A stretch of DNA of 64,000 nucleotides from Tissierella sp. MB52-C2 (GTDB taxonomy: Bacteria > Bacillota > Clostridia > Tissierellales > Tissierellaceae). The stretch lies in assembly GCF_030931715.1 (NCBI RefSeq), contig NZ_CP133261.1:3388643-3452642 (forward strand), written 5' to 3'. The translations under genes and the position numbers were made by a program. Below, in pieces: positions 1 to 64,000 of the stretch (within the stretch, counting starts at the first letter, position 1; the number at the start of each line of letters is the position of its first letter). A model generated the notes under the pieces. It saw nothing but the letters and a program-made list of their open reading frames with translations. It had not been told where the DNA came from and ran no database searches.

Positions 1-130
1 ACCTTTTTTCTAACTCTTGAAGGTTTTCTTTTAGCTGTCTTTCTCTTTGATTCATAATTTCTTCAGTCTTCAGCTTTATGTTTACAGCGTCTTTATCAAT
101 GCTAATAATCTTTTTAACAATATCATCCAT
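1..130 (-). CDS. N-terminal end of a hypothetical protein (cut by window edge)
   Basis: Only about 43 residues are visible, starting MDDIVKKIISIDKDAVNIKL and rich in Lys, Glu and Gln, which suggests a coiled-coil segment. GAGGAG sits 8 nt before the ATG at 130; an ATG two codons upstream (136) is too close to that site to be preferred. The gene runs off the left edge, so its family cannot be named. Known: nothing. Seen: start, RBS, charged helix-forming composition. Confidence 0.6.
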   Translation of the reverse strand, partial: MDDIVKKIISIDKDAVNIKLKTEEIMNQRERQLKENLQELEKR

Positions 131-319
131 AGCCATCACTCCTCGATTAATCTATTATACTCCTATTATTTTTTATGTAAACTTTGATAATTTCTCCTTT
201 GAGCTCGATAATTTAATATAGATCAACTTCTAATAATAATAATTAACCTCTCTCTTATTTACTCGATAAATCTCTCTTATACTTCTATTTACTTCTTTTT
301 TATATTCGTTACAAAAATT

Positions 320-376
320 TAATAAAATAAAAAAGGGGCTGTTTCATAACTGATTTATCAGTTATGAAACAGCCCT
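320..376 (-). terminator. Intrinsic terminator after iorB
   Basis: A perfect 18-bp stem (336-353 with 358-375, 4-nt loop) is followed on the minus strand by a T-rich run. It lies directly downstream of iorB and closes the iorA-iorB operon. Confidence 0.9.
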
Positions 377-386
377 TCTCTTTATT

Positions 387-953
387 TTAGTTTAATCCTC
401 TTTCGAAAGCCTTTAAATTTACTTCATGAACTCTTTCAGGAAGGAATTTCTTTATTTTTTGTTTCCAATCTATATTTTCTAGTCCTAAAGCCTTAACTAT
501 AAGCCCTAACATTACTATATTTTGGCATCTTGGTTCTCCCAGTTCTTCTGCTATATCTCTTGCATTTATTGATATTACATTATCAATTTTAGATTTTAAT
601 TCTTCCATTATATTTTCGGGATATTTCTCTAATCCTGCTAAAACTGGCAAAGGCCACATTTCTTCTTCATTTACTATTAATGTTCCGTCCTTTTTAAGTT
701 GAGAGACATATCTTGCTCCTTCTAATTTCTCAAAAGAAACTAATACATCTGCTTCTCCTTTGTTTATAGTTGGTGAATATACCTTATCACCAAATCTAAT
801 TTGAGTAGTAACACTACCACCTCTTTGAGCCATACCATGGATTTCAGACATTTTTACATCGTAGCCTTCTTCCAATAGCCCTTCTGATAATATTTTAGAT
901 ACTAGAATTGTACCTTGACCACCTACACCTACTAAAAGTAAAGACTTAGCCAA
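387..953 (-). CDS. iorB: Indolepyruvate:ferredoxin oxidoreductase, beta subunit
   Basis: This is the gamma-domain subunit (188 aa) of the TPP-dependent enzyme that oxidatively decarboxylates aryl pyruvates, formed by transamination of Trp, Phe and Tyr, to aryl-acetyl-CoA with reduction of ferredoxin in the cytoplasm. The N-terminus LLLVGVGGQGTILVSKILSE is the typical GxGGQG nucleotide-binding start of 2-oxoacid oxidoreductase gamma domains, and the length fits IorB. The start is TTG at 953, directly abutting the TAA of iorA. The GAGGTGGAG that would serve as its ribosome binding site lies inside the last iorA codons, so translation is probably coupled to give 1:1 subunits. A strong terminator follows. 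Confidence 0.93.
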   Translation of the reverse strand: MAKSLLLVGVGGQGTILVSKILSEGLLEEGYDVKMSEIHGMAQRGGSVTTQIRFGDKVYSPTINKGEADVLVSFEKLEGARYVSQLKKDGTLIVNEEEMWPLPVLAGLEKYPENIMEELKSKIDNVISINARDIAEELGEPRCQNIVMLGLIVKALGLENIDWKQKIKKFLPERVHEVNLKAFERGLN

Positions 954-2729
954 TTACTCCACCTCTTTCCCAAAAGATTCTATAGCATTAAATGGACAAA
1001 CCTGTAGACATACTGTACAGCCGTTACATAGTGAAGTATCCATACTTACTACATTATCCTTCATAGATATGGCTGGACAACCTATTCTTAAACAAGTCTT
1101 ACATTTTCTACATTTATCTTGATTTACTTGACAATGTAGTCCACGTCTCGCCTTTTGAACATCTTTAATAAGTGCACAAGGCTGTTTTGTAATAATTACA
1201 AATGGGTCTGTGGCTTGTAGCGCGTCTTTTACTGCATTTATATTTTCATCCATTTTATATGGATCTATTACCCTTATATTTTCCTCTTTAACACCTATAG
1301 CCTTAACTAAGCCTTCTATATCAATCATTGGTGCTTCTATACCAGATATGTTCTTACCAGTACCTGGATTTTGCTGATGTCCTGTCATAGCAGTAATCCT
1401 ATTATCAAGGATTACAACTACCATATTGCTCTTATTATATACTGCATTAACTAATCCTGTCATACCAGAGTGGAAGAATGTGGAGTCCCCTACAAATCCA
1501 AATACCTTCTTCTCTCTATCTGCCATTTGGTTGACCTTATCAAATCCAATACCTGCCGTAATTCCAGCACCCATACAAATAACAGTGTCTCCCATACCTA
1601 ATGGCGGCATAGCTCCTAAGGTATAACAACCTATATCTGATGTAACTACTACCTTATTTTTATGTTTAGATAGAGCATAGAATATTCCTCTATGTGGACA
1701 TCCTGCACATAATGCAGGAGGTCTAGACGATACTTCTAAATCTAATTTATGTGTATCTTCTACCTTTTCACCCAGCATAGCTTCTCTTATGATTTGCGGA
1801 TTTATTTCTCCACAAACTGAGAATATCTCCTTACCTATACATTCTATTCCCATGGCTTTAATAAATTGTTCCATATATGGCTCATTTTCTTCTATTACAT
1901 AGAGCTTGTCTACTTCGTTACTAAATTCTTTAAATAATTTATCTGGTAATGGATAGCTAAATCCTACCTTCAAGTATGATACAGTATCTCCAAATACTTC
2001 CTTTGCATGAAGATAACTTGCACCAGATGTGATAATTCCTATTTTTTTATCATTCCATTCAATTCTATTTAGTGGACTATTATTTGAATACTCCCTAAGT
2101 CTTGGAAGTCTATCTGTTTCAATTTCTATATGTTTAGCCTTAGAATTTGCCGGAACCATTATATATTTCTTAGTATCCTTTACATATTCTTTAATTCCAA
2201 CGTCTATTCTTTCTCCTAATTCAACTACACCTTTACTATGGCAAACTCTAGTAGTCACCTTAAATAATACTGGAGTATCATAAGTTTCAGAGATTTCAAA
2301 AGCATGTTTTACAAAATCTTTACATTCTTGACTATCTGATGGTTCTACCATAGCCACCTTTGCATGAGGTGCGAATAATCTATTGTCCTGTTCATTCTGT
2401 GAACTATGCATACCTGGCTCATCAGCAGTTATAACTATTAGTCCCCCATTTACACCTTCATAAGCTATGGTAAATAATGGGTCTGCCGCCACATTTAATC
2501 CTACGTGCTTCATTGCAACTAAAGATCTAGCCCCTGCTATAGATGCACCTGCCCCAACTTCTAAAGCCACCTTCTCATTTGTAGACCATTCTGAATATAT
2601 TTCCTCATATGAAGAAATATTTTCAAGTATTTCAGTGCTTGGTGTTCCAGGATAAGCTGTTGCAACTAGACATCCTGCCTCATATGCCCCTCTTGCAATA
2701 GCTTCATTTCCTGTTAAAAGCTTTTTCAT
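954..2729 (-). CDS. iorA: Indolepyruvate:ferredoxin oxidoreductase, alpha subunit
   Basis: The catalytic subunit (591 aa) carries a pyrimidine-binding domain at the N-terminus (AYPGTPSTEILE) and a TPP-binding domain around residues 340-490. The Mg/TPP motif there starts GDSTFF and ends NAVYNKSN. Two 4Fe-4S motifs lie at the C-terminus (CRKCKTCLRIGCP and CNGCTVCLQVCP). Together with IorB it converts indolepyruvate and other aryl pyruvates to acyl-CoA during amino-acid fermentation. GGAGGG precedes the ATG. A TATAAT with a weak upstream -35 (ATTACA or TTACAA, 16-17 bp away) lies about 30 nt before the start. All expected cofactor sites are present. Confidence 0.95.
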   Translation of the reverse strand: MKKLLTGNEAIARGAYEAGCLVATAYPGTPSTEILENISSYEEIYSEWSTNEKVALEVGAGASIAGARSLVAMKHVGLNVAADPLFTIAYEGVNGGLIVITADEPGMHSSQNEQDNRLFAPHAKVAMVEPSDSQECKDFVKHAFEISETYDTPVLFKVTTRVCHSKGVVELGERIDVGIKEYVKDTKKYIMVPANSKAKHIEIETDRLPRLREYSNNSPLNRIEWNDKKIGIITSGASYLHAKEVFGDTVSYLKVGFSYPLPDKLFKEFSNEVDKLYVIEENEPYMEQFIKAMGIECIGKEIFSVCGEINPQIIREAMLGEKVEDTHKLDLEVSSRPPALCAGCPHRGIFYALSKHKNKVVVTSDIGCYTLGAMPPLGMGDTVICMGAGITAGIGFDKVNQMADREKKVFGFVGDSTFFHSGMTGLVNAVYNKSNMVVVILDNRITAMTGHQQNPGTGKNISGIEAPMIDIEGLVKAIGVKEENIRVIDPYKMDENINAVKDALQATDPFVIITKQPCALIKDVQKARRGLHCQVNQDKCRKCKTCLRIGCPAISMKDNVVSMDTSLCNGCTVCLQVCPFNAIESFGKEVE

Positions 2730-2831
2730 AGAATCCCTCCTACTTTTATGGTGTTTATAATATTATATCAGAAATGTCACAATTTGTAATAAAATTTGAA
2801 AACTTTAGATTGGAAAATTTTAGTTGAAAAT

Positions 2832-3740
2832 TTAACAAACTAATTCTTTAATAAAGGACCTAAATCCTTCTATATCTATATCTACTGCTACATCTATATT
2901 CTTATCCTCTTCAGGCATATTTCTATAATCTAAAAGTATTGAACCTAAGGCCTCTTTATTATTTGTCTCTATTGACACATTAAATTTCTTCTTTTTTATT
3001 ATTTCCGGTAAAATCATAGTAATAAAAGCTACTGCATCATGGACTTCAATATTGTTTTCTCCCCATAGACATTCCCTATTATGTATTGCAAGAAAAATAT
3101 TTGAAAGTAATGTACCATGTATATTATTAAGTGAGGAAAAGTATTCTATATCTTCTAGTCTTAGGAAAGCCTTTTTAGTTATATCTAATCCTACCATAGT
3201 TAAAGGTATAGAAGATTTAAATACTATATCTGCTGCCTGTGGATCTACATACATATTGAATTCTGCCCAGGGTGTGATATTTCCCGCTCCTGTAGTTCCA
3301 CCCATAAATGTTATGGACTTTATTAGATTCTTTACATCTGGATATTTTAATAAAGTATTTGCTATATTTGTCATAGGTCCTATAGATAGAATTTCTAATT
3401 GTCCGTTGTTTTTAGTGGCTTCGTTATATATAAAGTCTACTGCTTCAATATTATAAAATTGCTTTTCAGATTCTTGTAATACTAATTTTCCTAAACCATT
3501 CCTTTTATTAGATAATTTCCTTTCTCTAGCTAAGGGCTGACTTGCACCTTTTGCAACTGGTATGTCCCATCCAATTGCATCTAATAGGTTTAAGGCATTT
3601 CTGCTGGTGTTTTCCATACTAGCATTTCCAACTATAGTTGTTAGTCCTAATACATTTATACTCTCTACTTTATGAGCAAGTACCAAAGCTGCAGCATCAT
3701 CTAATCCTGGATCACAATCTATAATAATTGGTCTTTTCAT
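2832..3740 (-). CDS. Nucleoside hydrolase (inosine/uridine-preferring family)
   Basis: This 302-aa protein begins with the family's calcium-binding motif DCDPGLDDAAAL. It hydrolyses the N-glycosidic bond of ribonucleosides to free base and ribose in the cytoplasm. Other family landmarks include TTIVGNASMENT and the late EVHDAVAF segment, which supplies further active-site Asp/His residues. It starts 32 nt after the DUF1622 gene with its own GGGGGG Shine-Dalgarno, so the two are probably co-transcribed. It is distinct from the second nucleoside hydrolase at 10233, which begins DCDNTMGLPNKDVDDG. Substrate preference cannot be read from sequence. Confidence 0.88.
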   Translation of the reverse strand: MKRPIIIDCDPGLDDAAALVLAHKVESINVLGLTTIVGNASMENTSRNALNLLDAIGWDIPVAKGASQPLARERKLSNKRNGLGKLVLQESEKQFYNIEAVDFIYNEATKNNGQLEILSIGPMTNIANTLLKYPDVKNLIKSITFMGGTTGAGNITPWAEFNMYVDPQAADIVFKSSIPLTMVGLDITKKAFLRLEDIEYFSSLNNIHGTLLSNIFLAIHNRECLWGENNIEVHDAVAFITMILPEIIKKKKFNVSIETNNKEALGSILLDYRNMPEEDKNIDVAVDIDIEGFRSFIKELVC

Positions 3741-3772
3741 GTTATCCCCCCAGATAATAGTTAAGATAAACC

Positions 3773-4117
3773 CTATTTTCCTTCTACTTCCACATTCTTT
3801 GCTCCACTTTTTAATTCCCAGTGTAGTACAAAGGTTAAAACTACCCTAAGTATTGCAACTGCTGCAAGTATAATAAATTCATCTATTGTCCTTATGACTA
3901 CTGTTTTTATAATTTCTGCTGCTAATTTAAACTCTAAACTAAGAGACATAGCCTTAGCAAAATCAATAGCTACTTCATCATCTCTAAAGTCAAATCCGTT
4001 TCTCATAAATTGAAAGATTCCTCTTAAGGCTGCTATTGTAATAATAGCTACACCTATGGTCTCCAAGGAACCAGTAATATACGGTATTATAAGTTCTAAA
4101 AAATGTTCAATTATCAT
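3773..4117 (-). CDS. DUF1622 small membrane protein
   Basis: This 114-aa protein has three hydrophobic segments (about residues 8-35, 60-75 and 80-100) around a central FRNGFDFRDDEVAIDFAKA-like stretch (here FMRNGFDFRDDEVAIDFAKA), which matches the uncharacterised DUF1622 family. Function is unknown. GAGGAG lies 8 nt before the ATG. It precedes the nucleoside hydrolase in the same direction. A mutilated copy of its 5' end is preserved at 10009-10074, next to the other nucleoside hydrolase, which shows that this neighbourhood has been duplicated. Confidence 0.8.
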   Translation of the reverse strand: MIIEHFLELIIPYITGSLETIGVAIITIAALRGIFQFMRNGFDFRDDEVAIDFAKAMSLSLEFKLAAEIIKTVVIRTIDEFIILAAVAILRVVLTFVLHWELKSGAKNVEVEGK

Positions 4118-4268
4118 TTATTTCTCTCCTCTTTTGTATAATGTTACAAGGGGGGATGAGTATATTACTCTTATATTTTAGCATAAAAAACATTGATTGT
4201 GTAAATATATTAAGATCCAGTATTATAAATATGTATAAGGATTTATTTTATGACAAATTTTCTATTAA

Positions 4269-4311
4269 AAATACCTTTAGCTTGAAATATAACCACAAAC
4301 TAAAGGTATTT
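4269..4311 (-). terminator. Hairpin terminator retained after a gene remnant
   Basis: AAATACCTTTAG (4269-4280) pairs with CTAAAGGTATTT (4300-4311), and a T5 run follows on the minus strand. It lies just beyond the stop codon of the remnant at 4332-4520 and has outlived most of the gene it served. Confidence 0.65.
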
Positions 4312-4331
4312 GTTATTTATCTATATATCGT

Positions 4332-4520
4332 TTATTTCCCTAAAACTGCTTCTTTTATTGTCATACTATATTGTTCCTTAAAATAATCTTCAAGTGACTT
4401 TACTTCTTCCTCTGTTTTTTCAGCAGCCCCACCCCATCTGTCAGAACCTTTTATTTTCTCAGTATTATCGTTATAGTCTCCATCCACCGTAGGGTTATTT
4501 TTGCTAATAAATATTCCCTG
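4332..4520 (-). pseudogene. C-terminal remnant of a deleted gene (unrecognised)
   Basis: An open stretch of 62 codons has no start; an in-frame TAA sits just upstream of 4520. It reads like the hydrophilic tail of a real protein (NPTVDGDYNDNTEKIKGSDR, then WGGAAEKTEEEVKSLEDYF) and ends before a conserved-looking terminator. The composition recalls the C-terminus of flavodoxin/NADPH-dependent FMN reductase-like proteins, but this is a guess. The rest of 4118-4606 shows no gene; an opposite-strand ORF across it looks spurious. Confidence 0.5.
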
Positions 4521-4606
4521 TTACTTTTTTCTCCGTTGACATTATATTATGTTTATAGTAATATGGCAGGAACAAATTAATAGATAAAAAGGTTAGGAGA
4601 GTAAAT

Positions 4607-4927
4607 ATGAAAATTGCAATTGGAATATGTGAAAAAATAAATGGTAAATGTTCTACTATGGGATGTTTTAGGACATACAACAACAAAGAGAAGCACTTTT
4701 CTCAATACAAGGACATAGAAACTGAACTTATATCTTTATTCTCATGCAATATATGTTCTATGGATTCTAAAGAAAATATAATTACCATTGCGGAAAGACT
4801 GAAAAATTCTGAAGTAGACAGGGTACATCTAGGCACTTGTGCTGTTAAATGCAAGGCTGACAGAAAAGATGAAATTAAAGAAATCTTTGAATCCATGAAT
4901 ATAGAGGTAGTAGAAGGCACTCATTAA
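4607..4927 (+). CDS. CGGC-domain putative metal-binding protein
   Basis: The 106-aa protein has the layout of the CGGC family: a Cys-containing N-terminus (GICEKINGKCSTMGCF), a central Cys cluster and a terminal HLGTCAVKC...VVEGTH block. The defining CGGC motif is replaced by CNIC (around residue 48), so metal binding, if any, uses an altered set. TAGGAG lies 8-9 nt before the ATG. It is inserted between the DUF1622 gene and the nucleoside-hydrolase remnant in a region full of gene debris. Function is unknown; it could be a metal sensor or redox protein. Confidence 0.65.
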   Translation: MKIAIGICEKINGKCSTMGCFRTYNNKEKHFSQYKDIETELISLFSCNICSMDSKENIITIAERLKNSEVDRVHLGTCAVKCKADRKDEIKEIFESMNIEVVEGTH

Positions 4928-4930
4928 GAT

Positions 4931-5077
4931 AAGATTAAAGTAACTTTTAGTCGTGATAATACTATGGGATTATCAAACAAAGATGTGGACGATGGTTTAA
5001 CTCTCATGTATTTAATAGGTAATAAGAATATAGAACTATTTAATGAGTTAATTTTTGAAGCTTGGAAAAGAGAATAA
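4931..5077 (+). pseudogene. Internally deleted nucleoside hydrolase remnant
   Basis: Forty-eight codons remain in frame. They match the first ~31 residues of the intact gene at 10233 (KDVDDGLTLMYLIG) fused directly to its last ~12 (ELFNELIFEAW). About 240 residues are missing. There is no start codon: AAG replaces the TTG start of the intact copy. The catalytic DCDN has become SRDN. The reading frame survives the junction, so a single clean deletion is likely, followed by point decay. Confidence 0.88.
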
Positions 5078-5116
5078 GACACAAATAGGGCATAATAGCT
5101 CTTTTGTGTCTTATTC
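5072..5116 (+). terminator. Terminator-like hairpin after the nucleoside hydrolase remnant
   Basis: GAATAAGACACAAA (5072-5085) is perfectly complementary to 5103-5116. It overlaps the stop codon of the remnant and separates it from the convergent broken ABC transporter. Confidence 0.65.
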
Positions 5117-5187
5117 TAATAGTATCAACTTAAAAAATCTTAAATTTAGACCTATGATTAAAATTTAAACTTCTAATCTTTAATATG

Positions 5188-6275
5188 TTATAGCTCCCAA
5201 CCACTTGATTCTGCCTGTATTGTCCATAATTTTTTATAAAGACCATTCCTATACATAAGTTCATCATGTGTTCCTTCCTCTGCAATTTTCCCTGCTTCCA
5301 TAACGCTGATATTATCCGCATTCTTAATGGTTTTAAGGCGATGGGCAATTACTATGACTGTTCTTCCTACTATAAGCTCGTTGATTGCTCTTTGTACTTC
5401 AACCTCATTTTCTGGATCAAGGGAAGCTGTTGCTTCATCAAGTAAAACAACAGGAGCATCCTTTAGCATAGCACGGGCAATAGAAATACGTTGCTTTTCA
5501 CCACCTGAAAGAGTGCAGCCTCATTCTCCAACCATAGGGTCAAATCCCTTTGGAAGCTTCATAATAAAGTCATAGCAGCAAGGTTTTTTAGCTGCCTCTA
5601 TCATTCATTAAATTTAAAATACGCTCTCTTGCTCTTTCATCATAGCGAAGCTCCGCATATTTCATCAATGCAGAAGTAAGAGGATCATATACCCTGGAAC
5701 CTATAACTAAGAACATTACAAAGGTCAATACATCTAAAGACCCTCCTATTAATAAATAGGTACCTGTTAAAATCATTAAAGTTAGACCTGCACGAATAAG
5801 AGTAATAGAAGTAAGAATAATAGGTCCTGATAAAGCTTCAAATGGAATACATTCTTTCATTAACTTTCTAAAAGAGTTCTCAAGACGAGCAAATTTTTCA
5901 CCTACAAGATTATAAGCCTTCATAACACGGATACCTAACAAATACTCCTGTTTCAATCAAGGTGAAATCACCCATCATCATATTAGCTAAATCTCCCGGA
6001 TCACGACTTGTAATATAACCTAGCGAAAGTTTACGAAGATGTTCTGCAAGATTAGCCCTATCTTCTGCAGAAAGTGCATAGGCATCACAATAGCTATGGC
6101 GATATGCAGGCTTTTCAGCAATAAACATCACTATCATATAAGCAAATAATATGTCAACAATCCTGCAAATCCTAGTCATATCAAGTCCTGTACCAGAACC
6201 ATCAAAAGCGTTAAATATAATCTTTATCACTTCAATAGAAAACATAAAGGAAACTACATTGACTAAATTAGCCAA
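5188..6275 (-). pseudogene. Broken ABC transporter permease/ATPase (YbtPQ/IrtAB-like)
   Basis: On the minus strand three fragments of one half-transporter follow each other. The first is an N-terminal membrane part (to GYITSRDPGDLANMMMGDFT, 6275-5910). The second is the rest of the membrane domain in another frame (5956-5588, ending ERILNLMND). The third is the C-terminal half of an ATPase with LSGGEKQR and Walker B VVLLDEA (5587-5188). A frameshift near 5940, an internal TGA at 5521-5523 and a deletion removing Walker A and the Q-loop make it non-functional. The DLANMMMGDFTLIE stretch resembles siderophore-type exporters of the YbtP/YbtQ/IrtAB group. No partner half-transporter is nearby. 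Confidence 0.85.
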
Positions 6276-6368
6276 GATTATCCTGTAATATTAATAAAAT
6301 ATTTCTTCTATATCTATTGATTTTGAAATCTACTAAATTCATTTGATAAATAGCAGAATTTCTGTTTT

Positions 6369-6920
6369 CTAGTTTATAAATTCTCTTATTTTATCTAAAG
6401 AACTATATACATCATTTTCATTAATAGCTGTAAAAGGTATTTCTATTCCGACTTCCTTCAGATAATCTCTTAGTTCTTCTATGAACACACCTGAGCCTTT
6501 AACTTCCTTTAAAGTTCCAAGGATATTTTCCAGTTCATCGTTGTTTGAAATCTCTCCTCTAAAATCTCCGGAACAGGTATAATCAACTCCACAGCTTGGG
6601 CTGCCATCTATCCCTACAACTCCTAGGATTTCATAGCCTGCATTTATATAGCTTTTAGTCTGCTGGACTATGGGTCTAAGCATTTCTTTACATTGTTCCC
6701 TATAAAACAAAGTATCAAATTGCTCCTTTACATGGCCCCATCTTTTTATTCCATATACAATCATTTCTGGACATGGAAGTTGAATAATACCTATGCCTTT
6801 CTCCCCAAGAATATCTATAAATTCCTTAAAAGTTCCCTTATACTGGCTAAGTCCTTCCACCTTAGAATTAGAATTAATGATACAATGACAAATTAATATT
6901 ATCTTCTTATTTCTTTTCAA
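6369..6920 (-). CDS. TudS-related putative desulfidase (CD3072 type, DUF523-like)
   Basis: This 183-aa protein has the three Cys-bearing blocks expected of the DUF523/TudS family: CHCIINSN near the N-terminus, LPCPE around residue 50 and GIDGSPSCG around residue 105. In TudS such cysteines hold a 4Fe-4S cluster that removes sulfur from thiouracil as sulfide. The start is TTG at 6920 with AAGGAGG 8 nt upstream. It follows the ABC ATPase by 27 nt, and the preceding gaps are also 25-26 nt, so it is the last gene of a four-gene importer operon. This suggests, without proving, that the imported molecule is a thio-compound. Confidence 0.75.
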   Translation of the reverse strand: MKRNKKIILICHCIINSNSKVEGLSQYKGTFKEFIDILGEKGIGIIQLPCPEMIVYGIKRWGHVKEQFDTLFYREQCKEMLRPIVQQTKSYINAGYEILGVVGIDGSPSCGVDYTCSGDFRGEISNNDELENILGTLKEVKGSGVFIEELRDYLKEVGIEIPFTAINENDVYSSLDKIREFIN

Positions 6921-6947
6921 TTGTCATCCTCCTTAACTATTTAATAG

Positions 6948-7961
6948 TTATAGACCAATACAATGATTTTTCTTTAATTTCAAATACACTCTTTGCCCCA
7001 AAATATAAAGATTCAAATCATTAAACAACACATCTACCTTTAATGAAATAGAATTAATATCAACTGTGTATCTTATAATATTACCTTGAGGCAGTATATC
7101 AATAATTTTGCCAGAAATGATATACGATTCTTTAGATTCTTCTAATTCAATAGGAGATATCTCAATAGTCTCAGGTCTAATTACAATTCTTGGATGAGCT
7201 GAATATTCTTGACTTGTCAGCTTGGAGAATTGCTCACTTTCCAATATATTGTAATTGCCAACAAAGGCTGCTGTGAAAATAGTTTTTGGATTGCTGTATA
7301 TTTCAAAAGGATTTCCTGATTGCTCTATAATCCCATCTTTCATTATATGAATTGTATCTGACATAGTCATTGCCTCATCTTGGTCATGGGTAACAAATAT
7401 CGAAGTCATATTAAGCTCCTTGTGTATTTCCTTTATTCTGGATTGTAGAGATTTACGAAGCTTTGCATCTATTGCACTCAAAGGTTCATCTAATAGCAAA
7501 ACCTTAGGTTTAGTCACAATACATCTTGCCAATGCTACTCTCTGCTGCTCGCCCCCAGAAAGCTGATAAGGATATCTCTTTTCATAGCCTTGAAGATTAA
7601 CCATTTTTAAAGTATTCTTCACAAGATCATCAATAGTATCTTTTTTAGCCTTCTTCATCCTAAGACCAAATGAAATATTATTATATACATTCATATTAGG
7701 AAAAAGACTATATTGTTGAAATATCATTCCGATATTTCTATCCTTTGGATTCAAAAAAGTAATATCTTCTCCATCTAAAAATATCCTTCCACTGGTTACC
7801 ACTTCTAATCCTGCAAGACATCTAAGAAGTGTACTTTTCCCACAGCCAGAAGAACCTAATAATGTAACAAATTCTCCCTGGGGAATTGAAAGATTGGTGT
7901 TTTTAAGGACATGGTTCTCACCATAATATTTTTCTATGTTTTCAAAAACAATATATGACAT
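6948..7961 (-). CDS. ABC importer ATP-binding protein with C-terminal TOBE-like domain
   Basis: The 337-aa ATPase has Walker A GSSGCGKST, Q-loop QQYSLFP, signature LSGGEQQRVALAR, Walker B VLLLDEP and switch His in VTHDQ. Residues after about 240 form a TOBE-like extension (RPETIEISPI), as in PotA/FbpC-type importers. That is unusual because the partner permease and binding protein are of the SsuC/SsuA type, whose ATPases are normally about 250 aa with no extension. It energises uptake with the genes at 7988 and 9015. Confidence 0.85.
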   Translation of the reverse strand: MSYIVFENIEKYYGENHVLKNTNLSIPQGEFVTLLGSSGCGKSTLLRCLAGLEVVTSGRIFLDGEDITFLNPKDRNIGMIFQQYSLFPNMNVYNNISFGLRMKKAKKDTIDDLVKNTLKMVNLQGYEKRYPYQLSGGEQQRVALARCIVTKPKVLLLDEPLSAIDAKLRKSLQSRIKEIHKELNMTSIFVTHDQDEAMTMSDTIHIMKDGIIEQSGNPFEIYSNPKTIFTAAFVGNYNILESEQFSKLTSQEYSAHPRIVIRPETIEISPIELEESKESYIISGKIIDILPQGNIIRYTVDINSISLKVDVLFNDLNLYILGQRVYLKLKKNHCIGL

Positions 7962-7987
7962 ATTTATCTCCCTAACTTGATTAAATC

Positions 7988-8989
7988 CTATTTCCCCAAT
8001 GCCTTTCTTGCATTATTTACATAAGACATATCAATAATATTTTCATATCCAATAGGATTTTTAATAATTCCCTGTTCTAAGCAAAAATCTTCGATTGCAT
8101 TATAGCCTTCTTCGGAGAAGAAGCCATCGTTAGAAAGTGCTCCTCTTAATATACCGACAATTTCAACTAAATCTCTGTCTTCAAACATAGGAGAAACTAA
8201 TTTTGCAAGTTCCTCATCAGTATGCTCTGATTGCCAAGCCATAGCTTTTATAACAGCATTTACAAATTTTTGAACTGTTTCAGGATTTTTCTCTGCAAAT
8301 TCCTTAGTGACTGTAACCATTTGAGATTCATAATATTTAGATCCATAAAGTGCCTCATGCTGTGCAGGATCAGATGTATTAATTAAAATATTAGCGTTTA
8401 GATTTTTAAGTTCATTAATATGGATTCCATCAAAAAATGATGCTGAGATACTTCCTTGCTCAAGCGCAGCCAAAGCAGCTCCGTACTCCATATTTATCCA
8501 CTCAACATCATTCTCAGAAAGTCCGGCTTCTTCCAAGGCAGAAAGAACAAATGAATAAGGGGCAGAGCCCGGCATTCCAGCAAAAATTGCCTTTCCTTTT
8601 AGTTGTTCAACACTTGTGATTTCGGAATTTCCGGCAAAAATATATTGCTTATTCTTTACTGTTGAAATAACTATCTTAGACTCTAATCCCTCTTCAGAAG
8701 CACGAAGTACCGGTTCAGTGGATAGCATACAAAATTGTGAATCTCCTGCATGCATCCCTTGGAAAGCTATTGGACCATCCTTAAAAACAACCCACTCAGT
8801 ATCTAATCCTTCTTCCTTAAAGTAACCTAACATTTCAGCTGCATATACAGGAATCCAAGACTCTCCTCTCATTTCTGATATTACAATTTTTGTAAACTCT
8901 GAATCCTTAGAAACCTCCTTTGATGTACATCCGGTAAATATTCCGGCAATTAGACAGATCATAAGTACAATAATTATTGATTTTTTCAT
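7988..8989 (-). CDS. ABC importer substrate-binding lipoprotein (SsuA/ThiY/NMT1 type)
   Basis: This 333-aa protein has a lipoprotein signal peptide (MKKSIIIVLMICLIAGIFTG then Cys), so it should be membrane-anchored outside the cell. The mature part follows the NMT1/SsuA pattern: a YAAEMLGYFKEEGLD opening, LKGKAIFAG, and late EKNPETVQKFVNAVIKAM. Members bind sulfonates, nitrate, thiamine precursors and similar small molecules; the ligand here is unknown. GGGGAGG precedes the ATG. It lies between its permease and ATPase genes with 25-26 nt gaps. Confidence 0.85.
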   Translation of the reverse strand: MKKSIIIVLMICLIAGIFTGCTSKEVSKDSEFTKIVISEMRGESWIPVYAAEMLGYFKEEGLDTEWVVFKDGPIAFQGMHAGDSQFCMLSTEPVLRASEEGLESKIVISTVKNKQYIFAGNSEITSVEQLKGKAIFAGMPGSAPYSFVLSALEEAGLSENDVEWINMEYGAALAALEQGSISASFFDGIHINELKNLNANILINTSDPAQHEALYGSKYYESQMVTVTKEFAEKNPETVQKFVNAVIKAMAWQSEHTDEELAKLVSPMFEDRDLVEIVGILRGALSNDGFFSEEGYNAIEDFCLEQGIIKNPIGYENIIDMSYVNNARKALGK

Positions 8990-9014
8990 TTTTTCCTCCC
9001 CATTTTATTAGATT

Positions 9015-9812
9015 CTATATATTTTTTTCATGCTGTAGAGATAATCTTGTAGCTGCTCTCCAACGCAATAAATATGCCTCAATTTTATCGAGAATAAAAT
9101 TAAGAATAATACCTACCATTAATAAAATAAAAATACAGGACATAACACGAGCTATCTTAAAATATGATGAGGCATAAGCAATCATCCATCCAAATCCAGC
9201 CGAAGCTCCCATAAACTCTCCTATAATTGCACCAATTAAAGAAGCCCCTACACCATTACGAATACCCGCTATTATCCAAGGCATACTAGATGGCAATACT
9301 ACATGGTACAAGGTTTGTATTGTTCCCGCACCTAACAAATTTGCTGATTCAATGAGCTTAGGTTCTACATTTTGAATACCTGCATAGGTAGAGAAAAAAA
9401 CATTGAAAAAGACCATTAATGCTGCAAGAAATATCTTTGATGTTAAACCTAGTCCAAACCATAGTATATATACCGGTGCTAGTGTGAGCTGAGGTACACC
9501 ATGAATAGCTGTAATTATAGGTAAGAAAATCTTACCTAATGATTGTACTTGTCCAAATAATAGTCCAATAAAGATTCCTATAATAGTACCATAGAACAAT
9601 CCGGCAAGGGCCTCTCGCAAGGTTATAGACGTATGTTTTACTAAATCTCCACTCAAAAAAAATTGTTTTAAATCTAAAACAATCTCACTTGGATAGCTTG
9701 TAAAAAAAGCATTATAAAGCTTAAATCTAGCGGCAATTTCCCAGAAAGATATAAATAAAACAACAATCAATATCCTTGTAATAAATACAAATTTATTTTT
9801 TCTCTTATCCAT
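9015..9812 (-). CDS. ABC importer permease (SsuC/TauC/ThiX type)
   Basis: A BPD_transp_1 permease with about six membrane segments. The cytoplasmic coupling loop EPKLIESANLLGAGTIQTLY followed by VVLPSSMPWI contacts the ATPase. I place the start at ATG 9812, giving MDKRKNKFVFITR; the first in-frame ATG (9839) would add nine polar residues and has no good RBS. This is the first gene of the importer-desulfidase operon ending at 6369. Confidence 0.82.
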   Translation of the reverse strand: MDKRKNKFVFITRILIVVLFISFWEIAARFKLYNAFFTSYPSEIVLDLKQFFLSGDLVKHTSITLREALAGLFYGTIIGIFIGLLFGQVQSLGKIFLPIITAIHGVPQLTLAPVYILWFGLGLTSKIFLAALMVFFNVFFSTYAGIQNVEPKLIESANLLGAGTIQTLYHVVLPSSMPWIIAGIRNGVGASLIGAIIGEFMGASAGFGWMIAYASSYFKIARVMSCIFILLMVGIILNFILDKIEAYLLRWRAATRLSLQHEKNI

Positions 9813-9909
9813 AATCACCATCCCTTCATATTCATCCAAAGTTGTCGAATATTGTCAATAATATCACACTGTATAAATATAATAATCTATCAACATAAGA
9901 TGTTGAAGA

Positions 9910-9960
9910 GTTATTAAAAAAAATAATAGCAATTAAATTATTATTGTTTTTTTTAATAAC
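9910..9960. repeat. Large orphan inverted repeat in a divergent intergenic region
   Basis: GTTATTAAAAAAAA (9910-9923) pairs perfectly with TTTTTTTTAATAAC (9947-9960), and an inner AATAATA/TATTATT pairing extends the stem past a small bulge. Both flanking genes read away from here, so no terminator is needed. It may be debris of a deleted gene or mobile element. Apart from it and the remnant at 10009, nothing else is visible in 9840-10232. Confidence 0.6.
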
Positions 9961-10008
9961 ATCCTTAATTTGAAATAACCTTGATATTGTTTCAGATAGA
10001 ATCTATAT

Positions 10009-10074
10009 CTACATAGCCTTCATGGAATCCGTAATATAAAGAATTATAGCTTTCCCAGAATGCTCAATTATCAT
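10009..10074 (-). pseudogene. 5' remnant of a DUF1622 gene
   Basis: Read on the minus strand from ATG 10074, this gives MIIEHSGKAIILYITDSMKA, one Met and a stop. The intact DUF1622 protein begins MIIEHFLELIIPYITGSLET, so 11 of the first 17 positions agree. Upstream sequence also resembles that of the intact gene. The remainder of the gene is gone. It sits divergently upstream of the intact nucleoside hydrolase at 10233. Confidence 0.8.
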
Positions 10075-10232
10075 TTAACTTTCTCGCCTTTTATAAAATT
10101 ATTGCTGAATGGGATAGTTCAAATTGGCGAGATTTCTACCTTCCAACACATTATGTTTTAACATAAAATTATTGATTATGTTAGTATATAATTTGAAGTA
10201 GATTAAAATCACATGGCTAGGAGGTATTAATT

Positions 10233-11102
10233 TTGATTAAAGTGATTTTTGATTGTGATAATACTATGGGATTACCAAACAAAGATGTGGACGATGGTTT
10301 AACTCTTATGTATTTAATAGGTAATAATAATATAGATTTGCTTGGAGTAACCACTACTTTTGGCAACAGCAATATAGAGGACGTATTTACAACTACAACT
10401 AAATTGTTTAGAGATCTAAATATTACAAATATCCCCTTAAAGAAGGGAGCGGCACAGGACTATGATAGAAGAAGTGAAGCGGCTAGATTTCTTGTAGATA
10501 TGGTCAATAAGTACCCTAATGAAATTACTATATTGGCAACAGGTTCTCTATCTAATCTATATGGTGCTTATCTTCTTGATAGTGATTTCTATAAAAAGGT
10601 TAAAAAAATTGTACTTATGGGAGGGTTGACTGAGCCCTTGATCATCAATTGTAAAAACTTAAATGAGTTAAACTTCTCCGTTGATAGTGAAGCAAGTCAC
10701 AATGTTCTGCACTCTGGTGCAAAAGTCACTACGATGACAGGTCATATCTGTCTACAGGCGGAGTTCAAAAAAGAAGAATATGAAAGATTGATGGATAATA
10801 AAGATATACCGTCCTATATCTACATTAGAGAACATTCCTATGGGTGGTTTGAACATTTTAGAGCTTTATTTAATACAGAGGGATTTTTCAATTGGGATAT
10901 AGTTGCAGCTGTATATATAACTAATCCTGAATTATTTAATGAAAATCCTAAACCTATAGTTTCCACTGTAAAGGATTTGGAAACTGGATTTTTAAGAGTA
11001 GATGAGAATAGTGAAAAGGAAAATATAGTAAATATACCTACAGTGATAAAGAATGTAGAACTGTTTAATGAGTTAATTTTTGAGGCTTGGAAGAATGTTT
11101 AG
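10233..11102 (+). CDS. Nucleoside hydrolase, second type
   Basis: This 289-aa protein begins VIFDCDNTMGLPNKDVDDGL, the Asp-rich ribose/calcium site of the inosine-uridine nucleoside hydrolase family, and later carries LATGSLSNLYGA, KKIVLMGGLTEP and FNWDIVAAVY. It should release a free base from ribonucleosides or related glycosides. The start is TTG at 10233 with AGGAGG 8 nt upstream. A truncated cytosine-deaminase-like gene follows 61 nt downstream, suggesting an original pyrimidine or nucleoside salvage operon. The family is certain; substrate is not. Confidence 0.85.
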   Translation: MIKVIFDCDNTMGLPNKDVDDGLTLMYLIGNNNIDLLGVTTTFGNSNIEDVFTTTTKLFRDLNITNIPLKKGAAQDYDRRSEAARFLVDMVNKYPNEITILATGSLSNLYGAYLLDSDFYKKVKKIVLMGGLTEPLIINCKNLNELNFSVDSEASHNVLHSGAKVTTMTGHICLQAEFKKEEYERLMDNKDIPSYIYIREHSYGWFEHFRALFNTEGFFNWDIVAAVYITNPELFNENPKPIVSTVKDLETGFLRVDENSEKENIVNIPTVIKNVELFNELIFEAWKNV

Positions 11103-11163
11103 TCATTAGATGGGTAAATATAATTTATATACTATAATATCAATTTTATGAAAGGAGAATTTC

Positions 11164-11439
11164 ATGGAATTAATTATTAGAAATGCTAAACTAAGAGGTG
11201 CAGATAGTTTAGTTGATATTGGTATTGAAAACGATAAGTTTAAGGAAATTAATAAAGGTATTGAGGCTAAAGGTATTAAGGAAATAAATGCCAATGGTAA
11301 TTTAGTATCACCACCTTTCATAGAGTCCCATATCCACTTAGACTCTGCCCTTACTGTAGGCTTTCCACGATATAACGAAAGTGGAACTCTGTTAGAGGGA
11401 ATTGAAATTTGGGGTGAAAGGAAGAAATATTTAATATAG
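11164..11439 (+). pseudogene. Truncated cytosine deaminase-like amidohydrolase
   Basis: Only 91 residues remain of a family normally about 400 aa long. The N-terminal beta-sandwich and the first metal ligands are present (SHIHLDSAL, the HxH pair), then the frame ends at KKYLI. The stretch NESGTLLEGIEIW is typical of CodA-type enzymes. A terminator follows at once, so roughly 300 residues with the remaining metal and catalytic residues have been deleted while both ends of the transcription unit were kept. It cannot be active. A good RBS (AAAGGAG) remains. Confidence 0.8.
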
Positions 11440-11453
11440 ATTTTAAACTTTAA

Positions 11454-11483
11454 AAAACACAAGGGATTTTACCCTTGTGTTTT
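11454..11483. terminator. Bidirectional terminator
   Basis: AAAACACAAGGG (11454-11465) and CCCTTGTGTTTT (11472-11483) form a 12-bp stem with A/T tails on both sides, between the convergent deaminase stub and the kinase-like gene. Confidence 0.85.
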
Positions 11484-11484
11484 A

Positions 11485-12486
11485 TTACATATAATCCCTC
11501 AATAAGCCTTCCATAAAATCCATATCCAAGTATTCCTTTATCTTCTTAAATGTGTCCATGTTTTTTATTTCCTTATTGGGGTCATGATATTCTACAAATG
11601 CATGGGCACACCACCCTAATGCTCTTAAATATAGATATGGAGTATAAAGATTTACTCTTTCTCTTATATTTTTGTCCTTACAACTTAGTCCATTTATATA
11701 TTCTTTAAAAAACTCTTCTTTTTCATCACTGCTTAGTATATAATCTGTTTTCCATAATGTAGTAGTAGGGGAAAGAAATTGAGTTAAATCTTGAGCTGGA
11801 TCACTTATAACTGGTTTTTCCCAGTCAATTAAATATGCATTTTCTCCTATGATGAAATTGTGGGAATTAACCTCTGTATTATTTATTACATGCCAAGGCT
11901 CATCTATGAAATATTTCTCTTTACTTCTATTTACCTTTGCCCAATCTAAGAACTTATGGAAAAATAATTTAATATCTTTATCTACTACATCACTATGCCA
12001 TACATTCTCTAGGAGCCTTTCTCCTTCAGCTATTCTATGGCTAAATATATTTTCCTCCACAACAAAATGATTACCTTTATTTATATCCAAGGAGTGAATT
12101 TTAGAGAATATATTTGCTGACTCTTGTAAGTCTCTACCATAGTCGAGAGGATATCCTTCTAAAAACTCCATGATAAGTATTCCATAGTCAAAGAACATCT
12201 TTGATCCATCTACAAAGAATACCTTTGGAGTTACAGAAGATTTCTCTAAATATTTTAAGGAATTAAATTCATATCCTATTTGATTATCTAGCTGTAGCTG
12301 ACTTCCAGTATTTACCCTAAATACATATTTATTATCAAATGAATCTATTGTAAAGTTAATATTATATTCACCTTGAGCCAGAAACTTAACTTCCGCATCT
12401 TCTCCTAAATTAAGCTCTCTCAAAATAGTCTTTCTATTTATATCAATATATTGTTTGATTTGTCCTATTAATTTGTTTCTTATCAT
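11485..12486 (-). CDS. APH/choline-kinase-fold phosphotransferase
   Basis: A 333-aa protein of the aminoglycoside-phosphotransferase/choline-kinase superfamily, with an N-lobe (YVFRVNTGSQ, lysine-poor), LIMEFLEGYPL hinge, and a catalytic region INNTEVNSHNFII followed by LIDWEKP. The canonical HxDxxxxN loop reads NTEVNSHN, so the usual catalytic Asp is altered; the DFG-like Asp in LIDWE is present. I use ATG 12486 because GGAG lies 8 nt upstream (a GTG at 12495 is possible). It overlaps the end of the glycosyltransferase gene by 44 nt. As last gene of the operon it may phosphorylate a sugar or alcohol head group; substrate unknown. Confidence 0.75.
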   Translation of the reverse strand: MIRNKLIGQIKQYIDINRKTILRELNLGEDAEVKFLAQGEYNINFTIDSFDNKYVFRVNTGSQLQLDNQIGYEFNSLKYLEKSSVTPKVFFVDGSKMFFDYGILIMEFLEGYPLDYGRDLQESANIFSKIHSLDINKGNHFVVEENIFSHRIAEGERLLENVWHSDVVDKDIKLFFHKFLDWAKVNRSKEKYFIDEPWHVINNTEVNSHNFIIGENAYLIDWEKPVISDPAQDLTQFLSPTTTLWKTDYILSSDEKEEFFKEYINGLSCKDKNIRERVNLYTPYLYLRALGWCAHAFVEYHDPNKEIKNMDTFKKIKEYLDMDFMEGLLRDYM

Positions 12487-13153
12487 ATTTACCACTCCAT
12501 CTTCTTACAAATTCTATGGTATTTGAAGCTATTGGATTTTCATTGTTTTTATACATATCCATGAATAAAAATAAATCTTCCTTAGTATCAATATCCATAT
12601 ATTTTGGTGCAAAATCTACAGTTAATCCTTGACTATTAATAATATCTACAGTAGATTCAAGGACTGATTTTCCACCCCACTTTTTGTTTATATGAAATAT
12701 TCCCTTATTTGGTGTTTTCATACCAATCAAATAATATCCACCATCATAGGAAGGTCCCAGGACTATATGATTTTTATCTAATATTTCAAAGGAATAAAAT
12801 ATATCAGAAGAACTAATATGAGGTATATCTGAACCTATTAAAACTACCTTTTCATATCCTAAATTTAATACATGAGAAATTCCATTATACATTTTACTTC
12901 CTAGATCTTCTCCCCTTTGAGGAAAGGTTTTGGTAAAATTAGGAATTATATTGCCTATTACTCCTAGAGAATATTCTGGAGTATAGGTAATATATATGTC
13001 TATATCTTCTTTTAAAGCTTTAAAAGTATTAAATAAATCCTTCAGAAATTCCATATGTAAATTAGCACACTCTTCTCCTGTCATTATGTCCATTAATCTG
13101 GTTTTGGTCATTCCAGGCAGAGGAACTCTTGTCATAAGTATTAAAGCATTCAT
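12443..13153 (-). CDS. TIGR04282-type glycosyltransferase (DUF2064)
   Basis: This 236-aa protein begins MNALILMTRVPLPGMTKTRL, the nucleotidyl/GT-A-like start of the DUF2064 family (rSAM/selenodomain-associated transferase 1, also named in arsenosugar clusters). It also has KVVLIGSDIPHIS, LGPSYDGGYYLIGM and DIDTKEDL. These proteins are cytoplasmic and usually sit beside a TIGR04283 transferase, exactly as here. It starts at the stop of that neighbour. The glycosyl donor and acceptor are unknown. Confidence 0.85.
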   Translation of the reverse strand: MNALILMTRVPLPGMTKTRLMDIMTGEECANLHMEFLKDLFNTFKALKEDIDIYITYTPEYSLGVIGNIIPNFTKTFPQRGEDLGSKMYNGISHVLNLGYEKVVLIGSDIPHISSSDIFYSFEILDKNHIVLGPSYDGGYYLIGMKTPNKGIFHINKKWGGKSVLESTVDIINSQGLTVDFAPKYMDIDTKEDLFLFMDMYKNNENPIASNTIEFVRRWSGKYDKKQINRTNQTIY

Positions 13154-13827
13154 TACCTCACCTCTTTGTATATCCTTGCTAATTTATCTGGTGACATACC
13201 TAATATATATAGCAGTTTTATTTTATGCATTTTCAATAATGTCTTTACTTGTCCACCTTTTTCAAATCGTCTTCCTGAAGTGCCTATTCTTTTATCTAAT
13301 ACCTTCATCTTTCCTAATCTATGAATCCTTCTAGAAAATTCCCAGTCCTCCATTAGCTCCATGTCCTTATATCCACCTAAATTTTCGAAAATATCTCTTT
13401 TCATAAATATACCTTGATCTCCAAAAATTAGTTTAAAATGTTTTGCTCTTTTATTTGAGGAATTTGACACAAATCTCATGAATTTAGTATCTAAATCATA
13501 GAAATAAAGTTTGAAACATCCTCCTATATAACCATTTTCTATTGTTTTTTCTATTTTTGCTAGGCTATCTTCATCTAATATAGAGTCAGAATGAACAAAC
13601 CATAGAATATTTCCCTTGGAAGCTTTAGCTCCAGCATTCATCTGTCTTCCTCTTCCCTTTTCACTCTTTATAACTCTAGCATATTTATTTGCAATTTCTA
13701 CTGTACTATCTATACTGCCTCCATCTACTACGATTATTTCTTTTTGTCCTCTTATCTTCGCAAGTCGTTCTAAATTTTTTCCTATAGTCTTTTCTTCATT
13801 TAATACAGGTATTATTATAGATATCAT
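13153..13827 (-). CDS. TIGR04283-type family 2 glycosyltransferase
   Basis: The 224-aa protein has a GT-A fold: ISIIIPVLNEEKTIG at the N-terminus, VVDGGSIDSTVEIA for the nucleotide site, and GRGRQMNAGAKASKGNILWF leading to the metal-binding HSDS in place of DxD. This is the rSAM/selenodomain-associated transferase 2 pattern. It overlaps the ATPase gene by 4 nt and abuts the TIGR04282 gene, so the three are translated together. No arsenosugar radical SAM (ArsS) gene is in the window. Confidence 0.86.
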   Translation of the reverse strand: MISIIIPVLNEEKTIGKNLERLAKIRGQKEIIVVDGGSIDSTVEIANKYARVIKSEKGRGRQMNAGAKASKGNILWFVHSDSILDEDSLAKIEKTIENGYIGGCFKLYFYDLDTKFMRFVSNSSNKRAKHFKLIFGDQGIFMKRDIFENLGGYKDMELMEDWEFSRRIHRLGKMKVLDKRIGTSGRRFEKGGQVKTLLKMHKIKLLYILGMSPDKLARIYKEVR

Positions 13828-14849
13828 CTATCCTCATCCTTAAATAGCCTTATACCTTCAAGGTTTATGTCTATAGATACTTTATCTTCAACTTCATATG
13901 TGGGAGAAGCATTGGATACTACCTTTAGCATATCTTTATCTATGGAAACAGTATAGTAAATCCTCTCTCCACCATACTTTTTAGATCTTATTATACCAGA
14001 TAATGTTTTAGTTTCTTGTGGGCATATTCTTATATCCTCTGGCTTTACCATTACAATTACATTCTCCATATCTTCCATATTAATAGGAAAGTTTAATGTA
14101 TTACCTATAAATCTGTTATTTATCACTGAGCCACTAATATAATTCTTATCACCCATGAAGTCTGCCACTTCCATAGAATTTGGGCTTTCATATAATTCCT
14201 CTGGAGTTCCAAATTGTTTAATTTCACCCTTTAACATTATGGCTATTTTGTCTGAAGTCATTAATGCTTCTTCCTTATCATGGGTCACTAAAATAGTCGT
14301 TATATTTAATTTTTTTTGTATACTCTTTGTAAGTTCTCGCATTTCTTCCCTTAGCTTTGTATCTAAATTGGAAAATGGTTCATCTAATAAAAGCACCCTT
14401 GGATCAATGGCTAAAGCTCTAGCTAATGCAACTCTTTGCTGTTCTCCTCCTGAGATTTCATTAGGGTACTTTTTATTATATCCCTTTAACTTAACTAAGT
14501 CTAACATCTTTTTCACTTGGATCTTTATATCCTTTTTAGGAACCTTTCTCATTTTAAGCCCAAATCCTATGTTTTCTTCTATATTTAGATGTGGAAATAA
14601 AAGATAATCTTGAAATACTATAACTATTCCTCTTTTTTCCACTGGAACATTTAATACAGTTTTTCCATCTATTAATATATCTCCCTCATCTGGAGGAAGA
14701 AGTCCCCCAATAATCTTTAAGGATGTAGTCTTTCCACATCCTGATGGTCCAAGTAACGATACTAATTCTCCCTCTTCTATGACTAAAGATATATTATTCA
14801 ATACCTTTTTCCCACTGAAACCTTTATATATATTTTTAAGTTCAATCAT
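13824..14849 (-). CDS. ABC importer ATPase (YnjD/PotA-like)
   Basis: The 341-aa ATPase has Walker A GPSGCGKTT, QDYLLFP, signature ISGGEQQRVALARAL, Walker B VLLLDEP and VTHDKEE, followed by a TOBE-like tail from about residue 235 (VMVKPEDIRICPQ). It pairs with the two permeases and binding protein immediately upstream (gap 12 nt). By context it corresponds to YnjD of the E. coli YnjBCD importer, whose ligand is unestablished as far as I know. Confidence 0.85.
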   Translation of the reverse strand: MIELKNIYKGFSGKKVLNNISLVIEEGELVSLLGPSGCGKTTSLKIIGGLLPPDEGDILIDGKTVLNVPVEKRGIVIVFQDYLLFPHLNIEENIGFGLKMRKVPKKDIKIQVKKMLDLVKLKGYNKKYPNEISGGEQQRVALARALAIDPRVLLLDEPFSNLDTKLREEMRELTKSIQKKLNITTILVTHDKEEALMTSDKIAIMLKGEIKQFGTPEELYESPNSMEVADFMGDKNYISGSVINNRFIGNTLNFPINMEDMENVIVMVKPEDIRICPQETKTLSGIIRSKKYGGERIYYTVSIDKDMLKVVSNASPTYEVEDKVSIDINLEGIRLFKDEDR

Positions 14850-14861
14850 AATTCTACTCCT

Positions 14862-15662
14862 TTAATAAAAACCACTAGATTTATAATATTTCTTTATCAA
14901 AATTTCCATTAATCCTAAGAATACCATGGTAGTTAAGATAAATACAATACTGTATACTGAGCCTAACATCCTGTCACCACTTTTTACAAAGGGAAACATA
15001 ATCATGGAAAATGTAATTACCCTTCCCCCACCTATTAAAAGATTAAGAAAGTATTGACTAAAGGAAACTATAAATACCATAGTTCCAGCAGATACTATGC
15101 CAGGGGCAATGAGAGGTAAAGTAATATTTATGAAGGTCTGAAAGGAGTTTGCACCTAAAACTTTTGCTTGTAACTCTAGAGATTCTCCTATTATTTCAAA
15201 GACATTTTTAAGTATTCTTACTCCATAGGGAATACAGGGTGGTAGATGAATCAAGACTACACCTAAAAATGTATTGGCAAGTCCCAATTTTAAAAATGTA
15301 ATATGTACACCCATGGCTACTGCAACAGTAGGTACTATAATAGGTGCGAAGATTAAGATTTCTATTAACTTTTTCCCCTTAAATTCATATATTCCTAAGG
15401 CTTTTCCAGCTGGAATACTTATGATTAGCGTAATTATAGTCACTACTGTAGATAAAGTAATACTATATAATAAAACCCCTAAAGAATTATTCTTAGGGTC
15501 TAAAAAATACTCCCATCCCCTTAAACCAAATTCCTTTGGAAATATTAGAGGCCAAGGCCATATTTTTGTAAAACTCCATATAATTATAACTATTAATGGA
15601 AGTATTAAAAAAGCCATAAACAAATATGTAATAAATCTAAATAATAAATTGTTCTTATTCAT
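14862..15662 (-). CDS. ABC importer permease 2 (YnjC C-terminal-half-like)
   Basis: The 266-aa inner-membrane protein has six predicted helices and the coupling motif LQAKVLGANSFQTFINITLPLIAPG in two parts (ELQAKVLGANSFQTF, ITLPLIAPGIV). It begins 4 nt after permease 1. In E. coli the corresponding permease is a single fused protein; here the two halves are separate genes. Confidence 0.85.
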   Translation of the reverse strand: MNKNNLLFRFITYLFMAFLILPLIVIIIWSFTKIWPWPLIFPKEFGLRGWEYFLDPKNNSLGVLLYSITLSTVVTIITLIISIPAGKALGIYEFKGKKLIEILIFAPIIVPTVAVAMGVHITFLKLGLANTFLGVVLIHLPPCIPYGVRILKNVFEIIGESLELQAKVLGANSFQTFINITLPLIAPGIVSAGTMVFIVSFSQYFLNLLIGGGRVITFSMIMFPFVKSGDRMLGSVYSIVFILTTMVFLGLMEILIKKYYKSSGFY

Positions 15663-15666
15663 AAAA

Positions 15667-16527
15667 TCACCATTTATATTTTGTCATCAATGAAAATGCC
15701 TTATTGTAAAGCCATACTAAAACTATAGATATAAAAGTCAGTATCATGTTTATTACCATAGCATAGGGTCTATTTATTAAGCTAGGATTGCTATATTCTA
15801 TAAAGGCCTTAATAGGTAAAGTTTGAGGGGATGTAGGTCCTAGTAACAATGGTACTTCATAGGCTCCAAAGGAAAATGCAAATATTATTATAAAGGAAGA
15901 AAAAACAGTAGGTCCAATAAGGGGAAGTAAAATATGTCTAAAGACTTGTCTATTGTTTGCCCCTAAGTTTCGTGCAACATCTGATAATTTATTGCTAATA
16001 TTTCCTAATATGGCATAAGTAGTCATGGCAATAAAGGGAATTTCCTTCCACATATAGGATAGTATAATACCTACTCCATTTTTCCCATATAAAAGAGAAG
16101 GAAAACTTGCTTGTTCTTTAATTAGTCCAAAGCTATGGAGTATTCTTGGAAAAGTCCCAGATTGAGCCAATATATTATACATCAGAAGGGCAGAAACCAT
16201 ATGAGGAACTACTATAGGTATATTAAATATTCTTTCCATACCAGTTCTAATTTTAGATTTATAAATTGAATATGCAAGTAGTACGCCTAAAACTATAGAT
16301 ATAATAGAAGATACTAAAGCTATATAAAGACTAAATTCTAAGGAGTCAATAAAACTCTTGCTCCCTAGAACTTCTCTATAGTATTTCAATGTAATTTCTG
16401 TTAAACCAGCTGCCTTGAATATACCAATACTCTGAAGAAATCCCATTAATATTCCAAAGGCAAATATTCCAATAATCACTGCCATAATTGGAATTAGTAA
16501 TATATAAGGTTTTAATCGTTCTTTCAA
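15667..16527 (-). CDS. ABC importer permease 1 (YnjC N-terminal-half-like)
   Basis: The 286-aa membrane protein has six helices and an EAA-type loop around residues 190-210 (DVARNLGANNRQVF, LLPLIGPTVF). It starts 3 nt after the binding-protein gene and pairs with the permease at 14862 to form the channel. Confidence 0.85.
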   Translation of the reverse strand: MKERLKPYILLIPIMAVIIGIFAFGILMGFLQSIGIFKAAGLTEITLKYYREVLGSKSFIDSLEFSLYIALVSSIISIVLGVLLAYSIYKSKIRTGMERIFNIPIVVPHMVSALLMYNILAQSGTFPRILHSFGLIKEQASFPSLLYGKNGVGIILSYMWKEIPFIAMTTYAILGNISNKLSDVARNLGANNRQVFRHILLPLIGPTVFSSFIIIFAFSFGAYEVPLLLGPTSPQTLPIKAFIEYSNPSLINRPYAMVINMILTFISIVLVWLYNKAFSLMTKYKW

Positions 16528-16530
16528 TTT

Positions 16531-17772
16531 TTATTCACCTTCACCAGGAATTGTTTCCATCCAAATCTTTTCAATAATTGGTACTAGTTTTGCTGGCATT
16601 TCAGGTAATCTATGTTCTGCTAATTCATCCTGTGGTAAAGTTGCTATACCTAATTCTATAGCATTGAACATAGCCTTTTCTTCATCACTAAGTTTATCAT
16701 TATCTAGTACTGGCAAATCTCCTCTACCTGTAGGATCATACTTTGAGACCTGTGCTTCAACACTTAAAATAAAGTCAATAACAGCCATTGCACCAGCTTT
16801 ATTCGGTGAGTTAAAAGGAATTGCTAAAAAGTTTGTATTGCCTATGGTTCCCTTATCAAATATAAAAGTTCTAGTAGTATCTTTAAACTCTCCAGTTAAT
16901 ATTTTATTAGATGCTTCATTTGGATTATATCCCATAGTCATCCATACTTCTCCATCTGCATACATATTGTTTAAAAGTGGTACTTCTGCTGGATAAGTTT
17001 TTCCTTCTTTCCAAAGATAAGGTTTTAATTCCTTTAAATATTCTATTGCCGGCTCTATGGCTTTTCTTACTACTTCTTCATCTGCTTCCATATCTATAAA
17101 CTGTTCATATCCTACTATATCGGATATTATATTTCTAATAAATGCAGAACCTGTAAAATCGGGTAATGCAGGATATGTAAACTTTCCTGGATTATTCTTT
17201 GCCCATTCTAGTAATTCCTCATGTCCCTTAGGTACATTATCTGTCTTTTCACTATCATAAATCATAACAAACTGTGCCTTTCCATAAGGTGCCTCATAGC
17301 CATCTACAGAATAACCAAAGTCGTATTTCACATCTGGAGAATCTTTATCTATATACTTATTAAAGTTTGGTAATTCTTCTGTAAATGGTCCAAACAATAA
17401 ACCATTTTCTTTAGCTGTAAAGAAATTTTCTCCATTAATCCATACAACATCTATATTTCCTTCAGTAGACTCCACTTGTTTCTCATTTAAAAGATTATTA
17501 AGGATTTCATCTATATTCATACCTACTCTTTTTAAAGTTATATCATATCTTTCCTTTAATGTGTCTGCCACATATCCGTCAATCCATGAGTTATGAGTAT
17601 CGCTTCCACCCCATCCATAGTATGTAACTGTGGTCCCCTTAGCTTCTTGTAAAATATCTTCCCAACTACTATCTAATACATCTATAGTATCTACTGAGGG
17701 TTTCTTAGCACATCCAACTAAGTTAAAGATTAAAATACTTGATAATATAAGCAATAATAACTTTTTATTCAT
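16531..17772 (-). CDS. YnjB-like ABC substrate-binding lipoprotein
   Basis: This 413-aa protein has a lipoprotein signal peptide ending LVGC (residues 18-21), so it is anchored outside the membrane. The mature domain starts VTYYGWGGSDTHNSWIDGYV and contains IDVVWINGENFFTAKENGLL, DGYEAPYGKAQFVMIYD and KFTYPALPDFTGSAF. These blocks are characteristic of E. coli YnjB rather than of polyamine or iron binders. It overlaps the upstream TVP38 gene by 8 nt. The natural ligand is unknown. Confidence 0.85.
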   Translation of the reverse strand: MNKKLLLLILSSILIFNLVGCAKKPSVDTIDVLDSSWEDILQEAKGTTVTYYGWGGSDTHNSWIDGYVADTLKERYDITLKRVGMNIDEILNNLLNEKQVESTEGNIDVVWINGENFFTAKENGLLFGPFTEELPNFNKYIDKDSPDVKYDFGYSVDGYEAPYGKAQFVMIYDSEKTDNVPKGHEELLEWAKNNPGKFTYPALPDFTGSAFIRNIISDIVGYEQFIDMEADEEVVRKAIEPAIEYLKELKPYLWKEGKTYPAEVPLLNNMYADGEVWMTMGYNPNEASNKILTGEFKDTTRTFIFDKGTIGNTNFLAIPFNSPNKAGAMAVIDFILSVEAQVSKYDPTGRGDLPVLDNDKLSDEEKAMFNAIELGIATLPQDELAEHRLPEMPAKLVPIIEKIWMETIPGEGE

Positions 17773-18430
17773 TTATTCCTTCTCCTTTCCCTTGAAATAA
17801 TCTTTTCATTATAAATGAAATAACAATTAATCCTATTAATAATCCAATTGCTATATAAAAATCTTTACTTCCTAATGCTGTAGTCTTATCTCCAAGATTT
17901 GTATATACTATAATCCCTGGCATAGAACCAATAGTCGTAGCCAAGATAAAATCTTTTAATTTTATATCAGATAATCCTGCGCTATAACTTACTACCTTAA
18001 ATGGGAATAATGGTATAAGTCTTAGGATTAATGTAAGAAAAAAACCTGATTTTTTATTTTTATTGTTAAATAATACTATATCCCTTTTTATAATTTTCTT
18101 AACTACTTGTTGTCCTAAACATCTGGAGATATAAAAAGAGATAATTGCTCCAATTAAGGAACCTATAGTGGTAAGTATAGTTCCCCAAAATAATCCAAAT
18201 ATCATTCCACCGGCTATTACTAATACAGAATCTGGAAACAATAGAAGTGGTAAAGAAGATAATAATACCAAATATATAATAGGAGCCATTATTCCCTTAC
18301 CTTGGATATAGTCCTTGATTTCACTTGGTCCATAGCCTTTGAATATATTAAATTTATTAATTAATATTGCTATGATAATTATAATAGTTGCTATTATAAG
18401 AATTTTTAATAAAGACTTTTTATCTTTCAT
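17765..18430 (-). CDS. TVP38/TMEM64 family membrane protein (YdjX/YdjZ-like)
   Basis: The 221-aa protein has five to six hydrophobic helices and the family core: LFPDSVLVIAGGMIFGLFWG, TTIGSLIGAIISFYISRCLG and RLIPLFPFKVVSYSAGLS. DedA/TVP38 proteins are thought to move lipids or small solutes across the membrane. E. coli carries two such proteins (YdjX, YdjZ) beside YnjBCD, and this operon carries two as well. It lies 4 nt after the Fe-S gene and overlaps the binding-protein gene. Confidence 0.87.
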   Translation of the reverse strand: MKDKKSLLKILIIATIIIIIAILINKFNIFKGYGPSEIKDYIQGKGIMAPIIYLVLLSSLPLLLFPDSVLVIAGGMIFGLFWGTILTTIGSLIGAIISFYISRCLGQQVVKKIIKRDIVLFNNKNKKSGFFLTLILRLIPLFPFKVVSYSAGLSDIKLKDFILATTIGSMPGIIVYTNLGDKTTALGSKDFYIAIGLLIGLIVISFIMKRLFQGKGEGINE

Positions 18431-18434
18431 GCTT

Positions 18435-19544
18435 TCACTTCCCTATTTTCTTTCCATTATATCTATTGACCCATTTTCTTATTAATCCTTGATTTATTTG
18501 TTCCATATTTTGAAAATCATCATTAAATAATAAGTCCAATATATGATATGACTTCTTCCCGCCTCTTCTCATAGACTCTACACATTCCTGACAATAGGCA
18601 ATTATATATTCTGTATATGCCTCATTAGCTCTCCTTATGGTATGCGCCTTAGCTATATGACCTTCAGTGGTAGGCACTAGACCTCCTGCCCCACAGCAAA
18701 GAGTTTCTCCCCTGTTATATTTCATTTCTTCTACCCTAAACCCTAACTCATTTAATATATCTCTAATAGAACTATGGATTATATCCATATCTCTAGTAGG
18801 ACATGGATCATGGATAGTAAATTTCTTATTTATAGTTGTTCCTATACCCCTTCTATCCTCTGGAACTCCTTCCTTTGCTATTACTTCCCATAAAGAAACC
18901 ACCTCTATATCTTTACTATTATTCTTTATGGTCATAAAACAATTTTGGCATCCAGTTATGATTCTTTTTATATTTTTATCTTCAAATTCTTTTTCCAGTA
19001 TGGAGTAATATTCTTTAAACTTCCTATCCTTACCTAGAAATACAGTAGGTTTTCCACAGCACTTTGTATATATTCCTATACCATTTATTTTAGTTCTAAG
19101 ATAGCTATACGTATTTTCCACAATCTTTGGACTATGGGAAATAAGTCCACAGCCTGGAAAAAATATGGTATCTCCTTGTAAATTCTCTATATCAGATGTA
19201 AATAAGTAGGAAAAACTAAGTTTCTGATGGATGTCCACCCCTCCAGTTCCCAATTCCTTAGGCACCTTCCCATTATTTTCTTCCACTATGTCTTTTCTTA
19301 ATCTCATAAAAATAGACTTTAAATCTACATTCTTTGGACATACCTTGGAGCAATAACCACATAACATACATGAATAAGGTAAAGAGTAGTCATATTCCTT
19401 TTTATCCTTTAATTCCCTTAACAAGTCTTTCGGATTTTCGCAAAACTTGATAAGCATAGGACAGCCCTTCATACAGGCTTTACATCCAATACATCTTTCT
19501 TCTGCTTCAATTATTTTCTTCATAGCTTTATCTGATATATTCAT
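18435..19544 (-). CDS. Fe-S protein with two 4Fe-4S motifs and two CCG domains (HdrD/GlpC-like)
   Basis: The N-terminus has two 4Fe-4S motifs (CIGCKACMKGCP, CMLCGYCSKVCP). Two CCG domains follow: FFPGCGL...CCGKPTVFLG...CQNC and HDPCPTRD...CCGAGGLVP...CQEC. CCG domains hold unusual clusters in heterodisulfide reductases, glycolate oxidase and GlpC-type electron carriers. The start is ATG 19544 (AAAGGTG 6 nt upstream; a GTG at 19553 is less likely). Its position between two TVP38 genes parallels the ferredoxin-type YdjY between YdjX and YdjZ. A thiol/disulfide or chalcogen redox role is an inference. Confidence 0.85.
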   Translation of the reverse strand: MNISDKAMKKIIEAEERCIGCKACMKGCPMLIKFCENPKDLLRELKDKKEYDYSLPYSCMLCGYCSKVCPKNVDLKSIFMRLRKDIVEENNGKVPKELGTGGVDIHQKLSFSYLFTSDIENLQGDTIFFPGCGLISHSPKIVENTYSYLRTKINGIGIYTKCCGKPTVFLGKDRKFKEYYSILEKEFEDKNIKRIITGCQNCFMTIKNNSKDIEVVSLWEVIAKEGVPEDRRGIGTTINKKFTIHDPCPTRDMDIIHSSIRDILNELGFRVEEMKYNRGETLCCGAGGLVPTTEGHIAKAHTIRRANEAYTEYIIAYCQECVESMRRGGKKSYHILDLLFNDDFQNMEQINQGLIRKWVNRYNGKKIGK

Positions 19545-19570
19545 ATAAAACACCTTTCCATCTTAACTAA

Positions 19571-19594
19571 AAGAAAGGATTGTCTCAACAATCC
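19571..19594 (-). terminator. Weak hairpin between first TVP38 gene and the Fe-S gene
   Basis: GGATTGT (19577-19583) pairs with ACAATCC (19588-19594) around a CTCA loop; on the minus strand TTTCTTTT follows. It could terminate or attenuate transcription into the main operon. Confidence 0.55.
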
Positions 19595-19601
19595 CAATTT
19601 C

Positions 19602-20285
19602 TTATAACTTCTCTTTGTTCTTTTCGTTCCATAGCTTTTTCAATAAAAATGCAAATGCACTAACTCCAAATAATATAAGTAGTCCCGTGACAAATGTTTT
19701 TGCTCCACCTGTTAGCTTTTCCCCTGCATAGGAATAAATTATAGTAGCTGGAAGTTGTCCAAGTCCCGTAGCCCAAAAGAAAGACCATAGGCTCATGGAA
19801 GTTAATCCTGCTCCATAGCTTACTATGTCGAAGGATATAAATGGTAGAAGTCTAGCTATTAATACTGCGTTTCTACCATATTTATCGAAGAAGCTGTCTA
19901 TTTCCCTTAAGGCAAATTTAGATGTTAATTTTTCTGCCGTAGTTCTTCCATATGTCTTTGAGATATAGAAACATAAAACTGCTCCTGCCATGGCAGATGA
20001 CCATGAAAGTATGGCTCCCTTAACCCATCCAAATAATCCTGCATTAGCAAAGGTAATTAGAAATGCTGGAAGTGGTGCTGCTACTGATTGAAATATCATA
20101 AGTAAAAATGATATAATAGGTGCCCATATACCAAAGGAAAGTATATAATCTTTAATTACTTCTACATCGCCTTTCCCAAATAGTCCAACTACTTCTTTTA
20201 CTACTAAATTAACCTGTGGCACAAATAAATATATTCCAGCTAATAAAAGAACAATAATTAATTTTGTCCATGTGGATTTTTTCAA
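19602..20285 (-). CDS. TVP38/TMEM64 family membrane protein
   Basis: This 227-aa paralogue of the protein at 17765 has PLPAFLITFANAGLFGWVKG, SWSSAMAGAVLCFYISKTYG and RLLPFISFDIVSYGAGLTSM, plus a basic C-terminus. The start is TTG at 20285 with GAGGGGTG upstream, and a TATAAT lies about 30 nt before it. A small hairpin separates it from the Fe-S gene 57 nt downstream; it may be the first gene of the whole operon or a separately tuned unit. Confidence 0.85.
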   Translation of the reverse strand: MKKSTWTKLIIVLLLAGIYLFVPQVNLVVKEVVGLFGKGDVEVIKDYILSFGIWAPIISFLLMIFQSVAAPLPAFLITFANAGLFGWVKGAILSWSSAMAGAVLCFYISKTYGRTTAEKLTSKFALREIDSFFDKYGRNAVLIARLLPFISFDIVSYGAGLTSMSLWSFFWATGLGQLPATIIYSYAGEKLTGGAKTFVTGLLILFGVSAFAFLLKKLWNEKNKEKL

Positions 20286-20396
20286 TATTTACACCCCTCT
20301 TCTATTATAATGACGATATGATTTTAACATAGCTACAACCTTTAATAAAATTAATTTTTTCTATGATTTGCTATTTAATATAGACTAGATTAATAT

Positions 20397-20436
20397 AAAG
20401 ATGCCTTAAATAATACGTATTATTTAAGGCATCTTT
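20397..20436. terminator. 40-nt palindromic terminator downstream of tRNA-Ser
   Basis: AAAGATGCCTTAAATAATAC (20397-20416) is followed directly by its exact reverse complement (20417-20436). With short T runs on both sides it can end tRNA-Ser on the minus strand. Confidence 0.75.
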
Positions 20437-20457
20437 TCGAAAATATATGCGATTTAA

Positions 20458-20546
20458 CGGAGAGAGTGGGATTTGAACCCACGGTACAAGACATCTTGCA
20501 CAACGGTTTTCGAGACCGCTACCATAAGCCTCTCGGACATCTCTCC
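20458..20546 (-). tRNA. tRNA-Ser (CGA)
   Basis: Minus-strand cloverleaf with a GGAGAGA acceptor stem paired to TCTCTCC, anticodon loop CTCGAAA (anticodon CGA) and a long variable arm typical of class II serine tRNA. The CCA end is not encoded. Confidence 0.95.
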
Positions 20547-20752
20547 TAAATTAAAAGTTTTCCTATACATTATAGCATAAAGTAACTCTAAATTTCTATA
20601 GGATAAAAGAAGAGTTATAATATTTCGTTAATTATGTTTAATATTTTATAAATTATCATTTTAAGAAATTAATTAATAAAATATAAAATTATGTTTGACA
20701 AATATAATGATCCATGTTAATATTAAGAAGGTTGTCTCTTGGCAATCCATAT

Positions 20753-20827
20753 GGCCCCATGGTCAAGCGGTTAAGACATCGCCCTTTCACGGCGGTAACC
20801 CGGGTTCGAATCCCGGTGGGGTCACCA
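20753..20827 (+). tRNA. tRNA-Glu (TTC)
   Basis: Acceptor GGCCCCA pairs with TGGGGTC, anticodon loop is CTTTCAC (TTC), T-arm is GGGTTCGAATCCC, and CCA is encoded. Confidence 0.96.
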
Positions 20828-20946
20828 TTATGACCTAACACAACGAGCGATAGTGAGTTGATGTAGGTCAAACGCAACGAGTACCAAATCTATACGAGCA
20901 TAGCAAGTAAATAGATTTGAGTTACGAAACTGCGAAAATATGTAAT
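20828..20946 (+). repeat. tRNA-spacer repeat, copy 1
   Basis: The whole spacer between tRNA-Glu and tRNA-Asp is a repeat unit. A GACCT/AGGTC-bounded hairpin carries ACGAGCGATAGTGAGT. A second hairpin, AAATCTAT...ATAGATTT, carries ACGAGCATAGCAAGT and is followed by GAGTTACGAAACTGCG. It is about 85-90% identical to copy 2 by eye. Confidence 0.85.
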
Positions 20947-21023
20947 GGCCTGGTAGTTCAGTTGGTTAGAATGCCAGCCTGTCACGCTGGAGGTCGAGGG
21001 TTCGAGTCCCTTCCAGGTCGCCA
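20947..21023 (+). tRNA. tRNA-Asp (GTC)
   Basis: Cloverleaf with GGCCTGG acceptor, anticodon loop CTGTCAC (GTC), T-arm GGGTTCGAGTCCC and encoded CCA. Confidence 0.96.
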
Positions 21024-21143
21024 TTATGACCTAACACAACGAACGACAGTGAGTTGATGTAGGTCAAACGCAACGAGCACCAAATCTATAGGAGTGTAAC
21101 GAGTAAATAGATTTGAGTTGCGAGACTGCGAAAATATAGGTTT
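21024..21143 (+). repeat. tRNA-spacer repeat, copy 2
   Basis: Same unit as copy 1, filling the tRNA-Asp to tRNA-Thr spacer. Changes such as ACGAGCATAGCAAGT to AGGAGTGTAACGAGT lie in the loop, while the AAATCTAT/ATAGATTT stem is unchanged. Related sequence recurs before serS. Confidence 0.85.
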
Positions 21144-21219
21144 GCTGGCGTAGCTCAATCGGCAGAGCAACTGACTTGTAATCAGTAGGTTGGGGGTTCA
21201 ATTCCTCTCGCCAGCTCCA
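21144..21219 (+). tRNA. tRNA-Thr (TGT)
   Basis: Acceptor GCTGGCG pairs with CGCCAGC, anticodon loop is CTTGTAA (TGT), and CCA is encoded. Confidence 0.96.
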
Positions 21220-21224
21220 TAAAT

Positions 21225-21259
21225 AAAAAAACATTAAGACTAAGTCTTAATGTTTTTTT
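21225..21259. terminator. Bidirectional terminator between tRNA-Thr and tadA
   Basis: AAAACATTAAGACT and AGTCTTAATGTTTT form a stem around a single unpaired A, with A and T runs on either side. It serves the tRNA cluster on plus and tadA on minus. Confidence 0.9.
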
Positions 21260-21710
21260 ATTTATTTCTTCTTAATTCTCTAAAAAATTCAGATATTATA
21301 CTACTGCACTCATCTTCCAATACTCCAAATTCAACTTCTACCCTATGATTAAACTTAGGGTGATTTGTTAAATCCTCTATAGTTCCACAGCATCCTCTTT
21401 TAGGATCTCTAGCACCTATAACTAACCTACCTATTCTGGAATTAACTATGGCACCAGCACACATGGCACAAGGCTCTAAGGTAACATACATGGTACAATC
21501 AAGTAATCTCCAAGCATGAAGCCATTGGCTTGCTTCTTTAATTGAAAGTATTTCTGCATGGGCCGTAGGGTCACTTATTGTTTCCCTTTGATTATAACCT
21601 CTACCAATTATTTCTCCTTTATAAACAACAACAGCACCTACTGGAACTTCGTAGGCGCTATAAGCTCTTTTAGCTTCTTCTAAAGCTTCTTTCATATAAA
21701 AAATATCCAT
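21258..21710 (-). CDS. tadA: tRNA adenosine(34) deaminase
   Basis: The 150-aa enzyme converts wobble A34 to inosine in tRNA-Arg(ACG). The zinc/catalytic motif TAHAEILSIKEAS (His and catalytic Glu) and PCAMCAGAI (two Cys ligands) are intact, as is VPVGAVVVYKGEIIGRGYN near the N-terminus. ATG 21710 is preferred because AGGTGA lies just upstream; GTG 21719 is the alternative. Its location beside a tRNA gene cluster is fitting. The 275 nt upstream show no gene. Confidence 0.93.
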   Translation of the reverse strand: MDIFYMKEALEEAKRAYSAYEVPVGAVVVYKGEIIGRGYNQRETISDPTAHAEILSIKEASQWLHAWRLLDCTMYVTLEPCAMCAGAIVNSRIGRLVIGARDPKRGCCGTIEDLTNHPKFNHRVEVEFGVLEDECSSIISEFFRELRRNK

Positions 21711-21994
21711 CAATATCACCTATCACTAAATTAAAATTCATCTTTTTATATACTAATATCTACCTTATTAGCTGTATTTCCGCCATATACAATATATTTT
21801 CCTCTACTTTCAGATAGCTTATTTAATGTAAATATGAAAACTTACTAATCAATAAGAGAAAAATCTTAATTTTATCCTTATATATTTAATTCTCTATATT
21901 ATACCAGTTATTTGTTATAATAACAGTACATATCCGTGGTGTCAAGATAGCGTAAAGTACTCTTAAAATATAAAAAGAATGCTGTTCAATCTCT

Positions 21995-22462
21995 TTATTC
22001 TCTAACCATTATATAAAATTCATCTCCAGACCTGGAATGATTAACAGTCTTTAATATGGTAAAACCAGCTTTTTCATACAAACTAATAGCACGTTTATTA
22101 AAGGAAGCAACTGTCAGTCGATATTTTTCAACTTGAAATTGCTCTTGGGCAAAATCCATTCCGGCGTTTAAAAATGTATATCCTAGTCCATTTCCACATA
22201 AAATCGGCTTCATACCTAATCCAATATCTAAAGCTTCTTCAGAGTATATATAGTCATAGGTTGGGATTTGTGCTGGTTTACCAAAACAAAAATAACCAGA
22301 CAATTGATTTTTATCATCAATAAAAGCATAATAATCACCACTTATAAGCTCAAGAATAGTTTCTCGATTCTTTTCTAAGCTATATATGGAATAAGGCTCT
22401 TCATAAATCCAATTTGAAATATCTTCAGCTAAATCTTTTGTCATTTCAGTAATTAAACTCAT
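21995..22462 (-). CDS. GNAT-family N-acetyltransferase
   Basis: This 155-aa protein has the GNAT core: the CoA pyrophosphate-loop region CGNGLGYTFLNAGMDFAQEQ and the terminal motif FNKRAISLYEKAGFTILKTV, resembling RimI/RimJ-like acetyltransferases. The acceptor is unknown. GGGGAG precedes the ATG. It is last in the minus-strand series that starts with the WYL regulator at 24643 and may belong to that regulon. Confidence 0.85.
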   Translation of the reverse strand: MSLITEMTKDLAEDISNWIYEEPYSIYSLEKNRETILELISGDYYAFIDDKNQLSGYFCFGKPAQIPTYDYIYSEEALDIGLGMKPILCGNGLGYTFLNAGMDFAQEQFQVEKYRLTVASFNKRAISLYEKAGFTILKTVNHSRSGDEFYIMVRE

Positions 22463-22505
22463 ACAATCTCCCCATTTAAATTTATTCTAAAGACTTTATC
22501 TTTCT

Positions 22506-22946
22506 TCACAATACTCCCTCAACTTCCTGCCAATCAACTAGAAGATTATATCTATTGGTCTTAAAACGCAGAACACAATATTCTAGATCATTGGAACCCT
22601 TAAAATGTTGTCCCATTCCTGGATACCACATTTCCTCCTTCACAGCTATATCTGTTACAATCTCAATAGTTCCCACTAAAGTTATATTATATGCACCGTC
22701 CTTATTAAAGCATAAGCTGGCACGGTTACAGTTTTCTATACGCTTTACCTTATTGCTTTTAAGTCCAGTACAAAATGTAAGCCAATTAATTCCATCAGAC
22801 TTTGATGCCGTAATTGTTGAAGCAGTAGGATGGCCATCCTTGTCAATAAGTGCCAGAACACAATAAGGCTCTGAACCTACCAATGAATTATGTGCTGTAT
22901 TCTGACGAATAATTTCCCCTGCTTTTTTAATAATCTCTTTACTCAT
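22506..22946 (-). CDS. Pyridoxamine 5'-phosphate oxidase-family flavoprotein
   Basis: This 146-aa protein has a split-barrel FMN-binding pattern: YCVLALIDKDGHPTASTITA, TFCTGLKSNKVKRIENCNRA and VGTIEIVTD. Such general-stress-type PNPOx proteins bind FMN or heme; biochemical role unknown. GGAGGTG precedes the ATG. It follows the AlkZ-related gene by 24 nt in an apparent operon. Confidence 0.84.
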   Translation of the reverse strand: MSKEIIKKAGEIIRQNTAHNSLVGSEPYCVLALIDKDGHPTASTITASKSDGINWLTFCTGLKSNKVKRIENCNRASLCFNKDGAYNITLVGTIEIVTDIAVKEEMWYPGMGQHFKGSNDLEYCVLRFKTNRYNLLVDWQEVEGVL

Positions 22947-22970
22947 TTCACCACCTCCGTAATAACTCTT

Positions 22971-23678
22971 TTAGCCTTTAATAAACTTCAAAATCTTTTT
23001 TGACTCTGCATGGGGATTAAGCATAAAAATACGCTCTCTTATCTTTTCAATGGCCTCATCCTTCTCAATTTTTGCAGCTTTATCAAATATGTCCTCACCC
23101 CAAAAATTTTCAGTTGTGCAAAATACTGTTGAAGACCAACCGTATTCCATTCCTTTTTGGGATGTTTTTTGCTGTCTTCCACACATAGTTAAATACATTT
23201 TCATTTGCAACTCCGTTAAGGCTCTATCAAATTGAGATTTTTCATCCTTCCCAAATCCTGCCAACTGCTTTATTCCGTGTAAGGGCAAAGTTCCATTCTC
23301 AATGACAGCATCATAAATGCGTTTCGCATAGTTACTGATTGTACCCTCTGAGTATTCCTCATCAAAGCTTCTATTCTCACGCCTAACAGCAAGAAAATAG
23401 GGAGCCCATTCCTTGGCAATATATCCGCTTTTCCTAAAAAATAGTTTTGCATAGGCAATATCCTTACGCTGATCCAACACACGTATACGCCACTCCCAGG
23501 GGTCAGTTTCCGGATTTCCTGTATGCCAGCAAACTGGCGTCTCGTAAGGGGGTATTTCCTTCCAATTCCATGGAATTACGGAAAAAATCCCCTCGCTGTT
23601 TCCTCCACCCATGGAAAACCCCACATCCAATAAGGTATTAACAAAATCTCCATAGTTTTTTATCTCCTTACCATTCAA
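22971..23678 (-). CDS. AlkZ-related protein
   Basis: The 235-aa protein is recognisable as the short 'AlkZ-related' family of Firmicutes (ETPVCWHTGNPETDPWEWR, KLFFRKSGYIAKEWAPYFLA, LPLHGIKQLAGFGKDEKSQF). AlkZ itself is an HTH_42-fold DNA glycosylase for interstrand cross-links; whether this shorter relative acts on DNA is unknown. The start is TTG 23678 with AGGAGGG 8 nt upstream. A palindrome matching the one upstream of the regulator gene lies just in front of it. Confidence 0.7.
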   Translation of the reverse strand: MNGKEIKNYGDFVNTLLDVGFSMGGGNSEGIFSVIPWNWKEIPPYETPVCWHTGNPETDPWEWRIRVLDQRKDIAYAKLFFRKSGYIAKEWAPYFLAVRRENRSFDEEYSEGTISNYAKRIYDAVIENGTLPLHGIKQLAGFGKDEKSQFDRALTELQMKMYLTMCGRQQKTSQKGMEYGWSSTVFCTTENFWGEDIFDKAAKIEKDEAIEKIRERIFMLNPHAESKKILKFIKG

Positions 23679-23713
23679 TCAAAACCCTCCTTTAAAGAAG
23701 ATCATATCACATT

Positions 23714-23739
23714 AAACAGGACAACACCCTGTCCTGTTT
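23714..23739. promoter_or_regulatory. Palindromic operator 2 of the WYL-regulator locus
   Basis: AAACAGGACA, six bases, TGTCCTGTTT. The half-sites match those of the palindrome at 24735 at 8 of 9 core positions with the same 6-nt spacer. It lies between the regulator stop and the AlkZ-related start. No T-run follows, so an operator is more likely than a terminator. Confidence 0.65.
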
Positions 23740-24643
23740 ATCTATAAGATTCTAAAATATTATCAGCAATTCTTTTTATATGTTCCGCCATATGAGCAGG
23801 TTCTATTACCTTTACCTTATCTCCAAATCCCAAAAGCCATGATATGGTGAAATCCATATTTGTATAGCCAATTTCAAGACGGAGCAGACCTTCTTCCGTT
23901 TCTGTATAACACTGGAGCCCATATGTTTCAATGAGCTGATAGCGGGCTGATAAGTCAAATAGAGCAACCAGCTTTTTATCATCTGGAAGATGGGCATTGA
24001 AATCTCTCTTTTCAGGTGGAATTTCACGTGGAATATAGGTTTCAGCACAAAGGTATAAATCCCATAATCTCATTATCTTGAATAATCTCCAATCCTTTCG
24101 GTCTTGACAGAATCCAAATATATACCATGCTGTCCACTGGAAAATTATAAAGTATGGTTCGATATGGCGATGGGTAATTCCCTTTTCATAATAATAGTCA
24201 AATTCAATTATTCTATGCTCATGAATAGCCTGTTTAATAAGTTCAATCTTTTCCGTCAAACTACCTTTGTAATGAGAGGCAAGGTCTATTACAATAGGCT
24301 CTCGTAGTGATACGACCATATCTTTATTGGCAGATAATTTATCTAGAGTTTTCTCAATATGAGACTTGTCCGATACGCTTCCGATACCTTTAAGCCCAGC
24401 AATAATCCCTGAAAGCTCATCAACAGTCAGAACACTTTTGTCTAGCTTGAAACCCTCTGCAATAGAAATACCACCGCCGCTTCCTTGATATGTGATAATC
24501 GGTATGCCCGACTGACACATAGTGTCAATATCCCTACCAATGGTACGGCGGGTAACTTCAAATTTCTCAGCGAGATATGGAGCCGTTACTCTCTCGTTTT
24601 GAAGCAAGATTGTGAGTATTCCAAGCAAGCGGTCAATCTTCAT
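23738..24643 (-). CDS. YafY-type transcriptional regulator (HTH + WYL domain)
   Basis: The protein (about 301 aa) has an N-terminal HTH_11 winged helix (LLQNERVTAPYLAEKFEVTR) and a WYL domain around residues 140-220 (RIIEFDYYYEKGITHRHIEP, WYIFGFCQDRKDWRLFKI). WYL domains sense ligands or nucleic acids. I choose ATG 24643 (GGAGG 9 nt upstream) over GTG 24649. Its 5' end is overlapped by a 25-codon ORF with a stronger RBS, and a large palindrome covers the promoter, both suggesting autoregulation. Confidence 0.85.
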   Translation of the reverse strand: MKIDRLLGILTILLQNERVTAPYLAEKFEVTRRTIGRDIDTMCQSGIPIITYQGSGGGISIAEGFKLDKSVLTVDELSGIIAGLKGIGSVSDKSHIEKTLDKLSANKDMVVSLREPIVIDLASHYKGSLTEKIELIKQAIHEHRIIEFDYYYEKGITHRHIEPYFIIFQWTAWYIFGFCQDRKDWRLFKIMRLWDLYLCAETYIPREIPPEKRDFNAHLPDDKKLVALFDLSARYQLIETYGLQCYTETEEGLLRLEIGYTNMDFTISWLLGFGDKVKVIEPAHMAEHIKRIADNILESYR

Positions 24644-24710
24644 GGACACCCGCCTCCAATTCTCTCGTTACAGCACTAGGATAAACACTACGGTAAAATT
24701 CTCCAATCAT
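24633..24710 (-). CDS. 25-codon upstream ORF overlapping the WYL regulator start
   Basis: ATG 24710 has a perfect AGGAGG 8 nt upstream and encodes MIGEFYRSVYPSAVTRELEA plus five residues, stopping at TGA 24633-24635, inside the regulator gene. It could be a coupling leader peptide that delivers ribosomes to the weaker regulator start. I see no homology. Confidence 0.45.
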   Translation of the reverse strand: MIGEFYRSVYPSAVTRELEAGVHED

Positions 24711-24734
24711 AAAATTACCTCCTATTTAACATTA

Positions 24735-24778
24735 TAACACATGAACACGACACTCATATGTCGTGTTCATGTGTTATC
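24735..24778. promoter_or_regulatory. 44-nt palindromic operator overlapping the -10 of the WYL regulator gene
   Basis: Perfect 19-bp arms (24735-24753 and 24760-24778) carry AACACGACA, a 6-nt spacer and TGTCGTGTT at the centre. On the minus strand the right arm runs directly into TATAAT, so a bound protein would cover the -35/-10 gap. Confidence 0.75.
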
Positions 24779-24846
24779 AAAAAAATCTTATATAGACTAG
24801 TTTCCTTCATCATATCTATTTTCGGCAACAGATAAGTGTAAAGCCA

Positions 24847-24889
24847 TAAAAAAGCTGCAAGTCTTTATTTCTAAAGACTTACAGCTTTA
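24847..24889 (-). terminator. Terminator of the serine hydrolase gene
   Basis: A 16-bp stem (AAAGCTGCAAGTCTTT with AAAGACTTACAGCTTT) has one position that is a G-U pair only in the minus-strand RNA, followed there by a T6 run. Confidence 0.75.
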
Positions 24890-24935
24890 TTTTTGTGTTA
24901 TTAAGTCAAAATAGATGCAGGTAAGATTATGCTCA

Positions 24936-26399
24936 TTATCGGGACACGGCATTATGCTGGCGAGTGTATACAAAAAATGTAATAGAAGTAGTTAATAGCG
25001 CCAGTGAAATCAAAACTGTAAGGATACTATATGTTTGCCAAACAAGTAACGTTGGCCAATCGTATCCGAAGACCATTGGGAAAACCCAGCACATAATGCA
25101 TATGGCAACAGTAACCATTAGCCAAACAACGGTTATGAGTATTCCTTTTTTTGTTATTGATTGCCGCTCATTCATTTTCTTTCTGCGTAACCCCAAAATA
25201 AAGAAAATGACAGACAACAGGCAAACAATAATTGTAGCAGACGAAAGAATCATGTCCAAAAGCTGTATGCCACTTATCTTATACGACTGCGTAAGATTGC
25301 CGTCCAATATATCTTTAATGCTTTTTACCAGACTGATATTGGTATTAGCGCCGTTGGTTAGCAGGCAGAAAGCTGTTCGTTCATTTGGCAGTATTACCAC
25401 TTGGGTTGAGAAATTGGGATTGCTCCCCGAGTGCTCAATAATTGTTTTGTCAGCGTTTACCATCCATCCCGCCGCATAATACATCCCATTGACATCCGGA
25501 ACAGATACGTCTCCATGATGTGATTTCATGATAACCGCTTTAAATACTTCGGGTATATTCTGTACATCACCCATCTGTATGTCCATCCAATGCGCCATAT
25601 CCTTTGTAGAAGACATGATGTATCCCGCCGGTTTGTTACCGGCATAATCTGGTGCGTCATATGGGCTTGTTATAAAAAAAGAAGATCGGTAGCCCTGCGC
25701 CAGTTGCCCGGTTGCTTTGGCTTCTTCTTTATAAACATAAGTATGATATAAGCCCAAGGGGCGAAATACCTGCTCCGTCATAAAGTTTTCATAGCTTTGA
25801 CTAGACACAACCTCAATAACCAAACCTAATACATCATAATTGACAGTTCCATACTCGTATTGCTCACCGGGAAGAAATGCCAGTTCAGCATCCACCAATG
25901 CTTCCACGGTCTTTCGCAACATATCTGGCGTACTGCCTTGCGGGATGCTTTGAACATGCTTTCGATTTGTCAAGCCGCTGGTATGGTGCAAGAAGTGATT
26001 AAGTGTAAGGCTCTGCATATCAACAGGCATCCCTTTATACTCCATCGTAAGCCAAGGCAGATATTTCTGAATAGGATCGGTCATGGACAGTAGTCCCTGC
26101 TCCTCTAACAGTAAAATACCCACACCAGTAAAAGCCTTACTAACCGAAGCCAGCTCGTATAGAGTGTTTTCATTGGCAGGCAACCTTTTCTCACGGTCTG
26201 CGTAGCCAGAGGAAAAGTAGAATGTTTCATCCCCGTCGATTATAGAAATTGACATGCTCGGTACACCTGATATACGACAGGCATCATCCAGCAATGTTTG
26301 TATTGCCACAGATTGTGCGTCCGATAGCGCATAAACCGGTGTTGCAAATCCTGTGAATAGTATAAGTGATGCTATCATGGTAACGATGATCTTTTTCAT
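24936..26399 (-). CDS. Beta-lactamase-fold serine hydrolase with C-terminal membrane helices
   Basis: The 487-aa protein has a signal peptide, then a class C beta-lactamase/PBP4* domain with SxxK in LASVSKAF, YxN in YGTVNYD and an HSGS motif late in the domain. Three hydrophobic segments follow (about residues 380-490). It probably acts outside the membrane as a D,D-peptidase or esterase. ATG 26399 is preferred, 5 nt after GGAGG. Base composition is less AT-rich than its neighbours, which may reflect transfer. Confidence 0.85.
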   Translation of the reverse strand: MKKIIVTMIASLILFTGFATPVYALSDAQSVAIQTLLDDACRISGVPSMSISIIDGDETFYFSSGYADREKRLPANENTLYELASVSKAFTGVGILLLEEQGLLSMTDPIQKYLPWLTMEYKGMPVDMQSLTLNHFLHHTSGLTNRKHVQSIPQGSTPDMLRKTVEALVDAELAFLPGEQYEYGTVNYDVLGLVIEVVSSQSYENFMTEQVFRPLGLYHTYVYKEEAKATGQLAQGYRSSFFITSPYDAPDYAGNKPAGYIMSSTKDMAHWMDIQMGDVQNIPEVFKAVIMKSHHGDVSVPDVNGMYYAAGWMVNADKTIIEHSGSNPNFSTQVVILPNERTAFCLLTNGANTNISLVKSIKDILDGNLTQSYKISGIQLLDMILSSATIIVCLLSVIFFILGLRRKKMNERQSITKKGILITVVWLMVTVAICIMCWVFPMVFGYDWPTLLVWQTYSILTVLISLALLTTSITFFVYTRQHNAVSR

Positions 26400-26471
26400 T
26401 GAGGCCTCCATTATAAAAAATGCCTATACGGATAATATAAATTATTTTCAACTTAGAATAACATAAAAAAT

Positions 26472-26511
26472 TAGAATAAGACAGATGCCATCTTACATCT
26501 GTCTTATTCTA
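26472..26511 (-). terminator. Terminator after tRNA-Arg
   Basis: TAGAATAAGACAGATG pairs perfectly with CATCTGTCTTATTCTA (16 bp, 8-nt loop) and is followed by a T6 run on the minus strand. Confidence 0.88.
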
Positions 26512-26518
26512 TCATTCG

Positions 26519-26595
26519 TGGTGCACTGGAGAGGAATCGAACCCCCGGCCTACGCCTTAGGAGGGCGTCGCTCTATCCTACTGAGCTACCAGTGC
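26519..26595 (-). tRNA. tRNA-Arg (CCT)
   Basis: Minus strand: GCACTGG acceptor pairs with CCAGTGC, anticodon loop is CTCCTAA (CCT), T-arm is GGGGTTCGATTCC, and CCA is encoded. Confidence 0.96.
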
Positions 26596-26683
26596 ATAGT
26601 TTACCAATATATTTTATAATATCTTTATATATATGTCAAGGAGGAAGAAAGCCGAAATATCTGATTTCTTTACTTAACCATGT

Positions 26684-26712
26684 TTGAATTTTTCCATTAA
26701 AATTGATATAAT
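26684..26712 (+). promoter_or_regulatory. Sigma-A promoter of the AraC-family regulator
   Basis: TTGAAT (26684-26689), 17 bp, TATAAT (26707-26712). A Fur-box-like site begins 8 nt downstream, at the predicted transcription start. Confidence 0.8.
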
Positions 26713-26719
26713 ATATAAC

Positions 26720-26734
26720 TGATAGTGATTATCA
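26720..26734. promoter_or_regulatory. Fur box upstream of the AraC-family regulator
   Basis: TGATAGTGATTATCA matches the 7-1-7 Fur consensus TGATAATNATTATCA at all but one defined position. Its placement at the start site implies iron-dependent repression. Confidence 0.78.
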
Positions 26735-26766
26735 TTTTAAGTTTGTTAGTTATTGGAGGGTTGACT

Positions 26767-27432
26767 ATGGTACATCTAGAAAATCAGTTGCTTAAAGAAA
26801 TAAATTGTAGAAATAAAGCTAAAACCTTATACTATTACAATAGAATTTTTAATAATATTAAGGAATTTGATTTTAGTGATGTAAACTATATAAAATCTAT
26901 AAAAAATTATTTAATATCTCTAAGCTCAATTTTATACATCAATGCCTCTAATAGTCCTGTATGTAAAAAAATATTATACGAGAAAAGAGTTTGCATGATA
27001 AAGGAAATAGAAAAAAAGCCTTGTGTAAAAGATCTTTACTCCTTAGGAAAAGATTTAATATTTTTCCATTTAGATATTCAAAGCATGGAAGATATGAAAA
27101 ATAAAAATCCAATTATTATGGAAGCCTTAGATTATATATATAGCAATCTAGATGAAAATCTAACCCTTGGAAATGTGGCTAAGGAAATACATATCAGTAG
27201 TAGTTATTTATCCTGTTTATTTTCTAAATGTACGGGATATAGCTTTTCTGATTTTATTAATAAGATAAGAATCGATAAATCTAAACTACTCCTACAGAAT
27301 ACTTCTCTTTCATTATTGGATATAACCATAGAATGTGGATTTAGTAGTCAGAGTTATTTCTGCTATGTATTTAAAAAGGTAGAAGGTGTAACTCCAAAAG
27401 AATATAGAACTAAGCTTAATACTAAAAAATAA
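26767..27432 (+). CDS. AraC-family transcriptional regulator, iron-regulated
   Basis: The 221-aa protein has a C-terminal double HTH (LTLGNVAKEIHISSSYLSCL and LSLLDITIECGFSSQSYFCY, ending GVTPKEYR). The N-terminal ~110 residues are not recognised and contain no known ligand domain. I use ATG 26767 because GGAGGG lies 6 nt upstream; upstream codons belong to the Fur-box region. It converges on the feo operon, and both promoters carry Fur boxes, so it is a likely regulator in iron uptake. Confidence 0.85.
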   Translation: MVHLENQLLKEINCRNKAKTLYYYNRIFNNIKEFDFSDVNYIKSIKNYLISLSSILYINASNSPVCKKILYEKRVCMIKEIEKKPCVKDLYSLGKDLIFFHLDIQSMEDMKNKNPIIMEALDYIYSNLDENLTLGNVAKEIHISSSYLSCLFSKCTGYSFSDFINKIRIDKSKLLLQNTSLSLLDITIECGFSSQSYFCYVFKKVEGVTPKEYRTKLNTKK

Positions 27433-27454
27433 GACCTTCTATAGAAGGTCTTAT
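27429..27454. terminator. Bidirectional terminator between AraC gene and feo operon
   Basis: ATAAGACCTTCT and its complement AGAAGGTCTTAT surround a 2-nt centre; T6 follows on plus and an A/T-rich run on minus. Confidence 0.85.
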
Positions 27455-27457
27455 TTT

Positions 27458-28027
27458 TTAAATATTAGGTTTTTTCACTCTAAATGTACTTATCATCAGG
27501 AATGATAATATTATAGTTATTATAAGGTTTTCATAAGATAAATTTAAAGAGCTTTCCATTATCCTATAATTAATATCTATAATATATTTTGCTACTAATA
27601 TTCCGCCTGCGATAGTAATAGGTAGTCCTATGATATAGCATGTCTCTTTCTCAATATTAAATCTAGCAAGTCTAAATATCCCTGTGCCTATAAATAATAA
27701 AGACACTGCTATTTCCAATAAACCTAAATAATTGCCATGTATATTTAATCCAATTATTGTTGGAGCTAATCCAAAGGATACTAAATCACATAGTGAATCT
27801 AGTTCTCGTCCAAATTCACTAGTCATATTAAGTTTTCTAGCAATAAATCCGTCCATCTTATCTGTGATAGCAGCTAATAAAATTAGTACACAAGCCATCT
27901 TTATTTTATTCATATCTGTAGTATTACTAATAAATATTGCTATGGCTCCTAAAAACATATTAAAATATGTTATCATAGCTGGTAATACATAATACTTTCT
28001 ATGCTCTCTAGATTCTGCCTTTAGCAT
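27458..28027 (-). CDS. CDP-alcohol phosphatidyltransferase (PssA-like)
   Basis: This membrane protein of about 190 aa carries the complete family motif: DKMDGFIAR, eight residues, G, then D and D spaced by three (FGRELDSLCDLVSFGLAP). The SLCDLVSFG wording is typical of phosphatidylserine synthases. It transfers a phosphatidyl group from CDP-diacylglycerol to an alcohol. ATG 28027 has AAAGG 9 nt upstream; ATG 28036 is possible. It overlaps the flippase-like gene and ends the Fur-controlled feo operon, an unusual setting for a lipid synthase. Confidence 0.85.
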   Translation of the reverse strand: MLKAESREHRKYYVLPAMITYFNMFLGAIAIFISNTTDMNKIKMACVLILLAAITDKMDGFIARKLNMTSEFGRELDSLCDLVSFGLAPTIIGLNIHGNYLGLLEIAVSLLFIGTGIFRLARFNIEKETCYIIGLPITIAGGILVAKYIIDINYRIMESSLNLSYENLIITIILSFLMISTFRVKKPNI

Positions 28028-29009
28028 ATCCATCATCCTTTACAAAATATCTCCTTAATTTATCTAAGATTAACATTATAAAACTTAATCCAAACTCAAA
28101 CCAAAAAGTTACAAACCTAAATACTACAGATATTGCTATACTTTTCTCCACTGGAATTCCTTTCATTACTAAGAGCGTAACCATACTAGTTTCAAAACTG
28201 CCTATACTTCCAGGTAACAAAGGTATCATACCAACTATATAGGTCAGATATGTTATTGCAGCTATTGAAATTAAATCTAGTTTCATATTAAATCCCTTGA
28301 TTACTAAAGCCATTTTAAAGGCAAATAATATCCATATAAAAATTCCCAATAATATTTGAATTAAAAACTGTAGCTTATTTTCCAATAACTTTCCTATTGA
28401 TAAACTATATTGCCCAAATGCATTTTCTATTTTTATAATTGTTTCAGACTTCAATGAAAACTTATATAATATTTTTTTTATAACATTGGGCTTTACACAC
28501 AAGATCAATAAAACAAATAATCCTAAGGCTAATACAACTACTGCTGATAAAAATAAATTAAAATACGATTTATAGTGATTTCCCATTGTAGTATAAAACC
28601 ATATTAAGCTTATTATAGTTAAAGAAAGAAAGCTAAAAAGACTAATGGTCTTTTGTAATCCTACAACTACAGTAGCTTCACCGTAACTTAAGTCTAGCCT
28701 ATTTTTAATCTGATATAACCTAGCTAGTTCACCACCCATCTTTACTCCCGGTGTTATGGCATCTACAATATTCCCCTTAGCATTTATTCTAAAAGCATCT
28801 ATAAACCTACAATTCCTCTGAATCCAAGAAACCATATACTTCCATTGTAGACTTAGTAAAACCATTGTTAAAAATTGTAAAGATAATGCTATTATCAGTA
28901 TATAAAGATTCATGGATCTAAGATTAATTAAAACCATTTCCCAATCAAAATATATAGATACAAATCCTATTCCTATAATAGTTAAGATATACAATATATA
29001 TTTTTTCAT
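28008..29009 (-). CDS. Flippase-like UPF0104/LPG-synthase-type membrane protein
   Basis: The ~333-aa protein has about eight membrane helices and the family signatures WKYMVSW, VDAITPGVKMGGELARLYQI and MIPLLPGSIGSFETSM, as in the membrane half of MprF. Such domains translocate lipids. I start it at ATG 29009 (AGGTGA 6 nt upstream), 8 nt after the preceding gene. There is no lysyl-transferase domain. With the adjacent phosphatidyltransferase it suggests an iron-responsive lipid-modifying pair. Confidence 0.82.
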   Translation of the reverse strand: MKKYILYILTIIGIGFVSIYFDWEMVLINLRSMNLYILIIALSLQFLTMVLLSLQWKYMVSWIQRNCRFIDAFRINAKGNIVDAITPGVKMGGELARLYQIKNRLDLSYGEATVVVGLQKTISLFSFLSLTIISLIWFYTTMGNHYKSYFNLFLSAVVVLALGLFVLLILCVKPNVIKKILYKFSLKSETIIKIENAFGQYSLSIGKLLENKLQFLIQILLGIFIWILFAFKMALVIKGFNMKLDLISIAAITYLTYIVGMIPLLPGSIGSFETSMVTLLVMKGIPVEKSIAISVVFRFVTFWFEFGLSFIMLILDKLRRYFVKDDGYAKGRI

Positions 29010-29017
29010 AATCTCAC

Positions 29018-29584
29018 CTAATTCTTTACCATAAGTAGGACTTCTTTCATCGTATTTAACTCGTTGTCTAAACAACAATTCCTAGTACAGCTTTCTTTTT
29101 CATTTAAGTATTCATTTGATATATTTGAGTAGAAATACCTTAGATTCTTCTTAGGCATACGAACCAATATCCTAGTACCTTTTCTAGCTTTGCTCCATAT
29201 ATGCTCTACTACTTCTTCCTTAGGTGTAACCTGCAGTGCCACATGTATAACATCATAGGAAGATATATCTACTTCTTCTCCTCCGGTATTTGTTATATAT
29301 ATCTTATTATTTAATCCCATTTTCTCTACTACATTTCTAGCATTATATACTGCCCTGCTATCTATATCTATTACATCTACCTTTGCTCCTGTTAAATTTG
29401 CTATTTGAAGCGCAGTACATGGAATAGATCCTCCCCCAATACATAGTATTCTATCGTTTATTTTTACATCAGCTAGTTTTATTTCATTCCTAACAATCTT
29501 TTTATAATATTTTTCATATAATCTAATTAGAAAATTTGAACAGGAAATCCTTTTTTCCATCCATTTTGTCCAAGTCACTATCAT
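29018..29584 (-). CDS. Nicotianamine-synthase-like SAM-binding protein
   Basis: This ~188-aa Rossmann protein has a glycine-rich SAM loop CIGGGSIPCTALQIA, an acidic strand KVDVIDIDSRAVYNARNVVE, a YDVIHVALQV segment and GTRILVRMPKKNLRYFY. The order of these blocks resembles nicotianamine synthase/CntL-type aminobutyryl transferases more than ordinary methyltransferases, though it is shorter than either. It begins about 12 nt after feoB stops, so it is co-transcribed with iron transport genes. A metallophore role is an inference; a plain methyltransferase remains possible. The tail has two Cys pairs. Confidence 0.62.
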   Translation of the reverse strand: MIVTWTKWMEKRISCSNFLIRLYEKYYKKIVRNEIKLADVKINDRILCIGGGSIPCTALQIANLTGAKVDVIDIDSRAVYNARNVVEKMGLNNKIYITNTGGEEVDISSYDVIHVALQVTPKEEVVEHIWSKARKGTRILVRMPKKNLRYFYSNISNEYLNEKESCTRNCCLDNELNTMKEVLLMVKN

Positions 29585-29596
29585 AAATTCCACCCG

Positions 29597-31351
29597 CTAA
29601 AGTACAGCCATTATAAACAGACCAATATGATTTACTAGCCCTGCAAATAGGAAAGCTGATATAATCGTTATAACACCTATAGTTATAGATACCTTTAAGG
29701 AGAATTCCTTTGTAAGTACGCCGAAAACTGATAAACAAGGTAGATAAAATAGTGCCATTACTGAACCTACTAATAATTGTAATGTGTTTAAATCCATTTC
29801 AAGTAATGGAAGTACTGCCAATTCTCTTCTTATTATTCCTAGCAATAGAGATAGGCTGGCTTCCTTAGGTAATCCTAACCATCCTTCAACTAAAGGCCCT
29901 ATTATATTGCTAAATTCATTTAATATGCCTGTTTCTGCCACTATTGCAGCTATTAATATACCTATAAACATTGGACCTTCTGCATCAAGTAAGAAATGTT
30001 TCATTCTTATTTTTAGCTTCTTCTTAAAAGCATTTTTATCTGGTAACAATAGATTAGGTACTTCTAAAAGCATTGGCTGCCCTTTTCCTGGTATGACTTT
30101 ATTCATAATTACACCTACACATAGTAATATTAGTACAGACATCATATAAACCAATATTAAAGCAGGTATAGATCTATCTCCTAAAAGTGCTATAAATGCA
30201 CCAGTTTGAGAAGCGCAAGGAATAGCAAAGGAAACTAAAGCTGCAACCATTATTCTTTCCTTATACGTAGTGGCAGCCCTTGTACCTACTATGGCAGGTA
30301 CAGCACATCCATATCCCATCATAATAGGTATTATATTTCCACCTTGGATTCCTATACGACTAAGTATTCCGTCTGCCAAAACTCCTATCCTAGGTAAATA
30401 TCCACTGTCCTCTAAGAAGGAAAAAACCACATAGAATAATAAGACATAAGGAAGAATCAATGCAAATGGCCACTCTATCCCTATAATCAATATACCAAAT
30501 TCCCCTACTAATAGATTTCTAAAAATCCCTGCAGGTATAATTGCAGAAACTATCGTTGTAAGAAAAGGCATAATAACCTTTCTTACTAAAGGTAAAAGTA
30601 CTACTGATCTAAGAGCCTTTCCTCCACCAACTACAACACCTAGAGATAATATTAATACTAAAATAGCTATAGGTATACCTGGCCACGGTTGTACAGTCCA
30701 ATTCTCTAGTTTTTCCATAAAAGTTGGTTCTTTTTCTTCTTTCTTCTCTACCTTCTCTATAACCTTATTGATCCTATTCCATCTTTCTTCATCTTCTAAT
30801 GGAGGCTCTGGATCCTTTGTTGTACCTGATAGTTCTACAGATTTCAAAATCAAATCCGTAAGTCCTGTATTTTTAATTGCCACTGTTGGAATCACAGGAG
30901 CATTTAGTTCCTTAGATAATTGTTCTACATCTATTGTGATCCCTTGTCTCGCCGCAACGTCTACTAAGTTTAAACAATAAATAATAGGAGTAGAATATTC
31001 CTGAAGTTGAATTGCCAGATCTAAGTTTCGTCCTAAGTGAGTAGCATCTAATACACAAATAATTACATCTGCCCCTTCTTCTAATAGACCTACTGCTACT
31101 TCTTCAGCCTCAGAACTAGCCTCTAAGGAATATGTACCTGGTACATCTATCATTACCCCTTCAATATTTCTAAAATTAATATCTCCTACGGTATAATCAA
31201 CAGTAGTACCAGCATAGTTTGAACTGTCTACATGGACTCCTGTTAACTTAGAAAATACTACACTTTTTCCTACATTGGGATTTCCCATAAGTAATATTTT
31301 TATTTTATCATCAAGAGATATACTTCCCTGATTATTAGAGTGACATCCCAT
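29597..31351 (-). CDS. feoB: Ferrous iron transporter B
   Basis: The 584-aa protein has an N-terminal G domain (G1 GNPNVGKS, G3 DVPG, G4 NLVD) and then a membrane domain with the two gates: GYGCAVPAI, FAIPCASQTGAFIALLG and the late FYLPCLSVFG. It imports Fe(II). It is shorter than E. coli FeoB (~770 aa), as is common in clostridial forms, and has a short Cys/His N-terminus (MGCHSNN). It starts 2 nt after feoA. Confidence 0.93.
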   Translation of the reverse strand: MGCHSNNQGSISLDDKIKILLMGNPNVGKSVVFSKLTGVHVDSSNYAGTTVDYTVGDINFRNIEGVMIDVPGTYSLEASSEAEEVAVGLLEEGADVIICVLDATHLGRNLDLAIQLQEYSTPIIYCLNLVDVAARQGITIDVEQLSKELNAPVIPTVAIKNTGLTDLILKSVELSGTTKDPEPPLEDEERWNRINKVIEKVEKKEEKEPTFMEKLENWTVQPWPGIPIAILVLILSLGVVVGGGKALRSVVLLPLVRKVIMPFLTTIVSAIIPAGIFRNLLVGEFGILIIGIEWPFALILPYVLLFYVVFSFLEDSGYLPRIGVLADGILSRIGIQGGNIIPIMMGYGCAVPAIVGTRAATTYKERIMVAALVSFAIPCASQTGAFIALLGDRSIPALILVYMMSVLILLCVGVIMNKVIPGKGQPMLLEVPNLLLPDKNAFKKKLKIRMKHFLLDAEGPMFIGILIAAIVAETGILNEFSNIIGPLVEGWLGLPKEASLSLLLGIIRRELAVLPLLEMDLNTLQLLVGSVMALFYLPCLSVFGVLTKEFSLKVSITIGVITIISAFLFAGLVNHIGLFIMAVL

Positions 31352-31353
31352 TT

Positions 31354-31569
31354 CTAACTTACCTCCTGAACAACTATTTCTTTTGCTACATCTTTTGCTA
31401 TGGCTATACTTCTATTACCTACTTTTACTACTATTGGCCCTCCTAGAGGCTGTTTGCTCTGAACCTTAAAGTCTATTCCTTTTCTAAGACCTAGAACTTT
31501 TAATAAATGTAAATCTGGCAAATCTTTAATTTTATAGTCATAAGTTTTTTTACAATTAGTCAGTACCAT
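31354..31569 (-). CDS. feoA: Ferrous iron transport protein A
   Basis: A 71-aa SH3-like FeoA with the ending GGPIVVKVGNRSIAIAKDVA typical of the family. It is first in the feo operon and about 37 nt from a Fur box. GGAGGACGG precedes the ATG. Confidence 0.88.
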   Translation of the reverse strand: MVLTNCKKTYDYKIKDLPDLHLLKVLGLRKGIDFKVQSKQPLGGPIVVKVGNRSIAIAKDVAKEIVVQEVS

Positions 31570-31606
31570 CTCCGTCCTCCTTTATTAATTGTATTAAATC
31601 ATATAT

Positions 31607-31621
31607 TGATAACAATTATCA
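31607..31621. promoter_or_regulatory. Fur box upstream of feoA
   Basis: TGATAACAATTATCA has one mismatch to TGATAATNATTATCA. The following bases (TTATGATTGTTATA) add an overlapping second half-site pair, as often seen for Fur. It should repress the feoA-feoB operon when iron is sufficient. Confidence 0.82.
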
Positions 31622-31704
31622 TTATGATTGTTATAAGTATAACATTACCTTTAGATTTTTTATTTAGATATCTTACGATTTATTTAGATAATATACTTAA
31701 TTTA

Positions 31705-31743
31705 AAAGGACTGGTCTATAACTCCGTTATAGACCAGTCCTTT
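31705..31743 (-). terminator. Terminator of the ABC-2 transporter operon
   Basis: A perfect 18-bp stem AAAGGACTGGTCTATAAC with GTTATAGACCAGTCCTTT and a 3-nt loop overlaps the stop codon of the last permease gene. Confidence 0.9.
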
Positions 31744-32866
31744 AATTTACTTGTTTTGCTCTAGAAAAATATAGCCCCATTAATAAGAATACCACGGCAA
31801 ACAATAACTGCATAAATATTTCATACTTTACATCTAATAGAGAGCTAATATCCATTTCATTTATCTTTACAAAATAATATGTTGGGAAAAATTTAGCTAT
31901 TGTCAATACCTTTTCTCCTAAAAATTGCTGAGGTACCATTACTCCTGATATAAACGAAGTTCCAAGAGATAGTACTGTACTTACCCCAGATATAATATAT
32001 TTATTATGTGTTATATTATTGATTAAAAATACGAGACATAATGCAGAAAATGAAAATACTATTGTATTGACTACATATTTTGAAAAGTTCACTTCTCCAA
32101 TATATTTTCCTTTCAAAACAATACTTCCAAATATAAATATTAATGTTAGAAAACTTGCTATTGTCAACTGTCCTAAATATATTTCTCTATTAAATTTCAA
32201 AAACTTTATTGAAGATATCTTTCTTCTGTTCTCAACTTCCTTATTTATAAAGTCAGTCATTACAAACCCTATTACAGAAATATATAAAGCCATTATTATA
32301 TAGGAGACATAATTAAAGTAAAATTTAAACCATGTATTCATCTTCTGATTTATATTATTATCAGATTTAACTATATTTACCTCTATCCCTTCATCTAAAG
32401 CAGTACTTACATTGGATAAACCAAATTTCCCATCTTCATAGGTTGCATTGGCAAAGGAAATAAATTTATTGATTTGATTTTCAATTTGATAAGATGCTAC
32501 ATTTCTATCATCTCTAAATAATTCAATGGCATTTTTCTTATTTACTACCCTTTCGTCAAAATCCTCTGGAATGATAATTACTGCATCTACTATTTGGAGA
32601 AACACCTGCTCCTTAATATATTCTTCATCTGCCTCTATGAAGGTTGTATTATTCTTCTTTCCTAGATAATCTGTTAAGCTTCTAGATATTTCACTATTAC
32701 TGTTATCAACTATTCCAATAGTAAACTTTGTTTCTGTGAAGCTGATTTCCCTTTGAGCATTGCTGCCACTATTTAATATTGATAGAATAAAAAATATTAT
32801 AGTATACGAGAGAATAACGCCTTTGTTTTTTAGTGCTATCTTAATAAAATACTTATATACTGTCAT
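31742..32866 (-). CDS. ABC-2 type exporter permease (LnrN-like)
   Basis: The 374-aa protein has one N-terminal helix, a large extracytoplasmic domain (about residues 45-190, beginning FTIGIVDNSNSEISRSLTDY), then five C-terminal helices: the ABC2_membrane_3 layout. It overlaps the sister permease gene by 14 nt. It is probably part of a peptide or lipid-active drug efflux pump and, by location next to the RiPP cluster, a candidate immunity component. Confidence 0.8.
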   Translation of the reverse strand: MTVYKYFIKIALKNKGVILSYTIIFFILSILNSGSNAQREISFTETKFTIGIVDNSNSEISRSLTDYLGKKNNTTFIEADEEYIKEQVFLQIVDAVIIIPEDFDERVVNKKNAIELFRDDRNVASYQIENQINKFISFANATYEDGKFGLSNVSTALDEGIEVNIVKSDNNINQKMNTWFKFYFNYVSYIIMALYISVIGFVMTDFINKEVENRRKISSIKFLKFNREIYLGQLTIASFLTLIFIFGSIVLKGKYIGEVNFSKYVVNTIVFSFSALCLVFLINNITHNKYIISGVSTVLSLGTSFISGVMVPQQFLGEKVLTIAKFFPTYYFVKINEMDISSLLDVKYEIFMQLLFAVVFLLMGLYFSRAKQVN

Positions 32867-33908
32867 AGGTTTTCCTCCTTAAAAATACATAGGATATACT
32901 GATTAAGGCTACACAATAAATTGATAAAATAATGATTCCTTCACCTACACTTTTAGTGCTCCCTAATAGATTGATCCTATATAGATTGTTGGTTATTATA
33001 GATATGGGATTTATTCTTCCTAATATCGGAATATTCTGATCAATTGAAATCTTTATATTAGGTGACATCATCCCAGATAAAGCCGATAAAACCAAAGTAA
33101 TCATAATACCTATAATTGTCTTTGTATTTTCATTTTGTTTATTGGAAGCTCCAATAAACATTCCGAGGGCTACTCCAAATAAATTTCCCATTATTATAAG
33201 CACTGTACTGTACTTTAGTTCTGTAAACAAATTAATCTTTAAGATATATTTTATAAAAATCAATAATATGCCGTTTGAAAGTAAATTTAAGATTAATGAA
33301 ACTATAACACCTGCCAATAGAAATTCATTCTTTCGCAGAGGTGTTATATTTATTCTCTTTCCTAGATTAGTCAGATTTGCTTGAATCAAAATTACTGTTA
33401 CAATTCCAGGAAAAATTCCATATGCAGAAACCATTGCAATTAGTGAATAAAATATTATAATTACAACATCTGCTTTTTGATTTGTTTCTGAAATATATTC
33501 CACTGTAAAATCAAATTTTTCAATGGGAACACTTAAACTTTCCATCTGTTTAATTTGATCCAATATCTCTTTAATTATAGTCTGATTTACTCCTGATTTT
33601 TTGACTAATAAATTAAAATCATCGTCAATAAATCCTTGAATTTCTTCATTCTCTAACTTTTCATTTATCTCTTCTTCTGAGATTTTATGAACATTTACTA
33701 TTTCAATTTCTTCCAATATAAATGCAATAGGATTTTGAGAGCTTATTCCTATATCTATATTCTCTAGTTGTATATTTATCATTCCATTGAAGGCTGTGTA
33801 GAAAAATATTGCCATTATAATTGGATATATTAAAGTCCAGAAAAGAAAAGATTTGTCTCTATATAAATTTTTTCCTTGATATATGCAATTTCTAAATATA
33901 CTTTTCAT
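32853..33908 (-). CDS. ABC-2 type exporter permease (LnrM-like)
   Basis: The 351-aa protein has the same layout as its neighbour: helix, extracytoplasmic domain (about residues 45-160), then helices with MGNLFGVALGMFIGASNKQN. It follows the ATPase gene with a 1-nt gap. The pair plus ATPase resemble the B. subtilis LnrLMN linearmycin exporter family. Confidence 0.8.
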   Translation of the reverse strand: MKSIFRNCIYQGKNLYRDKSFLFWTLIYPIIMAIFFYTAFNGMINIQLENIDIGISSQNPIAFILEEIEIVNVHKISEEEINEKLENEEIQGFIDDDFNLLVKKSGVNQTIIKEILDQIKQMESLSVPIEKFDFTVEYISETNQKADVVIIIFYSLIAMVSAYGIFPGIVTVILIQANLTNLGKRINITPLRKNEFLLAGVIVSLILNLLSNGILLIFIKYILKINLFTELKYSTVLIIMGNLFGVALGMFIGASNKQNENTKTIIGIMITLVLSALSGMMSPNIKISIDQNIPILGRINPISIITNNLYRINLLGSTKSVGEGIIILSIYCVALISISYVFLRRKTYDSI

Positions 33909-33909
33909 A

Positions 33910-34842
33910 TCAATCCCTAAGCTCCTTCCCTGTTAACTCCAAAAATACATCATTTAATGTTGGCAGCTGGCTATATAATTTTGTATAGGTAAGGTTATTT
34001 TCTTTTATAAACTCCAATAGATTTGATAAATTGTTTAGTCCATTTTCAAACTTTATTATATAATCATCTTCTCTTTTTTCTATATCTATTACATGAGGAA
34101 TTTTTCTGATCTTCTGAATCTCTTTATCTTCAATATCTGAGAAACCAACTACTATCTTTTCAGTGGTTGTTATCATAGCCTTCAATTCTTCATTAGTTCC
34201 TGAAACCAAATTTTTGCCATTATCCATGATTATAATTCTCTTACAGAGCATTTCTGCTTCCTCTAGATAATGAGTAGTATATATAATAGTACTTCCTTCT
34301 TGATTTAACCTTTTTATTCCATCTAATATGAAGTTTCTGCTTTGTGCATCTACTGCAACTGTAGGTTCATCCAAAAAAATCAACTTCGGTTTATGAGCTA
34401 TACCACAAGCAATATTTAGTCTTCTTTTGAGTCCTCCACTTAATTTCTTAGGATAGAATTTTACATAATCCTTCAGCCCTACAAATTCTATAGCTTCTTC
34501 TACATATTGTTTTCTCTTAACTTTATCTTCTATATAAAGTCCGCAAAAATAATCTATATTTTCTCTTACGGTTAAATTCTCAAAAACTGAAACTTCTTGA
34601 GGCACTACTCCTATCTGTTTTTTAATATCATAGGAGTTTGGAGTCATTTTCTTTCCAAATATTTGTATTTCACCTTTATCGAAATTCAATAATGAAAGAA
34701 TACAGTTTATTGCCGTAGTCTTACCACAACCATTAGGTCCTAAAAGTCCCAATATCTCTCCCTCTTCAACCTCCATATTAAAATGCTCAAGGGCAATTAA
34801 TTCCTTATATCTTTTTACTAAGTTATTTACTTTTACTACCAC
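33910..34842 (-). CDS. ABC exporter ATP-binding protein (LnrL/CcmA-like)
   Basis: The 310-aa protein has Walker A GPNGCGKTT, Q-loop PQEVSVFE, signature LSGGLKRRLNIACGI, Walker B LIFLDEP and TTHYLEE, with a C-terminal regulatory tail (IEKREDDYIIKFENG). It energises the two ABC-2 permeases. A TGACA/TGTCA palindrome lies in its promoter region. Confidence 0.88.
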   Translation of the reverse strand: MVVKVNNLVKRYKELIALEHFNMEVEEGEILGLLGPNGCGKTTAINCILSLLNFDKGEIQIFGKKMTPNSYDIKKQIGVVPQEVSVFENLTVRENIDYFCGLYIEDKVKRKQYVEEAIEFVGLKDYVKFYPKKLSGGLKRRLNIACGIAHKPKLIFLDEPTVAVDAQSRNFILDGIKRLNQEGSTIIYTTHYLEEAEMLCKRIIIMDNGKNLVSGTNEELKAMITTTEKIVVGFSDIEDKEIQKIRKIPHVIDIEKREDDYIIKFENGLNNLSNLLEFIKENNLTYTKLYSQLPTLNDVFLELTGKELRD

Positions 34843-34924
34843 TTAAATCACTCCCCCTATTTCATCTTAATTTAATTATATGTATTTGGAGTTTTTCATT
34901 GTAGTGTATAGAATCACAATATAG

Positions 34925-34940
34925 TATGACATTTGTCATA
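34925..34940. promoter_or_regulatory. TATGACA-TT-TGTCATA palindrome upstream of the ABC-2 operon
   Basis: A 16-bp perfect palindrome in the 215-nt gap upstream of the ATPase gene. On the minus strand it overlaps a possible -35 (ATGTCA, 16 bp before TATACA). It looks like an operator; the binding protein is unknown. Confidence 0.6.
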
Positions 34941-35005
34941 TTATAAGAAAAATAATATAGAAAAATATATTTATATTTATAACTATAAGTAATTACACAA
35001 AAAAT

Positions 35006-35048
35006 TAAACAGCCTCAGTTCGATAGAATATCAAGCTTTGGCTGTTTA
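35006..35048 (-). terminator. Terminator of the RiPP operon
   Basis: TAAACAGCC (35006-35014) pairs with GGCTGTTTA (35040-35048), with some inner pairing, followed by T6 on the minus strand. It lies just past the M55-like gene. Confidence 0.8.
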
Positions 35049-35057
35049 GAGTTGTTT

Positions 35058-35972
35058 TTACTCTTTAGGTTGAAGTTCAAATTTAGCACTCTTATCATCT
35101 TTTATTTTATAAAAGTATTGCGATATTTCATATAAATCAAGATAAGTTAGTGAACTTATATCTTTATCTAATAATTTTCTTATATTCTCATCTTTCACTA
35201 ATTCCAAGGATTCAGGTCTATTTCTCACTAATTCCTCAAACATATTTTTAAGATCTTTGCTTATTATATGATTTAAAGGAATGTGCAAATTAGGCAGATA
35301 TCTAAAAAAATCAATTGTATCTTTAAAAGAAATTTTAATATCCAATTCTAATTCTTTTACTCTTCTTTGTACATAATTATTGTAAATAATTTTAACCTTA
35401 GAATCATCAAATTTGGACAATGAGATTTCACTATTAAGGGCTTTTTTTACATCATTTTCTAGGTTTAAGTATATTGAAGACATATCTCCTTTGTCTATGT
35501 CATGATATATGCAATTATAATTTAGGTAATCAATTACCGAGGCTTCGGTGCTTATCAATGAAACCGGGATCTTGTAGTATGATAAAAAATTAACTACCAT
35601 TTCAATTTCTCCCACTTCTTTTTCTCCTAAAGATAATATTTGAATCTCATCTCTAAAGGTATGAGGGAACCTACAATGGTCACTTTTCTTGCCATGAAAA
35701 CCCACTAGAAAAGCTGTTTTATAATCAATACTAAAATCAATATTTCTTATTTTCTTGATTATATTGATTCCATGACTTAATTTCTCCGTTAAATTACTAG
35801 GGAATATACCATCATTATGGTCATAGCATAGATATATATTCATATTATTAGGTATGGAGTTTATAATTGTAGCTATTTCTTTATATAATAAATCCTCATT
35901 CCTCTTATTATCCCACAAATCTTCAACTCCAATAATTCCTTCTAAATCGATTATAATCAATATATTATCCAT
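35058..35972 (-). CDS. M55-family (DppA D-aminopeptidase-like) protein in the RiPP operon
   Basis: The 304-aa protein begins IIIDLEGIIGVEDLWD, corresponding to the VDMEGISG zinc-binding start of DppA. It also has LCYDHNDGIF and AFLVGFHGKKSDHCRF (for LGYHA), and GEIEMVVNFLSYYKIPV. The C-terminal ~110 residues are unlike DppA. Ancestral M55 enzymes cleave D-amino-acid peptides. Two zinc ligands are visible; whether all are kept needs alignment. It overlaps the exporter gene by 8 nt. Roles could be degrading D-residue-containing product or trimming peptides. Confidence 0.68.
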   Translation of the reverse strand: MDNILIIIDLEGIIGVEDLWDNKRNEDLLYKEIATIINSIPNNMNIYLCYDHNDGIFPSNLTEKLSHGINIIKKIRNIDFSIDYKTAFLVGFHGKKSDHCRFPHTFRDEIQILSLGEKEVGEIEMVVNFLSYYKIPVSLISTEASVIDYLNYNCIYHDIDKGDMSSIYLNLENDVKKALNSEISLSKFDDSKVKIIYNNYVQRRVKELELDIKISFKDTIDFFRYLPNLHIPLNHIISKDLKNMFEELVRNRPESLELVKDENIRKLLDKDISSLTYLDLYEISQYFYKIKDDKSAKFELQPKE

Positions 35973-37605
35973 TTTGCACCTCTAGGCTTTCGTGTTTAAA
36001 TTTATAGTATCTATCAAAAAAATCAGATTTATAGTTTCCATGCTCAATCATTATTACTGTTTTATCTGAAAAATATTTATTTAGTATATAATCGAATTTA
36101 TTTTTAAAATCAGCATCTAAACTGGCTAGAGGTTCGTCCAATATATAAATAGATGAATTCTTGGATAGACATCTTATTATTTCTATTTTCTTCCTCTGAC
36201 CTCCAGATAGATTATAGTTTTCATCTATAAAAGTATCTATACCTTCTTCTAAGCTTTCTATATACTCCAATAGATCAAAATCCTCCAGAATTTCATTTAG
36301 AGCATATTTACCATTATCTGCTTCATATAAAATGTTATTTCTTATAGACAAAGGATAGACAGTTGGGTTTTGATTAGATATACTTATACAATCCATAATA
36401 TCTGAAGCCTTGTATTCTTTATGGCTATTATCATTAATCAGATATTCTCCACAACTTAAAGGATATTGTAATGATATAAGTTTTATAATACTGGATTTTC
36501 CACTTCCATTTTCACCTTCAATCAATATATGTTCCCCCTTATTTAAATGCATATTAACATCCTTCAATATATAAGAATCTTTTATTTTAAATTCTCCATC
36601 TTTTATCTCTATTTTATCAATATACTCAAGGGGTTGTTTATTTTCTTCTTCATCTTTGAATAATTTTTTTGTTTCCATTACTTCAAAGACCCTATCCAAA
36701 CTCACATGATATCTTTGGACAGTTGGTATCAGATTAGTTATCCCTATGAGGCTTATCAATACTTTTTGAATATAAAAAGATAGAAATATGAAGATTTCTG
36801 GGGTTATTCTTTTCTTAAATACAAGTATTCCAGCTAATATATAAAATAAGAATATATTGATTTTCATAATAGAATCCATTATATATTGTAAATTTATCTT
36901 ACTTTCATTTAGCTTATCAACATTAGAAATCTTATCCTCTATATAATCATCAAAATCCCTTACTATAAAGTTTTTAATCTTTTCATTTGAGGCAACTTCA
37001 TAAATATTATTAGAAACTTTCTTGATAATACCCAATATCACATCTGAATAATAAAAGTTTATTTTATTATATTTCTTTATTTTTTTAGAATAATGAATAT
37101 TGATAAATATTATAGGTATCACTAAAACAATAGTATATATAAACCAAGTATTTTGCTTAACTAATATAAATAGCATAGATAACAAAACTATAACTTCCGA
37201 TAAATATCCAAATAAATAATCTAAATAAGATAAAGGAGAACTATAATCACCTGTGAATACATTATTTAATTTAGCCGAATTATATGTACTGCTATATTGA
37301 AAATGTCCAAAATAGCTGTAAAATATCCTCTCTTTAACCTTATTATTTATTCTAATCATCAATTTAGAAGATACTTTATCTAATGAATAATTTATAATGC
37401 CAAACACCATATAGTATAGGGCAAACAGGATAATATACCTTTTAAACAAAAATCTATTATTCTGCATAATTGATGCAACAATTACACTTACTAGATAAGG
37501 TTCTATTAATGCACTGATCTTTATCAAAATACCTGTCAATTTAATCAATAAATATTTAATTTTATATCTATCTAATAAAGCCATACTCTTTTTTATATAT
37601 AGCAA
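35965..37605 (-). CDS. ABC exporter (fused membrane and ATPase domains) of the RiPP cluster
   Basis: The 546-aa half-transporter has six helices in residues 20-300 and an ATPase with Walker A EGENGSGKSS, signature NLSGGQRKKIEIIR and Walker B IYILDEP. The D-loop follows (LASLDAD) and the switch His is in IEHGN. There is no N-terminal C39 peptidase, so leader removal must be done by another protein. It lies 17 nt after the second radical SAM gene. It probably exports the modified peptide as a homodimer. Confidence 0.87.
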   Translation of the reverse strand: MLYIKKSMALLDRYKIKYLLIKLTGILIKISALIEPYLVSVIVASIMQNNRFLFKRYIILFALYYMVFGIINYSLDKVSSKLMIRINNKVKERIFYSYFGHFQYSSTYNSAKLNNVFTGDYSSPLSYLDYLFGYLSEVIVLLSMLFILVKQNTWFIYTIVLVIPIIFINIHYSKKIKKYNKINFYYSDVILGIIKKVSNNIYEVASNEKIKNFIVRDFDDYIEDKISNVDKLNESKINLQYIMDSIMKINIFLFYILAGILVFKKRITPEIFIFLSFYIQKVLISLIGITNLIPTVQRYHVSLDRVFEVMETKKLFKDEEENKQPLEYIDKIEIKDGEFKIKDSYILKDVNMHLNKGEHILIEGENGSGKSSIIKLISLQYPLSCGEYLINDNSHKEYKASDIMDCISISNQNPTVYPLSIRNNILYEADNGKYALNEILEDFDLLEYIESLEEGIDTFIDENYNLSGGQRKKIEIIRCLSKNSSIYILDEPLASLDADFKNKFDYILNKYFSDKTVIMIEHGNYKSDFFDRYYKFKHESLEVQNG

Positions 37606-37622
37606 ATTTATCTTCTCCTATA

Positions 37623-38951
37623 TCATGCTTTAATTTTATCAGTATTTCTTATTTCCTCAGCTATCAATTGATTTAAAACTCTCTCTAAAGCTACTTTATA
37701 ATCTTCTTCTTTCCATCTGCTGCAATATCCTATATCTAAGGTATCGTATCTTTTGATATTCTCGGCAATACAACCGCCTCTGCAAAAATATTTATAATCA
37801 CAATCTTTGCATCTTGACATATTACGGACATCACGATTATGGATATTTTCTATATTATCCTTATTTATAAGAATCTCTGGCTTATAAGTTCCTACCTCTA
37901 GTTTAGGATTATCTGAACTTAAGCAAGTAACAGCCTTTCCATTTGGTATAAATGTATAAGAAGGTCTAAATGTAAGGTCACAATGCTTATATGGTATTCG
38001 AGTCTCCCTTGACTGTATCATACTAAGCATAGAAATTTCAGTATAATTTGTAAAGCTTTGACTTAGATATTTTGCTCTATTATCCAGTTCAATTAGTTGT
38101 TTAAAGGATTCCTTTGCAATATTAATATATGTCTTATCCCCACCTATAGATTTTGTTTTCATCATATCTAAATCAAATTTCACTGAAAATTTATTTTCCA
38201 ACCATCCATGCTTTTCCAGAATATCAAAAAATAGAGGATAATCTTCAATCTCTTCAGGATGATATACAGAATTGATAATTATCTCAATATCATTGTTCAA
38301 TAAAAACTCCAATGCTTCCCATATATTATCGTAGAACTTATCATTAAAGGTATTCCTATGTTTTAAATGTAGTTTTTTATTGCCATCAATTGAAAGTATT
38401 ACAGTTTGAATCCTTTCTCTATTTGATTTTATCAAAGATTCATATTTGGATATATTTGAACCATTGGTAGTAAAGGTCAGCCTTGCTGTTGGAAACTTTT
38501 CAAAAACGCTTTCTATAAATTTAAAATTATCATCTAGGAAAGGCTCTCCACCCATGATAGTGATGGTCTTTATAATTGAATTCGTATCAAATAACTCATC
38601 ATATACTTTATAGAATTTTTTTATCTTATCAAGGTCATCTGTATTCATCTTAGATTTAATATGTTTATAATCCTTTTGATAGCAATAGATACAATTATAA
38701 TTACAGTCAAAGCCAGTTATAAAAACTAAATCAAGAAATTGTTTCTTATCCTTTACAATGATTTCTGCTTCATCAATTAGTATATCAGAATTATTTTTCA
38801 GATAGTCTCTATAATCATCTAAAAGTTCATTATATTCTTCCTTGTCTGTAACTATATAATCCAAGGTTACCAAATCGAAAATTATATATTTTCCATAATT
38901 ATAATGAACTGTTTTCTCATTATCTGTTCTTATATTGAATTTTCCAATCAT
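37623..38951 (-). CDS. Radical SAM/SPASM peptide maturase 2
   Basis: The 442-aa enzyme has the radical SAM cluster motif CNYNCIYCYQ (about residues 89-98) with GGEPFLD. The C-terminal SPASM cysteines include SYTFIPNGKAVTCLSS and CKDCDYKYFCRGGC with a late YCSRW. Such enzymes form thioether or C-C cross-links, or other changes, on RiPP precursors. Its ATG overlaps the stop of maturase 1 (ATGA). Two different SPASM enzymes in one operon suggest two distinct modifications or a heteromeric enzyme. Confidence 0.9.
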   Translation of the reverse strand: MIGKFNIRTDNEKTVHYNYGKYIIFDLVTLDYIVTDKEEYNELLDDYRDYLKNNSDILIDEAEIIVKDKKQFLDLVFITGFDCNYNCIYCYQKDYKHIKSKMNTDDLDKIKKFYKVYDELFDTNSIIKTITIMGGEPFLDDNFKFIESVFEKFPTARLTFTTNGSNISKYESLIKSNRERIQTVILSIDGNKKLHLKHRNTFNDKFYDNIWEALEFLLNNDIEIIINSVYHPEEIEDYPLFFDILEKHGWLENKFSVKFDLDMMKTKSIGGDKTYINIAKESFKQLIELDNRAKYLSQSFTNYTEISMLSMIQSRETRIPYKHCDLTFRPSYTFIPNGKAVTCLSSDNPKLEVGTYKPEILINKDNIENIHNRDVRNMSRCKDCDYKYFCRGGCIAENIKRYDTLDIGYCSRWKEEDYKVALERVLNQLIAEEIRNTDKIKA

Positions 38952-40252
38952 AGTATCACTTCCTCTATGGTTTCATATCCTAAAGCATTGGAATATTGCA
39001 ATAGTTTCCTCGAAAAGGAACTGCATTCTCCTCTGAAGCCCTCATTATTAATATTTCTTGAATTTCCACATCCGCCACCACATAATAAAGCAAATTTACA
39101 ATTTTTGCATTGTTCAATAGTAGTTATATTCCTATTTAACAAGCTATTTTCAAAATACCTAAATTCAGGATAATATGTTCCAACTCTAGAATCTCTATTT
39201 CCTACAGAAACTAGGCAGGAATAAATATCTCCACTACTATCTATCAGCCTAGCACTTGTCTCTGCTGGACAACTATGGTATTTTAAACCGATAGGTTTGC
39301 CATTAATTAAGGACCTATGCAGGTTAGAGGACATATTGTTAATAGTATTGTCACTATATTCATCTACTGAGTACAATATAGGTTCTAAAAAGTTTTTACT
39401 ATCATCGTCTAATTGAAATATAGGCTGTAATTCAAATATCAACAGTTTATTATCTGGATATTCTTTCTTTAAATTATCCCTAAGCTCTAAACATTCTTGA
39501 TAATTAGCTTTGCTGATATTCATTCTTATTTTTATTCTTATATTATTTTTTATGGCTAAATCAATATTGGATATCAGTTTATCAAAGGTTCCCAGTCTAT
39601 TGTCTTTTAAAAAACGGGATTTATCATGGGTTTCCTTACCTCCATCTAATGTTACCTGCAGCCATTTTACCTTAATCTTTTTCAAAATATCAATATACTT
39701 ATCTATACCGTAGCCATTTGTTATTATTCGATATTCTTTATCAGGATATTTTTCTATTATATATTTTATAATATCCATATTTTGTTCCAATAGAGGTTCT
39801 CCACCATATAAAAGTATGCTTTCTATATTTGGAAACAGAGATTCAGACCTGTCAATCATATCTTCTGTCAGTATATCCTTATCATGGTTATTTACATTGG
39901 ATTCAAAGCAGTAGCTACATCCAAAATTACAATCATAGGTCAAAACTATACCTAAATCCTTAATATTTTTTTTTCGCTTTTCATAGTTTCTTCTAAGAGT
40001 TTCCAATTGAGATTCCTTGTACCTATTCTCTTCTTCTCGATTTTTCATCATATATTTTCGTTTAGTCAGTGCATTATATAAGTCTGTTTCGTATTTATTA
40101 TTAAACTCAATATCATCTGATTTTGTCCAAAGCTTGATTAGGTTTAAATCTTCTTCTGATAATATATCTGATAATCCATTTAATAAGTTGATTAAGATAT
40201 ATTCATCCTCTTTATTTGTCTTCATAATTGTAGAATGTTCTATAAAATGCAT
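38948..40252 (-). CDS. Radical SAM/SPASM peptide maturase 1
   Basis: This ~434-aa enzyme has a leading domain (residues 1-85, possibly precursor-binding), radical SAM motif CNFGCSYCFES with LYGGEPLL, and SPASM region DSSGDIYSCLVS, CKNCKFALLCGGGC and a final ECSSF. I start it at ATG 40252 (MHFIEHSTIMKTN), which has AGGAGG 7 nt upstream; the longer frame overlaps the lipoprotein gene. It belongs to the anaerobic sulfatase-maturase/SPASM family that modifies Cys-rich peptides. Confidence 0.88.
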   Translation of the reverse strand: MHFIEHSTIMKTNKEDEYILINLLNGLSDILSEEDLNLIKLWTKSDDIEFNNKYETDLYNALTKRKYMMKNREEENRYKESQLETLRRNYEKRKKNIKDLGIVLTYDCNFGCSYCFESNVNNHDKDILTEDMIDRSESLFPNIESILLYGGEPLLEQNMDIIKYIIEKYPDKEYRIITNGYGIDKYIDILKKIKVKWLQVTLDGGKETHDKSRFLKDNRLGTFDKLISNIDLAIKNNIRIKIRMNISKANYQECLELRDNLKKEYPDNKLLIFELQPIFQLDDDSKNFLEPILYSVDEYSDNTINNMSSNLHRSLINGKPIGLKYHSCPAETSARLIDSSGDIYSCLVSVGNRDSRVGTYYPEFRYFENSLLNRNITTIEQCKNCKFALLCGGGCGNSRNINNEGFRGECSSFSRKLLQYSNALGYETIEEVIL

Positions 40253-40277
40253 GGCTTGTCCTCCTATGGTTTTTATA

Positions 40278-41930
40278 TTAAAGTATGGATTCAATTCCCT
40301 TGATGTTTTCTTGCAAATAATTCGTCCAATCTACTTTTAATTCTTCAAATGTTTTTCCAAATACTTCTTTATAGGTTAATCCATTAAAATCTGTAACATT
40401 TAGGTAAAGCATCTTTTCCAATCCATATTCTTCAACTAAGTAATTAAAGAAACTAAAGTTCTTATGATAATCCATAGTGTCACCTTCATTCATCAAATCC
40501 ATAGGTGCATTTCCTTCATTTGAGTTAGTACCTAGAATCTTACGAAATTTAACTCTATATAAAACGTTCAAATTGTTTTTCATTATTCTCTTATTTTTAC
40601 TCTTTGCAATTTCTTCTATATTATTAATATCAATATCATTTTTAATATAAAGATTTAATAAATCGTCATATAAACTCTTTAGTTTTTTTAATTCATTTTC
40701 TGTGAAACCTTGTGCAAATAGAAGCTCTGTATAATTTGGTATGTTATTAAATTCATCTTCAATCATTTTAATAGAAGCTTCTGAATATATTATATCTAAA
40801 TAATTTGCAATTCCTTCATTTAACCATTTAGGTCTTGTAATAGTTATACCTTTTTCCATAAAAGGATTATAGAAAAACAAATGACAATATTCATGTGCAT
40901 GAGAATTTATATCTCTTAAGTTTATCTTGTCAGTTCCTTTGGAAAAAAATCCTCCATCAATAGGATCATAGGAGTTAGTAGTATCAAAAATATATTCTAT
41001 TTTAGGTACATTATTTAGTACCTCTTTATATTCGGCATAGAATCTTGGCGAATCTTGTTCTATCCCATTCTTTATAGCTAATATATCTCTATCAAATCTT
41101 AATATAATCTGTTCTATTTTTTCTGCTGTATTATATTGTGTTGCTATACTATACTGTGCTTCCATCTCTGCAATACTAATATCTATTTTAAATCCATTGA
41201 TTTCTTCTTTAGTATTTATAATAAATTTATCTGCTATATCGTATACTTCCATCCTATTCATTAGACTCTCTATTTTCCTTTGATAACCTAAGTCTATCCC
41301 CTTTTCCTTTGCCCAATTCTCTATATCAGATATATTTATATTGTTTTTAAGAAGTTCTTCCTTTTTATTATTTTTTAATAGGTATTCAACTAAGTCCCTT
41401 GATGCAGATTTTATATTATCTATTTCTTCTTTAGTTGAAAATGGCTCAAAAAATCTTGCTCCAAATAATGAAAAATCATTATTTGTATAATATGTAGTAT
41501 AATCCACTTCCTTTTTCTCTATATCATATATATATGCATAAAGCCCTTCTGATATCCAGTTATCATATATTCCATAAGATTTCTTTATAAGTTCTTTTTT
41601 AAATTCTTCTGTTTCTATGAATTTAACATCACATTTTATTATTCTATCTACCTTTGGAACTATATGTTGCTTTGATATCTCTATTTCAATATTTTCTATT
41701 GGTGAAAATTCATTTATCTTATGTAATTCATTTAATATAGATGTATATATACTTTCCTTTTCATCTATATTATCCGATATTTTTATCTTTATATTGTCAT
41801 TTTGATAGATTGTAGAACCTTCACCACTAGCTTCAACTAATTGGATTTTTTCTTTTTTTTCATTCTTTTCACTACATCCTATTAGAAATATTGTAATGAT
41901 GAGTAAAAATATGATTTTTCTGTTTTTCAT
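40278..41930 (-). CDS. Peptidase-MA-like lipoprotein, cassette C
   Basis: The 550-aa protein has a lipoprotein signal ending LIGC (Cys19), so it is surface-anchored. The zinc motif HEYCH is at about 346-350, and a third ligand is likely the Glu in WLNEGIANY, about 21 residues further on, as in gluzincins. About 150 C-terminal residues end FEELKVDWTNYLQENIKGIE. It is one of four tandem paralogues. Since the exporter lacks a C39 domain, this family is the best candidate for removing the leader or for inactivating the product. It is the only copy whose transcript continues into the biosynthetic genes. Confidence 0.82.
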   Translation of the reverse strand: MKNRKIIFLLIITIFLIGCSEKNEKKEKIQLVEASGEGSTIYQNDNIKIKISDNIDEKESIYTSILNELHKINEFSPIENIEIEISKQHIVPKVDRIIKCDVKFIETEEFKKELIKKSYGIYDNWISEGLYAYIYDIEKKEVDYTTYYTNNDFSLFGARFFEPFSTKEEIDNIKSASRDLVEYLLKNNKKEELLKNNINISDIENWAKEKGIDLGYQRKIESLMNRMEVYDIADKFIINTKEEINGFKIDISIAEMEAQYSIATQYNTAEKIEQIILRFDRDILAIKNGIEQDSPRFYAEYKEVLNNVPKIEYIFDTTNSYDPIDGGFFSKGTDKINLRDINSHAHEYCHLFFYNPFMEKGITITRPKWLNEGIANYLDIIYSEASIKMIEDEFNNIPNYTELLFAQGFTENELKKLKSLYDDLLNLYIKNDIDINNIEEIAKSKNKRIMKNNLNVLYRVKFRKILGTNSNEGNAPMDLMNEGDTMDYHKNFSFFNYLVEEYGLEKMLYLNVTDFNGLTYKEVFGKTFEELKVDWTNYLQENIKGIESIL

Positions 41931-42013
41931 TTTATATCTCCTCCTTTAATAAAGATATATTTTTAATAAAGATATATTTTAGCAATTTAAAGGCAAAATA
42001 ATTAAATAAACTT

Positions 42014-42056
42014 GATATAGAAATAGATGGAGGTTAATTCCATCTATTTCTATATC
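42014..42056 (-). promoter_or_regulatory. Intercistronic hairpin between precursor and protease, cassette C
   Basis: GATATAGAAATAGATGG (42014-42030) pairs perfectly with 42040-42056. There is no T-run after it. The same hairpin occurs in cassettes A and B; it may protect the precursor message or reduce read-through to the protease. Confidence 0.75.
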
Positions 42057-42070
42057 TTTAAAATTATTAC

Positions 42071-42238
42071 CTAACAGTTTATAAACATATTATATGAATA
42101 GTATATGTCCCTACAGCTACGAGTAAGTCCACCACAACTTTGCTCTAAGCTTATGTCATCTCCCAATTGAATGTTTCCATTTTTCTCTTCTTCTAAATCA
42201 ATATCTTCATTCCAGATAATATCGTTCAATGATTTCAT
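42071..42238 (-). CDS. RiPP precursor peptide, cassette C
   Basis: This 55-residue ORF was missed by size. AGGAGG lies 8 nt before the ATG. The leader begins MKSLNDIIWNED, continues acidic (DLEEE), then NGNIQLGDDISLEQ. The core from residue 34 holds Cys35, Cys42 and Cys55 (SCGGLTRSC, Tyr-rich middle, C-terminal Cys). It differs from the cassette A peptide at only a few core positions. The leader is shared with all three precursors, which fits recognition by common maturases. Confidence 0.88.
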   Translation of the reverse strand: MKSLNDIIWNEDIDLEEEKNGNIQLGDDISLEQSCGGLTRSCRDIYYSYNMFINC

Positions 42239-42259
42239 ATTTTCAGCCTCCTTTCTGTA

Positions 42260-42304
42260 AGTATTTGTCGCTAATTATAAAATCACGTAATTAGCATAAA
42301 TACT
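42260..42304 (-). promoter_or_regulatory. Structured 5' leader hairpin before the cassette C precursor
   Basis: AGTATTT and CTAATTA on one side pair with TAATTAG and AAATACT on the other, ending 7 nt from the Shine-Dalgarno. It lies in a ~240-nt untranslated leader conserved in cassettes A, B and C. Confidence 0.55.
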
Positions 42305-42484
42305 ACTCTTTTAATTGAAGTGGCTAGTGTTCTCCCATTTTAGACATAATTAACTAATCATATATATAATTCAAAATTAGTTTATAAATGAGAGACCTAC
42401 TCTATTCCTCTTTCCCCATAGAGAGCTATAGAAATATTAGCATAATATTATACTAAATATTTCTACTAGCCAATTCATAAGTTC

Positions 42485-42513
42485 ATTGTATTATTACTTA
42501 AGTATTCCGTCAA
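42485..42513 (-). promoter_or_regulatory. Promoter of cassette C
   Basis: Minus strand: TTGACG (42508-42513), 17 bp, TACAAT (42485-42490). Spacing and hexamers are the same in cassettes A and B. Confidence 0.85.
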
Positions 42514-42543
42514 CCCGTTGATATGGCTTATCTCCCGACATTA

Positions 42544-42571
42544 TTCAACATAATTTGGTATCTTTTGTCGA
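42544..42571. promoter_or_regulatory. Conserved 28-bp upstream activator-type site, cassette C
   Basis: The site begins TTCAACATA and ends TTTTGTCGA, an imperfect inverted repeat 30 bp upstream of the -35. It matches sites at 44897, 47256 and 49291; likely target of the adjacent NarL-type response regulator. Confidence 0.72.
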
Positions 42572-42579
42572 ATAAATAT

Positions 42580-42618
42580 AAGTCAGTTAGAATTATGTGT
42601 TTTAACTCCAACTGACTT
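42580..42618 (-). terminator. Hairpin ending the cassette B transcript
   Basis: AAGTCAGTT (42580-42588) pairs with AACTGACTT (42610-42618). Equivalent hairpins occur at 44933-44971 and 47292-47330, always between a protease stop and the next cassette's promoter. The T-run is weak, so termination may be partial. Confidence 0.5.
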
Positions 42619-42679
42619 TTGCAACATCCAGAACTATTTAATCGTACACTCAACATATATCCAAACAACTTACATGATA

Positions 42680-44323
42680 TTAAAGTATGGATTCAATTCC
42701 CTTAATATTTTCTTTTAAATAATTCGTCCAATCTACTTTTAATTCTTCAAATGTTTTTCCAAATACTTCTTTATAGGTTAATCCATTAAAATCTGTAACA
42801 TTTAAGTAAAGCATCTTTTCCAATCCATATTCTTCAACTAAGTAATTAAAGAAACTAAAATTTTTGTGATAATCCATAGATTCACCTTCTGTCATCAAAT
42901 CCATAGGTGCATTTCCTTCATTTAAGTCAATACCTAGTGTCTTATGAAATTTAACTTTGTGTAAAACTCTCAAATTATTTTCCACTATTCTCTTATTTTT
43001 ACTCTTTGCAATTTCTTCTATATTATTAATATCAATATCATTTTTAATATAAATATTTAATAAATTATCGTATAAACTCTTTAGTTCTTTTAACTCCTCT
43101 TCTGTAAAATCTTGTGTACCTAGAAGTTCTGTATAATTGGGTATGTTATTAAATCCATCTTCTATCATTTTCATATAAGATTCTGAATACACTCCGTGCA
43201 TATAATTCGCAATTCCTTCACCAAGCCATCCTGAAATTCCTATATTTATACCTTTTTCTATAAAAGGATTACGAAATAAAATATGGCAATATTCGTGTGC
43301 ATGAACGTTCAATATCTTCAAATTTACTTCTTCACTTCCCGGCTGTATCACAAATCCACCATCAGGCAAATGATCAACACTCGTATTAAAAATATATTTT
43401 ATCTTAGGAACATTGTTTAAGATTTCCTTATATTCAGCATAGAATTTTGGTGCTTCCTCCTCTATTCCCTTTCTTACAGCTAATATATCTCTATCAAACA
43501 TCAATATAAACTGTTCTATTTTTTCTGCTGTATCATACTGCTTAGTTCTTTCATTTTTTGCTTTTATTTCTGTCATGCTTATATCTATTTTAAATCCATT
43601 GATTTCTTCTCTCGTATTTATAATGAATTTATCTGCTATATCGTATACTTCCATTCTATTCATTAAACTTTCTATTTCATTATGATAGGATAAATCTATA
43701 TTTTTTTCTTTTGCCCATTCTTCCATGTGTAGTATTTCTATATTGTTTTTAAGAAGTTCTTCCCTTTTATTATCTTTTAATAAGTATTCTACTAAATCTA
43801 TAGATGCAGATTTTACACTTTCTATTTCCTCTATAGATGAAAAAGGCTCAAAAAATCTTGCTCCAAATAATGAGAAATCATTATTTGAATAATATGTAGT
43901 AAAGTCCACCTCCTTTTCTTCTATACCATATATCCTTGCATAAAGCCCTTCTGATATCCAATTATCATATATATCATAAGACCTTTTAATTAATTGTTTT
44001 CTGAAATCTTCCGTTTCTATATACTTTGCATCACATTTTATTATCTTGTCTAGATTAGGAACAATATATTGTTTTGATATCTCTATTTCAATATTTTCTA
44101 TAGGAGAAAATTCATCTATCCTTTGTAATTCTTTCAGTATAGATGCGTATATACTTTCCTTCTCATCTGTATTATCAGCTATTTTTATCTTTATATTATC
44201 ATTTTGATAGATTGTAGAACCTTCACTGCTAACTTCAACTAATTGAATTTGTCCATTTTTTTCACTACATCCTGTCAGTAATATTGTAATGATAAGCAAT
44301 AGTATGACTTTTCTATTTTTCAT
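42680..44323 (-). CDS. Peptidase-MA-like lipoprotein, cassette B
   Basis: This 547-aa paralogue of the protein at 40278 has lipobox LTGC and zinc motif HEYCHILFRN, with WLGEGIANYMHGVY supplying the third ligand. The N-terminal ~150 and C-terminal ~100 residues are almost identical to cassette C, while the region before and around HEYCH differs most. It follows the cassette B precursor by 108 nt and has its own promoter. Paired evolution with its precursor suggests product-specific processing or immunity. Confidence 0.8.
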   Translation of the reverse strand: MKNRKVILLLIITILLTGCSEKNGQIQLVEVSSEGSTIYQNDNIKIKIADNTDEKESIYASILKELQRIDEFSPIENIEIEISKQYIVPNLDKIIKCDAKYIETEDFRKQLIKRSYDIYDNWISEGLYARIYGIEEKEVDFTTYYSNNDFSLFGARFFEPFSSIEEIESVKSASIDLVEYLLKDNKREELLKNNIEILHMEEWAKEKNIDLSYHNEIESLMNRMEVYDIADKFIINTREEINGFKIDISMTEIKAKNERTKQYDTAEKIEQFILMFDRDILAVRKGIEEEAPKFYAEYKEILNNVPKIKYIFNTSVDHLPDGGFVIQPGSEEVNLKILNVHAHEYCHILFRNPFIEKGINIGISGWLGEGIANYMHGVYSESYMKMIEDGFNNIPNYTELLGTQDFTEEELKELKSLYDNLLNIYIKNDIDINNIEEIAKSKNKRIVENNLRVLHKVKFHKTLGIDLNEGNAPMDLMTEGESMDYHKNFSFFNYLVEEYGLEKMLYLNVTDFNGLTYKEVFGKTFEELKVDWTNYLKENIKGIESIL

Positions 44324-44382
44324 TTTATATCCCCCATTCTAGCAAAGCTTCATACAAAGAATAAAACTTAGATAAATATTAA

Positions 44383-44419
44383 TATAAAATAGATGGAGCT
44401 AAGTTCCATCTATTTTATA
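44383..44419 (-). promoter_or_regulatory. Intercistronic hairpin between precursor and protease, cassette B
   Basis: TATAAAATAGATGGA (44383-44397) pairs with TCCATCTATTTTATA (44405-44419); same position and core as in cassettes A and C. Confidence 0.75.
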
Positions 44420-44431
44420 CCTTAAAAATTA

Positions 44432-44590
44432 TCAATTACACAATGTGTATGGGTTATATGATCCACAACCACAGTTATTATTAATTCCACAACTTTGCTC
44501 TAAGCTTGGGTATTCTCCCAATTGAATGTTTCCATTTTCTTCTTCTAAATCAAGATCTTCATTCCAGATAATATCGTTCAATGATTTCAT
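44432..44590 (-). CDS. RiPP precursor peptide, cassette B
   Basis: The 52-residue ORF starts at ATG 44590 after GGAGGCAG; a longer in-frame ORF to 44698 is an artefact because it enters the untranslated leader. Its leader is MKSLNDIIWNEDLDLEEENG, nearly that of the other two. The core is different: Cys34, Cys40, Cys42 and Cys51, with SCGINNNCGCGSYNPY. The core is Asn/Gly-rich, so the mature product would have another ring pattern. Confidence 0.88.
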   Translation of the reverse strand: MKSLNDIIWNEDLDLEEENGNIQLGEYPSLEQSCGINNNCGCGSYNPYTLCN

Positions 44591-44837
44591 ACTTCTGCCT
44601 CCTTTCTGTAAGTATTTATCACTAATTACCAAATCATGTAATTGGCATAAGTACTGCCTTTTTAATTGAAATGGATAGTGTCTTCTCACATTAAACACAG
44701 TTTGTTAATCATACGTATATAGTTCAAAATTAGTTTATAAATGAGAGACCTACTCTATTCCTCTTTCCCTATAGAGAGCTATAGAAATATTAGCATAATA
44801 TTATACTAAATATTTCTACTAGCCAATTCATAAGTTC

Positions 44838-44866
44838 ATTGTATTATTGTTTAATCATCGCGTCAA
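44838..44866 (-). promoter_or_regulatory. Promoter of cassette B
   Basis: TTGACG (44861-44866), 17 bp, TACAAT (44838-44843) on the minus strand. It is followed by a ~245-nt untranslated leader like that of cassette C. Confidence 0.85.
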
Positions 44867-44896
44867 CTCGTTGATATGACTTGTTTTCTGACATTT

Positions 44897-44924
44897 CTCA
44901 ACATAATTCGGTATCTTTCGTCGA
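44897..44924. promoter_or_regulatory. Conserved 28-bp upstream site, cassette B
   Basis: Begins CTCAACATA and ends TTTCGTCGA, 30 bp upstream of the -35; the most diverged of the four copies. Confidence 0.68.
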
Positions 44925-45032
44925 ATAAATATAAGTGAGTTAGAATTATGTGTTTTAATTCCAACTGACTTTTGCAATATCCAGAACTATTTAATCATAC
45001 ATTCAACATATATCCAAAAAATTTACATTATA

Positions 45033-46664
45033 TTAAAGTATGGATTCAATTCCCTTGATGTTTTCTTGCAAATAATTCGTCCAATCTACTTTTAATTCTT
45101 CAAATGTTTTTCCAAAGGTTTCTTTATAGGTTAATTGACTGAAATCTGCAACATTTAAATAAAGTATCTTCTCTAATCCATACTCTTGAATTAAATAGTT
45201 AACAAAACTAAAATTTTTATGATAATTCATAGTATTACCTTCATTCATTAAATCTAAAGGAGCACTCCCATCATTTAATTTAGACCCAAGTATTTGATTG
45301 AATTTAACTCTAGATAAATATCTCAAATGATTTTCTATTATTCTTTTATTTTGATTCTTTGCAATTTCTTCTATATTGTTAATATCAATATTGTTTTCAA
45401 TATAAATATTTAATAGATTAGTGTATAGACTTTGTAGTTCTTTTAATTCATTATCCGTAAGATTTAGTGTTTCTAGTACTTCCATAAAATTAGATATCTT
45501 ATAAAAGTTATATTCCATTACTTCAATATAAGCTTCAGAATACACTCCATATAAATAGTCTGCAATCCCTTCGTTAAGCCATACTGGCTTTGTAATAACT
45601 ATGCCCTCTTCTATAAAGGGATTATGGAATAGTAAATGACAATATTCATGTGCATGAACATTGACATCTCTTAAATGTATTTCTTCAGTTCCTGCCATAA
45701 TATAGCCTCCATCAGCATTACCATCAGCACTTGTATCAAAGATATACTCTATTTTTGGCACATTATTTAATATTTGTTTGTACTCCGAATAAAACCTTGG
45801 TGCGTCCTTCTCTATTCCTTTCTTTAAAGCTAATATATCCCTATCAAACTTCAATATAACCTGTTCTATTTTTTCTGCTGTACTGTACTGTTCATTTATT
45901 TCTGCAATACTTATATCTATTTTAAATCCATTTATTTCTTCTCTCGTATTTATAATGAATTTATCTGCTATATCGTATACTTCCATTCTATTCATTAAAC
46001 TTTCAATTTCTCTTTGATAAGATAAATCTATACTCTTTTCTTCTGCCCATTCTTCTATATCTGATATTTCTATATTGTTTTTAAGAAGTTCCTCCTTTTT
46101 ATTGTTTTTTAATATGTATTCCACTAAATCTATAGATGCAGATTTTACACTTTCTATCTCTTCCTTTGATACAAATGGCTTAAAAATCCTTGCTCCAAAT
46201 AATGAAAATTCATTATTTGAATAATATGTAGTAAAGTCCACTTCCTTTTTCTCTATATCATATATCTTTGCATATAGTCCTTCTGATATCCAGTTATCAT
46301 ATATTCCATAGGATTTTTTTATAAGTTCCTTTTTAAACTCTTCTGTTTCTATAAATTTAGCATCACATTTTATTATCTTATCTATATTTGGAACTATATA
46401 TTGTTTTGATATTTCTATTTCAAGATTTTCTATAGGAGAAAATTCATCTATCCTTTGTAATTCGTTTAATATCGATGTATAAATTATTTCCTTCTCATCT
46501 GTATTATCAGCTATTTTTATCTTTATATTATCATTTTGATAGATTGTAGAACCTCCACTACTAACCTCTATTAATTGAATTGGCTCTTTTTTTTCATTCT
46601 TTTCACTACATCCTATTAGAAGTATTGTGATGATAAGTAGAAATATCATTTTTCTGTTTTTCAT
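45033..46664 (-). CDS. Peptidase-MA-like lipoprotein, cassette A
   Basis: The 543-aa paralogue has lipobox LIGC, HEYCHLLFHN and WLNEGIADYLYGVY. It shares the FEELKVDWTNYLQENIKGIE ending with cassette C. It follows the cassette A precursor by 121 nt. The mature N-terminal region (about 35-200) is lysine/glutamate-rich and may contact substrate. Same role as proposed for the other copies. Confidence 0.8.
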   Translation of the reverse strand: MKNRKMIFLLIITILLIGCSEKNEKKEPIQLIEVSSGGSTIYQNDNIKIKIADNTDEKEIIYTSILNELQRIDEFSPIENLEIEISKQYIVPNIDKIIKCDAKFIETEEFKKELIKKSYGIYDNWISEGLYAKIYDIEKKEVDFTTYYSNNEFSLFGARIFKPFVSKEEIESVKSASIDLVEYILKNNKKEELLKNNIEISDIEEWAEEKSIDLSYQREIESLMNRMEVYDIADKFIINTREEINGFKIDISIAEINEQYSTAEKIEQVILKFDRDILALKKGIEKDAPRFYSEYKQILNNVPKIEYIFDTSADGNADGGYIMAGTEEIHLRDVNVHAHEYCHLLFHNPFIEEGIVITKPVWLNEGIADYLYGVYSEAYIEVMEYNFYKISNFMEVLETLNLTDNELKELQSLYTNLLNIYIENNIDINNIEEIAKNQNKRIIENHLRYLSRVKFNQILGSKLNDGSAPLDLMNEGNTMNYHKNFSFVNYLIQEYGLEKILYLNVADFSQLTYKETFGKTFEELKVDWTNYLQENIKGIESIL

Positions 46665-46731
46665 TCATGTGTCCTCCTTTGATAAAGATATATCTTAACA
46701 ATTTGAATACAAAATAATTAAATAAACTTAA

Positions 46732-46769
46732 TATAGAAATAGATGGAGCTAATTCCACCTATTTCTATA
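46732..46769 (-). promoter_or_regulatory. Intercistronic hairpin between precursor and protease, cassette A
   Basis: TATAGAAATAGATGGA pairs with TCCACCTATTTCTATA. The single mismatch is a G-U pair in the minus-strand RNA, which suggests that the RNA structure is selected. Confidence 0.72.
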
Positions 46770-46785
46770 CTTTGAAAATTATTAC

Positions 46786-46950
46786 CTAACAATTTAGAAA
46801 CATATTATATGAGTATATGTCCCTACAGCTACGAGTAAGTCCACCACAACTTTGTTCTAAGCTTATGTCATCTCCAAATTGAATGTTGCCATTTTTTTCT
46901 TCTTCTAAATCAATATCTTCATTCCAGATAATATCGTTCAATGATTTCAT
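46786..46950 (-). CDS. RiPP precursor peptide, cassette A
   Basis: This 54-residue ORF has AGGAGG 8 nt before the ATG. The leader is the same as in cassette C except NIQFG for NIQLG. The core has Cys35, Cys42 and Cys54: one Tyr of the middle Tyr pair is deleted and MFIN becomes MFLN. It is probably a recent duplicate of the cassette C peptide. Near-identity at DNA level extends through the leader and promoter. Confidence 0.88.
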   Translation of the reverse strand: MKSLNDIIWNEDIDLEEEKNGNIQFGDDISLEQSCGGLTRSCRDIYSYNMFLNC

Positions 46951-47196
46951 ATTTTCAGCCTCCTTTCTGTAAGTATTTGTCGCTAATTATAAAATCACGT
47001 AATTAGCATAAATACTACTCTTTTAATTGAAGTGGCTAGTGTTCTCCCATTTTAGACATAACTAACTAATCATATATATAATTCAAAATTAGTTTAGAAA
47101 TGAGAGACCTACTCTATTCCTCTTTCCCCATAGAGAGCTATAGAAATATTAGCATCTTACTATACCAAATACTTCCATTAGCCAATTCATAAGTTC

Positions 47197-47225
47197 ATTG
47201 TACTATTACTCAGATATTCCGTCAA
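47197..47225 (-). promoter_or_regulatory. Promoter of cassette A
   Basis: TTGACG (47220-47225), 17 bp, TACAAT (47197-47202) on the minus strand. Confidence 0.85.
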
Positions 47226-47255
47226 CCTGTTGATATGACTTATCCCCCGACATTA

Positions 47256-47283
47256 TTCAACATAATCTGGTATCTTTTGTCGA
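47256..47283. promoter_or_regulatory. Conserved 28-bp upstream site, cassette A
   Basis: Begins TTCAACATA and ends TTTTGTCGA, 30 bp upstream of the -35. Confidence 0.72.
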
Positions 47284-47391
47284 ATAAATATAAGTCAGTT
47301 AGAATTATGTGTTTTAACTCCAACTGACTTTTGTAATATCCAGAACTATTTAATTATCCACTCAACATCTATCCAAAAAACTTACACTATA

Positions 47392-49035
47392 TCATAGTAT
47401 AGATTCAATCCCCTTGATATTTTCTTTTAAGTAATTCATCCAATCTACTTTTAATTCATCAAAGGTTTTTCCAAATACTTCTTTATAGGTTAATTGACCA
47501 ATATTAGTTACATTCAGATATAGTATCTTGTCTAACCCATATTCTTCGACTAAATAATTAAAAAAACTACAATTTTTATGATAATTCATAGTATTTCCTT
47601 CGTATAATTGATCGGCAATAACGCTCTCTTCTTTTAGTTTAGAACCCCAAATCTCATTAACTTTAACTTTAGAAAAAACTCTCACATGGTTTTCTAATAT
47701 TCTTTTATTTTTATCCTTCGCTATTTCTTCTATATTATTGATATCAATATCATTCTTAACATAAATATCTAATTCTTTATCAAATACACTTTTTATTTCT
47801 TTAAACTTACTATATGTTGAATCTTTAATTGCTATATCTTCTGTGTAATTAGACTTAATATCAAAAAAACTTTTCAATGTTTCCACATTACTTTCAGAAT
47901 AAACTACATCGAAATAATCTGCCATCCCTTCATCTATCCATGATGGTGTTGAAATAGCTATACCATTATCTATAAACGGACTGTAGAAGAAGAAGTGACA
48001 ATATTCATGTGCATGAGTTGTAATATCTCTTAAGCTTACTCTTTTAGAACCTTGAGAAACATAACCATCAGCATACACATCAGCATTAGTATAAAAAATG
48101 TACTCTATTTTAGGAACATTATTTAAGATTTCCTTATATTCAGCATAGAATTTTGGTGCTTCTTCCTCTATTCCCTTTTTTATAGCTAATATATCTCTAT
48201 CAAACATCAATATAATCTGTTCTATTTTTTCTGCTGTATCGTATTGTTCAGTTATATTATTTTTAGCTTTTATTTCTGCAATACTTATATCTATCTTAAA
48301 TCCATTTATTTCTTCTCTGGTATTTATAATGAATTTATCTGATATATCATACACTTCCATCCTATTCATTAGGCTTTCTATTTCTCTTTGGTAAGATAAA
48401 TCTATCCCCTTTTCTTCTGCCCATTCTTCTATATCAGATATATTTATATTGTTTTTAAGAAGTTCTTCCTTTTTATTATTTTTTAATATGTATTCCACCA
48501 AATCTATAGATGCAGATTTTACATTATCTACTTCTTCCTTAGTTGAAAATGGCTCAAAAAATCTTGCTCCAAATAAAGAAAAATCGTTATTTGAATAATA
48601 TGTAGAAAATCCTATGGTTTTATCTTGTCCAAATATCTTGCCGTAAAGTCCTTCTGATATCCAATTATCATATATCCCATAGGACTTTTTTATAAGTTCC
48701 TTTTTAAACTCTTCTGTTTCTATAAACTTGGTATCACATTTTATTATCTTATCTATATTTGGAACTATATATTGTTTTGATATTTCTATTTCAAGATTTT
48801 CTATAGGAGAAAATTCATCTATTTTCTGTAATTCATTTAATATGGATGTATATATATTTTCCTTTTCATCTATATTATCAGCTATTTTTATCTTTATATT
48901 ATCATTTTGATAGATTGTAGAACCTCCACTACTAACTTCCATTAATTGAATTGGTTCTTTTTTTTCATTCTTTTCACTACATCCTATTAGAAGTATTGTG
49001 ATGATAAGTAAAATTATGATTTTTTTATTTCTCAT
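47392..49035 (-). CDS. Peptidase-MA-like lipoprotein, cassette 0 (no precursor seen)
   Basis: The 547-aa protein has lipobox LIGC, HEYCHFFFYS and WIDEGMADYFDVVY, so the zinc site is intact. It is the most divergent copy in its last 200 residues (TYSKFKEIKSVFDKELDIYV). Its promoter and upstream site are the most distal of the series, facing the two-component system. Unlike the other three, no leader-type ORF lies between its promoter and start. It may be a general immunity protease or an old cassette that lost its peptide. Confidence 0.8.
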   Translation of the reverse strand: MRNKKIIILLIITILLIGCSEKNEKKEPIQLMEVSSGGSTIYQNDNIKIKIADNIDEKENIYTSILNELQKIDEFSPIENLEIEISKQYIVPNIDKIIKCDTKFIETEEFKKELIKKSYGIYDNWISEGLYGKIFGQDKTIGFSTYYSNNDFSLFGARFFEPFSTKEEVDNVKSASIDLVEYILKNNKKEELLKNNINISDIEEWAEEKGIDLSYQREIESLMNRMEVYDISDKFIINTREEINGFKIDISIAEIKAKNNITEQYDTAEKIEQIILMFDRDILAIKKGIEEEAPKFYAEYKEILNNVPKIEYIFYTNADVYADGYVSQGSKRVSLRDITTHAHEYCHFFFYSPFIDNGIAISTPSWIDEGMADYFDVVYSESNVETLKSFFDIKSNYTEDIAIKDSTYSKFKEIKSVFDKELDIYVKNDIDINNIEEIAKDKNKRILENHVRVFSKVKVNEIWGSKLKEESVIADQLYEGNTMNYHKNCSFFNYLVEEYGLDKILYLNVTNIGQLTYKEVFGKTFDELKVDWMNYLKENIKGIESIL

Positions 49036-49241
49036 TTATATGTCCCCTTATTTATATTTTTATATTAAAGTAGCCTCTTGTGCTAGTAATTTTGAAATTA
49101 CATAATTCTACTAATTAATTTTTTGAAAAATAATGCCTCTCAAGAATACAATTTGGAAACAATACCCAAACATGGGTTCTTTAATATATATTATATTTAT
49201 GTCATTATTCAGTATCTGAATCATATATTGTCGCTAACATC

Positions 49242-49270
49242 AGCATATCATTCATAAAAAAACCTGTCAA
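49242..49270 (-). promoter_or_regulatory. Promoter of cassette 0
   Basis: TTGACA (49265-49270), 17 bp, TATGCT (49242-49247) on the minus strand. The -35 is closer to consensus and the -10 weaker than in the other cassettes. The rest of 49036-49717 holds no gene I can support. Confidence 0.75.
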
Positions 49271-49290
49271 TCCATTGATTTTACTCATTC

Positions 49291-49318
49291 TTCGACATAT
49301 TTTGATATGTTTTGTCGA
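49291..49318. promoter_or_regulatory. Conserved 28-bp upstream site, cassette 0
   Basis: TTCGACATA ... TTTTGTCGA with a perfect TCGACA/TGTCGA pair. It lies 20 bp from the -35, exactly 10 bp (one helical turn) closer than in cassettes A-C. Confidence 0.72.
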
Positions 49319-49646
49319 TTTATTATGCACAAATTTGACCACCAACATTTATCTCACCAAAGAAACTATATATATTACAAATATAGATATCGTCATTGTT
49401 GTTCATAGTATCTTTTATTATTAAATTTAGTATATTTTATGATATGAATTTACCACAACTACCTAATGCTATCTAATGCTTATGTAGTGTAAATAAAATT
49501 AAAGTTATAAAAAGAATTATATATAGAGGATGTAACATTGAAAGCTTGTATCAAAATATTCTCTTGATCTATAAAAATTGGATTATCAGCTAACTATATA
49601 AAGAATCTCTTCTAGAATGATAAATCAAGATAGAATTACAATATAT

Positions 49647-49675
49647 TTGTATAGTTTAATAAATATTAGTATAAT
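49647..49675 (+). promoter_or_regulatory. Promoter of the two-component system
   Basis: TTGTAT (49647-49652), 17 bp, TATAAT (49670-49675), 42 nt before the kinase ATG. Confidence 0.7.
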
Positions 49676-49717
49676 TGGATTACACAGATAATAGAAAACT
49701 TATAAAGGAGTTTCTTA

Positions 49718-50761
49718 ATGAGAAGATTTATAGAAAAATCATTCATAGTTCTTTTTTGTTTATATAATACTTATAAAATAAACCCAACAAAAGACTTAGC
49801 TTTTTACTTTCTTATATCTCTGATTCTCTCCTTATTCTTAGATTTGTTTCGCCCTAAAAAAGTAAGGTTTTTTATTTATTTTATCTTTTTAATATTTTAT
49901 CTTTATGATCCCTTATTTATCTATTACTTACCTTTGATTTTTTATAATATGTATTTGGATTTCAGTATATATGCTTTTTTTACCATAATATTAGTTCTAA
50001 GGGATTTTTCTATAGCAAATCTTTTAGTTTCCTCCATATCTATTTACCTTTCAATTATGACAAAAAGATTCAATGTATTTTTAAATCAAAACAAAATAGT
50101 AAGGGACGAATTGAAAGAAGATGCCATTTATTTAAAAAAATATACTGAACAATTAAAAATTGATAGAGAAAAGAATATTCATATTGCCATACTTACAGAA
50201 AGAAATAGAATTGCAAGAGAACTCCATGACTCTATAGGTCATGCCATAAGCAGCAGTATATTACAGGTGGAAGCCCTAAAGATAATCTCCGATAATAACA
50301 TGATAGAAAGTTTAGATTTACTCCAAAATACCTTAAATAACGGAATGAATGATATTAGAAATAGCATCCACAATTTATATAATGAATCTCTTGATTTGGA
50401 GAGTAGAATCGAAAGCCTTTGTAGAGAAGTTCCTACTATAGACATTCAACTTATATATAAGTTAGAAGATAGTTTACCCTATGATTTAAAATTTGACATA
50501 TTATCTGTTATAAGAGAGGCCATCACTAATTGTGCTAAACATTCTAATGCTACAGAGCTTAAAATCAACCTTCTAAGTCAACCTAAGTTCTATTCTATTA
50601 TAGTGAGGGATAATGGCAACAAATTTAATAAAACAGATGATCTCTTAACTAAGGGAATAGGTCTTCTTTCTATGAATGAAGTCGCTAATAAATATAATGG
50701 TTTTTTAAATTATGAGTTTGATAATGGATTTAAAATACACCTGACTTTAATGAAAGGATGA
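49718..50761 (+). CDS. Sensor histidine kinase (HisKA_3, DesK/LiaS-like)
   Basis: The 347-aa kinase has four or five membrane segments in residues 8-125 with short loops and no large sensor domain. A coiled coil follows, then the H-box RELHDSIGHAISSSILQVEA (phospho-acceptor His about residue 170) and an HATPase domain with IREAITNCAKHSNATE and DNGNKF. This is the DesK/LiaS architecture that senses membrane state or membrane-bound peptides. It overlaps the regulator gene region and is divergent from the RiPP cassettes. Confidence 0.88.
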   Translation: MRRFIEKSFIVLFCLYNTYKINPTKDLAFYFLISLILSLFLDLFRPKKVRFFIYFIFLIFYLYDPLFIYYLPLIFYNMYLDFSIYAFFTIILVLRDFSIANLLVSSISIYLSIMTKRFNVFLNQNKIVRDELKEDAIYLKKYTEQLKIDREKNIHIAILTERNRIARELHDSIGHAISSSILQVEALKIISDNNMIESLDLLQNTLNNGMNDIRNSIHNLYNESLDLESRIESLCREVPTIDIQLIYKLEDSLPYDLKFDILSVIREAITNCAKHSNATELKINLLSQPKFYSIIVRDNGNKFNKTDDLLTKGIGLLSMNEVANKYNGFLNYEFDNGFKIHLTLMKG

Positions 50762-50766
50762 TGTAT

Positions 50767-51369
50767 ATGAAAGTTATAATCGTAGATGATGATTATTTAG
50801 TAGTAAACTCTTTAAAAACAATCGTAAATGCCAGTGGAATAGAAGTTTTAGCTGTGGGTCATGATGGTATGGAGGCAGTTGAACTTTATTCCCTTCACAA
50901 ACCTGATTTAATCCTTATGGACATAAGGATGGAAAAAATGAATGGAATAGAAGCTACTAAGGAAATTTTAGATAGAGACCCTAATGCTAAAATACTGTTG
51001 ATTACCACATTTCAAGATGATGAATATATATCTGCTGCCCTTTCCTTAGGCTGTAAAGGTTATATATTAAAACAAAATATTGGGGGCATTATCCCTGCCA
51101 TAAATGCAGTTTACTCCGGTAATCATGTTTTCGATTCAAAGATAGTATCTAATATACAAAAGCATTCTAAGAAAAACATAGATATAGATTTAACAGATAG
51201 AGAGTTTGATATTTTGCTTTTAGTTGCAGAAGGATTTAATAATAAGGAGATTGCTGAAAAGCTATTTCTAAGTGAAGGTACTGTAAGAAATTATATTTCT
51301 CATATGTTAGAAAAATTATCTTTAAGAGATAGGACACAACTAGCCATTTATTATTATAAAAAACAGTAG
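50767..51369 (+). CDS. NarL/LuxR-type response regulator
   Basis: The ~200-aa regulator has a receiver (VIIVDDDYLVV, phospho-Asp in LILMDIRMEKMNG, conserved Lys in GYILKQ) and a LuxR HTH (LTDREFDILLLVAEGFNNKEIAEKLFLSEGTVRNYISHML). I use ATG 50767 (AAAGGA 8 nt upstream). It is co-transcribed with the kinase. NarL-type regulators bind short inverted repeats upstream of -35 elements, which fits the four conserved sites in front of the cassettes. Confidence 0.88.
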   Translation: MKVIIVDDDYLVVNSLKTIVNASGIEVLAVGHDGMEAVELYSLHKPDLILMDIRMEKMNGIEATKEILDRDPNAKILLITTFQDDEYISAALSLGCKGYILKQNIGGIIPAINAVYSGNHVFDSKIVSNIQKHSKKNIDIDLTDREFDILLLVAEGFNNKEIAEKLFLSEGTVRNYISHMLEKLSLRDRTQLAIYYYKKQ

Positions 51370-51397
51370 GGACGGTTCATTATTAATCGTCCCTACT
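51365..51397. terminator. Terminator between response regulator and ABC exporter genes
   Basis: AGTAGGGACG (51365-51374) pairs with CGTCCCTACT (51388-51397) between convergent genes. Confidence 0.8.
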
Positions 51398-51402
51398 ATC
51401 TA

Positions 51403-53247
51403 TTACACTGCTTCTTCATTATAATACTGAGCTTGTGAATTCCATAATTCATAGTATTTTCCATCTATATCCTTCAATAAACTTTCATGATTTCCCTTTT
51501 GAATTATCGCCCCCTTATGAAATACTGCTATTTCATCACAAAATCTACAGGATGATAATCTATGAGATATATAAAAGGCTGTCTTGGTGCCTACTAATTC
51601 GTTGAACTTAGAATATATTTCAAACTCTGCTATAGGATCTAAAGCTGATGTTGGTTCATCTAATATAATAATAGGTGCATTACGATATAAGGCCCTAGCC
51701 AAAGCTATTTTTTGTGCTTCTCCACCTGAAATCTCTACTCCATCTTCATCAAAATTTTTATATAATGGTGTTTGAACACCCTTTGGCATATTAATTAATC
51801 TTTTTTCTAATCCTGCTTTAATTAAAATGTCTTCCACTTGATTTTCATCATAATCTACAGATGTGGCTACATTCTGTCCTAGAGAGAAGGAAAATAGCTT
51901 AAAATCTTGAAATACTATGGAAAATAAACTTAAATATTCATCATAATCATATTTCCTTATATCTATTCCATTTAAAAGTATTTCTCCTTCGTCTGGGTCA
52001 TAGAGCCTGCACAATAACTTGATAAAAGTAGTTTTTCCTGAGCCATTCATCCCCACTATGGCAAGTCGTTCCCCTATATTTAATTTCATAGAAACATTCT
52101 TTAATACATTATTATTTGTCCCTGGATATTTAAAAGATACGTTTCTAAACTCTATTTCATATTCATCATCATCTCTTTTTTCCACTGGCAATGTTCCCTT
52201 ATATTTCTCTCCCTCTATATTTAAAAAATCCATATATAACTGCAAATATTGATTATTAATCTTTAATCCTACTATAGTCATTAGCACCATACCGCTTCCT
52301 GCCATAAATTGATTTATACTTCCTGTATATTTGACTATATTTCCTATGGTAATGGAACCACTCATAGCTTTTAGCCCCACAAATATATATACTAAACCAG
52401 ATAATAATGATGAAATAAATCCATTTGCCGCACCATATTTAACATTATTGGAAATAATTTCATTTAATATCTGATGTACTCCATTATACATATTTTCAAA
52501 TCCTTTATTAAATAAAGACTTTTGATTATATAGCCTTACACTTTTACCTGAATTATAATCTAAAATTTGATTATAGTAAAAGAAAAACATTCTATTATAG
52601 TCGGTTGTTCTATTAAAAGAATTAAAAAATTTATTTTTTGAACTTTCATTTAACTTTAAGTTGTAAATTGTACATATGACCAATATAACTATAAAGATCA
52701 TATTGAATATTGGGGAACTTATAAACCCAATAGATTCTCCTATATTTGAATTCACTTTAAAAATCTCTATTATCAATATAATACTTGTGAATAGGGTAAC
52801 TAAACCTTTTATCAATTCATCAAAATAATTAACAAATCCATATATTCCTCCACCATTCATATTTTCTGCCTCTGTTATTTTTGTTCTTAGAATATGAGTT
52901 TCTGGGTTTTCCACATGTTGATAATCCATATTTATTATTTTTTCATTCATCCTCATATCTTGATTCTGCAACATTATTCTAACCAATAACTCCTTTAAAT
53001 GTTCAAAACCTGTGGATAAAAGATAAATCATAAGATTCAATCCAATTGTCATACCTACAAGGAAGGTAAGTCTATCTACATCTTGTATTCCCAGTAATTC
53101 ATCTATTATTTTTGAAGACATATAAATATTTATAAAAGGCATTATGGATTTAAAAAATGAATTAGAAATAGTAACTGGAATTACCCAAGGCTGTAGTATA
53201 TGAATTTCCTTTAATCCAAATTTAAGAATCTGTATATCTTTCTTCAC
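51403..53247 (-). CDS. ABC exporter half-transporter B
   Basis: This ~614-aa protein has a six-helix membrane domain and ATPase with Walker A GMNGSGKTT, signature ISGGEAQKIALARALY, Walker B IIILDEP and switch SHRLSS. GTG 53247 is preferred (GGAGG 8 nt upstream). It overlaps the preceding half-transporter gene, and the two probably form a heterodimer. No C39 domain is present. Substrate may be a peptide, lipid or drug. Confidence 0.86.
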   Translation of the reverse strand: MKKDIQILKFGLKEIHILQPWVIPVTISNSFFKSIMPFINIYMSSKIIDELLGIQDVDRLTFLVGMTIGLNLMIYLLSTGFEHLKELLVRIMLQNQDMRMNEKIINMDYQHVENPETHILRTKITEAENMNGGGIYGFVNYFDELIKGLVTLFTSIILIIEIFKVNSNIGESIGFISSPIFNMIFIVILVICTIYNLKLNESSKNKFFNSFNRTTDYNRMFFFYYNQILDYNSGKSVRLYNQKSLFNKGFENMYNGVHQILNEIISNNVKYGAANGFISSLLSGLVYIFVGLKAMSGSITIGNIVKYTGSINQFMAGSGMVLMTIVGLKINNQYLQLYMDFLNIEGEKYKGTLPVEKRDDDEYEIEFRNVSFKYPGTNNNVLKNVSMKLNIGERLAIVGMNGSGKTTFIKLLCRLYDPDEGEILLNGIDIRKYDYDEYLSLFSIVFQDFKLFSFSLGQNVATSVDYDENQVEDILIKAGLEKRLINMPKGVQTPLYKNFDEDGVEISGGEAQKIALARALYRNAPIIILDEPTSALDPIAEFEIYSKFNELVGTKTAFYISHRLSSCRFCDEIAVFHKGAIIQKGNHESLLKDIDGKYYELWNSQAQYYNEEAV

Positions 53248-55072
53248 TTTCCACACCTCCTATATTATCTCTATAGTAATGTGCCTGTATATCGTACATT
53301 TCCTTATAGCTTCCACCTTTATTCATTAGACTATTGTGATTTCCTTCTTCTATTATCTCACCATCTTTAAGAAAAACTATTCTATCACAAAATCTAGTAG
53401 ATGATAACCGATGAGATATAAATATGGAGGTTTTTTCCTTTGTCAGTTCATTGTATTTCTGGTATATTTCATTTTCGGCTATGGGATCTAAAGCTGCTGT
53501 AGGTTCATCTAATATAATAATAGGTCCATCCTTATATAATGCAGCAGCTAAAGCTAGTTTCTGTTTTTCTCCCCCCGATAAATCTATGGCATCATCATAG
53601 ATGGATTTTAGCATTAGAGTCTTTTTACCTTTCTCTAAGGAGTTTATCTTCTCCATTAATCCAGACATATTAAGGACTTTATCCATTTTTTCTCCATCAA
53701 TATTTTCTTCTAATTGAGACGCTATATTTTCTTCTATGGACATTGGAAGTAGATATATATCTTGAAATACTGCAGAAAATAGTTTGTAGTATTCATCCCT
53801 ATTATATAAGGTAGATTTCTTTCCATTTATATATATTTCACCTTTAGTAGGAGTATATAATCCACAGATTAATTTAACTAAAGTGGTTTTTCCTGCACCA
53901 TTTATTCCCACTAAGGCTAATTTCTCTCCCTTTCTTATATGAAGATTAATGTTTTTAATAGTATAGTCTTCTGCTTCTGGATATTTATATGAAATATTTC
54001 TTAGTTCTATATCACAAGGTAATTCGTATTCTTTTGGTAACTCTACTCCAGTACCTCTATTCATCTTATCTTCCATCTCTAAAAATTCTCTTAAATCTAT
54101 AGTCTCTAAATGAACTCTATTTAGTTCATTTATATTTTTTACTATGGCTGATAGCCAAGTGGAAAATCCAGCAATAGCTCCAAAATATAGTACAAAATTA
54201 CCTATACTCATATTTTTATATAATACAGAATGAATTAAAATTCCATAGGCTATGCCATCTCTTAAAAAACCTAATAATCCATCTATAATATTAGCAAGAT
54301 ATTTTCTAGATATATTTTGCTTTTGTAGCTTTATTCTTTTATATAAAAATATATTATACATTTCTTTAAACCATAAAGACATATTATACAACCTTAAATC
54401 CTTAGCAGCTTTAAAATCTCCTGATTTTTCCCTTATATATCTAAGTCTCTTTTCTATTGGTGCTAAATTGGATTTGTTTTTATATTCAAATTTATTTGCG
54501 TAATCTCCCACAAAATAATTAATTAAGGAAGAAATAAAAATTAATAACATAAACAATGGATGTATAGTAAATATTATACTTCCATATAGAATCAGACCTA
54601 CTATATTTGATATTAGTTCTACAGAAACCTTAATTACAAGTTCTGTAGCAGAACTATTGTCGCTAGATGCCATAATCGCCTTCATAAATTTGTTTTGTCC
54701 TTGTGGTCCATCTATATTTTCAAAATCCGTATCAGTTGCCTTATGGATTTGCATTCCAATATACTTAAATCTATAGGGTATTCCTCCAAATAATATTTTC
54801 AAGTATGACCCTTTCAAGATTGTTTCTACTATTATAATACAAACTATTGGTATTCCAATGTTTATTAAAAGTTTAGTTATACCTACATTTTCTACTATGG
54901 AATCTATTAGTACCTTAGGCAAATAGATACTAAGTAATGGTCCAAGGACTAATAAAGGAATCTGCATAATGAAAAACCCAAATAATCCCTTATCCCAATT
55001 CCACATATTTTTAATTAAATACCTTAGATTCTCAAATAAAGAATATTTTTTCTTCAAAATATTTTCTTCCAT
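53222..55072 (-). CDS. ABC exporter half-transporter A
   Basis: The ~616-aa protein has six helices and ATPase with Walker A GINGAGKTT, signature LSGGEKQKLALAAALY, Walker B IIILDEP and SHRLSS. The signature serine and catalytic Glu are present in both halves, so the dimer need not be degenerate. ATG 55072 has GAGGTG 9 nt upstream. It is the first gene of the pair, downstream of the GHKL/LytTR genes. Confidence 0.86.
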   Translation of the reverse strand: MEENILKKKYSLFENLRYLIKNMWNWDKGLFGFFIMQIPLLVLGPLLSIYLPKVLIDSIVENVGITKLLINIGIPIVCIIIVETILKGSYLKILFGGIPYRFKYIGMQIHKATDTDFENIDGPQGQNKFMKAIMASSDNSSATELVIKVSVELISNIVGLILYGSIIFTIHPLFMLLIFISSLINYFVGDYANKFEYKNKSNLAPIEKRLRYIREKSGDFKAAKDLRLYNMSLWFKEMYNIFLYKRIKLQKQNISRKYLANIIDGLLGFLRDGIAYGILIHSVLYKNMSIGNFVLYFGAIAGFSTWLSAIVKNINELNRVHLETIDLREFLEMEDKMNRGTGVELPKEYELPCDIELRNISYKYPEAEDYTIKNINLHIRKGEKLALVGINGAGKTTLVKLICGLYTPTKGEIYINGKKSTLYNRDEYYKLFSAVFQDIYLLPMSIEENIASQLEENIDGEKMDKVLNMSGLMEKINSLEKGKKTLMLKSIYDDAIDLSGGEKQKLALAAALYKDGPIIILDEPTAALDPIAENEIYQKYNELTKEKTSIFISHRLSSTRFCDRIVFLKDGEIIEEGNHNSLMNKGGSYKEMYDIQAHYYRDNIGGVESEERYTDS

Positions 55073-55161
55073 AATCTTCATCACCTCAACTATATCATAG
55101 CATTACATCCATATTTATGTAAAAAAAAGCACCAATGGTTCAATTTATGACACCAATGGTA

Positions 55162-55893
55162 CTATATTGATAAAATTATTTCTGTTGCAAAAACACCTTC
55201 TTCATTTTGTCTATTTATAAATCCATTATATTTTTTTACTATACTATCCACCCTTTTTAAGCCAAACCCATGATTTAGCCCCAGTTTTGTAGTTAGATAT
55301 TCTAAGTTAATTTTCTTTACTTCCCCACCTACAGAGTTAGTTATGGATATATATAATTGTCCTTTCATTTCTCTTATATAGATTCTTATGAATCTTTCAT
55401 CTAAATTCTCCAATTTCATAGTAGCCTCCATAGCATTATCCATTAGATTTCCAATAATCACACAAAGATCCATATCTAAAATCTTTAAATCCTTTGGAAC
55501 TGTTGCTTTAGCATTAATTTTTATATCATTACTAATAGCCATGGATAATTTACTATTTAAAATTGCGTCTACCATTATGTTTCCTGTTTTAACAACTATA
55601 TCTATATTGGTTAAATCCTTATCTAATTCATTTAGATATTTGTCCATATCTTCATATTTTCCTAAGGAGAGATATGCCTTCATCACCTGTATATGATTAT
55701 GGTAATCATGTCTCCATCCTCTCATTTGCTTGTAGATATTTTCCACTTCATTGAAATGTTTTGATACAAGGTCATTTTGATAGTTTCTAATTCTACTATC
55801 TACTAACTTATTGAATAAATATCTACCTAGAAAAAATATAATTCCCATGAATAGAGGAAATCCTACAATAAAAGTTAAAACCTTATTATTCAT
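55162..55893 (-). CDS. GHKL sensor kinase (AgrC/VirS-like, single N-terminal helix)
   Basis: The ~243-aa protein has one membrane helix (residues 5-30), then GWRHDYHNHIQVMKAYL with the phosphoryl His, and an ATPase N-box VIIGNLMDNAMEAT with GFGLKRVDSIV. The multi-helix sensor region of AgrC is missing, so signal input may come from a partner. ATG 55893 overlaps the stop region of the LytTR gene by 8 nt, so both are co-translated. Confidence 0.85.
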   Translation of the reverse strand: MNNKVLTFIVGFPLFMGIIFFLGRYLFNKLVDSRIRNYQNDLVSKHFNEVENIYKQMRGWRHDYHNHIQVMKAYLSLGKYEDMDKYLNELDKDLTNIDIVVKTGNIMVDAILNSKLSMAISNDIKINAKATVPKDLKILDMDLCVIIGNLMDNAMEATMKLENLDERFIRIYIREMKGQLYISITNSVGGEVKKINLEYLTTKLGLNHGFGLKRVDSIVKKYNGFINRQNEEGVFATEIILSI

Positions 55894-56614
55894 CCACTCC
55901 ACCTCTAAAGTATCTAATAAATTCCATATTAACTTTAGAATATAGCCTTCTGCTTACAGGAATAGTATCCTTATTATCTAACTTTATATCTGTTTTTCCT
56001 ATTCTATTTATATGCATTAATCCCACTATATAGGACCTATGGCATCTGATGAAAAGTTTTTCATCTAATTCCTTTTCTATAACACCGATATTTTTGCGAG
56101 TAGTATACTTTTTATCTATTGTATAGATATCTATGGAGTGGGAAAAGGCTTCTATATATATTATATCTTTCTCCTTTATTCGAATAGTTTCTCCTTCTAC
56201 ATCTACAAGGATTATCTTCTCTTCTATATAAATCTTTTTCTTTGCCTTATCTAGACATTCATATAGTTTGGTTTCCACTATGGGTTTAATTAAATAGTTT
56301 ATGGCATCTACTTCATAACCTTCTCCTATATAATCTGGGATAGCTGTAATAAAGATTATGTTTAATAAATTATCTTCTTGTCTTATTTTTTTCGCCAAGT
56401 CTACTCCATTTATTCCCGCCATTTCTATATCTAAAAGGAGTATGTTATATTTTTTATCCATACTCCAACTGAATTCAAAGGATTCACCACTATAAAAGCA
56501 CTCTATATTTATTCTTAGATTGTTTTTATCTGCCCAGTTAATCACATAGGTTTCCAATAATTTTACCTGTATCTTCTCATCATCACAAATTGCTATATTA
56601 ATTATCTCAGACAT
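55886..56614 (-). CDS. LytTR-family response regulator
   Basis: The 242-aa regulator has a receiver domain (AICDDEKIQV, LLLDIEMAGINGVDLAK, INYLIKPI) and a LytTR DNA-binding domain (YIEAFSHSIDIYT, IRCHRSYIVGLMHINRI). Such regulators bind pairs of direct repeats and often control peptides or exporters. GGAGGA precedes the ATG. The downstream kinase and ABC exporter genes are the likely regulon. Confidence 0.88.
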   Translation of the reverse strand: MSEIINIAICDDEKIQVKLLETYVINWADKNNLRINIECFYSGESFEFSWSMDKKYNILLLDIEMAGINGVDLAKKIRQEDNLLNIIFITAIPDYIGEGYEVDAINYLIKPIVETKLYECLDKAKKKIYIEEKIILVDVEGETIRIKEKDIIYIEAFSHSIDIYTIDKKYTTRKNIGVIEKELDEKLFIRCHRSYIVGLMHINRIGKTDIKLDNKDTIPVSRRLYSKVNMEFIRYFRGGVDE

Positions 56615-56673
56615 CTTAGTCCTCCTATGATATAATATTGTAAGATATTATATCATATTTAAATTTGTGAAGA

Positions 56674-57861
56674 CTATTCTTTGCCAAATAATCTTTCAAA
56701 GTATCTCTTAATAATTGTATACCACTTAGCTTTATTTACGTCTTCCTTAATCAAAATATCTGTTTCAAATATTATATTGCCATTCTCTACTACCTTAGCC
56801 TTCCCTATGACAGTATCTTTTTTTATAGGTAATTTTATATTTTCATCTATATCTATATTCACATCTATATTTTCATCATTTCTTATTAATTTTGAAAATT
56901 CTTCTTCAGGGAATATATCTACTTTTGTAATATCTCCTTTGGGAAATTCTAAAGTTTTTAATGTGGTATTCTCATCTAAAAATATTTTATGAGAGTAGTT
57001 ATGAATCCCATATTCTACTAGAATTTTAGACATTATATTTCTTTTTTCAAAATCCTTAGCACCCATTATTATAGCTATAAGTCTTAAATCTTTACTTTCT
57101 GTAGCTTTACCGTCTATGGTAAATGTGGATACATAACTATATCCTGCCTTATTTGTAAAGCCTGTCTTTAAACCATCTACACCTTTTATTTCATTTAATA
57201 GAGGATTAGTATTTAACTCAAAATAATTTCTATCTATATTTTCTATTGCCCTCATTGTAGAAATATCCAATATCTCAGGATATTTGCTAATTATATATTG
57301 GGATAAAAGAAATATTTCCTTTGTGGTCATTTTATTTTGTAAATCTTTTCCTTGTATTGGAAGTCCTGTAGAATTATAAAACTCCCCATGGCTAATACCT
57401 ATCTCTTTTGCTTTTTCATTCATTAACCTTACAAAATTTTCTTCTGTTCCCCCTACATATTTTGCCAATGCATATGCTGCATCATTTCCAGATACAACTA
57501 TAGCTGCATCAATTAATTCCTTTACTGAAAATGCTTCTCCTACATTTACTTTAAAACTAGACCCTTTTATTTTTGTAGTATCTTTATCTATGGTTATAAT
57601 GTCGTCCAAGGAAATATCTCCCTTTGATACTTTATCCATTACTACCAAATAAGACATTAACTTAGATATACTTGCTATTTCTACTACTTCATCTATATTA
57701 TATTGTTCTAATATTTCACCAGTTTCAAAGTCAGCTAAAATATATGACCTTAGATTTTCTTCTAAAATAATAGGAATATATGTATCTATGTTATCTCCAT
57801 AAGATATGGTACTTGTTATTGTAATCATTAAAATTAATAAAATTGATAATAGTCTTTTCAT
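56674..57861 (-). CDS. D-alanyl-D-alanine carboxypeptidase (PBP5/DacF type)
   Basis: The 395-aa protein has a signal peptide, the S11 motifs SxxK (ASISKLMSY), SGN (VVSGNDAAYAL) and KTG (GLKTGFTNKAGYSY), then a C-terminal beta domain and a basic tail (IIKRYFERLFGKE) that could bind the membrane. It trims the terminal D-Ala of peptidoglycan stem peptides. GGAGGGG precedes the ATG. Confidence 0.92.
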   Translation of the reverse strand: MKRLLSILLILMITITSTISYGDNIDTYIPIILEENLRSYILADFETGEILEQYNIDEVVEIASISKLMSYLVVMDKVSKGDISLDDIITIDKDTTKIKGSSFKVNVGEAFSVKELIDAAIVVSGNDAAYALAKYVGGTEENFVRLMNEKAKEIGISHGEFYNSTGLPIQGKDLQNKMTTKEIFLLSQYIISKYPEILDISTMRAIENIDRNYFELNTNPLLNEIKGVDGLKTGFTNKAGYSYVSTFTIDGKATESKDLRLIAIIMGAKDFEKRNIMSKILVEYGIHNYSHKIFLDENTTLKTLEFPKGDITKVDIFPEEEFSKLIRNDENIDVNIDIDENIKLPIKKDTVIGKAKVVENGNIIFETDILIKEDVNKAKWYTIIKRYFERLFGKE

Positions 57862-57949
57862 AAAACCCCTCCATACCTATTGTAACAAAAAAATATCTAT
57901 ATTTATATAATGTATTAGATATTTACTACAAATATTAAATAATGAGAGT

Positions 57950-57970
57950 AAATAAAATAAAGCAGAGAAC
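57950..57970. terminator. Left arm of a terminator hairpin split by an IS element
   Basis: The 21 bases 57950-57970 are the exact reverse complement of 59648-59668. Joined across the IS they form a stem with a 7-nt loop (CTGGTAT) that would end the M1 peptidase transcript. Confidence 0.85.
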
Positions 57971-58042
57971 CTGGTATGTGATATGCTCCCCTTATGGTAG
58001 ACAGATTAAATAAAAAAATCTGATACCAAAGGGGAGTTTTTT

Positions 58043-58720
58043 ATGTCTAAAAGAAGTAAGTATACTAAAGAACAGAAATATGCCATCTTAAAAGGAATAG
58101 AATTTGGTGAGTTGTCTATAGAAGATTATTGTAAAAAATTTAATATTTCTGAATCAACTTATTCAAATTGGAAGTTTTTATACGAAACATACGGAATTGA
58201 ATCTCTGGAAGAAAGTAAAACCTGGAAAAAATATCCCAAAGAATTAAAAGAGAAAGCAGTTTTAGAATACTTAAATGGTTGGGATTCACAAGTAAATATT
58301 TGTAGAAAGTATGCAATATCATCACATTCAACGTTACAGAGATGGATTAAAAGGTATAATAGTCATAACGAATTAAATACTACAAAAGGTAGGGTTGATG
58401 CTGTTATGACTAAAGGTAGAAAGACTAGTCTAGAAGAAAGAATAGAGATCGCTAAATACTGTATAAATCAAAATAAAAATTATCAAGAGACCTCGGAAAC
58501 TTATGAAGTTTCATATCAACAAGTCTATCAGTGGGTTAGAAAGTTTGAAGAACTAGGAGAGGATGGACTTATTGATTGTAGGGGTAAGGCTAAAGTAGAA
58601 TTAAGTTTAGAAGATAAAGAAAAAAATGAATTAAGGAAATTAAAAAAAGAAAATGAAAGATTAAGAATGGAAAATGATTTTCTAAAAAAGTTGCAGGAGC
58701 TAGAAAGGAGGGGGTATTAG
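58043..58720 (+). CDS. IS3-family transposase OrfA (HTH protein)
   Basis: The 225-aa protein has repeated helix-turn-helix units (YTKEQKYAILKGIEFGELSI, KYPKELKEKAVLEYLNG, SLEERIEIAKYCINQNKNY) and a C-terminal leucine-zipper-like helix (LRKLKKENERLRMENDFLKK). This is the long OrfA of the IS150 group. An A6G slippery run at 58682-58688 is well placed for the -1 frameshift that makes the OrfAB transposase. Confidence 0.88.
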   Translation: MSKRSKYTKEQKYAILKGIEFGELSIEDYCKKFNISESTYSNWKFLYETYGIESLEESKTWKKYPKELKEKAVLEYLNGWDSQVNICRKYAISSHSTLQRWIKRYNSHNELNTTKGRVDAVMTKGRKTSLEERIEIAKYCINQNKNYQETSETYEVSYQQVYQWVRKFEELGEDGLIDCRGKAKVELSLEDKEKNELRKLKKENERLRMENDFLKKLQELERRGY

Positions 58721-59600
58721 GCTCATATTTATCCAAGCTTAAATATGAAGCCATAGAACTCCTGAATAAAGAGAATAATTATTCCATAACTTCCTTATGT
58801 CAGATAGCAGATATTTCAAGATCATCCTATTATAAATGGCTTAATACAACGGAAACAAAAATGAGAAAATTAATGACGGTTTGATTAAAGAAATTATCTC
58901 TTTATATGAAGAAGTAGATGGGATCTATGGTTATAGAAGAATTACCATGAATATCAATCGTAAATTAAATAGTAAATATAATCATAAAAGAATATATCGA
59001 CTTATGAAAATATTGGGATTAAAATCAGTAATTAGAGTCAAAAAGAAAAGATATATAAAAGTGTCCGCTGAAGAAATTGCAAAAAACAAATTAAATAGAG
59101 AATTCTCAGCATCTAAATTTAATGAAAAATGGTTATCCGATGTTACAGAATTTAAGTATGGTGTTGGCAAGAAGGCCTATTTAAGTGCCATTTTAGACCT
59201 TTATGATAATAGCATTGTTGCTTATGAAATCGGACATAGAAACAATAATTCATTAGTATTTAGAACATTTGATAAAGCCATTGAATCCAATCCTGGTGCA
59301 AGACCTTTATTTCATAGTGATAGAGGCTACCAATATACCTCATATGGGTTTAGAAAAAGACTGGAGATAAATGGTATGGAGCAAAGTATGTCAAGAGCTG
59401 GTAAATGCATTGATAACGGTCCTATGGAGAATTTTTGGGGGATATTAAAATCAGAAAGATATTATCTTAAAGGGAAATATGATACCTATGAAGAATTGAA
59501 AAATGATATTAAAGGCTACATAAAATTTTATAACAACAAAAGGTTACAAGAAAGATTAAACAGCATGAGTCCACTTGAATACAGAGCTCATGCTGCTTAG
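58714..59600 (+). pseudogene. IS3-family transposase OrfB with a frameshift
   Basis: The integrase core has WLSDVTEF (first Asp), LFHSDRGYQY (second Asp) and DNGPMENFWGILKSE (Glu), so the DDE triad is intact in 58881-59600. The upstream part (SYLSKLKYEAIELLNKENNY) is in another frame that runs into a stop shortly after an A5 run near 58857-58861. One A fewer than the ETKNEKINDGLIKE reading would explain it, so this copy probably makes no full-length transposase. Confidence 0.82.
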
Positions 59601-59662
59601 AATATTTTATTTATTTAAATTGTCTACTTGACAGGGTGCAGTTCAATGTTCTCTGCTTTATT

Positions 59663-61162
59663 TTATTTATTACCTTTTAAATACTCCTTTACTAAAGGTT
59701 CAAAGGATGTATTTGTCACTTCTTCACAGACTTTAATAAAATCTTCAGTTGTTGCTATATGAAATTTATATCTTTCATAGTATTTACTTAATATCTCATA
59801 TAGTACTTCTTCTCCAAAGTCTTCTTTTATTCTATCTATAAACATAGCACCTCTTAGATATACTAGGATAGAGTAATCATCCCATCCTGCAAATTCTTCT
59901 AAAGGTTTATTTACTACTTCATTTCCTATATACTTATATTGAGTTGCGTATTCATATCCTAATTTTATATTTTCATTATAATAATCCTTAGCTTCTCTTT
60001 CTCCCTTAGTTTCATTTACATATATTAATTCTGAATATGTGGCTAAACTTTCATCTAGCCAGGCCTCAGCTACTTGATTGTTTCCCACTAAACCATACCA
60101 CCATTGATGGGCTGTTTCATGGACTATGACTTTTTCCAATATACTTGTTAAATGTCTATAAAAATAATCATTAGATATAAAGACTATACCAGGGTACTCC
60201 ATACCAGAAGGAAATTCTGTATTTACTATGGAATATATGCCATAAGGGTATTTGCCAAAGATTCTATTAAAAGTTAATAAAGATTGCTCTCCTATTTCTA
60301 AGGTCTTATCTATCATATGAGAATTATCATTTACTGAATAAACCTTAACTATTGTATCATCTACTTTCTTTTCCTTAACTACAAAATCTTTACTTGCGAC
60401 CCAAGCAAAATCTCTTATTAGCTTTCCTTCAATATTATATATCTTTTTACCTTTGCTTTCTTTTTCTGATAAGATTTTTCCACTGGAGGCAACTATCATT
60501 TCCTTAGGTACTGTAATAGTTACATCATAATCAGATACCTGACTATAGAAAGGATCTCCTATTTTATAATATGGGTCTAAGTTCCAGCCTTTTTCATCAT
60601 ATACACAGACTATAGGATACCAGTTTCCAAAATTTATTCCCTTATCATGGTATCCAAATCTATCCTTTGTAGTGGGTAATTTCACCTTATATTCTAGATA
60701 GATTTCCGTTGATTCACCTTTTTGTAATGTTTCATTAAGTCTTACATGAAGAATAGTATCTGCATCCTTATCTATATTCCATTCTAAATCCTTATTTTCA
60801 AAACTTACTTTTTCTATATCTATAAAGCCCCCCCTATAATTTAAAGAATCTATATTCTCTCCTAAATTAAATAAAACAGGTGCATCTTCCAAGGTTTTAA
60901 AGGCATTGGGATAAAGGTGGAAATATAGTTCTTCTAAATCTACATCTGTATTATTAGTATAGATAAGAGTCTGTTTTCCAGTATATGTCATGGTTTCAGC
61001 ATCTAATTCTACGTCTATTTTATATTTGTTTATATTTGATTCATCTACTCCATTTGAGTTTTTAATGACTATTGTATCTGGGTTTAATTGCTGACTTTCT
61101 AGTCTACATCCTGATGATAATATAAACATTACAATTATAATGAATAGTCTAAATTTTTTCAT
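59663..61162 (-). CDS. M1-family metallopeptidase lipoprotein
   Basis: The 499-aa protein has a lipoprotein signal (MKKFRLFIIIVMFILSSG then Cys). The aminopeptidase-N-like catalytic domain carries HETAHQWWYG and, 18 residues on, EAWLDESLATY for the third zinc ligand, plus the exopeptidase-type FPSGMEYPG motif. It acts outside the membrane, probably on short peptides. ATG 61162 is preferred (GGAGGG 6 nt upstream) over the longer frame to 61210. Its terminator has been split by the IS. Confidence 0.9.
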   Translation of the reverse strand: MKKFRLFIIIVMFILSSGCRLESQQLNPDTIVIKNSNGVDESNINKYKIDVELDAETMTYTGKQTLIYTNNTDVDLEELYFHLYPNAFKTLEDAPVLFNLGENIDSLNYRGGFIDIEKVSFENKDLEWNIDKDADTILHVRLNETLQKGESTEIYLEYKVKLPTTKDRFGYHDKGINFGNWYPIVCVYDEKGWNLDPYYKIGDPFYSQVSDYDVTITVPKEMIVASSGKILSEKESKGKKIYNIEGKLIRDFAWVASKDFVVKEKKVDDTIVKVYSVNDNSHMIDKTLEIGEQSLLTFNRIFGKYPYGIYSIVNTEFPSGMEYPGIVFISNDYFYRHLTSILEKVIVHETAHQWWYGLVGNNQVAEAWLDESLATYSELIYVNETKGEREAKDYYNENIKLGYEYATQYKYIGNEVVNKPLEEFAGWDDYSILVYLRGAMFIDRIKEDFGEEVLYEILSKYYERYKFHIATTEDFIKVCEEVTNTSFEPLVKEYLKGNK

Positions 61163-61230
61163 AATATCCCTCCATATATTAATATTACCTATATATAGAA
61201 AATTTATCAATGAAAACTTTTGATATAATT

Positions 61231-61264
61231 AAAAAACCTAGGATTATATAACCCTAGGTTTTTT
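61231..61264 (-). terminator. Terminator of the DUF1002 gene
   Basis: AAAAAACCTAGG (61231-61242) pairs with CCTAGGTTTTTT (61253-61264). Confidence 0.9.
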
Positions 61265-61265
61265 A

Positions 61266-62135
61266 TTATTTTCTTTTAAACAAAGAATTAAAAAACTCTT
61301 TTATGGCATCTAATATCTTCTGAAGCAATGACTTCACTTCTTCATTATTTTTTAATGTTTCATCAAGTTTTTGACCAATGCCTTTTAGTTGTTCTTTAAT
61401 TTGTTCTGTATTTAGATCTAGATTACCTATTTTTTCCATTAATTTTGTAATATCTTTTATTTGATCTGTATTTAAATTTATATCCAATTTTCCTGCAATT
61501 TCAATAATAATCTTTTTTATTTCCTCTGGAGCCTTTACATTCTTTTCTATAACCTTTTCTTTTACTTCTCTAATTAATTCACTAGCCTTTTCTTTACCTA
61601 TTATTTCTCCCAATTCTCCTGTTTGAATAATTTCTTCATTGGCTACTTTCTTCTGGTCTTCACTTATTTCTATACCTGTTGCCTGTTCAAAAGCCTTTAG
61701 TATACCAGTAAGGGCTCCTGTTCCTGAAACCGGATATGGAGCGGCTGCTATGACTTTAGCGTCTCTTACACCTGCTGTAATAAGTGCACTACTGTACATT
61801 TCTTCTGTTGCCCAAGAGATATTATATGTTTGTACATCTATACCAGAACCTTCTTCTAATAGCTCAACATAGGAAGATGATATGGTTATCTTTCCAAGTT
61901 GTCCTTCACTTGCCACCCCTTCTAAGTATTTTCTTTCTTCTTCATTATTTACTTCTATTATAGTAGCTTCATTTTTATTTACATTGAAAAGATTCAACAT
62001 TTGTTTTCTTTGATCTTCATTTAAGTTTTTCCCCAGTGTAACAACCTTTGTACTATCTCCATAGGCAAAGGCATTAAACATGAACACTAAAGATAGAATT
62101 ATTGTTATATTTATTATTAATTTTTTGTTTTTCAA
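61266..62135 (-). CDS. DUF1002 exported protein
   Basis: The ~289-aa protein has a signal peptide (about 25 residues ending AFAYG), a DUF1002 core (SSSYVELLEEGSGIDVQTYN, WATEEMYSSALITAGVRDAK, AAPYPVSGTGALTGI) and a Lys/Glu-rich helical tail. Function is unknown. The start is most likely TTG 62135, 4 nt after AGAGGTGG; a TTG at 62153 lies before that site. Confidence 0.83.
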   Translation of the reverse strand: MKNKKLIINITIILSLVFMFNAFAYGDSTKVVTLGKNLNEDQRKQMLNLFNVNKNEATIIEVNNEEERKYLEGVASEGQLGKITISSSYVELLEEGSGIDVQTYNISWATEEMYSSALITAGVRDAKVIAAAPYPVSGTGALTGILKAFEQATGIEISEDQKKVANEEIIQTGELGEIIGKEKASELIREVKEKVIEKNVKAPEEIKKIIIEIAGKLDINLNTDQIKDITKLMEKIGNLDLNTEQIKEQLKGIGQKLDETLKNNEEVKSLLQKILDAIKEFFNSLFKRK

Positions 62136-62214
62136 TTTACCACCTCTCTGCAATGCTTTTTCTTTATTTTATCATATAATTTCTTTTTAGTCTCTGATTA
62201 TATAATAGAAATCA

Positions 62215-62251
62215 ATAAAGAACTAGAATAGATTCTATCTAGCTCTTTATA
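62215..62251 (-). terminator. Probable terminator of serS
   Basis: An imperfect palindrome with arms ATAAAGA-CTAGAATAG and its complement, followed by a short T-rich run on the minus strand. Confidence 0.6.
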
Positions 62252-62258
62252 ATATACT

Positions 62259-63754
<1,496 letters not shown>

Positions 63755-63955
63755 TAAAAAAAACTCTCAATCCCTAAATATTAGGGACGAGAGTTACCCG
63801 CGTTGCCACCCTAGTTAGCCCGAAGGCTCACTCGAAATTCATAGACTCTAGGACGGATTCAATATTTCACTTTGCCAATTTTCACCAACCATTGACTCTC
63901 TAAAAAAGCTATATACTTACTATTTCCCTTCTTTGCCTAGTATTTAATTTTAATT
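63755..63955 (-). ncRNA. T-box riboswitch, serine specifier (UCC)
   Basis: Minus strand: a Stem I base pairs CTAGG with CCTAG. An AGTA/GAA loop-E pair is followed by UCC (63855-63857), a serine codon. The conserved T-box AGGGTGGCAACGCGG (63798-63812) lies before a terminator (63755-63795) with a T8 tail. Uncharged tRNA-Ser should stabilise the antiterminator and allow serS expression. Confidence 0.93.
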
Positions 63956-63961
63956 ATAGAT

Positions 63962-63989
63962 ATTATAACACAATATTTGGAATTGTCAA
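63962..63989 (-). promoter_or_regulatory. Promoter of the serS T-box transcript
   Basis: TTGACA (63984-63989), 16 bp, TATAAT (63962-63967) on the minus strand: both hexamers are perfect consensus. Confidence 0.9.
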
Positions 63990-64000
63990 GGATAACTTTT

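What the first reader, a model, noticed from the sequence alone, without database searches (positions are those of the whole stretch)
42071..46950. Three small precursor genes with constant leader and variable Cys core
ORFs at 42071-42238, 44432-44590 and 46786-46950 (55, 52, 54 aa) share the leader through residue ~25 and diverge sharply after SLEQSC. Core Cys positions are 35/42/55, 34/40/42/51 and 35/42/54. This constant-leader, variable-core pattern is the hallmark of a RiPP family using shared maturases, and each ORF has a strong AGGAGG-type RBS.
Basis: seen in the sequence. Interest (0 to 1): 0.86.

Follow-up and report, generated by a model that had tools for sequence, protein, structure and literature searches.

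The report
Paired peptide–peptidase cassettes, radical-SAM RiPP
An anaerobic bacterium (Tissierella) carries three small cysteine-containing precursor peptides with a shared front end, probably made into crosslinked peptides by shared enzymes, and each is paired with its own surface-anchored protein-cutting enzyme whose active part varies along with the peptide, much as antibiotic/immunity pairs do.

Summary
The three precursors are real: minus strand, correct ORFs, Cys positions and ribosome-binding sites, no other copies in the genome. Correction: cores 1 and 3 are near-identical; only core 2 differs. The RiPP reading holds. Downstream lie two radical SAM/SPASM enzymes with intact cluster motifs, an exporter and an M55 D-aminopeptidase. 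Relatives in other Clostridia families keep this cassette and the leader motif LxxLIWN…C with unrelated Cys-containing cores; no NCBIfam model covers the precursors, and neither radical SAM enzyme reaches any model's cut-off.

Each precursor is followed by its own lipoprotein metallopeptidase (HEYCH…EG). In four lineages these paralogous peptidases are conserved outside but hypervariable inside the predicted catalytic segment, mirroring constant leader/variable core. Between two Tissierella species the one shared core travels with a 99%-identical catalytic segment, while leader and N-terminal domain resemble other paralogs. Precursor-less intact peptidases recur. In some relatives the paired peptidase is S41 or papain-like.

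Best explanation: a multi-peptide thioether-type RiPP system with a core-matched surface peptidase per peptide, most likely immunity; core-specific processing is the main rival. Product, bridges and function are untested.

The parts
46786..46950 (-). precursor 3, 54 aa: MKSLNDIIWNEDIDLEEEKNGNIQFGDDISLEQSC + core GGLTRSCRDIYSYNMFLNC
   Evidence: ORF and RBS; homologs in relatives
44432..44590 (-). precursor 2, 52 aa: same leader, core GINNNCGCGSYNPYTLCN (ATG at 44590; the longer GTG start of the ORF list is unlikely, the RBS precedes the ATG)
   Evidence: core ortholog in Tissierella sp. P1 (L026:6826-6987)
42071..42238 (-). precursor 1, 55 aa: same leader, core GGLTRSCRDIYYSYNMFINC, near-identical to core 3
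47392..49035 (-). pep4: precursor-less lipoprotein metallopeptidase (lipobox LIGC, HEYCH...DEG), first of the array
45033..46664 (-). pep3: lipoprotein metallopeptidase downstream of precursor 3 (HEYCH...NEG)
42680..44323 (-). pep2: lipoprotein metallopeptidase downstream of precursor 2 (HEYCH...GEG); catalytic segment 99% identical to the one paired with the same core in Tissierella sp. P1
40278..41930 (-). pep1: lipoprotein metallopeptidase downstream of precursor 1 (HEYCH...NEG)
38948..40294 (-). rSAM-B: radical SAM/SPASM peptide maturase; the profile of its family matches CteB (5wgg) almost end to end, including the N-terminal part where CteB carries its RRE. Homologs start at residue Met15
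37623..38951 (-). rSAM-A: second, divergent radical SAM/SPASM protein
35965..37605 (-). ABC exporter (membrane + ATPase domains, no C39 peptidase domain found)
35058..35972 (-). M55 (DppA-type) D-aminopeptidase homolog; metal ligands D9, E11, H52, H93, E122 and catalytic H104 conserved
31742..34842 (-). ABC-2 transporter (ATPase + two permeases), syntenic in Tissierella sp. P1; export, self-protection or unrelated (inferred)
49718..51369 (+). divergent NarL-type histidine kinase and response regulator, syntenic in Tissierella sp. P1; likely regulator of the array (inferred)
42014..42056 (-). 18-bp hairpin between precursor 1 and pep1, one in each unit (also 44381-44421 and 46730-46771)
42485..42513 (-). 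promoter-like TTGACG-17-TACAAT upstream of precursor 1, repeated at 44838-44866 and 47197-47225; in units 1 and 3 preceded by a terminator-like hairpin at 42580-42618 and 47292-47330
   Evidence: consensus match only

Best explanation
This is a multi-peptide radical-SAM RiPP locus built from repeated cassettes of promoter, precursor, hairpin and lipoprotein metallopeptidase, served by one shared maturation and export set. Shown by sequence: cassette anatomy, conserved leader, intact maturase and peptidase motifs, co-diversification of core and peptidase catalytic segment, and recurrence in other lineages. Inferred: rSAM-B and rSAM-A recognise the constant leader (LxxIIWNED) and crosslink Cys residues of the core, most likely as thioethers. 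The ABC exporter releases the peptide, with the M55 enzyme probably trimming it. Each membrane-anchored peptidase recognises the matching core at the cell surface and cleaves it, most likely as self-immunity, so that core and catalytic segment are inherited and exchanged as matched sets while the constant parts are homogenised by recombination.
For: Maturases: both rSAMs keep CxxxCxxC and seven SPASM Cys in all homologs; the nearest solved structure for both is CteB, a thioether-forming maturase (5wgg, E 7.6e-24 and 2e-16). All 20 aligned precursors keep the leader W and a Cys at the leader/core border, and nearly all a second core Cys. Matching: paralogous peptidases within a genome differ in 31-60% of residues within -25..+130 of HExxH but in 11-35% elsewhere, in Tissierella (window and P1), G101, G063 and a Lachnospiraceae MAG (p 4e-2 to 6e-21). 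The reverse holds for cross-species partners: W pep2 vs P1 pepC differ in 2/151 catalytic vs 58/396 other residues (pS 0.03 vs 0.29 in the N-terminal part; rSAM-B pS 0.42), and exactly these two are paired with the same core. A constant leader with a variable catalytic segment implies that the peptidase reads the core, not the leader. Shared maturases are single, peptidases scale with precursors. Intact precursor-less peptidases occur in the window (pep4), P1 (pepA, pepB) and G063, and P1 pepB keeps the catalytic segment of W pep1 (pS 0.06) without its precursor: the surplus-immunity pattern described for polymorphic toxins (PMC3482391). Unit structure.
Against: The matched-inheritance case rests on one cross-species pair (core 2). 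Precursors 1 and 3 have near-identical cores but catalytic segments only 59% identical, so pairing is not strict, although a recent copying of precursor plus 5' region could explain it. In P1 the peptidase beside precursor G2 is interrupted by two in-frame stops while the precursor is intact, which does not suit obligatory immunity (sequencing error possible). The catalytic fold is inferred from motifs and a sub-threshold Peptidase_MA_2 match; the AlphaFold model failed (pLDDT 44). No evidence of expression, crosslinks or killing.
Confidence: 0.5

Rival explanations
1. Same RiPP system, but the paired surface peptidase is a core-specific maturation enzyme: it makes the final cut(s) that release or activate its own crosslinked peptide after export. 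The exporter has no C39 domain, so a leader/core protease is needed.
For: Exporter lacks a detectable peptidase domain. Several relatives whose flanks could be read carry an exported peptidase near a precursor although its class varies: MA-type, M50, S41, papain-like, M16. Known RiPP leader metalloproteases include M1, M16, M50 and M61 types (PMC10885120).
Against: A leader protease would read the constant leader and would not need a hypervariable catalytic segment. Precursor-less peptidases stay intact. One shared protease normally suffices for several precursors with one leader.
Confidence: 0.27
2. The peptidase is the effector (weapon or nutrient protease) and the crosslinked peptide is its cognate inhibitor or modulator, as in protease/inhibitor operons; core and catalytic segment co-vary because they bind each other.
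For: Explains co-diversification and interchange of protease families next to precursors of one leader family as easily as the other readings.
Against: Peptidases are membrane-anchored lipoproteins with lipobox Cys in all copies, and precursor-less intact copies would be uninhibited. It gives no obvious role to the exporter and the M55 enzyme.
Confidence: 0.13
3. The co-variation is only linkage: a tandem array of old duplicates in which 2-kb blocks are exchanged between species and constant parts converge by gene conversion, without any peptide-peptidase recognition.
For: Mosaic identity along the unit shows frequent recombination; core and downstream peptidase are neighbours, so they move together by distance alone.
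Against: Variation outside the core is concentrated in the enzyme's active-site segment, normally the most conserved part, in four lineages.
Confidence: 0.1

Closest known systems
Ranthipeptides/sactipeptides (SCIFF-CteB, PapA-PapB, Clo7bot, TIGR04463-associated Cys-rich peptides)
   Same: Radical SAM/SPASM maturases homologous to CteB including its N-terminal region; short leader plus Cys-containing core; clostridial hosts.
   Different: Precursors match no NCBIfam model. rSAM-B scores 129 bits against TIGR04463's 525 cut-off, 118 vs 600 (Clo7bot), 103 vs 340 (PapB). Two rSAMs, an M55 enzyme and one peptidase per precursor are added.
Sactibiotics with two radical SAM enzymes (thuricin CD, PMC3132745; Ruminococcin C with RumMC1/RumMC2, PMC8188230)
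   Same: Two radical SAM maturases serving related Cys-bearing precursors.
   Different: One-peptidase-per-precursor arrays and an M55 enzyme are not part of those systems as I know them; no direct sequence comparison with the trn/rum precursors was made here.
Epipeptides (EpeX/EpeE, M50 EpeP)
   Same: Radical SAM RiPP with a membrane peptidase and ABC genes; rSAM-A profile matches EpeE/YydG structures weakly (8ai3, E 3e-6); the M55 D-aminopeptidase would suit D-residues.
   Different: EpeE and PoyD use a critical catalytic Cys (PMC8326336); rSAM-A and rSAM-B have no invariant Cys beyond the ten cluster ligands. Cores are Cys-bearing.
Polymorphic toxin/immunity cassettes (CDI, Rhs; PMC3482391)
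   Same: Constant front end, exchangeable variable module followed by a cognate partner gene, arrays with surplus partner genes.
   Different: Here the effector is a small, probably modified peptide and the putative immunity is an exported peptidase whose own catalytic segment is the variable module.
Protease-based bacteriocin self-protection or resistance (Abi/CAAX proteases, nisin resistance protein, MccF; from general knowledge, Kjos 2010 is cited within PMC8538875)
   Same: A peptidase gives tolerance to a peptide bacteriocin.
   Different: Those are not tandem co-diversifying lipoprotein gluzincin-like enzymes; no homology was tested.

Membership tests
RiPP (general) | Genetically encoded precursor with conserved leader and variable core next to maturase genes | tested here: met
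   20 precursors beside radical SAM genes, exporter and mostly an M55 gene
RiPP (general) | Modified peptide product | not testable with these tools
   needs mass spectrometry
Ranthipeptide/sactipeptide | Radical SAM + SPASM/twitch maturase with leader-binding N-terminal domain | tested here: met
   CxxxCxxC and full SPASM Cys invariant; rSAM-B family aligns to CteB over positions 7-423 of 442; the RRE fold itself was not modelled
Ranthipeptide/sactipeptide | Cys thioether to another residue of the core | not testable with these tools
   only the conserved Cys positions are shown
NCBIfam maturase equivalogs (TIGR04463, TIGR04334 Clo7bot, NF047865 PapB, TIGR03974 SCIFF, TIGR04068 CcpM) | Score above curated cut-off | tested here: not met
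   all far below cut-off for rSAM-B; rSAM-A exceeds only the generic SPASM-domain model
Epipeptide/proteusin epimerase systems | Conserved catalytic Cys beyond the cluster ligands | tested here: not met
   no extra invariant Cys in six or seven homologs of either rSAM
Peptidase M55 (DppA) | Profile match and zinc ligands D, E, H, H, E plus catalytic H | tested here: met
   PF04951 E 2.7e-9; profile vs 1hi9 E 1.1e-19, all six positions invariant; the roles of the residues in DppA are from general knowledge
Peptidase MA clan (gluzincin) | HExxH plus downstream E ligand | tested here: met
   HEYxH in all copies, E 13-22 residues on in all but G101 copy C, which has D
Peptidase MA clan (gluzincin) | Family-level profile or fold match | tested here: inconclusive
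   Peptidase_MA_2 up to 31 bits vs cut-off 32.4; AlphaFold model pLDDT 44
Polymorphic effector/immunity cassette | Variable module and partner exchanged together, surplus partner genes | tested here: inconclusive
   one cross-species matched exchange and precursor-less peptidases in three genomes fit; precursors 1 and 3 do not fit strict matching
Polymorphic effector/immunity cassette | Partner protects against effector | not testable with these tools
   needs a killing or tolerance assay

The most novel reading that the evidence does not exclude
A polymorphic RiPP conflict system in which self versus non-self is set by a surface metallopeptidase whose catalytic segment co-evolves with, and is swapped together with, the hypervariable crosslinked core; different lineages have replaced the peptidase by unrelated protease families (S41, papain-like) while keeping the precursor-peptidase pairing.
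Probability: 0.35. Interest if true: 0.82.

Novelty: new variant of a known kind. Interest (0 to 1): 0.62.

Why it matters
It adds an unnamed, scattered clostridial leader family with two unnamed radical SAM maturases and an M55 enzyme. If the matching is real, it also gives a natural set of protease/modified-peptide specificity pairs. Such pairs would make it directly testable how producers that mature many cores with one enzyme set keep specific immunity when cores diversify, and would provide proteases that can cut crosslinked peptides.

Tried and rejected
Chance similarity of small ORFs: rejected. Known precursor families: no NCBIfam or meaningful Pfam hit. Epimerase reading of the rSAMs, suggested by the D-aminopeptidase: disfavoured, no extra invariant Cys. 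Stop codons reported inside relatives' rSAM genes: on reading the plus-strand loci these were 5' flanking codons, not interruptions. Upstream pairing (peptidase before precursor): disfavoured, because the shared core 2 is followed, not preceded, by the matching catalytic segment, and promoter/terminator order puts the precursor first. Structures of the peptidase and of rSAM-A: models too poor for a fold search. Rfam: nothing. A structured 5' UTR: foldable and 92% conserved but without covariation. Literature on M55 or on a matched peptidase in radical SAM RiPPs: nothing found in the searchable papers.
Full report
WHAT IS THERE. All genes of interest are on the minus strand. In the order of transcription the array reads pep4 - precursor 3 - pep3 - precursor 2 - pep2 - precursor 1 - pep1 - rSAM-B - rSAM-A - ABC exporter - M55 peptidase - ABC-2 transporter. 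A NarL-type kinase/regulator pair is divergent at the head (49718-51369). Precursors 1 and 3 share nearly the same core, and only precursor 2 has a different one. They are the only three copies in the genome. The host is a Tissierella: the same-genus genome with 87% identical rSAM-B is Tissierella sp. P1, NZ_NPMN01000001.1, whose contig length of 321286 equals G001:C1.

CASSETTE IN RELATIVES. P1 has the syntenic locus with two precursors (cores GINVNCGCGSYNPSTLCN and GGVLSPGCKIDYSYRPATGCTK), four peptidase genes and the same regulator. Strong rSAM-B homologs exist in 13 of 249 genomes of the order and 4 of 391 sampled from the class, the window's own included. About half of these are a solo-rSAM type, several with a short MKPIIExxW...CCAC peptide and without the cassette. 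The set of two rSAMs, M55 and exporter was seen in the window, P1, G063, G081, G101 and G107, and in a Defluviitaleaceae and a Lachnospiraceae MAG; in the Lachnospiraceae contig the second rSAM is cut by the contig end. Precursors next to them share L-x-x-[LIV]-[IM]-W-x-x-E/D with small variations, an acidic stretch and a Cys at the leader/core border; after that Cys the cores are unrelated between, and often within, genomes. No NCBIfam model matches the precursors, and neither rSAM reaches a maturase-family cut-off.

ENZYMES. rSAM-A and rSAM-B are only 24% identical. Each keeps the radical SAM triad and the seven SPASM Cys and no further invariant Cys. The profiles of both hit the thioether-forming CteB best. 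Known radical SAM epimerases use an additional critical Cys (PMC8326336), which is absent here. I therefore favour crosslinking over epimerisation, although the M55 enzyme, a D-aminopeptidase family member with all metal ligands, keeps D-residues possible. The AlphaFold model of rSAM-A was poor. The exporter matched only membrane and ATPase parts of peptidase-containing models.

THE PAIRED PEPTIDASES. Each precursor is followed by a 543-550 aa lipoprotein with lipobox Cys, HEYCH and (N/G/D)EG(I/M)A. Within the window the four copies are 70-76% identical overall. The differences are concentrated around the active-site motif: residues -25 to +130 of HExxH differ in 31-53% of positions against 16-21% elsewhere. 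The same concentration is found among paralogs of P1 (33-59% vs 20-31%), G101 (47-56% vs 11-16%), G063 (36-44% vs 13-21%) and a Lachnospiraceae MAG (60% vs 35%). In most enzymes the active-site segment is the conserved part, so this is unusual. It is the same constant/variable layout as leader and core of the precursor placed in front. I chose the segment borders after seeing the first window profile in Tissierella, so the Tissierella p-values are descriptive; the same borders were then applied to the other lineages. Pairs within a lineage are not independent of each other.

MATCHED INHERITANCE. Between the two Tissierella species one core is shared (precursor 2 and P1 precursor G1). The peptidase downstream of it is one whose catalytic segment is shared: 2 of 151 residues differ, pS 0.03, DNA identity mostly 93-100%. 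Its N-terminal domain differs in the ordinary way (pS 0.29), and rSAM-B has pS 0.42. The leaders of the two P1 precursors are identical in protein and differ from those of the window, so leaders are homogenised within a genome while cores are not. DNA identity along the 2.4-kb unit is a mosaic. Precursors 1 and 3 show the limit of matching: nearly the same core, but catalytic segments differ at 41% of positions.

ORPHANS. pep4 in the window, pepA and pepB in P1 and the first copy in G063 have no precursor in front yet keep motifs and lipobox. P1 pepB has the catalytic segment of window pep1 (pS 0.06) without its precursor. In polymorphic toxin systems such surplus partner genes are left-over immunity genes (PMC3482391). 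In P1 the peptidase after precursor G2 has two in-frame stops behind the catalytic segment; in a draft genome this may be a sequencing error.

OTHER PROTEASE CLASSES. In a Defluviitaleaceae MAG (L042) three MKPIIET- or MTPIIDL-type precursors are followed by two MA-type and two S41 peptidases. In a Lachnospiraceae MAG (L040) the precursor is followed by a papain-like enzyme with a lectin-like domain. G107 has an M16 PreP-like enzyme after its last precursors, and Anaerosalibacter (G081/L035) an M50 enzyme. The M16 and M50 neighbours could be coincidental.

EXPRESSION SIGNALS. Each precursor has a promoter-like TTGACG-17-TACAAT about 245 bases upstream, and two of the three units have a terminator-like hairpin before it. 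A long hairpin lies between precursor and peptidase in all five Tissierella units (z -3.3 to -5.0), as expected if the precursor is made in excess of the peptidase (inferred).

MECHANISM AND ODDS. RiPP with radical-SAM crosslinks: about 0.85. Paired peptidase acts on, or binds, its own peptide: about 0.7. Immunity rather than core-specific processing: roughly 2:1, because the leader is constant, precursor-less peptidases persist, and their number follows the precursors rather than the maturases. These are judgements, not computed values. No experiment supports any of this yet, and nothing comparable was found in the papers that could be searched, a library that lacks most subscription journals.

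Noticed in passing
window 42239-42490 and equivalents (44591-44845, 46951-47203), minus strand: The ~250-nt 5' UTR of each precursor is 92% conserved across five copies and folds to about -52 kcal/mol, but without compensatory changes; possible regulatory RNA.
   Followed up: partly
L047, L039, L045, L050 (Alkaliphilus, Tissierella, Defluviitaleaceae); L046 for the rSAM alone: A solo radical SAM/SPASM protein (~449 aa, about 34% identical to rSAM-B) often preceded by a ~40-aa peptide such as MKMKPIIEAxW...CCAC; related leader, different product type.
   Followed up: partly
L042:147-11651 (Defluviitaleaceae MAG): Related precursors each followed by an exported peptidase, MA-type or S41, suggesting that the protease family can be exchanged.
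   Followed up: partly
L027:5247-6605 and 10935-12296 (G101): rSAM-A is duplicated (74% identical) beside different precursors; divergence is highest in residues 270-390, perhaps substrate-facing.
   Followed up: no
L031:9595-9833 (G110): Two near-identical 31-aa peptides MKKLT(V/T)K(I/V)WSAKSIKE...NACQYCMK before a pair of radical SAM proteins and an MFS-like transporter.
   Followed up: no
window 51403-56614: Two ABC exporter genes plus a GHKL kinase and LytTR regulator (Agr-like), next to the array; possible second peptide system.
   Followed up: no
window 58043-59600: IS3-type transposase pair near the region (by sequence appearance, not searched).
   Followed up: no
window 5188-6275: ABC transporter split into several ORFs, apparently a decaying gene.
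   Followed up: no
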